Source: Desulfovibrio sp. (lineage in GTDB: Bacteria; Desulfobacterota; Desulfovibrionia; Desulfovibrionales; Desulfovibrionaceae). Taken from it: a stretch of DNA of 38,769 nucleotides. The notes under the pieces were generated by a model. The model was given only the letters and a program-made list of their open reading frames with translations, made no database searches and was not told where the DNA came from. Positions 1 to 38,769 of this stretch are shown here, piece after piece (position 1 is the stretch's first letter; each line of letters begins with the position of its first letter). The translations under genes and the position numbers were made by a program. Location: positions 1 through 38,769 of the forward strand of contig JAISLI010000020.1 of the NCBI GenBank assembly GCA_031291035.1, in the 5' to 3' direction.

Positions 1-358
1 TGGAAAACGGAACCGCCGCGAAAAGCTGGGCTTCCCGTTTATTTCGCGGTATTGCGGGTGGATTGAAAGGAGGCCGCGCGTTGGCGGCCCCCGGTGGACA
101 AGTCAGGTTTGGAAATGACAAAAAGGCCCCACTTCCTTGAGCAAAGAAGGCAGAGCCGGAAAGCCGGAGATGGATATCCTTTTTCGCCCGCGCCTTCATG
201 CCGTCCGCCCAGGGCAAAAATGTCCGTTCGGCAGTGCCGGAACGTCGTACAATCGTCACACAGACGAAACATCTACCTGTTCGCGGCGCGAAAGTAAAGA
301 TTTTTCTCCGGAATTTTCGGGGCAATTGAACAAAAATTCATAACATTTTGAAATTGCT
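1..358. other. Non-coding stretch at the left edge
   Basis: I see no convincing gene here. The short open frames on both strands have no family resemblance and no good ribosome binding site. The only recognisable element is at the right end: 19 bases at 344-362 are identical to the right end of the repeat element at 28339-28484 and run through the stop codon of the next gene. Confidence 0.6.
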
Positions 359-991
359 CTAATGCGGCGACCCTGGTTCGAGGCGGGTACGCACTGACGG
401 AGTACTCCCACTGCCGGGATTCAAATCCTCCAGCAGCGGCTCAATGTCGTCCGTTACGGGCACGGTGGCGGCGCCCGAGGCAAGCACTTCATTGCTGTTT
501 ACGTGAATCAGCTTCATGCTGAAGCGCACCTGTTCCGGCGTGACGACGTATGTTCCGGCCAGTACCGCCTGCCCCGCGCCCATTGTGCCGGCGAGCTTTT
601 GCAGATCCCTCGTGAGAAAAAATTCGCCCCTGTTGTTGAAGCGGATATGGCGGCCTTTGCGAAGTTCAGTAAAACGGTAGCCCGCGTCCATAAGGCGGCG
701 GGCGATTTCTTCCGTTATCTGCCTTCCCAGGGGCGATGATTCCTCAAGGTTGTTGATGTTGGCCGCTGTGGTGCCCATAATGAAAATGCGGGATCGGGCG
801 AGCGCCTCCCGTTCACTTTTTTTCATATCGGGATTGTCGCCCGCATAGCGCCTCATCAGTTGCGAATCCATCTGCTTCGCGATGCTGGCCGCGGCGAGGG
901 GAACCGTGCCGGTTTCAAAAAAGGCGGCCGCCGCCGGAGGAAAGAGCAGCACGGCAAGGAGCAATACGATGACGAGAAAAAATCTGCTCAT
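359..991 (-). CDS. FlgO-like exported protein
   Basis: A 210-residue protein with an N-terminal signal peptide (hydrophobic residues about 4-23) but no lipobox cysteine. The body resembles the FlgO family of flagella-associated envelope proteins: an early SIAKQMDSQL helix, then an SSPLGRQITEEI segment matching SSPLGRLIAES in the paralogue at 1303-2031, then strands around VLAGTYVV where the paralogue has LIVGTYYV. The start is the ATG preceded by GAGGTG. It is the last gene of a three-gene minus-strand operon, 8 bases after its neighbour. The stop codon lies inside a short copy of a dispersed repeat. The flagellar role is inferred from the family and from the sigma-28 promoter upstream; the exact function is unknown. 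Confidence 0.7.
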   Translation of the reverse strand: MSRFFLVIVLLLAVLLFPPAAAAFFETGTVPLAAASIAKQMDSQLMRRYAGDNPDMKKSEREALARSRIFIMGTTAANINNLEESSPLGRQITEEIARRLMDAGYRFTELRKGRHIRFNNRGEFFLTRDLQKLAGTMGAGQAVLAGTYVVTPEQVRFSMKLIHVNSNEVLASGAATVPVTDDIEPLLEDLNPGSGSTPSVRTRLEPGSPH

Positions 992-999
992 GGCTCACC

Positions 1000-1299
1000 T
1001 CAGCGCATTGTGCGCAATAAAAGTTCCACCCCGCCCATTTCGTGCCGGATGACAGCCATTTCTTTATTGGAACGACAGGTGGAAAGGGCTTGCGCGTAGG
1101 ATTGCCTGGCAAGCTCGTAGCGTCCCGCCGCGCGGTATTCGCGGGCCTGTTCGAGAAATTTTTCGCTGATGTCGGGTCCGGAAACAGCCGGAGGGGGCAG
1201 CGGGCCGTATGCGCTTTCCGCGGCCGGCACGACCGGCGGCGCGACAAAGTTGAATATGCCCGTTATCAGAATGAAAAAAACAGATGCCGGAATTTTCAT
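1000..1299 (-). CDS. Small exported TPR-like protein
   Basis: A 99-residue protein with a signal peptide (hydrophobic residues about 5-20, then PVVPAAESA, a plausible cleavage region). The mature part has one clear helix-turn-helix repeat resembling a single TPR unit (SEKFLEQAREYRAAGRYELA, then ARQSYAQALSTC). It sits 3 bases after the lipoprotein gene and 8 bases before the other FlgO-like gene, so all three are almost certainly co-transcribed. It may be a small periplasmic partner of the two FlgO-like proteins. I do not recognise a named family. Confidence 0.6.
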   Translation of the reverse strand: MKIPASVFFILITGIFNFVAPPVVPAAESAYGPLPPPAVSGPDISEKFLEQAREYRAAGRYELARQSYAQALSTCRSNKEMAVIRHEMGGVELLLRTMR

Positions 1300-1302
1300 G
1301 TT

Positions 1303-2031
1303 CTACCGTCCCTGTATGATGCGTATTGTTCCGGAGGAAACGGCGTCGGCCGGAGTGTGGAGCGGCGGATTCCGCTTCCGGCCCGGAGCGGCCGTCAGGG
1401 AGTTTTCCCCGGCTTTCCCTTTGTCCGTGTCCGGGGCGATCATTTTGCCGGCAAGGGCGCTGTCCGCCCTCCGGACAGGAAGCGGCGCGTCGGGTTTGCC
1501 CATTCGCATCACGACGGGCGTGTTCGCAAGCACAAGCTGGCCGGTGCGCAATACAAGTCCGTCGCCGGCGCGCACCAGTCGCGCGTTGACGAATGTGGCC
1601 CGCTTTTCCACATAATAGGTGCCCACAATGAGGGCGGCCCATTTCTGCCCCCCGGCCGGAACAATCTGGTCGGCGGCGAGCGCGAGATCATCCCGGCCGC
1701 CGACAACGGCGATGTTCCCTGTCAGGCGGTATTCGCGGGTGGGGAAACCTCGTTGATTAAACTCGTAAAACATTGATTCGGCAATCAGTCTGCCCAATGG
1801 CGAGCTTTGTGAAGAATTGTCCTGGTCCACAAAGGCTGTGGGCATGGCCACAAAGCCCTGCAGCGCGTCATTGGGCATGGTTGCAAGCATCTGGTCCGCC
1901 AGTTCGCGGCATTTGAGCTTCAATTCCACCGCGTCCACATAGTCCGGTTGTCCGGGGGCAAGCCCTCCGGAACACCCTGTGACAAGCGACAACAGCAAAA
2001 CGCTGCTCAGGCGGCAAACGGAAAAACGCAT
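1303..2031 (-). CDS. FlgO-like outer-membrane lipoprotein
   Basis: A 242-residue lipoprotein. A short signal peptide ends in LVTGC, a typical lipobox with Cys20. The central 150 residues belong to the FlgO family (SSPLGRLIAES, LTGNIAVVGG, ALIVGTYYVEKRATFV), which in Vibrio is linked to the flagellar outer-membrane ring. The last 60 residues are low-complexity and charged, probably disordered. The ATG is preceded by AGAGGTG. It is the first gene of the operon, 15-20 bases below a sigma-28-type promoter, which fits a late flagellar class gene. The family assignment is good; the gene name (flgO or a paralogue) is left open. Confidence 0.75.
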   Translation of the reverse strand: MRFSVCRLSSVLLLSLVTGCSGGLAPGQPDYVDAVELKLKCRELADQMLATMPNDALQGFVAMPTAFVDQDNSSQSSPLGRLIAESMFYEFNQRGFPTREYRLTGNIAVVGGRDDLALAADQIVPAGGQKWAALIVGTYYVEKRATFVNARLVRAGDGLVLRTGQLVLANTPVVMRMGKPDAPLPVRRADSALAGKMIAPDTDKGKAGENSLTAAPGRKRNPPLHTPADAVSSGTIRIIQGR

Positions 2032-2053
2032 GGGGCACCTCTATTTATGTATC

Positions 2054-2080
2054 CTGTCGGCTGCATCAACAAAAACTTGA
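2054..2080 (-). promoter_or_regulatory. Sigma-28 (FliA) promoter for the FlgO-like operon
   Basis: On the minus strand TCAAGTTT is followed after exactly 11 bases by GCCGACAG. The enterobacterial FliA consensus is TAAAGTTT-N11-GCCGATAA, so 13 of 16 positions agree with ideal spacing. Transcription would begin about 15 bases before the ATG at 2031, leaving room for the AGAGGTG ribosome binding site. The match is read directly from the sequence; use by FliA is inferred. Confidence 0.65.
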
Positions 2081-2207
2081 GTGTCCGTTCCGGGAAAGCC
2101 TGAAAATTTTTTCGTCGCGCGACATGCCGCACACCATGCAAGGCGCGTTCCAGAACAGGGCGCGCGCCGCATTTTCCGTACGCGCCGCCAAAAGCCGTGA
2201 ACCGGGC

Positions 2208-2236
2208 TTGGCTTGCGCCGGGTTATGGCGTATGGT
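2208..2236 (+). promoter_or_regulatory. Possible sigma-70 promoter for the ispG operon
   Basis: TTGGCT and TATGGT are separated by 17 bases, each matching four of six consensus positions. It lies about 30 bases upstream of the preferred ispG start. It would drive the whole ispG-dxs run, since no other sizeable gap exists in that operon. The score is only moderate. Confidence 0.35.
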
Positions 2237-2266
2237 CCCAACGTTAATTGCTACAAGGCAGGCGCA

Positions 2267-3415
2267 ATGGAGACAGGGAAAACTCGTTCCATCCGTCTCG
2301 GCGGGGTGACCATAGGCGGCGGCGCGCCGGTCATGGTGCAGAGCATGACCAACACCGATACTCGCGACGTGTCTTCAACGCTGGCGCAAATCGAGCGGCT
2401 TGGGGAATACGGATGCGAGGCGGTGCGTCTGGCCGTTCCGGATGAAGCCGCCGCCAGGGGCATTGCCGCGATCAGGAAACGCGCGCGCCTGCCGCTCATT
2501 GCCGACATTCACTTTAACTATCGTCTGGCCCTCGCCGCCGTGGAGGCTGGCGTCCAGGGATTAAGGATAAATCCCGGCAATATAAGTAAAAAGGCGCAAC
2601 TTTACCGGATCGTTGACGCCGCGAAAATGCACGGGGCCATCATCCGCGTGGGCGTCAACGGCGGTTCTCTGGAAAAATCCCTGCTTCGCCGTTACGGCAG
2701 GCCCTGCCCGGAAGCGCTGGCGCAAAGCGCTCTGGGGCAAATTCGTCTGCTGGAGGCGCGGGGCTTCGATCAGATCAAGGTATCCATCAAGTCTTCCTCG
2801 GTGCGGGACACCATCGCCGCATACCGTCTGTTGTCGGCTTCCTGCGACTATCCCCTGCACATCGGGATTACGGAAGCCGGCGGACTTTTGCGCGGGGCCG
2901 TCAAATCCGCCGTGGGGCTGGGGATTTTGCTCAATGAAGGCGTTGGCGACACGTTGCGCGTTTCCCTCAGCGCCGATCCGGTCCATGAGGTGACCGCGGC
3001 CTGGGAAATACTCCGCGCTCTTGGCCTGCGCGCGCGCGGACCGGAAATAATTTCCTGCCCTACCTGCGGACGCACGGAAATTGATGTCTTCGCGCTGTGC
3101 CGGGCCGTTGAGGAACGTCTGGCCGGTTCCACGGCTCCCGTCAAAGTGGCGGTCATGGGTTGCGCGGTCAACGGGCCGGGTGAAGCGCGCGAAGCGGATC
3201 TGGGCCTTGCCGGCGGGCGTGACAAGGGAATTATTTTTCGCAGGGGGGAAGTCATACGAACCGCCAGAGGCCAGGAGGCATTGATGTCCGCGTTTATGGA
3301 AGAGCTGCGGCTTCTGCTCGGAACATTTCCGGCAAAAACCGAAGCCCGACACCCGCGAACACCCGCGGCGGGAGCGGGCCGCGTCGCGGCGGCAACGTCA
3401 ACCGATTCACCATGA
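2267..3415 (+). CDS. ispG: 4-hydroxy-3-methylbut-2-enyl diphosphate synthase IspG
   Basis: IspG performs the penultimate MEP-pathway step, reducing MEcPP to HMBPP with a [4Fe-4S] cluster. The product is 382 residues from the preferred ATG, which has AAGG eight bases upstream. The open frame extends 18 codons further up, but that part is not IspG-like. Seen: an N-terminal TIM-barrel (VMVQSMTNTDTRD, IADIHFNYRLA, INPGN) and a C-terminal cluster domain with Cys264 and Cys267 (SCPTCGR), Cys299 (MGCAVNGPGE) and Glu306, the usual 3-Cys/1-Glu ligands. The last ~25 residues are Ala/Arg/Pro-rich and look dispensable. First gene of a packed operon; the next start codon is 12 bases after the stop. Confidence 0.95.
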   Translation: METGKTRSIRLGGVTIGGGAPVMVQSMTNTDTRDVSSTLAQIERLGEYGCEAVRLAVPDEAAARGIAAIRKRARLPLIADIHFNYRLALAAVEAGVQGLRINPGNISKKAQLYRIVDAAKMHGAIIRVGVNGGSLEKSLLRRYGRPCPEALAQSALGQIRLLEARGFDQIKVSIKSSSVRDTIAAYRLLSASCDYPLHIGITEAGGLLRGAVKSAVGLGILLNEGVGDTLRVSLSADPVHEVTAAWEILRALGLRARGPEIISCPTCGRTEIDVFALCRAVEERLAGSTAPVKVAVMGCAVNGPGEAREADLGLAGGRDKGIIFRRGEVIRTARGQEALMSAFMEELRLLLGTFPAKTEARHPRTPAAGAGRVAAATSTDSP

Positions 3416-3427
3416 AGGACAATTTGT

Positions 3428-5164
3428 ATGCGTTTCAGTTCCTGCTATATTCCCACACTCAAGGAATCCCCGGCCGAAGCCGAGGTCGCGAGCCACAGGC
3501 TCCTGTTGCGCGCGGGCATGATACGCAGGCTGACGGCCGGCGTGTATGTGTATCTTCCCCTCGGGCTCAGAATGATGGACAAAATATCCAAAATAGTCAG
3601 GGAAGAAATGAATGCCGCCGGTTTTCAGGAATTGCTCATGCCCGTGGTGCAGCCGGCGGATTTGTGGAAAGAGTCGGGCCGCTGGGAACAGTACGGCAAG
3701 GAGCTTCTGCGCTTCAAGGACCGCAATGACCGGGAATGCTGCCTTGGCCCCACCCATGAGGAAGTGATCACGGACATGGTGCGCGGCGAAGTGCGTTCTT
3801 ACCGGCAACTGCCCGTTCGGCTCTATCAGATCCAGACAAAGTTCCGTGACGAAATCCGTCCGCGTTTCGGTTTGATGCGCGGCCGCGAATTCATAATGAA
3901 GGATGCCTATTCCTTTGATATGGATGTCCCCGGCGCCGAACAAAGCTACAAGAGCATGTACGATGCCTATGCGAGAATTTTTCAGCGGCTGGGCGTCGGC
4001 TTCAGGGCCGTTGAAGCCGACAACGGGTCCATAGGCGGCAGTTTTTCCCACGAATTCATGGTACTGGCGGATACGGGGGAAGACACCGTGATTTTCTGCA
4101 GGAACTGCGATTATGCGGCCAACGTGGAACGGGCGCGGATATGCTGGACTGGGGAAAAGGCCGGGCGGCCGTGTCCCCCCTGCCGGGACATCTCCACTCC
4201 GGGAGCGCATACGGTGGCCGATGTCGCCGGGCTGCTGGGCGTTGCGCCCGCAAAGATTGTCAAAACCCTTGTCCTGCTTGCGGACGGCAGGCCCGTGGCG
4301 GCGCTGGTGCGCGGCGACCGGGAGTTGAATGAGACAAAACTGAAGAACCTGCTGAACGCGCGGGACATAAAACTGGCGGCCCCCGCCGCCGTGGAGAGTC
4401 TGACGCGCGCTCCCCTGGGTTTTGCGGGCCCGCGGGGGCTTGATCTGCCGGTTTACGCCGATCTGGAACTTCAGGGAGACACGGATTACGTCACCGGCGG
4501 CAACGCCGCGGACACGCACACAATGCATGTCGATCTGTCGCGCGACGCGCGTGTGGCGGTTTTTGCCGATTTGCGGAATATCGCGCCCGATGACCGTTGC
4601 CCGGTCTGCGGAGGAGAAGTCTCCTTGAGGCGGGGCATTGAGGTCGGGCATGTTTTTATGCTGGGCCTGAAATACAGCGAATCCATGCATGCCGCGTTTC
4701 TGGATGAAAAAGGGCGGGAGCGCCCGATGATAATGGGCTGTTACGGTATCGGTATTTCCCGCGTCGCCGCGGCCGCCATTGAACAGAATCATGACGCCGA
4801 CGGCATTGTGTTCCCGCCGTCCCTGGCGCCTTTCGAGGCCGCGCTGCTCTGCCTTGATCCCGACAATGCCGGGGCGCGCGCCGCGGCGGAAAAAATATAC
4901 GCGCTTTTGCCGCGCCTTGGCGTGGACGTGCTGTATGACGACAGGAGAGAGCGCCCGGGCGTGAAGTTCAAGGACGCCGATCTGCTGGGGATGCCCATGC
5001 AGCTTGTGATCGGGGCCAAGAGCCTCGCACGGGGCGTTGCGGAATGCAAGGACAGGCGCAGCGGCGAAAAGGGCGAACTTGATCTGGACAATTTTGAATC
5101 CGCTTTCGGGCGGTGGGCCCGTCGCGTGCGCGATGGATGGAATGAAGGCGCGCAGGGGAGCTGA
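3428..5164 (+). CDS. proS: Prolyl-tRNA synthetase
   Basis: Class II prolyl-tRNA synthetase, 578 residues, the bacterial form with an inserted YbaK-type editing domain (about residues 230-385, including [12 protein letters not shown]) that clears mischarged Ala-tRNA(Pro). Class II motif 2 is visible ([20 protein letters not shown]), motif 3 is GCYGIGISR, and the C-terminal anticodon-binding domain follows ([21 protein letters not shown]). The ribosome binding site AAGGA overlaps the ispG stop codon, suggesting translational coupling. The stop lies one base before the xseA GTG start. The long open frame antisense to it (3407-5272) is a codon-bias shadow. Confidence 0.96.
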
Positions 5165-5165
5165 A

Positions 5166-6497
5166 GTGTCCGAAGGCATACTGACCGTGCGTGAGCTGAC
5201 GGAGCGGCTGCGCGAGAATCTGGAGGGAACTTTTCCCTTTGTCTGGGTGCGCGGCGAAGTGACAAACCTCACGCGACCCGGTTCCGGTCATGTCTATTTC
5301 AGTTTGAAGGACAGTGACGCCCGGATTCAGTGCGTCTGGTTTTTGCAGCAGCAGCGGCGGCGCGCGGGTCATGGGCGGGATTTTGACCCGCTCACCGGCG
5401 AGGTCTGTGACGTTCCGCATCCCTCTCCGTCGGAAATGCTGCGCAACGGCGCGACAATGCTGTGCGCCGGGCGGGTCAGTCTTTATGCCGCCCGCGGGCA
5501 GTGCCAGCTTGTTGTGGAACTGCTGCAGGGCGAAGGCCGGGGAATGCTTGCCCTGGCTTTTGAGGAACGCAAGCGCAAGCTCGCGGAACTCGGTTATTTC
5601 GCCGTGGAGCGCAAGAGGGCGCTGCCGTACGACGCCGGACGGCTTGTCCTGATAACCTCCGCCACGGGGGCCGCGATCCATGATTTCCTGACGCTTGGCG
5701 CGCGGAGGGGCAGCGGCGCACAAATATGTCTTTTTCCGGCGTCGGTTCAGGGCGGCGCCGCGGCGGCGGAAATAGCCGAGGCAATACATCGCGCCAACGC
5801 CCAGGGCTGGGCGCAGGTGATCGTGCTGATTCGCGGCGGCGGCTCACTGGAGGATTTATGGCCTTTCAATGAGGAGGCCGTCGCCGAAGCCGTTTTCCGG
5901 TCGCGGATTCCCGTGTTGGCCGGTATCGGGCATGAGGTGGATGTGACATTGGCGGACATGACGGCGGATGCGCGCGCGGCCACGCCCTCCCACGCGGCGC
6001 AGTTGCTCTGGCCGCCGCGCGCGGAACTCGCGCAGCGTCTGGACGACGCGCGGAGCGCGTTGCGGCGCGTCGCGGCCGACCGGCTTGCCGGTAGGGAGCG
6101 TTCGCTTCAGGAGCGGACGAAAGCGTTGCGCTGGCTTTCGCCCTCGCGCTTCCTGGCCCGGTTGCACGAACGGCTTGAGCGGATGCTTTCCGCTCTGGAA
6201 AAAATTCCGCCGCGGCGTCTTGCCGATGCGGAAGGCCGGATCGTCCTGACACAAAATACGCTGCGCGCGAATCTCGTTCGCGCCCTGGAACGGCGGGAGC
6301 ACGCGCTTTCCGGACTGACTTCGGCTGTGGAAAACGCCAATCCTCTGGCGCCGCTGAAAAAAGGCTATGCCCTGGTCTCGACGGCGAACGGGGATATTCT
6401 GCGCTCGGTGAGCCAGACCGCGCCGGGGCGGGAAATCCATGTACGCCTTGACAACGGGCGGCTGTCGGCGATTGTCGGCGTGGTGAATCCTGAATGA
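5166..6497 (+). CDS. xseA: Exodeoxyribonuclease VII large subunit
   Basis: Catalytic subunit of exonuclease VII, which degrades single-stranded DNA to oligonucleotides. About 443 residues. An N-terminal OB fold (WVRGEVTNLTRPGSGHVYFS) is followed by the nuclease core (LVLITSATGAAIHDFL, VLIRGGGSLEDLWPFN, IGHEVDVTLAD) and a coiled-coil region, ending in the family's KKGYALV segment. I chose the GTG at 5166 because AGGGGA lies five bases upstream and it follows the proS stop by one base. The open frame continues upstream but would overlap proS by over 100 bases. It pairs with xseB 14 bases downstream. Confidence 0.94.
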   Translation: MSEGILTVRELTERLRENLEGTFPFVWVRGEVTNLTRPGSGHVYFSLKDSDARIQCVWFLQQQRRRAGHGRDFDPLTGEVCDVPHPSPSEMLRNGATMLCAGRVSLYAARGQCQLVVELLQGEGRGMLALAFEERKRKLAELGYFAVERKRALPYDAGRLVLITSATGAAIHDFLTLGARRGSGAQICLFPASVQGGAAAAEIAEAIHRANAQGWAQVIVLIRGGGSLEDLWPFNEEAVAEAVFRSRIPVLAGIGHEVDVTLADMTADARAATPSHAAQLLWPPRAELAQRLDDARSALRRVAADRLAGRERSLQERTKALRWLSPSRFLARLHERLERMLSALEKIPPRRLADAEGRIVLTQNTLRANLVRALERREHALSGLTSAVENANPLAPLKKGYALVSTANGDILRSVSQTAPGREIHVRLDNGRLSAIVGVVNPE

Positions 6498-6511
6498 CGG
6501 AGTTTTGAACG

Positions 6512-6775
6512 ATGAGCGAAACGGCGGAAGAAAATCTCTTCGAGCGGAAGATGACGCGGCTGCAGAATATTGTTGACGCGCTGGAATCGGACGAACTGCC
6601 TTTGGAAAAAAGCATGGCCCTTTACAAAGAAGGGATGGCCTGCGCCCGTTTTTGCAAAGAGCGGCTGGAAAAAGCCCGCCATGAACTCACCGTCTGGCAG
6701 GACGGCGAAATAAAGCCCTTTGCGCCGCGGGAAGAGGAAGACCCGCCCGATCCGGCGGGAGAGAATACCCCATGA
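6512..6775 (+). CDS. xseB: Exodeoxyribonuclease VII small subunit
   Basis: An 87-residue small subunit that assembles in several copies on XseA. The family pattern is clear: FERKMTRLQNIVDALES, then LPLEKSMALYKEGMA, then FCKERLEKARHELTVW, a two-helix hairpin. The C-terminal ~20 residues are acidic and Pro-rich. It is positioned between xseA and ispA as in many proteobacteria, and its stop overlaps the ispA start in ATGA. Confidence 0.93.
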   Translation: MSETAEENLFERKMTRLQNIVDALESDELPLEKSMALYKEGMACARFCKERLEKARHELTVWQDGEIKPFAPREEEDPPDPAGENTP

Positions 6776-7665
6776 TGCCCGAAAACGCCATGAAAGACCT
6801 GCTCGGAGAGCGGGCGGCGATGGTGGAGCAAACCCTTGCGTCCTGCCTTGACGGTCTTTCGGTCCCCCCGCGTCTCGGACAGGCCATGCTGTACAGTCTG
6901 CTGGCGGGGGGCAAGCGGCTGCGTCCGGTCTTGTGCCTGACCTGCGCCTCTCTGTGCGGGGAGACGCTGGAGACGGCCCTGCCTTTTGCCTGCGCCATTG
7001 AAATGATACACACCTATTCACTGGTGCACGACGATCTTCCGGCCATGGACAACGATGACCTGAGGCGGGGCAGGCCGTCAAACCATAAAATTTTTGGTGA
7101 AGCGACGGCCATTCTGGCGGGAGACGCCCTGCTGACCGACGCTTTTGCCCTCGCGTGCCGCGCCGACGTCCGGGCGGACAGGCTCATCAGGGCCGTATCG
7201 ACCCTCGCCCTGGCGGCCGGATCTTCAGGCATGGCGGGCGGGCAGCAATGGGATATGCTCTATACGGGCGGTCCGGCCGTCGCGCTGGAGGAACTGCGGC
7301 GGATGCACGCCATGAAAACCGGCGCGCTGATACGGGCCTCCTGCGTTTGCGGCGCGATCCTGGCCGGAGCCGATGAGGCGGACGTGAAGGCCGCGGGCGT
7401 TTTCGGCGCCGCTCTGGGCATGGCCTTTCAGATTACCGACGACATCCTCGATCTCTCGGCCGATACCGCCAGTCTGGGCAAGCCGGCGGGAAGCGACGCG
7501 GACAGGGGAAAAAACACCTATCCATCCCTGCTGGGCATGGAGAGAAGCCGTGAACTCGCCTGTGAGCAGATTGTCGCGGCCCGGGCCGCTTTGAGGGATT
7601 TCTCCGGAAGGGAGGCCGAATTTTTGTCCGCCCTGGCTTCTTATGTCATTCATCGGGCGGCCTGA
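6772..7665 (+). CDS. ispA: Polyprenyl (farnesyl/geranylgeranyl) diphosphate synthase
   Basis: Short-chain trans-isoprenyl diphosphate synthase that extends DMAPP/IPP to a C15 or similar product. 297 residues. Both aspartate-rich motifs are present: DDLPAMDNDDLRRGRP, and FQITDDILD near residue 225. The substrate-binding GGKRLRPVL and the HAMKTGALI segment are also present. GGAGAG is eight bases before the ATG; a second ATG directly follows and could also be used. It sits between xseB (4-base overlap) and dxs (adjacent), so precursor supply (Dxs, IspG) and chain elongation are co-expressed. Product chain length cannot be read with certainty. Confidence 0.93.
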   Translation: MMPENAMKDLLGERAAMVEQTLASCLDGLSVPPRLGQAMLYSLLAGGKRLRPVLCLTCASLCGETLETALPFACAIEMIHTYSLVHDDLPAMDNDDLRRGRPSNHKIFGEATAILAGDALLTDAFALACRADVRADRLIRAVSTLALAAGSSGMAGGQQWDMLYTGGPAVALEELRRMHAMKTGALIRASCVCGAILAGADEADVKAAGVFGAALGMAFQITDDILDLSADTASLGKPAGSDADRGKNTYPSLLGMERSRELACEQIVAARAALRDFSGREAEFLSALASYVIHRAA

Positions 7666-9582
7666 GTGATGCGGACGGAGTTTCCGCTTCTGGGGAGTAT
7701 CCACGCGCCCTCGCAACTGGCCGGGTTTTCCGGTTCACAGTTGCTCCAGCTGGCGGATGAGGTCAGACAACGCATTGTGGAGGTTGTTTCGCGCAATGGC
7801 GGGCATCTGGCCCCTTCACTGGGAACCGTGGAGCTTACGCTTGCCTTGCTGGCGACATTTGACCTGGACAAGGACAAGCTGATCTGGGATGTCGGCCATC
7901 AGTCCTACGCTTTCAAACTGCTCACCGGACGCGCGGACAGGTTTCACACCTTGCGCACTCTCGGCGGTCTTTCCGGGTTTCCGAGGATATCGGAAAGTCC
8001 CTATGACCATTTTGGCGTGGGGCATTCCTCAACTTCCATATCAGCCGCCCTGGGCATGGCCCTGGCGCGGGATCTGGCCGGGCTCCGCCATCACGTCATC
8101 GCCGTTATCGGCGACGGGGCGCTGACGGCGGGCGAGGCCTTTGAAGGGCTCAATCTGGCCGGGCACATGGGCAAACGGCTTATTGTGGTGCTCAACGACA
8201 ATGAAATGTCCATTTCATCCAACGTGGGCGCGCTTTCGCGTTTCCTGAGCAGCGCGCTTTCGCGGCGCTGGGTACGGCAGGCGCGCAAGGATGTGCTCGA
8301 ATTTTTGCGGGCCGTGCCGCGCATCGGGCAAAAACTGGCGCTCTATGCCATGCGGGGCGAGCTGAGCTTCAAGTCCTTCTTCACGCCCGGCATGTTGTTC
8401 GAAGCGTTCCGTTTTGCCTATATCGGTCCTGTGGACGGCCATAACACAGGGGAACTGAAACACCATCTGCGCATGGCGGCCTCTGTGGAGGACGGGCCGG
8501 TGCTTCTGCATGTGCGCACGCGGAAAGGAAAGGGATACGCCCCCGCCGAGGCCAACCCGACACATTATCACGGCGTCGGCCTGTTCACGCCGGAGACGGG
8601 ACTGCCTGTTTCCGGCACGTCGGGCGTTCCAACCTTCACGGATGTTTTCGGAAAGACCCTCCTGCGGCTGGCGGAACAGGACGAAAGAATCATCGCCGTC
8701 ACCGCCGCCATGCCTGAAGGCACAGGGACGGATCTCTTCAAGCAACGATTTCCCGAACGTTTTGTGGATACCGGGATTTGTGAGCAGCATGCCGTAACCT
8801 TCGCGGCCGGTCTGGCGAGCCGGGGATATCGTCCTGTTGTGGCCATTTATTCCACATTTTTGCAGCGCGCCTACGATCAGATAGTGCATGACGTCTGCCT
8901 GCAAAACCTGCCCGTCACCTTTTGCCTTGACCGCGCCGGTCTGGTGGGAGAAGACGGGGCCACGCATCACGGAGCTTTCGACATGGCCTATTTGCGGCAT
9001 ATCCCCAATATGCGCATCCTTGCCCCGCGCAATGAGGATATGCTCCGCCATTGCCTGGCGACGGCGCTTGCCTCGGACGCGCCCTGCGCTGTCCGTTATC
9101 CGCGCGGAAGCGGACACGGCGTGCCGTTGAACGGGGCGGCGCGCATATTGCCTTCGGGCGCCGGAGAGATACTGCTGGACGGAAGCGGCGTCGCCGTCAT
9201 TGCCGTGGGCAACCGGGCGCATCCCGCTCTTGATGCCGCGTTTTTTGTGGAGAGGGAGTCGGGATTCCGGCCGCTGGTTTTTGATCCCGTCTGGCTCAAG
9301 CCCCTGCCGGAACGGGAATTGACGGATATGGCAAGCCGTTTCGACAAATTGCTGATAGTCGAGGAAGGCGTGCTGGCCGGCGGTTTTTCTTCCTCCGTTC
9401 TGGAATTTTTGAATGACCGGGGCTTGCTGAAACGGCTCAGCGTAAAGCGGATCGGCCTGCCGGACAGTTTTGTGGAACACGGCACCCAGCCGGAATTGCG
9501 TGAAATGTTCGGTCTGGACGGCGGGAGTATTGCCGGAGCGATTGCGGCACTGGCGAAAAAGCGGGATCTTGCCGAAGCATGA
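7666..9582 (+). CDS. dxs: 1-deoxy-D-xylulose-5-phosphate synthase
   Basis: First enzyme of the MEP pathway: condenses pyruvate with glyceraldehyde 3-phosphate using thiamine diphosphate. 638 residues, normal length. Seen: DVGHQSYAFKLLTGR, the ThDP motif (GDGALTAGEAFEGLN to LNDNEMSIS), the central pyrimidine-binding domain (ICEQHAVTFAAGLA, DRAGLVGEDGATHHG), and a C-terminal transketolase domain. A GTG (7666) and an ATG (7669) are adjacent just after the ispA stop; either could be the start and neither has a strong ribosome binding site, so coupling to ispA is likely. Last clear gene of the ispG operon. Confidence 0.95.
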   Translation: MMRTEFPLLGSIHAPSQLAGFSGSQLLQLADEVRQRIVEVVSRNGGHLAPSLGTVELTLALLATFDLDKDKLIWDVGHQSYAFKLLTGRADRFHTLRTLGGLSGFPRISESPYDHFGVGHSSTSISAALGMALARDLAGLRHHVIAVIGDGALTAGEAFEGLNLAGHMGKRLIVVLNDNEMSISSNVGALSRFLSSALSRRWVRQARKDVLEFLRAVPRIGQKLALYAMRGELSFKSFFTPGMLFEAFRFAYIGPVDGHNTGELKHHLRMAASVEDGPVLLHVRTRKGKGYAPAEANPTHYHGVGLFTPETGLPVSGTSGVPTFTDVFGKTLLRLAEQDERIIAVTAAMPEGTGTDLFKQRFPERFVDTGICEQHAVTFAAGLASRGYRPVVAIYSTFLQRAYDQIVHDVCLQNLPVTFCLDRAGLVGEDGATHHGAFDMAYLRHIPNMRILAPRNEDMLRHCLATALASDAPCAVRYPRGSGHGVPLNGAARILPSGAGEILLDGSGVAVIAVGNRAHPALDAAFFVERESGFRPLVFDPVWLKPLPERELTDMASRFDKLLIVEEGVLAGGFSSSVLEFLNDRGLLKRLSVKRIGLPDSFVEHGTQPELREMFGLDGGSIAGAIAALAKKRDLAEA

Positions 9583-9950
9583 CGAGAATGATTTTACACC
9601 TGCGGGTGGCCTTCGCGGCGCTCTCGGAGCAGGAAATCATTGACGGCGAAGGCAACGGGGGATCTCTTTTTGACGGAGCCACGATTGACCTGGACGGCAT
9701 TATTACCGCCACCCTCAAGGCGCTGAATGTGACAGGGCAACCGAGTGAATCAAACCATCTCCGCAGTCAGGGCCGAAATCAAGAAATCGTCATTCCGGCC
9801 TGCGCGTTTACATCTGACACGCATACTTTTCTTTCCGGACAAGAATTTCAGCAAATTATGAGTGATATGCCTCAGCGTTTCGCCGTAAAACGCCGAAGGG
9901 AGCGTTTCAAAAGCAAAATGCTCCGGATGCGTCAGCCCTGTCTGATATAG
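9579..9950 (+). CDS. Uncertain short ORF after dxs, possibly a gene remnant
   Basis: A 123-codon frame starting in an ATGA overlap with the dxs stop. The first ~55 codons have the G/C-rich third positions of the real genes around it (residues such as SEQEIIDGEGNGG and ATIDLDGIITATL). The rest loses this bias and runs into a dispersed-repeat fragment at 9875-9923 before ending inside fliQ on the other strand. I recognise no family. It may be a small gene coupled to dxs whose 3' end was replaced by the repeat, or a decayed fragment. Confidence 0.3.
   Translation: MTRMILHLRVAFAALSEQEIIDGEGNGGSLFDGATIDLDGIITATLKALNVTGQPSESNHLRSQGRNQEIVIPACAFTSDTHTFLSGQEFQQIMSDMPQRFAVKRRRERFKSKMLRMRQPCLI
9875..9923 (-). 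repeat. Partial copy of the TTAGAGCA-ended repeat (left part)
   Basis: These 49 bases, read on the minus strand, match 28342-28390 with only two differences. The shared core reads GCTTTTGAAACGCTCCC, then TTCGGCG, then TTTACGGCGAAACGC. The copy lies in the short gap between the convergent dxs and fliQ genes. Confidence 0.85.
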
Positions 9951-10207
9951 AAAGGGATATTGACAAACACCTCCCTGGTAAATGTGAGCATCCGCTCCAT
10001 GAGCCAGGGCATGGCCAGAAGCAGGGTGACAAACATGCAAACGATTTTGGGAATAAATGTCAGCGTCATCTCCTGAATCTGCGTGGCGGCCTGAATCACG
10101 CTCACCACCACGCCCACGCCAAGTCCCACGCCAAGCATGGGCAGCGCCATCATAAGGGCCAGTTCTATGGCCTGCCTGCCGAAACCGATGACAAAATCCT
10201 GTGTCAT
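9932..10207 (-). CDS. fliQ: Flagellar export gate protein FliQ
   Basis: Small two-helix membrane subunit of the flagellar type III export gate, 91 residues. Typical pattern: FVIGFGRQAIELALMMALP, a first membrane helix around GVGLGVGVVVSVIQ, then QAATQIQEMTLTFIPK and a second helix ending in LLLAMPWLMERM. A strong GGAGGAG precedes the ATG. It is the last gene of the run; fliR, flhB and flhA, which often follow, are absent because the convergent dxs operon begins here. Confidence 0.95.
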   Translation of the reverse strand: MTQDFVIGFGRQAIELALMMALPMLGVGLGVGVVVSVIQAATQIQEMTLTFIPKIVCMFVTLLLAMPWLMERMLTFTREVFVNIPFYIRQG

Positions 10208-10235
10208 GACTCCTCCCCCGCAAAATTATCGTGGA

Positions 10236-11030
10236 TTACAGCAAAAAACTGTTCACCAGCGAACCCACGAGCAGGTTCCACCCGTCCACCATGACGAAAA
10301 GCAGAAGTTTGAACGGCATGGAGACCATCATCGGCGGCAGCATCATCATGCCCATGGCCAGCAGCACGCTGGAAATAACCATGTCCAGCACCAGAAACGG
10401 GATGTAAATGAGAAAGCCTATGCTGAAGGCCGTCTTGAGTTCACTTATCACATAGGCGGCGGCCAGCATCACGGTGGGAACTTCTTCCTTGCTTCCGGGG
10501 GCTTCCATCCGGCTTATTGAATAGAAAAGAGACAGGTCTTTCTCGCGCGTGTGCTTGAACATAAAGGTCCGCATGGGGGATTGCGCCCTGTCAAGGGCGT
10601 CCCTGTAGTCTATTTGCTCCTTCAGGTATGGTTGAAGGGCGTCATCGTTAATCTTCTTGCCCACGGGAAACATGATTACCACCGTCATAAAAATGGCAAG
10701 GCTGGCCAGAATTTGTGTCGGCGGCAGTTGCTGTATTCCCATGGCTTGCCGCAAGAAGCTGAAAACAATAATGATCCGCGTAAAACTTGTAACCGTCAGC
10801 ATTATGGCCGGCGCCACGGAAAGCACAGTGAGCAGAAAGAGAATTTCCAGCAGCACGGAAACCTTGTCCGGAGAAGACGCGCCGCCGGTCAGAGTGAGCT
10901 GCAGGGCGGGAAGGGAGAGATCCTGCGCCGCAAAAGCGTCAGTCGTCAGCAGAAGACAGGCCGCGATCACCGGGCCCGCCGTTTTTAACCTGTTCCATGA
11001 TGTCTTTGAAGTCTGCTCCATGCGGTTCAT
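10236..11030 (-). CDS. fliP: Flagellar export gate protein FliP
   Basis: Core export-gate membrane protein, 264 residues. It has a cleavable N-terminal signal (to about DAFAA, residue 35), as is usual for FliP, then TSFTRIIIVFSFLRQAMG, a large periplasmic loop (DALQPYLKEQIDY to SELKTAFSIGF), and C-terminal helices with PFLVLDMVISSVLLAMGMMM and LLLFVMVDGW. The ATG at 11030 has AGGAG ten bases upstream but makes the gene overlap fliO by 92 bases. A later start would remove the signal peptide, so the overlap is probably real. Confidence 0.95.
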   Translation of the reverse strand: MNRMEQTSKTSWNRLKTAGPVIAACLLLTTDAFAAQDLSLPALQLTLTGGASSPDKVSVLLEILFLLTVLSVAPAIMLTVTSFTRIIIVFSFLRQAMGIQQLPPTQILASLAIFMTVVIMFPVGKKINDDALQPYLKEQIDYRDALDRAQSPMRTFMFKHTREKDLSLFYSISRMEAPGSKEEVPTVMLAAAYVISELKTAFSIGFLIYIPFLVLDMVISSVLLAMGMMMLPPMMVSMPFKLLLFVMVDGWNLLVGSLVNSFLL

Positions 11031-11343
11031 GGCACGCTTTCTCCTCTGTCAAAAAGGTGATCTGGCGGTCTGTGACCCCCAGCAGCAACCTTCTATTCAA
11101 AAAACGTACCACCATAAGCCCCTTGCGCGGTCCAAGCGGCATTTGGGCTTCCATAACCAGCGCGTCGCGCGGCAAGGCCCCCGGACGCGGCAGAAAATTG
11201 AACCGCCCGTAACGGCGCATGAGCCACACAACCCCCCAGAGCAGGGCCAGGATTAAAAAAAGAACGCCTACGGCTTGAATATAGCCCGCCAGAGAAAAGG
11301 AGGCCGCATCCTGCGCGGCTGCCGTAAAAACAAGCCTATCCAA
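10939..11343 (-). CDS. fliO: Flagellar biosynthesis protein FliO
   Basis: A 134-residue membrane-anchored FliO, which stabilises FliP during assembly of the export gate. One membrane helix (about residues 18-42, GYIQAVGVLFLILALLWGVV) is followed by a small cytoplasmic domain with the FliO pattern (ALVMEAQMPLGPRKGLMVV, then NRRLLLGVT). Starts 8 bases inside the end of fliN and ends 92 bases inside fliP. Confidence 0.88.
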   Translation of the reverse strand: MDRLVFTAAAQDAASFSLAGYIQAVGVLFLILALLWGVVWLMRRYGRFNFLPRPGALPRDALVMEAQMPLGPRKGLMVVRFLNRRLLLGVTDRQITFLTEEKACHEPHGADFKDIMEQVKNGGPGDRGLSSADD

Positions 11344-11872
11344 GTTGTTTCACCCTTTCTATGGGGCTGATGATATCCGTCAGCCTCACGCCGAATTTTT
11401 CATTGATGACAACCGCCTCTCCCCGCGCCACAAGCTTTCCGTTGACGTAAACCTCCAACGGTTCGCCCGCGAGCTTGTTCAGTTCAACAACCGACCCTTG
11501 GCCAAGCTGCAAAAGCTCGTTGATGAGCAGGCGTGTGCGGCCAAGCTCGGCCGATACCTCCAGGGGGATATCCAGAATAAAATCCAGCTCCCGCTTGAGG
11601 CTGTTGTCCTTCGGCTGCCGGGCCATTTCCGTCATGTCCTTGAAATGGGCATCCTGCGCCGGAGCGCTGAATGAAGGTGACGCCCCGCCGCCGGCCTCCG
11701 CGGATTTTTCCTTCTCATCGGCGGCCAGGGCCTCGGCCCATTGCGCGGCCAGGGCCTCATCGTCCGCGGCGCTTCCGCCGGCCGCCTGTTCCTCCGGCGC
11801 CCCGCCGGCCTCGTCTTCCTCAAGCTGGGCCGCCCATTCGGCGGCCATCGCGTCCTGATCTTCCTGTGACAT
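11336..11872 (-). CDS. fliN: Flagellar motor switch protein FliN
   Basis: C-ring switch component, about 178 residues. The C-terminal ~85 residues are a clear SpoA domain (LDFILDIPLEVSAELGRT, LLQLGQGSVVELNKLAGEP, LVARGEAVVINEKFGVR, LTDII). The N-terminal 90 residues are acidic, Ala-rich and low in complexity, as in other long FliN proteins. I prefer the ATG at 11872 (MSQEDQ), which has GAGGTG just upstream; another ATG four codons earlier is possible. fliM is not in this window. Confidence 0.93.
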   Translation of the reverse strand: MSQEDQDAMAAEWAAQLEEDEAGGAPEEQAAGGSAADDEALAAQWAEALAADEKEKSAEAGGGASPSFSAPAQDAHFKDMTEMARQPKDNSLKRELDFILDIPLEVSAELGRTRLLINELLQLGQGSVVELNKLAGEPLEVYVNGKLVARGEAVVINEKFGVRLTDIISPIERVKQLG

Positions 11873-11932
11873 GCCGCACCTCATGCATGCTTTTTCGCGT
11901 CACTGCCGCATGGACAGCACAAAAAGTATACG

Positions 11933-12559
11933 TCACTCCACCACAAAATCCGTAAAGTAGACCCGAATGACACGCTGGGCGCCGAAAATCTGATTCAAAC
12001 GCGCGGCCATCTCGGCCTTGAGCATGACTTTTCCGTCCGGCGTCGCGATATCATTATAACTTTTCCCCGCCAGCAACATGATGACGGCGTCGCGGATACG
12101 CGGGGCCTGCGCCTTGATATCCTTGGAAACGTCGCTGTTGACTTCCACTTCCATCGCCAGCTTGAGGTATCTTCGCCCTCCGGGGTCAGCCAGATTGACC
12201 GTCACCGGCGGCAGGGGCAAAACCATGCCGGCGCTTCTGGGCAAATCGCCCTGCGGCTCGATGAGCGCCCCGCCCGCTCCGGCCGGAACAGCGCCGGCGC
12301 TTCCGGAACCGGACGCCTTGTCCGCGGGATCGCCCGCAACCTTCGCCGCGTCCTGCGCGGAGCCGGCCGCGGCGGGCGCCTGCGCGTCAGCGGGCTTGCG
12401 CAGATACAACCACCAGTAACCGCCCACACCGGCTCCGCCGAGAGTTATCAACAGGATTGCCAAAATAATGACAATACGCTTGACTTTTGACTTTTTTTTG
12501 GGCTCTCCCTGCGCCACAGGCAGGGGTTGCGCCTCTTTGACGCTGGTCTTGGGCGGCAT
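11933..12559 (-). CDS. fliL: Flagellar basal-body protein FliL
   Basis: Stator-associated inner-membrane protein, about 208 residues. A basic cytoplasmic start (KKKSKVKR) precedes one membrane helix (RIVIILAILLITLGGAGVGG), then an Ala/Gly/Pro-rich linker, then the periplasmic FliL domain (PLPPVTVNLADPGGRRYLKL, then RDAVIMLLAGKSYNDIATP and RVYFTDFVVE). The ATG at 12559 with GAGGTGG upstream is preferred over an upstream TTG. It follows yggS by 27 bases and precedes fliN by 60 bases. Confidence 0.92.
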   Translation of the reverse strand: MPPKTSVKEAQPLPVAQGEPKKKSKVKRIVIILAILLITLGGAGVGGYWWLYLRKPADAQAPAAAGSAQDAAKVAGDPADKASGSGSAGAVPAGAGGALIEPQGDLPRSAGMVLPLPPVTVNLADPGGRRYLKLAMEVEVNSDVSKDIKAQAPRIRDAVIMLLAGKSYNDIATPDGKVMLKAEMAARLNQIFGAQRVIRVYFTDFVVE

Positions 12560-12586
12560 GGTCCACCTCAAATTATTTTATGATGT

Positions 12587-13339
12587 TCAATGCATACTTT
12601 GTGCCACTGCGCGCGGCCCGAAAATATCCGTGCCGATACGCACCAGAGTCGCGCCTTCTCCGACAGCCGCTTCAAAATCTCCGCTCATGCCCATGGAAAG
12701 CTCCGGCAAAGGCGACAGGAGACGCACGCGCAAATTTTCGCGAAGGGCGTGGAGACGGGCAAAATGCGGCCTTGCCGCCTGCCCCGCGTCAAAGACCGGC
12801 GGCAGGCACATCAGCCCGCGCAGGTCGAGATGCGGGCAGACCTGTGAAACATATTCGGCCAGAGCCGGCAAATCTTCAGCCGCGATTCCCGACTTTTGCG
12901 CCTCCTTCGCCAGATTTACCTGTATGAGCACGGATTGCCTCAGTCCGGCGGAGGCCAGGCTCCGCTCAAGGGCGTCGGCCAGTCTGCGCGAGTCCAGGGA
13001 GTGGATCAGCGCGAAATTCCCGGCTGCCAGGGCGGCTTTGCGGCTTTGGAGATGTCCGATGAAATGCCAGCGCATCCCGCCGTCTCCACTCCCCTCCCCC
13101 GCCGCGCCGGTTCCCTGCAGAGCCGTCATTTCCCGACGTTTTCGCAGGGCCTCCTGCACATAATTTTCCCCGAAATCCTTCTGCCCGGCGGCGTAAAGGG
13201 CGGCCACGGCCTCGACGGAATGCAGTTTCGATACCGCCAGCAGCGTGACTTCGGCCCTGCTTCGTCCAGCCGCCGCGCAGGCGGCTTCAAGGCGCTCCAG
13301 CACACGCTCGTAGCGGAAAATCAAACCCTCCCTGTCCAC
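12587..13339 (-). CDS. YggS/PROSC-type PLP homeostasis protein
   Basis: Alanine-racemase-fold PLP-binding protein of the YggS/PLPHP family, which buffers vitamin B6; it is not a racemase. About 250 residues from GTG 13339 (GGAG six bases upstream, 14 bases after the era stop). The PLP lysine is Lys38 in LLAVSKLHS. Further family segments are DFGENYVQEA, WHFIGHLQSRKA, IHSLDSRRLA, VLIQVNLAKEAQKSG, and LSMGMSGDFEAAVGEGATLVRIG in the C-terminal part. The frame is open further upstream, but that part is not family-like. Lies between era and the fli genes. Confidence 0.92.
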   Translation of the reverse strand: MDREGLIFRYERVLERLEAACAAAGRSRAEVTLLAVSKLHSVEAVAALYAAGQKDFGENYVQEALRKRREMTALQGTGAAGEGSGDGGMRWHFIGHLQSRKAALAAGNFALIHSLDSRRLADALERSLASAGLRQSVLIQVNLAKEAQKSGIAAEDLPALAEYVSQVCPHLDLRGLMCLPPVFDAGQAARPHFARLHALRENLRVRLLSPLPELSMGMSGDFEAAVGEGATLVRIGTDIFGPRAVAQSMH

Positions 13340-13353
13340 ACATAACTCCGCGG

Positions 13354-14268
13354 CTACACAAAAGCCTGCTCCCGCAAAAAGGCCGGATCTTCCGTCCGGT
13401 TTTCGCGGACTTTGACCCACAATTCCAGATGCACCTTGCCGCCGACAAGTTCAATGACGTCACGGCGGGCCTCGGTGCCTGTCTGCTTTATCCCGGCGCC
13501 GCCTTTCCCTATCACCATGGCCTTGTGCACGGAACGGGCCACATATATGACAGCGTAAATCATCGTCTGCTCCCGCCCGGGGTCTTCCTCCCAGCGTTCC
13601 ACCTCAACGGCGACGCCATACGGGACTTCCTCGCGCAGGCGCAAAAAAAGTTTTTCCCGCACAATTTCGGCCACCATAAAACGCAGGGGGGCTGTGGAAA
13701 GCTGATCTCCGGGGTACTGCGCGCTCCCCTCCGGCAGTCGATCCTCAACAAGGCGGACAAGCTCAGGCAGGCCATCCCTGTTCAAGGCCGAAACGGGAAA
13801 AATTTCCGCCCTGGGCCAGACGTCCTGCAGACGCGCGAGCAAAGGCAGCATGCGACTTTTGGCGAACAGATCTATTTTGTTGGCGACAGCGATGACAGGG
13901 CGGTCGTCGTTGGACAAAGCCCCGGCCACAGGCGCAAGATCGCGCTCAAGAAATTCCGGACGGCGGACATACAGATGCGCGTCCAGCACGGGCAAAATCA
14001 CGTCCGCCTGCGCAAGGCTCTGCCATACGGCCTGCGCCATCGTTTTGGAAAGGCGGCCGCGCACCTGCGACAGTCCGGGCGTATCCATAAAAATGATCTG
14101 GGCGGAAGGGTTGGTGAGAATGCCTGTGATCTGATTTCGCGTCGTCTGGGCTCTGGGGGTGACAATAGCCACTTTTTGCCCCAGAAGGGAGTTCAGCAAG
14201 GTTGACTTGCCGGCATTGGGCGGCCCCATGATGGCCACACGACCGCAGCGGCGGATTCCTTGTCTCAT
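13354..14268 (-). CDS. era: GTPase Era
   Basis: Essential Ras-like GTPase that binds 16S rRNA near its 3' end and aids 30S maturation. About 304 residues. The P-loop is GPPNAGKS (residues 15-22), followed by MDTPGL (G3) and ANKIDL (G4). A C-terminal KH domain follows, with [19 protein letters not shown]. The ATG at 14268 has AGAGGA seven bases upstream; the preceding TTG is ignored. First gene of the minus-strand era-yggs-fli run. Upstream lies decayed DNA. Confidence 0.95.
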
Positions 14269-14399
14269 CAAAAATTCCTCTATGGTTTGAAACCTCTTCC
14301 TTCAGGGAGGGGCAATCCACCAGGCTCCGCGGCGCGGGGCGCGCGACGGGCGGAAAACAGCATATACCAGCCTGGCCTCGGGCCGCAACAACAAAAAGG

Positions 14400-14859
14400 G
14401 CCGGATGCCGGGACCCGAACATGCCCACATGATCCCCGTACCATTGGGTATAGGCCCCGGTCAGGGCCACGTTGCGGTAAAAGGGCAGGTAGGCGCTTTC
14501 AGGCTGGCGGCCCAGCGCTGCCCCAGGCCGAAGTTGCCGATCCAGCGGTCCTGCCCGTCCGCCACGCCCCCGGATATGGGCATGCTCCGCGCCCCGATCT
14601 GGGTGAATATCGTCGTGTATCGCGAATCGTAAAAGGGCAGCGTATCCCCTTCGCCCTGAAAACGCCCGTCCCGGTCGGACGTGAAATTCAGGCGGGCGCG
14701 GCCGTTGTCCATAATGCCGGACAGCAGGGATTCGGCGGAGGAGTTGAGAACGCCGACGCCCCAGGACAGGGCGCGGTCCCGCGTCGCGCGCAGAGGATCG
14801 AAATTGCTGAAATCGCGGATTTGGCCGCTCGTCCGGTGCCCGCCGCAAGCGAACTGTTT
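14400..14859 (-). pseudogene. Remnant of an inverse-autotransporter (intimin/invasin-type) beta-barrel gene
   Basis: The minus strand reads through an outer-membrane barrel fragment from about 14859: RDFSNFDPLRATRDRALSWG, then NGRARLNFTSDRDGRF, PFYDSRYTTIFTQIGARSM, and DRWIGNFGLGQRW. At about 14510 the frame is lost. The neighbouring frame carries SAYLPFYRNVALTGAYTQWY from the later part of such a domain, as if an internal stretch was deleted. No start codon, signal peptide or passenger domain remains, and a stop lies just upstream at 14860-14862. The family is judged by eye from the RWIGNFGLGQRW pattern. 14272-14400 and 15039-15214 hold nothing recognisable. Confidence 0.6.
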
Positions 14860-14980
14860 CAGGCGTCAATCGCTGTAATGGATTACGTCGTTCACCCGAT
14901 TGCCCTGATTCCGGTGGAGTGAAATCTTGCATTCGCTCGGGGTGTGGTTTATGATGAGGCACGTTCAAAATTTCATTTGA

Positions 14981-15038
14981 CTTCTGTCCGCCGGGCTGGA
15001 ATCAGTCAGCGGATGAAGCCGGCTGTGGATTGAAACAC
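14981..15038 (+). repeat. 58-bp dispersed repeat, copy 1
   Basis: Identical to 35292-35349 at 56 of 58 positions and in the same orientation. It begins CTTCTGTCCGCCGGGCTGG and ends GCTGTGGATTGAAACAC. It contains a small inverted repeat (TCCGC ... GCGGA) and the palindrome-like segment GCCGGC. It lies directly upstream of the inverse-autotransporter remnant and before the kor-suc operon. Confidence 0.9.
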
Positions 15039-15214
15039 AAGTGATTGAGCAAAATTTTTCCCGGTCACGGCCGGGCAAGGCGAGTTGTGACTTGGCGGCA
15101 TGGCGGGCAGCGGCAAGCGTTTCCCGGGGTGAACAGCCCTGTCCTTTCCGGGTGCAGGGTATCTTGAGGGTATCTTGGGGGAATAAGTCCTCCTAACATT
15201 AACCTGGAGTTGGT

Positions 15215-15427
15215 ATGGAGGCATACACGATCAACGCGGGCTGGTGCAAGGGATGCGGCATATGCGTGGCCTTCTGTCCCAAAAAGGCGCTCTGTCTCCG
15301 CGGGGACAAGGCAGTGCATGATCCTGAATCATGCGTTCTTTGCGGCATGTGCGAACTTTACTGTCCCGACCTGGCCATACGAATCGACAAACCCGCGAAG
15401 AGAGCCGGGAAGGAGGCGGGGGCATGA
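15215..15427 (+). CDS. korD: 2[4Fe-4S] ferredoxin subunit of 2-oxoacid:ferredoxin oxidoreductase
   Basis: A 70-residue ferredoxin-like delta subunit. Two complete CxxCxxCxxxC(P) motifs are present: Cys11/14/17/21 and Cys40/43/46/50, giving two [4Fe-4S] clusters. It accepts electrons from the thiamine enzyme formed by the next three genes. GGAG is six bases before the ATG and the stop overlaps the korA ATG. It starts the korDABC-sucCD operon. A stutter (GGGTATCTTG repeated after one base) lies ~40 bases upstream, but no convincing promoter is seen. Confidence 0.88.
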   Translation: MEAYTINAGWCKGCGICVAFCPKKALCLRGDKAVHDPESCVLCGMCELYCPDLAIRIDKPAKRAGKEAGA

Positions 15428-16581
15428 GCAAAAAGGAGCGGAACATTTCCTTCGTCCAGGGCAACGAGGCCTGTGTGCGCGGTGCCCTGTATGCCGGCGT
15501 GAAATTTTTTGCCGGCTATCCCATAACCCCTTCGACGGAAATCGCCGAGTTGCTGGCCCGCGAGTTGCCGCGCATAGGGGGCGCCTTTATCCAGATGGAG
15601 GACGAAATAGCCTCCATGTGCGCCGTGTGCGGGGCCTCCCTAGCCGGGTCCAAGGCCATGACCGCGACCAGCGGCCCAGGCTTCTCGCTGAAGCAGGAAT
15701 CCATCGGATATGCCGTGATGGCTGAAATTCCCTGCGTCGTGGTCAACGTGCAGCGCGCCGGTCCGTCCACCGGCCTGCCCACAAAGGTTGCCCAAGGCGA
15801 CATCAATCAGGCCCGCTGGGGAACGCACGGCGACCATTCCATAATCGCCATGACGGCTTCCGGCATTCAGGACGTGTTCAACGTCACCATTGAGGCCTTC
15901 AATTTTGCCGAAACCTACCGCACCCCTGTCATTCTGCTTTTTGACGAAGTGGTCGGGCACATGCGCGAAAAGCTGGTCATCCCGCAAAAAGGGGATCTGC
16001 CGGTTGTCGAGCGCCTGAAAACCTCCGTGAAGGTGGGCGTCAATTACCACCCCTATCTGCCGCGCGAGGACGGGCGCCTGCCCATGTCGGATTACGGCGG
16101 CGAGCACCGTTTTCATGTGACCGGACTGTATCACAACATCTGGGGTTTCCCGACGGAAAACCCTGACGAGTCCCACAGACTGCTGCGTCATCTGGTGGAC
16201 AAACTGGAGAACCGTTCCCACCTTTTGGCGCGCTGGAAGGAACATTATCTTGAGGATGCGGAAAGTGTGCTTATTTCCTACGGGGCTTCGGCGCGCAGCG
16301 CCCTGCATCATGTGGAGGGCTGCCGCGCCAAAGGGCACAAGCACGGCCTGCTCGAACTCCAGACCCTCTGGCCCTTCCCAAAACAGCTTGTGCGCGAGAA
16401 GACCGCCGGCGCCCGGCATGTCTTTGTCGTGGAAATGAACATGGGGCAGGTCACGAATCAGGTCAAGGCGGTGGTTGACGATCCGGACAATGTGTTTCTG
16501 ATCAACCGTCTTGACGGTTCCCTCGTCACCCCTTCCGATATTGAGGGGATCATCCGCGTTGTCGAAGGCAGGGGGGTATAG
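15424..16581 (+). CDS. korA: 2-oxoacid (2-oxoglutarate):ferredoxin oxidoreductase, alpha subunit
   Basis: About 385 residues from the ATG that overlaps the ferredoxin stop, with a strong AAGGAGG upstream. Family segments: GNEACVRGALYAGVKFFAGY, PITPSTEIAE, TATSGPGFSLKQESIGYA, QRAGPSTGLPTK (typical of KorA/VorA), and a C-terminal domain with ESVLISYGASARSA and VEMNMGQV. It carries the pyrimidine side of the ThDP site together with KorB. Preference for 2-oxoglutarate is inferred from the adjacent sucCD; pyruvate or branched-chain 2-oxoacids cannot be excluded from sequence alone. Confidence 0.92.
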   Translation: MSKKERNISFVQGNEACVRGALYAGVKFFAGYPITPSTEIAELLARELPRIGGAFIQMEDEIASMCAVCGASLAGSKAMTATSGPGFSLKQESIGYAVMAEIPCVVVNVQRAGPSTGLPTKVAQGDINQARWGTHGDHSIIAMTASGIQDVFNVTIEAFNFAETYRTPVILLFDEVVGHMREKLVIPQKGDLPVVERLKTSVKVGVNYHPYLPREDGRLPMSDYGGEHRFHVTGLYHNIWGFPTENPDESHRLLRHLVDKLENRSHLLARWKEHYLEDAESVLISYGASARSALHHVEGCRAKGHKHGLLELQTLWPFPKQLVREKTAGARHVFVVEMNMGQVTNQVKAVVDDPDNVFLINRLDGSLVTPSDIEGIIRVVEGRGV

Positions 16582-16583
16582 GC

Positions 16584-17387
16584 ATGGCCGTACAGGCTCT
16601 CATCCGTCAGCGGTTTTTTCCGCATCTCTGGTGCCCTGGCTGCGGGCACGGGATCGTTCTCAACAATCTTCTGCGCGTCATAGACGCGGAAGGGCATGAT
16701 CCGTATTCCCTGTGCATGGTTTCGGGCATAGGCTGTTCCTCGCGCATTTCCGGCTATGTGAACTTCCACACCATGCACACCATGCACGGCCGGGCTCTGG
16801 CCTGCGCCACGGGAATCAAGCTGACCAAACCCCATCTCAAGGTAATCGTGCCCATGGGTGATGGCGACGCCATGGCCATCGGCGGCAATCACTTCATTCA
16901 CGCCTGTCGCCGCAACATAGACCTGACCGCCATTGTGCTCAACAACCGCATCTACGGCATGACCGGCGGCCAGTATTCGCCCCTTTCCGGTCCCGGAATT
17001 TTTGCCACAACGGCTCCTTACAGCAGCATAGACAACATGTTTGACACAGTGAAGCTGGCTTCCGGCGCGGGCGCGTCCTTCGTCGCCCGCACCACGGCGT
17101 TTCACGTCAGGGAAATCCAGAGCATCCTGAAAAAAGCCATTGCGCATAAGGGATTTTCCGTGGTCGAGATTCTGGTGGGCTGCCCGACGTATTTTGGCCG
17201 TAAAAACAAGCTCGGCGGCCAGGTGGAGCTGATGGAACACTATCGCGACAGCACGGCGCCCATAGGTTCAAAGAAGCTTGAAGAAAATCCGCGACTTGTT
17301 CAGCGCGGAATTTTTGTGGAGGAAGAGCGCGCCGAATACTGCGCGGAGTACGCCCGCATCGTCGAGGGCGCGGTGAAGGAGCAATAA
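16584..17387 (+). CDS. korB: 2-oxoacid:ferredoxin oxidoreductase, beta (ThDP) subunit
   Basis: A 267-residue thiamine-diphosphate-binding subunit. LWCPGCGHG near the N-terminus and the ThDP motif MGDGDAMAIGGNHFIHA to VLNNRIYGMTGGQ are intact, as is GIGCSSR. Starts two bases after korA and ends one base before korC. With KorA it decarboxylates the 2-oxoacid and forms the acyl-CoA. Confidence 0.95.
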   Translation: MAVQALIRQRFFPHLWCPGCGHGIVLNNLLRVIDAEGHDPYSLCMVSGIGCSSRISGYVNFHTMHTMHGRALACATGIKLTKPHLKVIVPMGDGDAMAIGGNHFIHACRRNIDLTAIVLNNRIYGMTGGQYSPLSGPGIFATTAPYSSIDNMFDTVKLASGAGASFVARTTAFHVREIQSILKKAIAHKGFSVVEILVGCPTYFGRKNKLGGQVELMEHYRDSTAPIGSKKLEENPRLVQRGIFVEEERAEYCAEYARIVEGAVKEQ

Positions 17388-17388
17388 C

Positions 17389-17943
17389 ATGGAACGATAC
17401 CGTTTTCTTCTGTCCGGTTCGGGGGGCCAGGGGGTCATCACCATGGCCATCCTTCTGGCCGAGACCGCGTCCATTCAGGAAGGGCTCATGTCCGTACAGT
17501 CGCAGTCTTACGGGCCTGAGGCCCGGGGCGGGGCGACCCGTTCGGATGTCATTATCTCGGACAGACCGATTCTCTTCCCCAAAGTGACCCAGCCGAACAT
17601 TCTGGCGGCCCTGACCAATGAGGCCGCGGCCAAGTATCTTCCCCTGATCCGTCCGGGAGGGATCCTGCTTTACGACTCCGAACTTGTGCAGCCGAACGGG
17701 CGCATAGACGCGCAGATGACAGGGCTGCCCATGTTCCGGGCCACCAAGGAAAAACTCGGACGGACCGTGGCCTTCAACATTTGCGTACTGGGGGCACTTG
17801 TGTCGCTGACTGAAATCGTCAGGCTCCCTTCCGTCCGGAAAACCCTGGAGAAAAACTTTGCCCCCGCGCACCACGAGGCCAACAAAACGGCACTGGAGCT
17901 CGGGGTTGAGCTGGCGAAATCCTTTTCCTGGAATCGCTATTAA
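17389..17943 (+). CDS. korC: 2-oxoacid:ferredoxin oxidoreductase, gamma subunit
   Basis: A 184-residue gamma subunit with the diagnostic LLSGSGGQGVITMA at the start and SQSYGPEARGGATRSDVI soon after, the CoA-proximal domain in this superfamily. It closes the four-subunit DABC set and is followed 17 bases later by sucC, so enzyme and succinyl-CoA synthetase are one transcription unit. Confidence 0.94.
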   Translation: MERYRFLLSGSGGQGVITMAILLAETASIQEGLMSVQSQSYGPEARGGATRSDVIISDRPILFPKVTQPNILAALTNEAAAKYLPLIRPGGILLYDSELVQPNGRIDAQMTGLPMFRATKEKLGRTVAFNICVLGALVSLTEIVRLPSVRKTLEKNFAPAHHEANKTALELGVELAKSFSWNRY

Positions 17944-17960
17944 ACCCGTGCGGAGCGTCA

Positions 17961-19129
<1,169 letters not shown>

Positions 19130-19133
<4 letters not shown>

Positions 19134-20005
19134 GCATTCTGGTTGATGAACACACCCGTGTGATCATTCACGGCATTACCGGCCGTGAAGGAACCTTTCA
19201 CGGCGGAAAAATGATCGAATACGGAACCAGGGTCGTGGGTGGGGTCACTCCGGGCAAAGGCGGGCGGCAGGCGCTGGGGGTGCCGGTATTCAATACCGCG
19301 TCCGAAGCCTATGCCGCGACCGGCGCGGACACGGGCGTGATTTTTGTCCCCGCCGCCGTTTCCGCCGACGCGGCCTGCGAGGCCGCGGACGCGGGGGCCA
19401 GGCTGGTGGTGCTGATAACCGAACACATCCCGGTTCTGGATATGGTACGGGCCAAGGCGTATCTCAAGGCCCGGGGCGTCATGCTTGTCGGCCCCAACTG
19501 CCCCGGCGTCATCAGTCCCGGAAAATGCAAGATAGGCATCCAGCCCGCCTATATCCACAAGCCGGGGAGCATCGGCCTGATCAGCCGTTCGGGAACGCTG
19601 ACCTACGAGGCCGTCCATCAGCTCAGTTCCGCCGGGCTCGGCCAAAGCACCTGCATAGGCATAGGCGGCGACCCTGTGCCCGGCCTGAAATTTCTGGAGC
19701 TTCTGCAAATGTTTCGCGAGGATCCGGAAACGGAGGCGGTGTGCATGCTGGGCGAGATAGGGGGAGACAATGAAGAGCAGGCCGCGGAGTACATCAGGGA
19801 ATCCCGGTACCCCAAGCCGGTCTTCGGTTTCATAGCGGGTCTTACGGCCCCTCCGGGGAAACGCATGGGCCACGCGGGAGCCATCATCAGCGGCTCCAAA
19901 GGGCGCGGCGAAGACAAGATAGCCGCCCTTGAGAATGCCGGGGTTACAGTTATCAGGGAACTGGGGCGCTTCGGGCGGACGGTGGCGGAGCACCTCAAAA
20001 AATAA
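19130..20005 (+). CDS. sucD: Succinyl-CoA synthetase, alpha subunit
   Basis: A 291-residue CoA-binding subunit with the phosphohistidine His248 in [12 protein letters not shown], the CoA-binding start ([15 protein letters not shown]), and [12 protein letters not shown] use the ATG that overlaps the sucC stop; the open frame extends upstream only as shadow. Followed within two bases by a strong terminator, so it ends the kor-suc operon. Confidence 0.96.
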
Positions 20006-20006
20006 A

Positions 20007-20043
20007 AAATCCGCGCACCGGCTTGAAACCGGCGCGCGGATTT
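20007..20043 (+). terminator. Terminator of the kor-sucCD operon
   Basis: A long GC-rich hairpin begins just after the sucD stop: AAATCCGCGC and CCGG pair with CCGG and GCGCGGATTT around a CTTGAAA loop, with one A/C mismatch. The A-tract before and T-tract after are short. Confidence 0.8.
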
Positions 20044-20153
20044 CCGCATGGGCGGCTGGCAGGCCGAATGTCTTGCCCGCAAGCTGTGTCTGTCCCGGAA
20101 TCTTTCCGGGTTTTCCCCTGTTTCTGTCAACAAAGAGAAAGGAGGAGCCTTTC

Positions 20154-21530
20154 ATGATGTATGCAAGCGCGTTGACGGACTCTCACCGGGTGTTTCTCGA
20201 AGACCTCTTCGGGAAGGACGGCCTGAGTTTTGAACCGGCGGTACTGCGCGTCTATTCCTCTGACGCCAGCAATGAAAGGGGGAAGATATTCGCCGTCGTG
20301 CGTCCCGCAGACACCGGACAGGTGCAGAAATTCATGCGCTGGGCCGATGCGGAGCGCGTGGTCGTGCATCCGCGCGGTCGCGGCACCAGCCTTGCCGGCG
20401 GTTGTGTCCCCACCGTTCCCGGCATTGTCGTCTCCACGCTCGGCATGGACAAACTGATTGACATCTCTTCCACCGATTTTGTGGCAGAGGTCGAACCCGG
20501 CCTCTGCACGGCGACCTTCCAGGCCGAGGCAGAGAAACGCGGCCTCATGTTCCCGCCCGACCCGGCCAGCGGCAAGGCCACAAGCCTTGGCGGCAACGTC
20601 TGCACCTGCGCCGGAGGGCTGCGGGCCGTCAAATACGGGGTGACCCGCGATTATGTGCTGGGGTGCGAGATTGTCCTGCCCGGCGGCCAATTGATGAAAT
20701 TCGGCGGCCGTACGCAAAAAGACGTGGTCGGTCTTGATCTGACCCGCTTTGTGGTCGGTTCCGAAGGCACGCTCGGCATCGTCACCAGGCTCATACTCAA
20801 ACTCATCCCCAAACCTGAAGCCAGCGCTTCCGTGCTGGTCGGCTATCGTTCGCTGGATGACGCCCTTTCTTCCATGACCAAGGTTTTTGCCGCCGGCATT
20901 CTGCCCGCGGCCGCGGAATTTATCGGTGAAACCTGCATGGACATTTTGACCAGGACCGGCGAATGCCCCTGGCCTGGTGAAGTGAAGGCCATGATGCTGT
21001 TCCAGATCGACGGCGGCAGGGAAACCATCGGCCTTGAGAACGCGCGTTTGTCCAGACAGCTTGACGACGCGCTCTGGAAGATGGAAGGCGTGGACAAAGA
21101 GGAGGAAGACAGGCTCTGGTCCTTCCGCCGCCGTATTTCCGCCGCCTCTTATGTGCTCGGTCCGGACCGCATGGGGGGCGACATGGCCGTTCCCAGGGGA
21201 AAGATTTTGCCGGCTGTGCGTCGTTTTGAAGAGATCGCCGCCGCCAACGGCAAACGGCTTGTCGCCTTCGGACACGCCGGTGACGGCAATATCCACGCCA
21301 ATCTGCACTATGACGCATCGGATCCGGACGATGCCGCGCGCACCGCCAAAACCCACCACAAGCTGGACAAAGCCGTGCTTGAGTTCGGCGGCAGCATCTC
21401 CGGCGAGCACGGCGGCGGTTCGCTCAAGGACGTGGGGCGGCAACTTGGCGCCGGGGAACATGAACTCATGCTCCGTATCCGGAAGCTGTTTGACCCCAAT
21501 CTGATTCTGAATCCGAAAAAGGGGTATTGA
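20154..21530 (+). CDS. FAD-linked 2-hydroxyacid dehydrogenase (GlcD / D-lactate dehydrogenase type)
   Basis: A 458-residue flavoprotein of the FAD_binding_4 / FAD-oxidase_C family. The FAD-binding part shows VHPRGRGTSLAGGCVPT, PPDPASGKATSLGGNVCTCA and VVGSEGTLGIVT. The C-terminal part has FGHAGDGNIHANLHYD and GEHGGGSLK. It oxidises a 2-hydroxyacid, most likely D-lactate or glycolate. The start is the ATG six bases after GGAGGAG; the frame is open above but crosses the sucD terminator. The partner Fe-S gene follows with overlap. Substrate cannot be fixed from sequence. Confidence 0.9.
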   Translation: MMYASALTDSHRVFLEDLFGKDGLSFEPAVLRVYSSDASNERGKIFAVVRPADTGQVQKFMRWADAERVVVHPRGRGTSLAGGCVPTVPGIVVSTLGMDKLIDISSTDFVAEVEPGLCTATFQAEAEKRGLMFPPDPASGKATSLGGNVCTCAGGLRAVKYGVTRDYVLGCEIVLPGGQLMKFGGRTQKDVVGLDLTRFVVGSEGTLGIVTRLILKLIPKPEASASVLVGYRSLDDALSSMTKVFAAGILPAAAEFIGETCMDILTRTGECPWPGEVKAMMLFQIDGGRETIGLENARLSRQLDDALWKMEGVDKEEEDRLWSFRRRISAASYVLGPDRMGGDMAVPRGKILPAVRRFEEIAAANGKRLVAFGHAGDGNIHANLHYDASDPDDAARTAKTHHKLDKAVLEFGGSISGEHGGGSLKDVGRQLGAGEHELMLRIRKLFDPNLILNPKKGY

Positions 21531-21532
21531 CC

Positions 21533-22684
21533 GTGAAACGCGGATGTACGCAATGCGGCGAATGCCTGAATGTCTGTCCGGTGTACAGGCAGTTTACCCG
21601 CGAGGAGTATTCGCCCAAAGGCAAACGGCTTCTCATGGAGCCTCTCGCTCCGGAATTCGGCGGCGATGAAAGAGCGGCCGAGCTGAACTGGGAGAGCGTC
21701 CGCTCACTGGCGCGCCTGTGCGCCGGTTGTGACAGGTGCAGGAAAGCGTGCGCGCGCAAACTTTCAACAGCCGATCTGCTCGCCGACGTCCGCGCTACGC
21801 ATCCACACTGGACGCAACATTTCTGGCAGCTCTGGATCGCCCGCATGGGACCGCTGTGGCCTTCGCTCGGGCTTATGGCCACTCTTGTGCCGGACGGTTT
21901 GACTCCGAAACCCCTGAAGCCCCTGCATGACACGGCAAAAATCCTGGCGGACAGGGGCGAGGCCCGGCCGTGGGGACGCATCCGCAAAAATCCGGAATCG
22001 CGGACGGACGTCTCAAAACCGGTTCTGCTTTTTTCAGGCTGTACGGCCAACAATGTGAGAAAAAAATGGTCCTCCGGGGCGAATGATCTTCTGCTGGCCT
22101 GGGGATATGAGTTGTCGGATCCGGGAGGTTTTGTCTGTTGCGGCGGCACCATGCACCACGCCGGCCGTTATGGGGCGCAACGCGCCATGGAGGGACAAAA
22201 CGTCGAATACTGGCGCAAAAGCGGCAAGCCCCGCATCGCCGTTTTTTGCGCTTCCTGTTTTCACAGCCTGCATGGTTACGCCGGCGGGGTCCTGACGGGG
22301 AATGAGGCCGGGGAATGGCTTGCGGCCCTGACTCCCGTCAGCGTTCTGCTTGCCGGCGCGGAAGTCGAACATACAGAGGCGAAGCCGGCCGCATACGGCT
22401 ATCATCAACCCTGCCACTGGGGAGATAACGACAACGACATAAAATTTTTGCAGAGGCTTTTTCCCGGTCTGCACAAGGGGACAGGACTGTGCTGCGGCAT
22501 GGGCGGGATATTGCAAATGAGCAATCCCGGTCTTTCCCGCCGCATGGCGGAGTCAACCCTCGATGGCTTCCCCGGGGCCATCAGCCGAATCGTCACCGGT
22601 TGCAGCGGATGCGTCATGCAGTTGAACGCCGCGGCCGGCGGGGACATGCGCATTGAGCACTGGCTTGACCTTGTAAGTCTGTAA
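21533..22684 (+). CDS. Fe-S/CCG-domain electron-transfer partner (GlcF-like)
   Basis: About 383 residues. The N-terminus has two [4Fe-4S] motifs: CTQCGECLNVCPVY and CAGCDRCRKACARK. The rest carries two cysteine-rich CCG-type domains (LFSGCTANNVRKKW to FVCCGGTMHHAG; then YHQPCHWGD, GLCCGMGG and VTGCSGCVMQ), as in GlcF and heterodisulfide-reductase-type subunits. It takes electrons from the flavoprotein upstream toward quinones or other membrane carriers. I chose the GTG at 21533, eight bases after GGGG; an in-frame TTG at 21527 overlapping the upstream stop is the alternative. Confidence 0.88.
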   Translation: MKRGCTQCGECLNVCPVYRQFTREEYSPKGKRLLMEPLAPEFGGDERAAELNWESVRSLARLCAGCDRCRKACARKLSTADLLADVRATHPHWTQHFWQLWIARMGPLWPSLGLMATLVPDGLTPKPLKPLHDTAKILADRGEARPWGRIRKNPESRTDVSKPVLLFSGCTANNVRKKWSSGANDLLLAWGYELSDPGGFVCCGGTMHHAGRYGAQRAMEGQNVEYWRKSGKPRIAVFCASCFHSLHGYAGGVLTGNEAGEWLAALTPVSVLLAGAEVEHTEAKPAAYGYHQPCHWGDNDNDIKFLQRLFPGLHKGTGLCCGMGGILQMSNPGLSRRMAESTLDGFPGAISRIVTGCSGCVMQLNAAAGGDMRIEHWLDLVSL

Positions 22685-22704
22685 GAGGGGAAACAGCGGA
22701 AAAT

Positions 22705-22722
22705 CCCGCCCGGCGGGCTTTT
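22705..22722 (+). terminator. Short terminator after the GlcF-like gene
   Basis: CCCGC and GCGGG form a five-base stem around CCG, followed by CTTTT, about 20 bases after the stop. It is small but GC-only and well placed, separating the dehydrogenase genes from the encapsulin operon. Confidence 0.55.
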
Positions 22723-22763
22723 CGTACATCTTGCGGATGAATATGGTTATTCATAAAAATTCG

Positions 22764-22791
22764 TTCACAACGCCCTCCCTCCTGTTATTAT
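22764..22791 (+). promoter_or_regulatory. Probable promoter of the encapsulin operon
   Basis: TTCACA and TATTAT are separated by 16 bases (each five of six consensus positions). Transcription would start near 22798, leaving a ~105-base leader before the shell-gene ATG. Confidence 0.5.
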
Positions 22792-22806
22792 CTCACGTAC
22801 AGCGCT

Positions 22807-22855
22807 GTTCCGGCCGCGGGTTGAGGCGGGCATTGCCCGTCGCGTCCCGCGGAAC
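22807..22855 (+). promoter_or_regulatory. Inverted-repeat structure in the encapsulin leader
   Basis: GTTCCG at 22807 can pair with CGGAAC at 22850. The nested or competing CCGCGGG (22814) can pair with CCCGCGG (22846), and an inner CGGG/CCCG pair lies at about 22827-22839. The loop arrangement offers alternative folds upstream of the GGGAGGAG ribosome binding site. No known riboswitch class is recognised, and any regulatory role is inference. Confidence 0.35.
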
Positions 22856-22903
22856 GAAAAAGCGGAATAAAAAAACCTGAACTTCAACCGGGAGGAGTCC
22901 GCC

Positions 22904-23851
22904 ATGTCCGAACAGAAAAAACACCTGAACGCCTTGGGACGGGATGCCGCCTATCAGCTCGCGAATATAACCAAAACACCCCCGCAGTTCGCTTCCGTCA
23001 CACCGCGCTGGCTGACCAGAATTTTGGAATTCAAAGCCCTTGACGCCGGTATTTACCGGGTGAACAAGGTGGTGGAGGGTGAAACTCCTCTGGACGTTCT
23101 GTGCAGTCAGGGACAAAAACACACGGAAATTCCCCGCGGGTATATTGAATATCAAAGCGGGCCGCGCGAGTATGAGCTCAATTCCATCTCAACCATAATT
23201 AATGTCGATACCAAAATATCGGATGCTTACAGTTCTCCTTATGATCAAACCGACGAACAGATCGCCCTGGCCGTGGAAAGCCTCAGGGAGCGTCAGGAAA
23301 GTCAGATCATCAACAGCGATGATTACGGGCTTCTGAAGAACGCGGTTCCCTCTCAACGCATACAGCCGCGTTACGGAGCGCCCATGCCGGACGATCTGGA
23401 CGAACTGCTGACAAAGGTATGGAAGGAGCCGTCTTTCTTTCTGGCCCATCCCAGGGCTGTGGCGGCTTTCGCGCGGGAATGCACGAGGCGCGGAGTACCG
23501 CCTGCAACGGTGAACGTATATGGCGGAATATTTATCGCCTGGCGCGGCGTTCCTCTTATTCCCACCGACAAGCTGTTTGTGGACGGACTGAAAAATCCGA
23601 AGGGCAAAGCCGGAAAAACCAATATATTGCTGGTGCGCACCGGTGAGCAGAAACGCGGCGTCATCGGCCTGTATCAAGGTTCTCCGCCGGGAGAACATTC
23701 GCGGGGGCTTTCCGTGCGCCTGCGCGGCATAGACGATAACGGCTTGGCATCATACCTGCTTTCCCTTTACTGTTCCGCCGCCATATTGGCGGATGACGCG
23801 ATTGCCGTACTTGAGGATGTCGAAGTCGGAGATTATTATGACTACAGATAA
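22904..23851 (+). CDS. Family 2A encapsulin shell protein (SrpI-like, HK97 fold)
   Basis: A 315-residue shell protein resembling SrpI of cyanobacteria and the mycobacterial major membrane protein I family. Such proteins self-assemble into HK97-fold nanocompartments. Recognisable stretches: AYQLANITKTPPQFASVTPR at the N-arm, GIYRVNKVVEG, SGPREYELNSISTIINV, SSPYDQTDEQI, ESLRERQESQIIN, DDLDELLTKVWKEPSFFLAHP, CTRRGVPPATVNVYGG, and RGVPLIPTDK, ending in EDVEVGDYYDYR. Length fits family 2A; there is no inserted cyclic-nucleotide-binding domain as in family 2B. It is easily mistaken for SufB/SufD from context, but the sequence is unlike those. GGGAGGAG precedes the ATG. The next gene overlaps by 14 bases and encodes the expected cargo. 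Confidence 0.9.
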   Translation: MSEQKKHLNALGRDAAYQLANITKTPPQFASVTPRWLTRILEFKALDAGIYRVNKVVEGETPLDVLCSQGQKHTEIPRGYIEYQSGPREYELNSISTIINVDTKISDAYSSPYDQTDEQIALAVESLRERQESQIINSDDYGLLKNAVPSQRIQPRYGAPMPDDLDELLTKVWKEPSFFLAHPRAVAAFARECTRRGVPPATVNVYGGIFIAWRGVPLIPTDKLFVDGLKNPKGKAGKTNILLVRTGEQKRGVIGLYQGSPPGEHSRGLSVRLRGIDDNGLASYLLSLYCSAAILADDAIAVLEDVEVGDYYDYR

Positions 23852-25271
23852 CAACTTCCGATTTGACCCCGGAGCTTACGGCCTGCCGGATGAAAACGGG
23901 CTGCGGGACATCCTGTGGAAATACGCCTCCGGCTTCCGGCAAGACGGTTCCGCCGTCTATTCTCCGTTTGTCGGCCCCGCCGGCCCTGAAGCGACGGTCG
24001 CGGCCCATCCGGCATTGAAGAAAGCTCCGGCGGGCGCGGGCAGTCGGTATCTGGGCGATACTGTTTCCCTGCAAAAAATCAGGAATGATTTTCCCATACT
24101 TTCCGAGAAAATACACGGACACCCTCTGATATGGCTGGATAACGCGGCCACGACGCAACGTCCGCGTCAGGTCATAGAACGTGTGGCATACTATTATGCC
24201 CACGAAAATTCCAACGTACACAGGGGGGCGCATACTTTGGCGGCGCGGTCCACAGACGCCCATGAATCCGCACGTGAAAAGACAGCCCGTTTTATCGGCG
24301 CGGAGGGCAAGGACAACATTGTGTTCGTGCGCGGCGCCACGGAGGGAATCAATCTGGTGGCGCAAGCCTACGCAAGGCAGCTGCTGCGTCCGGGCGACGA
24401 AATCGTACTGACGCTGCTGGAGCACCACGCCAATATAGTGCCCTGGCAGCTCGTCGCACGGGAAACGGGCGCGTTGTTGCGCGTGGCGACCGTGGACGCC
24501 GGCGGGCAGATTGTTCTTCCGGAATATACGCGTCTGTTCAACAGCAGAACCCGCTTCGCTTCCGTGACGCATGTGTCAAACGCCCTGGGCACGGTGACGC
24601 CGGTGGAGGAAATGATTGCCGTGGCCCACGGTTTCGGCGTGCCTGTGTGCGTGGACGGGGCGCAATCCGTATCGCATCTGCCTGTAAACGTCACAGATCT
24701 GGATGCGGATTTTTTTGTCTTTTCAGGACACAAAATTTTCGGCCCCACCGGCATAGGCGTCCTGTACGGAAAAAAAGAGCTGCTGGAAAGGGCCGGACCG
24801 TACCAGGGCGGCGGCAACATGATTGCCGATGTGACGTTTGAGCGAACGCTGTATCAGAAAGCACCCGCCAAATTTGAGGCCGGAACGGGAAATATTGCCG
24901 GCGCCGTGGGGCTTGGCGCCGCTATCGACTATGTTTCCGCCATAGGCATGGAAAACATAGCCCGCTACGAACAGGAACTTTTCCGGTACGCAACGCGGGA
25001 ACTGGCGCGTGTTCCGGGATTGATCCGGATCGGCTCGTCCGAGCGGCAGGTCAGTGTGCTGTCTTTTGTGCTGGAAGGGCACAGTCTGGAGGAAACAGGC
25101 CGGCGTCTCAATGAGGTCGGCATAGCCGTACGCGCGGGACACCACTGCGCCCAGCCCATTCTGCGGCATTTCGGGCGCAAGGGCACCATCCGTCCTTCCC
25201 TGGCTTTTTACAATACGTCTGACGAGGTGGATCTGCTGGTAAAAACGCTGTTTGAAATTGTGCGCCGGTAG
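23838..25271 (+). CDS. Cysteine desulfurase, probable encapsulin cargo
   Basis: A 477-residue type II (SufS/CsdA-like) cysteine desulfurase that releases sulfur from cysteine as a persulfide. The fold starts at about residue 77 (LQKIRNDFPILSEKIHG). The PLP lysine is Lys299 in FVFSGHKIFGPTG and the persulfide cysteine is Cys437 in RAGHHCAQP. Residues 1-76 form an extension absent from housekeeping SufS: a short aromatic/acidic part with one helix-like segment (GLRDILWKYASGF), then a Gly/Ala/Pro-rich linker. In family 2A systems such extensions load the enzyme into the shell. GGAG lies seven bases before the ATG, inside the shell gene. No sufE, sufU or other suf gene is nearby. Confidence 0.92.
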   Translation: MTTDNNFRFDPGAYGLPDENGLRDILWKYASGFRQDGSAVYSPFVGPAGPEATVAAHPALKKAPAGAGSRYLGDTVSLQKIRNDFPILSEKIHGHPLIWLDNAATTQRPRQVIERVAYYYAHENSNVHRGAHTLAARSTDAHESAREKTARFIGAEGKDNIVFVRGATEGINLVAQAYARQLLRPGDEIVLTLLEHHANIVPWQLVARETGALLRVATVDAGGQIVLPEYTRLFNSRTRFASVTHVSNALGTVTPVEEMIAVAHGFGVPVCVDGAQSVSHLPVNVTDLDADFFVFSGHKIFGPTGIGVLYGKKELLERAGPYQGGGNMIADVTFERTLYQKAPAKFEAGTGNIAGAVGLGAAIDYVSAIGMENIARYEQELFRYATRELARVPGLIRIGSSERQVSVLSFVLEGHSLEETGRRLNEVGIAVRAGHHCAQPILRHFGRKGTIRPSLAFYNTSDEVDLLVKTLFEIVRR

Positions 25272-25281
25272 CGGTTCACCC

Positions 25282-26442
25282 CTAATACCGGGGGAGGCTG
25301 TTGTCCACATCCCTAGCCCAGGCGTTGGTGCCCCCCAGCAGGTTGAGCATTTTGCCCGCATAGCCGGCTTCATGCAGAGCGCGGATGGCGAGGGCGCTGC
25401 GGCGGCCCACCTTGCAGATGAAAACCGCTTCCGTATGCGGGTCGAACTCGTCCATGCGCCGCACCACCTGACCGAAGGGCACGGGTCTGGCGCCCTCAAA
25501 AATAAACACATTCCGCTCATGCTGCTCGCGGACGTCAACTAGCTGCAGGGGCTCCTCCCTGTCCAGACGGGCTTTCAACTCCAGGGGCGTAATGCCGTCT
25601 ATGTCCTCATCCGGCTGCGTCAGGCCACAGAACCGGTCGTAGTCAATCAGTTCGTCAATGACGGGATTTTCTCCGCAAACGGGACACGCCGGGTCTTTTT
25701 CCAGTTTAACTTCACGAAACTTCATGCGCCAGGCGTCAAAAAGCAGAAGGCGGCCGATGAGCCCCCGGCCTTCGCCCAGGATCAGCTTTATGACTTCGCA
25801 GGCCTGTATTGTGCCCACTATGCCCGGCAAAACTCCCACAACCCCTCCCTCGGCGCAGGACGGCACCAGACCCGGCGGAGGAGGAGCCGGATAAAGACAG
25901 CGGTAGCATGGCCCGTCTGTCGCATGAAAAACCGTGGCCTGGCCTTCAAACTGGAAGATGGAGCCGTAAACATTGGGAATGTCCAGCAGCACGCAGGCGT
26001 CGTTCACGAGATAGCGGGTCTGGTAGTTGTCCGTGCCGTCGGCCACCACGTCATAGTCGTGCAGTATGTCCATGGCGTTGCCGGCGGTGAGCGCGACATT
26101 GTAGGTAACGACGTTTACAAGGGGATTCAGCCCCTTGATCCTGTCTTTGGCGGATTCCGTTTTCGGCCTGTCGATATCGCGGGTGCTGTGGATAACCTGA
26201 CGCTGGAGATTTGAGGACTCCACAAAGTCATTATCCACCACGCCTATGGTGCCGACTCCGGCCGCGGCCAGATACAGCGCCAGCGGAGCGCCCAGCCCTC
26301 CGGCGCCCACAATGAGCACTCTGGCGGCTTTCAGGCGTTTCTGGCCTTCCGGCCCCACCTCCGGCAACAGCAAATGCCGGCTGTACCGCGAGATTTCGTC
26401 GTTGTCCAGCTCAGTCAGACGCCTGTCAGGAATGATGCTCAT
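25282..26442 (-). CDS. MoeZ/MoeB-like E1 activating enzyme with rhodanese domain
   Basis: A 386-residue two-domain protein. Residues 1-265 are a ThiF/MoeB adenylyltransferase with the ATP-binding VGAGGLGAP (about 45-53), DNDFVESSNLQRQ, and zinc ligands Cys179/Cys182 and Cys253/Cys256. Residues 280-386 are a rhodanese domain with active-site Cys343 in CKVGRRS. By analogy with MoeZ it would adenylate the C-terminal glycine of the sulfur carrier encoded just upstream and then thiocarboxylate it with persulfide sulfur. Its ATG overlaps the carrier stop (ATGA). The gene ends 10 bases from the cysteine desulfurase stop, on the opposite strand. Confidence 0.9.
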   Translation of the reverse strand: MSIIPDRRLTELDNDEISRYSRHLLLPEVGPEGQKRLKAARVLIVGAGGLGAPLALYLAAAGVGTIGVVDNDFVESSNLQRQVIHSTRDIDRPKTESAKDRIKGLNPLVNVVTYNVALTAGNAMDILHDYDVVADGTDNYQTRYLVNDACVLLDIPNVYGSIFQFEGQATVFHATDGPCYRCLYPAPPPPGLVPSCAEGGVVGVLPGIVGTIQACEVIKLILGEGRGLIGRLLLFDAWRMKFREVKLEKDPACPVCGENPVIDELIDYDRFCGLTQPDEDIDGITPLELKARLDREEPLQLVDVREQHERNVFIFEGARPVPFGQVVRRMDEFDPHTEAVFICKVGRRSALAIRALHEAGYAGKMLNLLGGTNAWARDVDNSLPRY

Positions 26443-26768
26443 GGCCGGAGCCCCCAGTCATCCGGGCAGGCCCCGCAATCGGGAGCCGGGGACGTTCCGC
26501 CGGCAATCGCGGGCACGATCATCACCGTTTCCCCATCCTGGACGGGCGTCTCAAGCCCGGACGCGTCCTTCACGTTTTTCTCGCCGACGTAAATGTTGAT
26601 GAACGAGCGCAGACTGCCGTCGTCATCGTAAAGATGCCGCCGGATATCCGGGTAGAATCCGGCAAAGGCGGCAATCGCCTCGCCCGCGGTGCGCCCCTCA
26701 ATTTCAACTTCCGCCTTTCTGTCGGTAAAGGCGCGCAAAGCCGTAGGAATCAAAATCGTAACCGCCAT
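26439..26768 (-). CDS. CysO/ThiS-type sulfur carrier with a C-terminal tail
   Basis: A 109-residue ubiquitin-fold sulfur carrier resembling mycobacterial CysO (VTILIPTALRAFTD at the start, SFINIYVGEKNVKD, and VMIVPAIAGG). Active carriers end in Gly-Gly. Here Gly90-Gly91 are followed by 18 more residues (TSPAPDCGACPDDWGLRP) before the stop, including a CxxC. The tail is in frame and its stop overlaps the next start, so it is not an obvious sequencing error. It implies a pro-form that needs cleavage, probably by the adjacent JAMM protease. AAAGGAG is nine bases upstream of the ATG. Confidence 0.88.
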   Translation of the reverse strand: MAVTILIPTALRAFTDRKAEVEIEGRTAGEAIAAFAGFYPDIRRHLYDDDGSLRSFINIYVGEKNVKDASGLETPVQDGETVMIVPAIAGGTSPAPDCGACPDDWGLRP

Positions 26769-26809
26769 GATGCTGTACTCCTTTCAATAGCGCCGCTTTT
26801 GGCGTGGTG

Positions 26810-27238
26810 TTATGGCGCGCATTCCAATTCTTCCCGGTTGAACCGCGCGCGGTCGCCGGAAAGCTCCCAGGAGGAAATCTCCGCCGATGCGCCTTGTCGC
26901 ACGCTCAGAATGACGTAGGAATAAAAGGGCAGCGCCTGTTCCCGGTCGTATTCCGACGGCGTGGATGTGTGATCCGGATGCGAATGATAAAAGCCCAGCA
27001 CATCCAGGCCGCGAAGGCGCGCCTGCTTTTCCGCGCGCAGGAAATCGTCCGGGCCGATACAAAAACGGTGATGCCGTTCTTCCGCCAGACCGGCATTGGG
27101 CACGGGCATGATGTCCTCCACCCCGCGCCGCCCGTTTGCATCAATTTGTCCAAGCAGAATGCCGCAGCATTCATCCGGGTAACATTTTTCCCCTTCGGCG
27201 CGGATATGCCGTTCCACATCCCCGGGCACAAGAATCAT
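26810..27238 (-). CDS. JAMM/MPN+ zinc metalloprotease (Mec-like)
   Basis: About 142 residues. The full JAMM motif is present: Glu23 (CYPDECCGILLG), His85 and His87 (GFYHSHPDHTSTPSEYD), Ser95 and Asp98. In the mycobacterial Mec+/CysO/CysM system this protease releases cysteine from the carrier's C-terminus. In others it trims carrier pro-forms to expose Gly-Gly; both roles are possible here. I chose the ATG at 27238, which overlaps the cysteine synthase stop and has GGGAGG upstream, instead of the 17-codon-longer frame. Confidence 0.88.
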   Translation of the reverse strand: MILVPGDVERHIRAEGEKCYPDECCGILLGQIDANGRRGVEDIMPVPNAGLAEERHHRFCIGPDDFLRAEKQARLRGLDVLGFYHSHPDHTSTPSEYDREQALPFYSYVILSVRQGASAEISSWELSGDRARFNREELECAP

Positions 27239-28131
27239 GCCGTTGCCTCCCAAAAAGAATCGGACAGATAGCGCGTGCCGGTATCGCACAATATGGTGAC
27301 TATTTCAGAATGCTTCGGCGCCTTGCGGGCAAGTTTGAGGGCCGCCTGAACATTGGCGCCGGAACTGATGCCGACGAGGATGCCTTCCTCGCGGGCCAGC
27401 CTGCGCGTCATGGCGCACGCCTCCCCGGTGCTTACGGCAATAATGCCGTCAATCAGATTTTCATCCAGAATCCCCGGTCTGATCGTGGACGGCATATGCT
27501 TTGTGCCCTCAATGCCGTGGAGAGGGGAATCCGGCTGAACAGCCATGGCGCGGATCGCGCGGTCATGGGCCTTGAGCCGCCCGGCCACGCCGGTGAAAGT
27601 GCCTGAGGTTCCCATGCAGGCGACAAAATGCGTCACCCGGCTCTGCCGCAGTATTTCCGCGCCGGTGCCGTCGTAATGGGCCAACGCGTTGGCCTTGTTG
27701 TTGTATTGATCCGGGTAGAAATACAATTCGGGCTCGGCCCCGGCCGCCGCCCTGGCGGCGAGATAGGCCCCGTCGGAGCTTTCCAGGGGGTCCGTGTACA
27801 CGATATTCGCGCCGTAAGCGGCGAGCATGCGTTTGCGCTCGGCATTGGCGTTGGCGGGCATATACAATGTCACGGCGTATCCGAGGGCCGCCCCCATCAT
27901 GGCATAGGCGACGCCCGTGTTGCCGCTGGTGGCGTCAAGTATGATTTTTCCCTTTTTCAGAAGGCCTTTTTGCATGCCGTCCACAAGCATGGCTTTGGCC
28001 GCCCTGTCTTTGACGGAACCGCTGGGATTGCAAAATTCCGCCTTGGCCCGGAGTACGATTCCCGGCACTTCGGCCGCGATTTTGTCCAGCCTGAGCAAAG
28101 GCGTGTCGCCCACCACATCCAGTATGCGCAT
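27235..28131 (-). CDS. Cysteine synthase (CysK/CysM family)
   Basis: About 298 residues of a PLP fold-type II enzyme. The PLP lysine is Lys41 in NPSGSVKDR, the substrate loop is TSGNTG (68-73), GTSGTFTG is the phosphate loop, and CDTGTRYLS lies near the C-terminus. In this company it is probably the CysM-like enzyme that uses the thiocarboxylated carrier as sulfur donor rather than free sulfide; that is inference from context. The start is uncertain: ATG 28131 gives the normal family length but a weak ribosome site. ATG 28305 has GGAG eight bases upstream and would add 58 basic residues (see findings). First gene of the four-gene sulfur operon. Confidence 0.9.
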   Translation of the reverse strand: MRILDVVGDTPLLRLDKIAAEVPGIVLRAKAEFCNPSGSVKDRAAKAMLVDGMQKGLLKKGKIILDATSGNTGVAYAMMGAALGYAVTLYMPANANAERKRMLAAYGANIVYTDPLESSDGAYLAARAAAGAEPELYFYPDQYNNKANALAHYDGTGAEILRQSRVTHFVACMGTSGTFTGVAGRLKAHDRAIRAMAVQPDSPLHGIEGTKHMPSTIRPGILDENLIDGIIAVSTGEACAMTRRLAREEGILVGISSGANVQAALKLARKAPKHSEIVTILCDTGTRYLSDSFWEATA

Positions 28132-28338
28132 GCTTATTTCCGCGGGCCGTGCCCGACCGTGATGCTTGCCGGACCGCGGCGCAGTCCGCTGATTCCGGAG
28201 GATTCTTTCCCGCTGAACACTTTGAGGGCCATCCCGTTTTTTTTCAGCCGCCTTTTCGTATTCACGCCCCGGTCTGTCCAGTCCGCCCACAAAAGCAGCA
28301 CGCATATTTATGCTCCGCGACGAAGTGAAAAGCATCCA

Positions 28339-28484
28339 TTAGAGCATTTCGCTTTTGAAACGCTCCCTTCGGCGCTTTACGGCGAAACGCAGTTTCGCCT
28401 GCGCCTCATGGGCGGGCGGCGGTGCATCCGCCCCGCCGCCAGAGCAATTTCATTTTGAAATTGCTCTAAGCAAAATTGCTCTAA
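28339..28484 (+). repeat. MITE/REP-like element with TTAGAGCA ends
   Basis: Begins TTAGAGCATTTCG and ends TGCTCTAA (28462-28469), with a second TTGCTCTAA at 28476-28484, so the ends are inverted copies. Inside are a GGCGAAAC/GTTTCGCC hairpin (about 28381-28399), a GGCGGCGG-type inverted repeat, and a perfect 12-base stem AGAGCAATTTCA/TGAAATTGCTCT at 28441-28467. Parts recur at 9875-9923 and 344-362. It lies between the sulfur operon and the STAS gene. The remaining gap 28485-28644 shows nothing else. Confidence 0.75.
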
Positions 28485-28644
28485 CAATAAAAACGATAGG
28501 TAGAGTAATATTTCATTCAGTCAGACGGGGGAAATACTTTTCTCGTATAAGCATATACGCGCGGGGGAGTATGCTCCTGGCAAAAAGCGGCAATTTCCGC
28601 CGGAAAAATCCGTCATGCCCCGAAGGCCGCGACGCCGGCGTGTC

Positions 28645-28995
28645 TCACGGCGTCAAACTGTAGTGACTTTGCAGCTCGTCTTCATTTTCGTATATGGGAA
28701 AAAATTCTTCTATCCCGATCTGTTTCAGGAGCTGGGCCACATGGGGCGCGGGCGCGAGCAGCACAAGCCTGCAACCCCGGCTCCGGCCCTTGGTGCTGGA
28801 GCTTACAAGCACGCCAAGGCCGGCATTGTCCATACGGCCGGCCCGGCTCAGATCCAGCACGACCTCCCGCGTGTGGGGCGCGAGCAGATGGGAATCAAGC
28901 TGGCGGCTGAACTCCCGCGTATCGTTGATGAGAACATCGCCCGTCAGACGCAGCACGGTAACATTTTTGGATAATTTTGGTTCAAGGGCAAACAT
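28645..28995 (-). CDS. STAS-domain protein (anti-sigma-factor-antagonist-like)
   Basis: A 116-residue single STAS domain: VTVLRLTGDVLI, a long helix, VVLDLSRAGRMDNAGLGVLV, and CRLVLLAPAPHVAQLLKQIG. Classical antagonists such as SpoIIAA carry a phosphorylated serine in D-S-x-G; here the motif is Asp56-Asn57-Ala-Gly, so that switch is missing. AAGGAGG precedes the ATG. It is downstream of ispDF in the same direction (78-base gap) and no partner kinase or phosphatase is in the window. It may be a constitutive or unphosphorylated regulator; function unknown. Confidence 0.82.
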   Translation of the reverse strand: MFALEPKLSKNVTVLRLTGDVLINDTREFSRQLDSHLLAPHTREVVLDLSRAGRMDNAGLGVLVSSSTKGRSRGCRLVLLAPAPHVAQLLKQIGIEEFFPIYENEDELQSHYSLTP

Positions 28996-29073
28996 CGGAG
29001 CCTCCTTCCGCCCGGGTTTCTTCCCCGTTTTTCAGCGCGCGGCGCAACACCTTTGCGGAATACCGGGACGCGC

Positions 29074-30288
29074 TCATTCGTTTTCCCGGTACGCGCCATC
29101 CGCCAACGCGCTGACGACTGCGTAGGTTTTGATTCCCTCGCATCTGCCGGTGAATCCCATGCCTTCTTCCGTGCCGGCTTTGAGATTGACGCATTCAGCG
29201 GGCAGATTCAGGAGCCGCGCCACATTGTTGCGGATTTCTTCGCGCCAGGGGGCTATGCGGGGAATTTGCGCCACAATGGTCATATCGGCATGGGTGGGGC
29301 GTATTCCGGCATTGCGCGTCATTTTGAGAACTTCGCTGAGCAGGACGGCGGAGGAGATGTTTTCAAAACGCGCGTCGCTGTCCGGAAAGTGCTGTCCGAT
29401 GTCGCCAAGGCCGGCGCAGCCCAGAAGGGCGTCCATGAGGGCGTGCAGAAGCGCGTCCCCGTCGGAATGGGCCAGCACTTCCGGGCCGCCGGGAATGCGC
29501 ACGCCGCCGAGGACAAAGGGGCGTTCTCCGCCGTAGCGGTGCGCGTCATGCCCCATGCCGATGCAGGGGCGCGGTGCCGGCGTATCGGCAAGCAGGGCAA
29601 GATCATCAGGATTGGTGATTTTCACGTTTTTCGGCTCTCCGGCGATAACGCGCACGCTGTGCCCCGCGTCTTCCATCAGGGCGGCGTCGTCCGTGGCGGC
29701 GAGGCAGCGTTCGCGGGCGCGTTCGTGAGCCCGGGCCAGAAGATCGGCGGTAAAGCCCTGGGGGGTTTGCGCGGCGATCAGGTTCTCGCGGGGCAGGGTG
29801 GCGGAAACACGGTTGTTTTCAATCCGTTTTAAGGTGTCTGTTACCGGCAGCGCCGGGATGACGGCATCTTCGTGGACGAGCGCCGCACAGACGCGGCGTA
29901 TGAGGCCGGGGCTGACGAAGGGACGCGCCGCGTCGTGAACAAGCGTCCGGCGCGTGTGCGGCGGCAACGCGGCAAGACCACGGCGCACGGAATCCTGACG
30001 CCGCCCGCCGCCCGTCGTTATGACCCAGGGCAGGCCCGGATCGCTTGTTCTGCGCAGTTCGCGCAGACGCTTCTCCTCTTCGGGAAAAAATTCCTCCGGA
30101 AAGACAAAAACCAAGCCCCCCACAACGGCACTACGGCTCATGGCCAGAACCGAATGCCAATAAAGGGGCATGCCGCGCCAGAGCAGCGATTGCTTGCGCG
30201 CGCCGCCAATGGAGGCGGCAAGGCGGCTGCCGCTGCCGGCGGCCATGATCAGCGCCCAAGGTTTCTCGTTATGGAAAGGCATTGACAT
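29074..30288 (-). CDS. ispDF: Bifunctional IspD/IspF (MEP pathway)
   Basis: A 404-residue fusion of two MEP enzymes. Residues 1-235 are IspD, MEP cytidylyltransferase (ALIMAAGSGSRLAAS, GGRRQDSVRRGL, VHDAARPFVS, NVKITNPDDLAL). Residues 240-404 are IspF, MEcPP synthase (GMGHDAHRYGG, LAHSDGDALLHALMDALLG, FPDSDARF, KAGTEEGMGFTG). The intervening step (IspE) is not encoded here. ATG 30288 or ATG 30282 starts translation only about 8-14 bases after the mature 3' end of RNase P RNA, with no clear ribosome binding site. Confidence 0.95.
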   Translation of the reverse strand: MSMPFHNEKPWALIMAAGSGSRLAASIGGARKQSLLWRGMPLYWHSVLAMSRSAVVGGLVFVFPEEFFPEEEKRLRELRRTSDPGLPWVITTGGGRRQDSVRRGLAALPPHTRRTLVHDAARPFVSPGLIRRVCAALVHEDAVIPALPVTDTLKRIENNRVSATLPRENLIAAQTPQGFTADLLARAHERARERCLAATDDAALMEDAGHSVRVIAGEPKNVKITNPDDLALLADTPAPRPCIGMGHDAHRYGGERPFVLGGVRIPGGPEVLAHSDGDALLHALMDALLGCAGLGDIGQHFPDSDARFENISSAVLLSEVLKMTRNAGIRPTHADMTIVAQIPRIAPWREEIRNNVARLLNLPAECVNLKAGTEEGMGFTGRCEGIKTYAVVSALADGAYRENE

Positions 30289-30295
30289 CTTTTCA

Positions 30296-30659
30296 GCGGG
30301 AGCCGGACTGTAAGCCGGGTTCTGTCATGCGCCGCGCGCATGTAACCGTCATTCCTCTAGGAGCGCGGTTACCCGCGCCCTCAAGCGACCTACCCGGAAG
30401 GCATGCGGCCGGGCCGGCCGCCTTCCCTATTTGGTCTTGCTCCAGACGGGGCATGCCTAGCAGGCTGCGTCGCCGCAGCCTCTGGTGGGCTCTTGCCCCA
30501 CCGTTGCACCCTTACCGCGACGCGCGCGGCGGTTTGTTTTCTGTGGCGCTTTCCGAGGGTCACCCCTCCTGGGCGTTACCCAGCGTCTTGCCCTGTGGAG
30601 CCCGGACTTTCCTCTCCGGATCGGCATGATTCCGCAGCGACGGTTCGTCCGGCTCCCGC
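30296..30659 (-). ncRNA. rnpB: RNase P RNA (type A)
   Basis: The RNA of RNase P, which makes tRNA 5' ends. Its 5' and 3' ends pair (GCGGGAGCCGGAC with GTCCGGCTCCCGC). Conserved parts on the minus strand include GAGGAAAGTCCGGGCTCC near the 5' end, GGTAAGGGTGCAACGGTG, AGAGCCCACCAGAGG, GACCAAATAGGG and the ACAGAACCCGGCTTACAG end. Boundaries are approximate by a few bases. It lies between the zinc-ribbon gene and ispDF with almost no spacer at its 3' end. No clean promoter was found in the 45 bases before it. Confidence 0.95.
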
Positions 30660-30704
30660 ATTTGCAAAGTCATGGCAATTTCCGGAATATTTGGCGGATT
30701 CCTG

Positions 30705-31478
30705 CTATTCCGCGGCGGTTTCCGGTTTTTCCGTCTTTGCTTCCCGGGACGGGCTGAAATGCCCGCACCAGAAAATCAGCCGCTGACAGTTGGGGCAGCC
30801 CAAAATTTGCCGCCCTCTCTGAAGATCAATAAAAATCTGCGGAGGCACTGCTATATTGCAGCCGGAGCAGACGCCGTCCTTTGCCGCCACAATGACGGGG
30901 TGTTCCAGCCGGGAGCGGATAAATTCATAGCGCGTGAAAACCCCCGGCGGAATGCCCGTGCTGACCTGCAGACGTTTTTTCTCCAGTTTCGCCAGCTCGC
31001 CTCTGGCCGCGGCCAGTTTTTCCTCCATGCCGTCCTTTTTGACTTCCAGCTCGGCCTGAATGGCGGTATGACTGATGTCCATATCCGCCAGCGCAAGCTG
31101 CTGGGCCGCCAATTCCTCGGCAAGCGTGCTTTTTTCCTCCTCGCGGGAATGGTTCATTTTCTCCATGTTGTCCATTTCGCGCAACATGGCCTGGTATTCC
31201 CGCGTGTTGGCGACCTGCATGAGCTTGTTTCTACTTTTTTTGATTCTCGTTGCGTCTTCTTCAATTTCCTGCTCTATGCGTTTTTGTTGCTCCGCAAGAT
31301 GGGAAATTTTTTCCAGAACGTGCTGCCGCTGGGCTTCGCACTTTGCAAAGCGCTGTTCCAGATCCATAATCTCACGGGGGGTTTTCTCCACATCCTGGCG
31401 GACGGCAAAAATGGCGTCATCCACCTTTTGCAGTTCAACAAGTTGTTTTATTTGTTCAAAATAAATAGAATTTCCCAT
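30705..31478 (-). CDS. Coiled-coil protein with C4 zinc ribbon
   Basis: A 257-residue protein. Residues about 10-180 are a long coiled coil rich in Glu/Lys/Gln. A C-terminal zinc-ribbon follows, with CSGCN (about 204) and CPNCQR (about 228) as the four cysteines, in the context GVCSGCNIAVPPQ. This matches the DUF/zf-RING_7 family related to Helicobacter HP0958, linked there to flagellar and RNA functions; the role here is unknown. GAGGAGG is four bases before the ATG. Co-directional with the NIF3 gene and rnpB. Confidence 0.88.
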   Translation of the reverse strand: MGNSIYFEQIKQLVELQKVDDAIFAVRQDVEKTPREIMDLEQRFAKCEAQRQHVLEKISHLAEQQKRIEQEIEEDATRIKKSRNKLMQVANTREYQAMLREMDNMEKMNHSREEEKSTLAEELAAQQLALADMDISHTAIQAELEVKKDGMEEKLAAARGELAKLEKKRLQVSTGIPPGVFTRYEFIRSRLEHPVIVAAKDGVCSGCNIAVPPQIFIDLQRGRQILGCPNCQRLIFWCGHFSPSREAKTEKPETAAE

Positions 31479-31499
31479 ATTACCTCCTCTTCATCATCA

Positions 31500-32294
31500 T
31501 CATGAAAGAACAAGCGGACGGCGCGGGGATGAAGACGGTACGAAAAATACCGCCAGCGGCGCGAGCCGCTCCCGAAGAATCAGGCACAGGCGGCGCGTCA
31601 TTTCTTCTTCAAGGCTGTGATGCCCCGCGTCCAGAAGACAGATTTCCGCCGCGAGGGCTGTATGGTATTTGACGTCGCCGGTGATGAACAACTGAGCGCC
31701 CTGAGTGACGGCATTTTTCAGCAGGGAAGAGCCGGATCCGACGCAGTAGGCGAGGCGCGTTACGGCCCCGGGCGCGGGGCCGCTGAGCGCGCCCGTGGAA
31801 AGATCAACATGCCGCGCCAGCGCGCGCGTGATTTCTTCAAGGCTTTGCGGACAGGGCAAATCCCCCGCAAGTCCGAAACCGGAGGGCAGGGAGCCCTCCC
31901 GGAGAGGGGGGCCCGTTGGCTCAAGCACCCCGAGATTTGCGAGTTTGAATTCCCCGGCCAGCCATCCGGCCGGGCCGTCGGGATTGGCGTCCAGCGTGGT
32001 GTGCGCGGCATAGAGGGGCACATCCGCGGCAAAAAGGAGGCGCAAGGCTTCATAATAGGCGTCCCGGCGTTTGGGCAGTTCAGGTTTGAGGGTCAGGGGA
32101 TGGTGACTGACAATGACCTCCGCGTTTTTTTTCAGCGCGCGCCGGATGGATTCCGGCGTGGGGTCCAGGCACAGGGCGAGGGAGGATGCCGTGGTTCTGC
32201 GGGAAGTCACCTGCAGGCCCGAAGTGTCCCATGCGGCGGCAATGGAGGGAGGAGCGGCGCTCTCAATGGCGGAAAATATTTCGCTCAGTCGCAT
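31500..32294 (-). CDS. NIF3-family dinuclear-metal protein
   Basis: A 264-residue NIF3/YbgI-type protein. Metal-site segments: AEVIVSHHPL (about 60-69), YAAHTTLDANPDG (about 94), and TGDVKYHTALAAE with LLDAGHHSLEE near the C-terminus. The central PII-like insertion of longer family members is absent. The family has been proposed to have GTP cyclohydrolase I-like or structural roles, but function is unsettled. 9 bases after purQ and 21 bases before the zinc-ribbon gene. Confidence 0.9.
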   Translation of the reverse strand: MRLSEIFSAIESAAPPSIAAAWDTSGLQVTSRRTTASSLALCLDPTPESIRRALKKNAEVIVSHHPLTLKPELPKRRDAYYEALRLLFAADVPLYAAHTTLDANPDGPAGWLAGEFKLANLGVLEPTGPPLREGSLPSGFGLAGDLPCPQSLEEITRALARHVDLSTGALSGPAPGAVTRLAYCVGSGSSLLKNAVTQGAQLFITGDVKYHTALAAEICLLDAGHHSLEEEMTRRLCLILRERLAPLAVFFVPSSSPRRPLVLS

Positions 32295-32303
32295 GGCGCC
32301 GCC

Positions 32304-33116
32304 TCAACAGAAATGTTCGCGCAGATGCCGCACGGCATTGACGAAAAGCATTGTCCCCGGCGGATCCAGTTCACCGCGCGTCCAGCCGGGATGATTGGTG
32401 ACATGGTGAAAGGCTTCGGGGTGGGGCATAAGCCCGAACACTCGTCCGGTGGGATCAGAAAGGCCGGCGATGGCGAGGGGGGAGCCGTTGGGGTTGTGCG
32501 GATATTCCTGCGTGGGCTCGCCGCTTTCCGGGTCAGCGTACTGCAGCGCGATGAGCCCTTCCGCGGCAAGACGTTCAAGGCACTGCGCATCGCGGGCGAC
32601 GAGTTTGCCTTCCCCGTGGCGCACCGGCATTGCCAGCAGAGGAAGATTTTTTGTAAAAATGCAGGGGCTTTGTCGATTCGGCAGAAGGCGCACCCAACGA
32701 TCTTCAAAGCGCGCGGAGTCATTGTGCCCCAGGGAAACCTGACGTTTGAAGCGCTCTCCGCCCAGGGAGGGCAGCACTCCCAGCTTGACCAGCAACTGGA
32801 ATCCGTTGCAAATGCCCAGAACAAGTTTTCCCTGGGTCAAAAAGTCCTCCAGAGCCTTCAGAAGCGGTCTGCCGTCGTCGAGGCGCAGATAGCGCCACCG
32901 CATGGCGGCGGTTTGCGCGGCGCCCAGATCGTCGCCGTCCAGAAAACCACCGGGGAAAATCAGAAAATGGTAGTCTTCCAGACGCGTTCTGTTCGAGACA
33001 ATATCGGCGAAATGCGCTATATCGGCTCTGTCGGCTCCCGCAAGGCGGGCGGTGTGGGCTGTTTCCAGATGCGAGTTGGCGCCGTAGCCCGTAATGACAA
33101 GCGCGTTGACTGCCAT
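32304..33116 (-). CDS. purQ: Phosphoribosylformylglycinamidine synthase, glutaminase subunit PurQ
   Basis: A 270-residue class I glutamine amidotransferase supplying ammonia for the fourth step of purine synthesis. The nucleophile is in LGICNGFQLL, the GGFLDGDDLGAA loop fits PurQ, and PHPEAF near the end contains the His/Glu of the triad. It is slightly longer than short PurQ forms. AGGAGG precedes the ATG. No purL or purS in the window. Confidence 0.9.
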   Translation of the reverse strand: MAVNALVITGYGANSHLETAHTARLAGADRADIAHFADIVSNRTRLEDYHFLIFPGGFLDGDDLGAAQTAAMRWRYLRLDDGRPLLKALEDFLTQGKLVLGICNGFQLLVKLGVLPSLGGERFKRQVSLGHNDSARFEDRWVRLLPNRQSPCIFTKNLPLLAMPVRHGEGKLVARDAQCLERLAAEGLIALQYADPESGEPTQEYPHNPNGSPLAIAGLSDPTGRVFGLMPHPEAFHHVTNHPGWTRGELDPPGTMLFVNAVRHLREHFC

Positions 33117-33256
33117 GAAAAATGTGCCTCCTGCGCCAGGTCCTCAACCTCTCCGGCGTTGCGTTACAAGTGCGGCGTGACGGAACATTCAGGGACTCAT
33201 TTGCCGCGTTGCCGTTTGCCTTTGCGGATTTCCGGGCAGGACAGCAAAGAATGAAT

Positions 33257-33285
33257 TTATTACATGAGTTATGGGGGGTAGTCAA
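33257..33285 (-). promoter_or_regulatory. Possible purQ promoter
   Basis: On the minus strand TTGACT is followed after 17 bases by TAATAA. It would give a ~130-base leader before purQ. The -10 match is weak. Confidence 0.35.
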
Positions 33286-33316
33286 TGCTGGCAAAAAAAA
33301 TCATTTTGGGCTAGTT

Positions 33317-35117
<1,801 letters not shown>

Positions 35118-35173
35118 CTGACCTAAAAGCGTCAGGGCCAATCCGGCCCTGCGCGGGATGCGTTTGCAACCAG

Positions 35174-35249
35174 GCCAGCATAGCTCAGTTGGTAGAGCAG
35201 CTGATTCGTAATCAGCAGGTCAAGAGTTCAAGTCTCTTTGCTGGCTCCA
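35174..35249 (+). tRNA. tRNA-Thr (anticodon CGT)
   Basis: A 76-base cloverleaf. The acceptor stem GCCAGCA pairs with TGCTGGC, then discriminator T and an encoded CCA. D-arm GCTC/GAGC, anticodon stem GCTGA/TCAGC with loop TTCGTAA (anticodon CGT, reads ACG), and T-arm AAGAG-TTCAAGT-CTCTT. No disrupted stem was seen. Confidence 0.97.
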
Positions 35250-35291
35250 GAAAAGGCCCCGCGTGTTCTTTTTCGTCAAGGCCTGACCCGG

Positions 35292-35349
35292 CTCCTGTCC
35301 GCCGGGCTGGAATCAGTCAGCGGATGGAGCCGGCTGTGGATTGAAACAC
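35292..35349 (+). repeat. 58-bp dispersed repeat, copy 2
   Basis: Matches 14981-15038 at 56 of 58 positions. It starts 43 bases after the tRNA-Thr 3' end and ends 34 bases before the clpA ATG, so it probably lies within or next to the clpA promoter/leader. Confidence 0.9.
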
Positions 35350-35383
35350 GTCCGTAAACGTCAGGGGACCACATTCCGCCATC

Positions 35384-37651
35384 ATGCTGAGCGACGATGT
35401 TCAAAATATATTGCGTGACGCGCTCATGGAAGTGCACAGGCGCAAACATGAACTTCTCACCGTGGAGCATCTGCTGTATGCTTTGACGAACAGCATGAAG
35501 GGCAGAATGATTCTGGAAGGGAGCGGAGCGAGCGTGAGGGCGCTGCGTGAGCAGCTTGAGGGCTTTTTCCGCACCGAGATGATTTCTGTGGAAAAAGCCG
35601 AAGTGGACATCGCGCAAACGCTCGGCGTGCAGCGCGTGCTGGGCAGAGCGTTCAATCATATCCGCTCCGCGGGCCGCAAAACTGTGGAGATCGGCGATCT
35701 GCTCGTTGCGATCATTGACGAGGACGAAAGCTATGCCACCTTCTATCTGCGCAAGCAGGGTGTGGAACGGCTTGATGTGTTGACCTTTGTTTCCCACGGG
35801 CTGGAGGGCGGCAATGGTTCTCTCGGCGTGAGCGTGGAAAAGGGGGAGACGAAAACAGACGACGATCCCCTGGCAAAATTTACGGTGGAACTTACCGCCC
35901 TGGCGGGAAAAGGCGGAATTGATCCCCTGATAGGCCGGCGCGATGAGCTTCAGCGGGCCATTGAAGTGCTTTGCAGGCGCAGGAAGAACAATCCTCTTTT
36001 TGTGGGAGATCCGGGCGTCGGAAAAACAGCCCTTGCCGAGGGGCTGGCGCTCCGGATTGCGGAAGGGCGTGTGCCGCAAATGTTCACCGGAGCGAAAATT
36101 TTCGCGCTGGATATGGGGCTTGTCCTCGCGGGCACACGCTATCGCGGCGATTTTGAAAACCGCCTCAAAGCCGTCATTCAGGCATTGAAAAACACTCCCG
36201 CCGCCATTCTGTTTATTGACGAGATACACACCCTCGTGGGCGCCGGGGCCACATCCGGCGGCTCAATGGATGCCTCCAATCTTCTGAAGCCGGCATTGGC
36301 AAACAGCGACATACGCTGCATCGGCTCCACAACATATGAGGAATTCCGGAACCACTTTGAAAAGGACAGGGCACTGGCGCGGCGATTTCAGCGCATTGAG
36401 CTGCAAGAGCCGGATATTGCGGACTGCCTTGCCATCCTTCAGGGGCTTTCCGGCCGCTACGCGGCGCACCACCATGTGCGCTATGCCCCTTCCGTTCTCG
36501 ACCTCATCGTGAATCTTTCCGCGCGGCACATACGGGACCGGTTGTTGCCGGACAAAGCCATTGACGTGATGGATGAGGCGGGCGCGGCGGTGCGCCTCCG
36601 GCGGATGGAGAAATCCCCGCAAGGCGCGGAGGGCGACGGTCCGCCCGCCGCCGTTTCCCCGGCGGATGTTGAGCGCGTTGTGGCCCGCATGGCCGGCATT
36701 CCCCGACAATCCGTGTCCGGCAGGGAGCGGGCGCGTCTGGCGACACTGGAGAGGGATTTGAAGAACTTTGTCTTCGGGCAGGATGAGGCCATAGAGATCA
36801 CCGTGCGCGCCATTCTGCGCTCCCGCGCGGGACTCGGCGAGGAGCGGCGCCCGGCGGGAAATTTTTTGTTTTACGGGCCGACGGGCGTTGGGAAAACAGA
36901 AGTTGCCCGCAGCCTGGCGCATCTTCTGGGTGTGGAATTTTTGCGCTACGACATGAGCGAATACATGGAAAAGCATTCCGTGGCGAGGCTTATCGGCGCG
37001 CCGCCCGGTTATGTGGGGTTCGGCGAAGGCGGCCTTTTGACGGAAGCGGTACGCAAGGCCCCCTATTCCGTGGTGTTGCTGGACGAGCTGGAAAAGGCCC
37101 ATCCGGATATTTTCAATGTGCTTTTGCAAGTTATGGACCATGCCACACTTACGGACAGTTCCGGCCGGAAGACGGATTTTTCCCATACTGTTTTGATCAT
37201 GACATCCAATGCCGGCGCCTTTGAAATGTCGAAAACCGGCATAGGTTTCGGAGAGTCCAGCCCGCGGGATGCGGCGCGCAAGGCGTTGAGCGTTGTGGAG
37301 AACACGTTTTCGCCGGAATTCCGCAACCGGCTGGACGCGCTCGTGCCGTTCAAAAGCCTCACCCGGGAGATGATGCTGCGCATTGTTGAAAAATTTCTCG
37401 GCGAATTGCGCGTGAGGCTTGCGGGGCGCAACGTGCGCCTGTCCGTAACGGGCAAGGCCAAGGAGCATCTGGCCTTGCGGGGGTTTGACCCCGACATGGG
37501 CGCGCGCCCGCTGCGCCGCCTCCTGCGCGATGAACTGGAGGATCGTCTGGCCGGCGAGCTGTTGTTCGGAGCTTTGAAAAAAGGAGGGAAAGCCTCGCTG
37601 GCCTGGAAGGGCAACAATTTTTCCCTGCTTGCCTCTCCCGGGCAATTCTGA
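35384..37651 (+). CDS. clpA: ATP-dependent Clp protease ATP-binding subunit ClpA
   Basis: A 755-residue AAA+ unfoldase that feeds ClpP. The N-domain (about 1-145) begins [20 protein letters not shown] with [16 protein letters not shown]-1 has [13 protein letters not shown] and [18 protein letters not shown]-2 has [13 protein letters not shown] and [12 protein letters not shown]. An IGF tripeptide in [10 protein letters not shown] is the ClpP-docking loop, separating ClpA from ClpB. AGGGGA is about 13 bases before the ATG, a loose spacing. clpS, usually just upstream, is absent here; its place is taken by the tRNA and the 58-bp repeat. Confidence 0.95.
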
Positions 37652-37702
37652 TGGCTTGCCGCTTGCCGGACATTTTGCGTCCCCGCGTCCTTTAATCGTC
37701 GG

Positions 37703-38563
37703 ATGTCCAGACCCATGACAAAAATTTCACGCCGTCTGCTTCTTGTCTGTAAAGCCGGCCATGAACAGGCTTTTTCCTGCGCGCGCGATTTGCTCTCATG
37801 GCTGCGCTGCCGGGGGCATCAGGCTGAAATGATTGCTTCCGGCACTGACGATGCTCTCTATGACTCGCCTGATTTGTTTTTGGTAGTTGTGTTCGGCGGC
37901 GACGGAACCATGCTCGGCGTGGCGAGACGTCTGATTGGCCTGACCGTTCCCCTGCTGGGCGTCAATTTCGGCCGGGTCGGCTTTCTGACGGATGTTCAGC
38001 CCGAGAATTGCCGGTCGCATGTGAAAGCCTGTCTTGAAGGGGACGGGGCCATCCGCTCCCGCATGGCCCTCCGCTGGTCTGTCGTGCGCCCGGGCGGCAC
38101 GGAAGCCGGCGGCGTGGCTGTAAACGATGTGGTGCTGAGCCACGGCGCGCTGGCGCGTCTGATAAATGTGGATATTTCCGTCAACAGGCTGAGACTGGGC
38201 GGGTTTCGCGGCGACGGGCTTGTTCTGTCCACTCCTCTGGGCAGTTCCGGGTACTGCGTTTCCGCCGGGGGACCTTTGATCCAGCCTGATTTCGACGCCT
38301 TTATTCTGACGCCGGTCTGTCCTTTTCCGCATGCCGCGCCGCCCATCGTTTTTCACGGGAGCGCTGTTTTTGACCTGCGCGTGCTGCACGGTTCCACGGA
38401 ATGTCACATTACCGCGGACGGACAGGTGGGGCGGGTTCTGCGAACCGGGGATATGCTTCAGGTAACCGGTTTGCCCGGCGCCGTGCGTCTGATGGGAAGA
38501 GAAACTTCTTTTCTGGAGCGGCTGCGCTCGCGTGGCTTCCTGACTCTGAATCCCACCGCTTGA
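37703..38563 (+). CDS. nadK: NAD kinase
   Basis: Phosphorylates NAD to NADP. 286 residues. The family signature GGDGTMLGVAR (about residue 66) and LGVNFGRVGFLTD are intact. The substrate loop is GLVLSTPLGSSGYCVSAGGPL, where the usual Thr-Ala of GSTAY is Ser-Gly. The C-terminal half has VNDVVLSHGAL and ITADGQ. The ATG at 37703 lacks a strong ribosome site; an ATG at 37715 is the alternative. Followed by a strong terminator at 38644. Confidence 0.92.
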   Translation: MSRPMTKISRRLLLVCKAGHEQAFSCARDLLSWLRCRGHQAEMIASGTDDALYDSPDLFLVVVFGGDGTMLGVARRLIGLTVPLLGVNFGRVGFLTDVQPENCRSHVKACLEGDGAIRSRMALRWSVVRPGGTEAGGVAVNDVVLSHGALARLINVDISVNRLRLGGFRGDGLVLSTPLGSSGYCVSAGGPLIQPDFDAFILTPVCPFPHAAPPIVFHGSAVFDLRVLHGSTECHITADGQVGRVLRTGDMLQVTGLPGAVRLMGRETSFLERLRSRGFLTLNPTA

Positions 38564-38643
38564 CGGCTGGTAAATCCCGATCCCCCCGCACAGAGGACTT
38601 AGCCCGGCATTGCCCGTCGCCCCGCCCGCCTTGCGACAATCCC

Positions 38644-38679
38644 GCGGCAAGGATTTGCGGGCAAATCCCTGCCGCTTTT
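38644..38679 (+). terminator. Rho-independent terminator after nadK
   Basis: GCGGCA and GGATTTG pair with CAAATCC and TGCCGC around a CGGG loop, with a single A/C mismatch, followed by TTTT. It lies about 80 bases past the stop, between nadK and a convergent gene. The T-tract favours the plus strand. Confidence 0.88.
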
Positions 38680-38687
38680 CAACGGTT

Positions 38688-38769
38688 TCAGAACTCGTAG
38701 CGGAAGGTGCCGAAGACCCCGTGGCCCGTGGTGTGTTCCGAAAACATGAGGTTGTAGTTCAGGCCGAAG
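38688..38769 (-). CDS. C-terminal end of an outer-membrane beta-barrel protein (partial)
   Basis: The last 26 codons of a minus-strand gene cut by the window edge. They read as alternating aromatic/hydrophobic strand residues (FGLNYNLMF, then HGVFGTFRYEF) and end in phenylalanine, the usual outer-membrane barrel signature. The family cannot be decided from this fragment. Confidence 0.6.
   Translation of the reverse strand, partial: FGLNYNLMFSEHTTGHGVFGTFRYEF

Follow-up and report, generated by a model that had tools for sequence, protein, structure and literature searches.

The stretch of DNA analysed here (the window; 38,769 nucleotides of contig JAISLI010000020.1 from a Desulfovibrio sp. 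assembly, GCA_031291035.1) almost certainly encodes, at 22904-25271, a Family 2A encapsulin and its cysteine desulfurase (CD), and the adjoining genes at 25282-28131 on the reverse strand supply all four parts of a CysO-type route, namely a cysteine synthase, a JAMM peptidase, a MoaD/ThiS carrier and an E1-rhodanese protein, each above its Pfam gathering score. We propose, at marginally better than even confidence, that both segments together form a sulfur deposit-and-withdrawal module, in which the encapsulated CD would deposit sulfur and the CysO-type route would withdraw it. The computed basis for this proposal consists of the protein identities, the catalytic residues, a gene order recurring in multiple phyla, a carrier-E1 fusion and carriers that have no free terminal Gly-Gly. 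The shell-CD pair adds one more ordinary member to Family 2A; what is new is the carrier-coupled operon. The preliminary description of this DNA was right to join shell and CD in an operon, yet it left the four downstream genes, which are recurrent operon partners of such encapsulins, unconnected. Features are collected in Table 1.

Table 1 Features of the encapsulin region and the adjoining carrier-protein genes (positions in the window).
Feature	Position	Strand	Basis or remark
Terminator-like hairpin 3' of the upstream dehydrogenase genes	22705-22717	+	11 in region vs 7.3 expected: weak
Promoter-like site 5' of the shell gene	22764-22791	+	10/12 matches; 3 sites in region vs 2.5 expected: weak
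Family 2A encapsulin shell gene, 315 aa	22904-23851	+	NF041162, PF19307, HK97 fold by AF2 and Foldseek
SufS-type cysteine desulfurase, presumed cargo, 477 aa	23838-25271	+	14-base overlap with shell gene; PF00266, TIGR01979
Short CD N-terminal region, 73 aa, presumed shell-targeting part	23838-24056	+	Cargo model begins only at residue 74; 69 + 15 loci compared
Degenerate first N-terminal motif, YGLPDENGLRDILWKYASGF	23877-23936	+	Loose pattern matched, stricter pattern failed
Second N-terminal motif, YSPFV	23958-23972	+	Pattern matched in window
E1-like adenylyltransferase with C-terminal rhodanese (MoeZ-type), 386 aa	25282-26442	-	PF00899 277.8 bits, PF00581 47.3 bits
CysO/MoaD-like sulfur carrier, 109 aa	26439-26768	-	PF02597 38.9 bits; ATGA overlap with E1 gene
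18-residue tail after the carrier's Gly-Gly	26442-26495	-	Same length in L120 and L121
JAMM/M67 peptidase (Mec-like)	26810-27238	-	Inferred start ATG 27238; PF14464 82.3 bits; HxHx10D
Cysteine synthase, CysK/CysM family, 298 aa	27235-28131	-	Start ATG 28131; PF00291 218.3 bits

The shell and its presumed cargo

The open-reading-frame check reproduced the earlier coordinates exact to the base, for the shell gene, the end of the CD gene and the 14-base overlap between them. Within its 315 aa the shell protein carries PF19307 (SrpI-like, 303.4 bits) as sole Pfam domain, and it passed the curated NCBIfam model NF041162 (encap_f2a) with 469.7 bits over a cut-off of 380, so that the HMM search of 22904-23851, set out beforehand as a possible refutation of the family 2 encapsulin assignment, placed the protein inside Family 2A. 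The cyclic-nucleotide-binding insert that marks Family 2B is absent, the 2B model remaining at 366.3 bits below its cut-off of 400, and the top PDB sequence match is SrpI (6x8m, E 6e-111). An AlphaFold2 model built on an alignment of 67 rows of relatives (A2) reached a pLDDT of 82.6 and a pTM of 0.77; an earlier model from alignment A1 (13 rows, 79-94% identical to the window) had a mean pLDDT of 32.4 and was set aside. Foldseek ranked SrpI first for the A2 model (54% identity), followed by the Family 2A shells of A. baumannii and M. smegmatis, then 2B shells, and then phage capsids including HK97. The predicted fold is of the HK97 type with SrpI as the best PDB match, and the structural expectation of the preliminary description is thus borne out. 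The A. baumannii system is reportedly the subject of a paper on elemental sulfur storage.

Two SrpI residues, Tyr273 and Phe262, are reported near cargo density in the available text of PMC8049743. The first aligns with Tyr284 of the window shell, conserved in 67/67 shells, which counts for the module reading, and the second aligns with Leu273, at a position occupied by Phe in 52 and by Leu in 12 of the 67 shells. The genome search returned a single shell match in the host's own genome, and the promoter scan of the region came out at chance level.

The CD frame opens at 23793, and we placed its start at ATG 23838 (MTTDNN...) because relatives start at an MTT/MTI methionine, the pattern M[TSIN][TISM] lying inside the first 12 residues in 67 of 69 extracted cargo N-termini; hence the overlap of exactly 14 bases. 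The enzyme matched PF00266 (453.8 bits), passed TIGR01979 (sufS) with 527.1 bits over a cut-off of 475.1, confirming the SufS-like gene described earlier, and retains the PLP lysine (SGHK) and the catalytic cysteine (RAGHHC). Against the curated cargo model NF041166 it missed the cut-off by 46 bits, and the match covers profile positions 223-621 only, starting at CD residue 74. As regards the original claim of a Family 2A system with CD cargo, shell family and SufS-type enzyme stand, whereas the CD scores below the NCBIfam cargo cut-off (754.2 vs 800 bits). Judged by these profile matches, the CD is a cargo-like variant with a short N-terminus, outside curated cargo membership.

The encapsulated CyD of Synechococcus elongatus is loaded by its N-terminal domain and about sevenfold more active, and its targeting domain comprises 225 aa, as given in the available text (PMC8049743), compared with about 73 aa in the window CD. 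Among 69 query-like loci (window included) the extracted N-terminal region has a median of 123 aa and a range of 51-314, loci whose CD match began away from the domain start being left aside and three duplicates (L006, L008 and L011, of L029, L028 and L026) dropped here as well as from the tree and the distance correlations. With respect to the published motifs LARLANEFFS and AASPYYFLDG, the window CD matches the first only loosely; the second was not found in it, and a different motif, YSPFV, is present. The loose form of the first motif occurs in 50/69 query-like and 10/15 distant loci, and the stricter form, which the window fails, in 30/69 and 6/15. The pattern for the published second motif, likewise not matched in the window, is found in 1/69 query-like and 6/15 distant loci, and YxPx(V/L/A) with restricted letters, which the window matches, in 47/69 and 0/15. 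Since these patterns were chosen after the sequences had been read, the shuffles control for composition only.

Carrier-protein genes beside related shells

In the window, shell-CD and carrier cluster are convergent, two halves instead of one operon, which counts against the module reading; a gap of 10 bases separates the end of the E1-rhodanese gene, on the opposite strand, from the CD stop. Inside the cluster, ATGA overlaps join the carrier and E1 genes and, given the inferred JAMM start, the cysteine synthase and JAMM genes; domain searches used 26813-27223 for JAMM and 27238-28128 for the synthase. Among the best 80 of 522 listed named shell relatives, the same genes often lie upstream of shell-CD on the same strand, with a CD at 79 loci, an E1-rhodanese gene immediately upstream at 55, a carrier at 53, a JAMM gene at 48, a serine-acetyltransferase-like gene at 37, a CysM-like gene at 26 (counted with no identity floor and taking in matches of about 40%) and all four carrier-cluster genes at 22. 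In this set, carrier and E1 are fused at 33/80 loci, 30 of which also have the JAMM gene, and the fusion protein encoded at L041:4339-5796 shows ThiS, ThiF and rhodanese domains in tandem order. For the 46 query-like loci (L024-L088) with at least 3.5 kb upstream, the E1-rhodanese gene directly precedes the shell in 38 and all four genes are present in 17, the eight loci lacking an adjacent E1 counting against the module reading; in the most distant loci (L089-L103) the four occur together in 2/15.

In Desulfovibrionaceae the shell scores above cut-off in 15/288 genomes and 3/44 genera (15/348 genomes and 3/59 genera in the order). Across the 288 family genomes, 16 hold a shell or remnant (one being a remnant), 16 hold a JAMM gene at 50% identity or more, a floor that reduced 20 genomes (E 0.001) to 16, and 14 hold both, in the same 3/44 genera; the exceptions are G131 and G132 (shell only) and G086 and G129 (JAMM only). 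Fisher's test gave P = 6e-20 by genome, which ignores kinship, and 8e-5 by genus. The two genes share a contig in 10/14 genomes. Counting against the module reading are the four others with different contigs (G088, G122, G123 and G126), G132, which has shell and E1 and no JAMM match, and G086, which has the module and no shell.

A tree of 88 shell rows, built by a quick method with SH-aLRT as sole support measure, contains a clade of 74 rows with support 99 and 11 phylum labels, one of which, Myxococcota, covers three records titled Deltaproteobacteria bacterium; over the whole tree, considering named-genome rows, the phylum label changes at least 23 times. The Desulfovibrionaceae rows form one group (support 85). 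Transfer of the shell between phyla would be the simplest reading of this tree. Distances of shell and E1 correlate with r = 0.47 (52 loci, 0/2000 permutations reaching this value), whereas those of shell and JAMM do not (r = -0.05, 42 loci, 1402/2000), so that joint transfer with the shell is supported for E1, not for JAMM. For the cysteine synthase r was 0.24 (23 loci, 56/2000), and for the carrier 0.24 (51 loci, 2/2000), falling to 0.06 between phyla; the JAMM, synthase and between-phyla carrier values count against the module reading.

These observations bear on the most credible alternative, which we nevertheless consider unlikely, that the system stores sulfur in the usual Family 2A manner of S. 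elongatus, with shell and CD acting alone and the neighbours being sulfur genes that share only their regulation and take nothing from the shell. It accounts for S. elongatus and other plasmid systems that have no carrier module, for G122 and L029, where shell and CD have no module nearby, for the absence of the four-gene set from 13/15 distant loci (some on short contigs) and for the unsupported co-inheritance of JAMM and CysM. It accommodates far less well an E1 immediately adjacent in 38/46 loci across many phyla, the carrier-E1 fusion and the near-complete co-occurrence with the JAMM gene in the family.

Identity of the carrier genes is the point on which a second, improbable alternative turns, namely that the E1, carrier and JAMM genes serve another job than cysteine synthesis, for example in making molybdopterin or in SAMP/ubiquitin-like protein tagging, with shell or cargo as conceivable targets. 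NCBIfam names lean that way, and they returned no CysO-pathway call for the window cluster: the E1 passed the MoeB-named NF006444 (458.7 over 449 bits) and failed the MoeZ model (455.7 of 647), and the best models of carrier and JAMM are SAMP1 and desampylase, both below cut-off, all of which counts against the module reading. The cysteine synthase likewise stayed below cut-off for TIGR01136 (316.9 bits) and TIGR01138 (312.4 bits). Overall, NCBIfam names and distance correlations speak against parts of the module reading. Against a job other than cysteine synthesis stand the presence of a cysteine synthase within the cluster, a second E1-like gene elsewhere in the host genome, and the top two PDB chains for the carrier, 4n6e_B and 3dwg_C, which we take to be CysO-type proteins. 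The E1-rhodanese protein has the rhodanese CKVGRR motif and the CxxC pairs.

None of 31 standalone carriers ends at Gly-Gly, a tail of 1-49 residues following in 31/31. Since the thiocarboxylate forms on the C-terminal glycine, as described in the available text of PMC3227635, carrier trimming should be needed, for which the JAMM enzyme would be the obvious candidate. The carrier could act like CysO only once trimmed.

A probable sulfate-reducing host and its relatives

The host assembly exceeds the curated cut-offs for sat (383.1 bits), aprA (1159) and dsrA (637.8), which 5, 0 and 0 of 14 control genomes do, respectively. The organism is therefore a probable dissimilatory sulfate reducer judging by its gene content, in agreement with the preliminary description. 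The contrast drawn there with aerobes and cyanobacteria holds only in part, since published surveys, in their available text, report Family 2A from 12 to 13 phyla. We rejected sulfate reduction as a common trait of shell bearers, aprA being over cut-off in 8/15 relatives with a shell or remnant (5/5 of the same genus and 3/10 others, several of these metagenome-assembled genomes (MAGs) being incomplete). Elsewhere in the genome, CysK is above its cut-off, and one serine acetyltransferase scores above the cut-off of the EpsC model (158.7 vs 150) but not above that of the cysE model. The carrier cluster would therefore be a second cysteine route, which would make plain sulfur shortage a less likely reason for retaining the shell.

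Among named relatives, the best shell match (94%) belongs to a MAG labelled Desulfovibrio sp. In G088, the closest relative found (shell 94%), shell-CD follows dehydrogenase genes, as it does in the window, and the carrier module lies on another contig, while G090 and G087 show the common gene order, G090 with a second module on a shell-less contig. An in-place inversion of shell-CD would result in the convergent arrangement of the window, and an assembly error could produce it too. Several record titles of shell relatives name rumen, omasum, reticulum or abomasum. The JAIR/JAIS/JAIT MAGs presumably come from termite gut.

Comparison within the lineage makes it very improbable that the shell is decaying or empty here and the CD, no longer loaded, free in the cytoplasm. 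The degenerate first motif, the short N-terminal region with its dN/dS of 0.66 against G088 and the split gene order would fit such decay, as would G049 of the same genus, where the shell survives only as fragments next to an open E1 gene and the JAMM match contains a stop. The same comparison with G088 gave dN/dS values of 0.07 (shell) and 0.19 (CD domain), and in the window the frames are open and the catalytic residues conserved. Finally, a role of the encapsulated CD mainly in feeding iron-sulfur assembly or in buffering sulfide or oxygen stress in the gut agrees with the SufS type of the enzyme and is scarcely credible, given a NifS above its cut-off elsewhere in the genome for the iron-sulfur task and no Suf gene among the annotated genes of the window. 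NifS is the other CD identified in the genome; contig C50 carries sub-threshold class-V matches, one of which is cut by the contig end.

A possible way out of the shell for sulfur

Under the module reading, the CD would be loaded into the HK97 shell via its short N-terminal region and would strip sulfur off cysteine; by analogy with homologues, the shell may keep this sulfur in sulfane or elemental form. Going by the domains and the missing free Gly-Gly, the JAMM peptidase would trim the carrier to Gly-Gly, E1 would activate it, and the rhodanese domain would hand sulfane sulfur to the carrier, yielding a thiocarboxylate. As in the CysO pathway, the cysteine synthase would then couple a serine derivative with the carrier sulfur, after which cysteine would be released by the JAMM peptidase. 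In related bacteria, shell-CD and a carrier-dependent cysteine route frequently share an operon, which points to a possible exit for sulfur from the cage. Such a cysteine-to-cysteine cycle would require some reason, e.g., timing, and this counts against the module reading.

The available text of earlier reports provides several points of contact. It gives CDs a part in sulfur storage (PMC12407261), notes an enrichment of serine acetyltransferases and rhodaneses among the partners of Family 2A CD operons (PMC8346489), and describes MoeZR as sulfurating CysO, with a sulfur source called unknown in 2011 (PMC3227635). The S. elongatus system (SrpI/CyD; PDB 6x8m; PMC8049743) resembles the window in shell fold and family, in the CD gene directly downstream and in having cysteine-synthesis genes near the shell on its plasmid, and differs in gene order (cysK-epsC-srpI-cyd-rhodanese), the window neighbours being cysteine synthase, JAMM peptidase, carrier and E1-rhodanese. 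CysM-CysO-Mec-MoeZ of Mycobacterium tuberculosis, as presented in the available text (PMC3227635), comprises the same four protein types, the window carrier matching the CysO chain 3dwg_C, whereas the carrier cluster here is linked to an encapsulin. The match of the window carrier to 3dwg_C extends to the last residue of that chain, whereas all 31 standalone carriers here have residues after Gly-Gly. The same four-gene content (ThiS/MoaD, E1-rhodanese, JAB, cysteine synthase) appears as type 4c operons in Iyer et al. 2006 (PMC1779556), where they are called uncharacterised; in the main text of that paper SrpI and major membrane protein each have 0 occurrences, and the four-gene operon is given without an encapsulin.

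Plasmids carry related arrangements. On pACIB of Aliarcobacter cibarius (NZ_CP043858.1), cysteine synthase, M67 peptidase, MoaD/ThiS, rhodanese, shell (67.8% identity) and CD run in one direction, with IS110 and IS5 elements interrupting and cysE and cysK following the CD, unlike the window. An Azospirillum brasilense plasmid has cysE after the CD, and a Variovorax plasmid has a rhodanese gene and epsC before the shell. A link between an encapsulin and a CysO-type carrier pathway was not found in the literature searched, as far as its available text goes; the supplementary neighbourhood tables of two 2021 papers (PMC8049743, PMC8346489) may hold these Pfams.

More broadly, and with somewhat less than even confidence, we suggest that a Family 2A clade passed between phyla of animal-gut anaerobes may serve as a sulfur store equipped with a dedicated route for withdrawal, in which a JAMM-matured ubiquitin-like carrier, often fused to E1-rhodanese, would move sulfane sulfur from the shell as thiocarboxylate to the cysteine synthase, the encapsulated CD being the missing sulfur source of the CysO-type pathways there.

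In conclusion, Family 2A shells are now placed in a probable sulfate reducer that also has CysK and EpsC, and two open questions meet at this locus, namely the fate of the sulfur from encapsulated CDs and what feeds MoeZ in CysO-type cysteine synthesis. The recurrent gene order and the carrier-E1-rhodanese fusion make both questions approachable by co-expression of defined parts.

Carrier modules and shell remnants in related genomes

Two carrier modules (L121 and L122), of the kind formed in the window by the E1-rhodanese, carrier, JAMM peptidase and cysteine synthase genes, were observed in G090, a genome of the host's family. One of them lies together with the shell and cysteine desulfurase genes in the common order, that is, upstream of the pair and on the same strand, and the other is on a short contig without a shell gene and encodes proteins 86-93% identical to those of the window. 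In G049 (L126:7124-7465), from the same genus as the window, the shell gene is reduced to fragments, which adjoin open E1, carrier and cysteine synthase genes, and the JAMM match is interrupted by a stop.

Sulfur genes downstream of the desulfurase

Additional sulfur genes are grouped downstream of the desulfurase gene in L056, L066, L068, L071 and similar rumen-type loci, including a second ThiF-like gene and a second JAMM gene, with ThiS and TusA domains present in L071 and L066. The gene for a Cys/Met-metabolism PLP enzyme, seen in L077, belongs to this group as well. Among the best 80 named shell relatives of 522 listed, 14 loci carry a TusA-like gene close to the shell.

Neighboring genes and a plasmid locus

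Other genes in the window
Feature	Position	Strand	Remark
FAD-linked dehydrogenase and Fe-S/CCG subunit	20154-22684		5' of the shell gene
Isoprenoid genes (polyprenyl synthetase, Dxs, IspD-IspF fusion)	6772-9582 and 29074-30288
Flagellar genes (FliP, FliN-like)	10236-11884	minus
Short ORFs	30282-30786	plus	low-confidence frames; from IspDF to the next gene

The FAD-linked dehydrogenase and Fe-S/CCG subunit genes likewise precede the shell gene in G088, the closest relative found. An Aliarcobacter cibarius plasmid (L105) that is typed as mobilizable, and is thereby a possible vehicle of transfer, bears an encapsulin region of the carrier type into which insertion sequences have entered.
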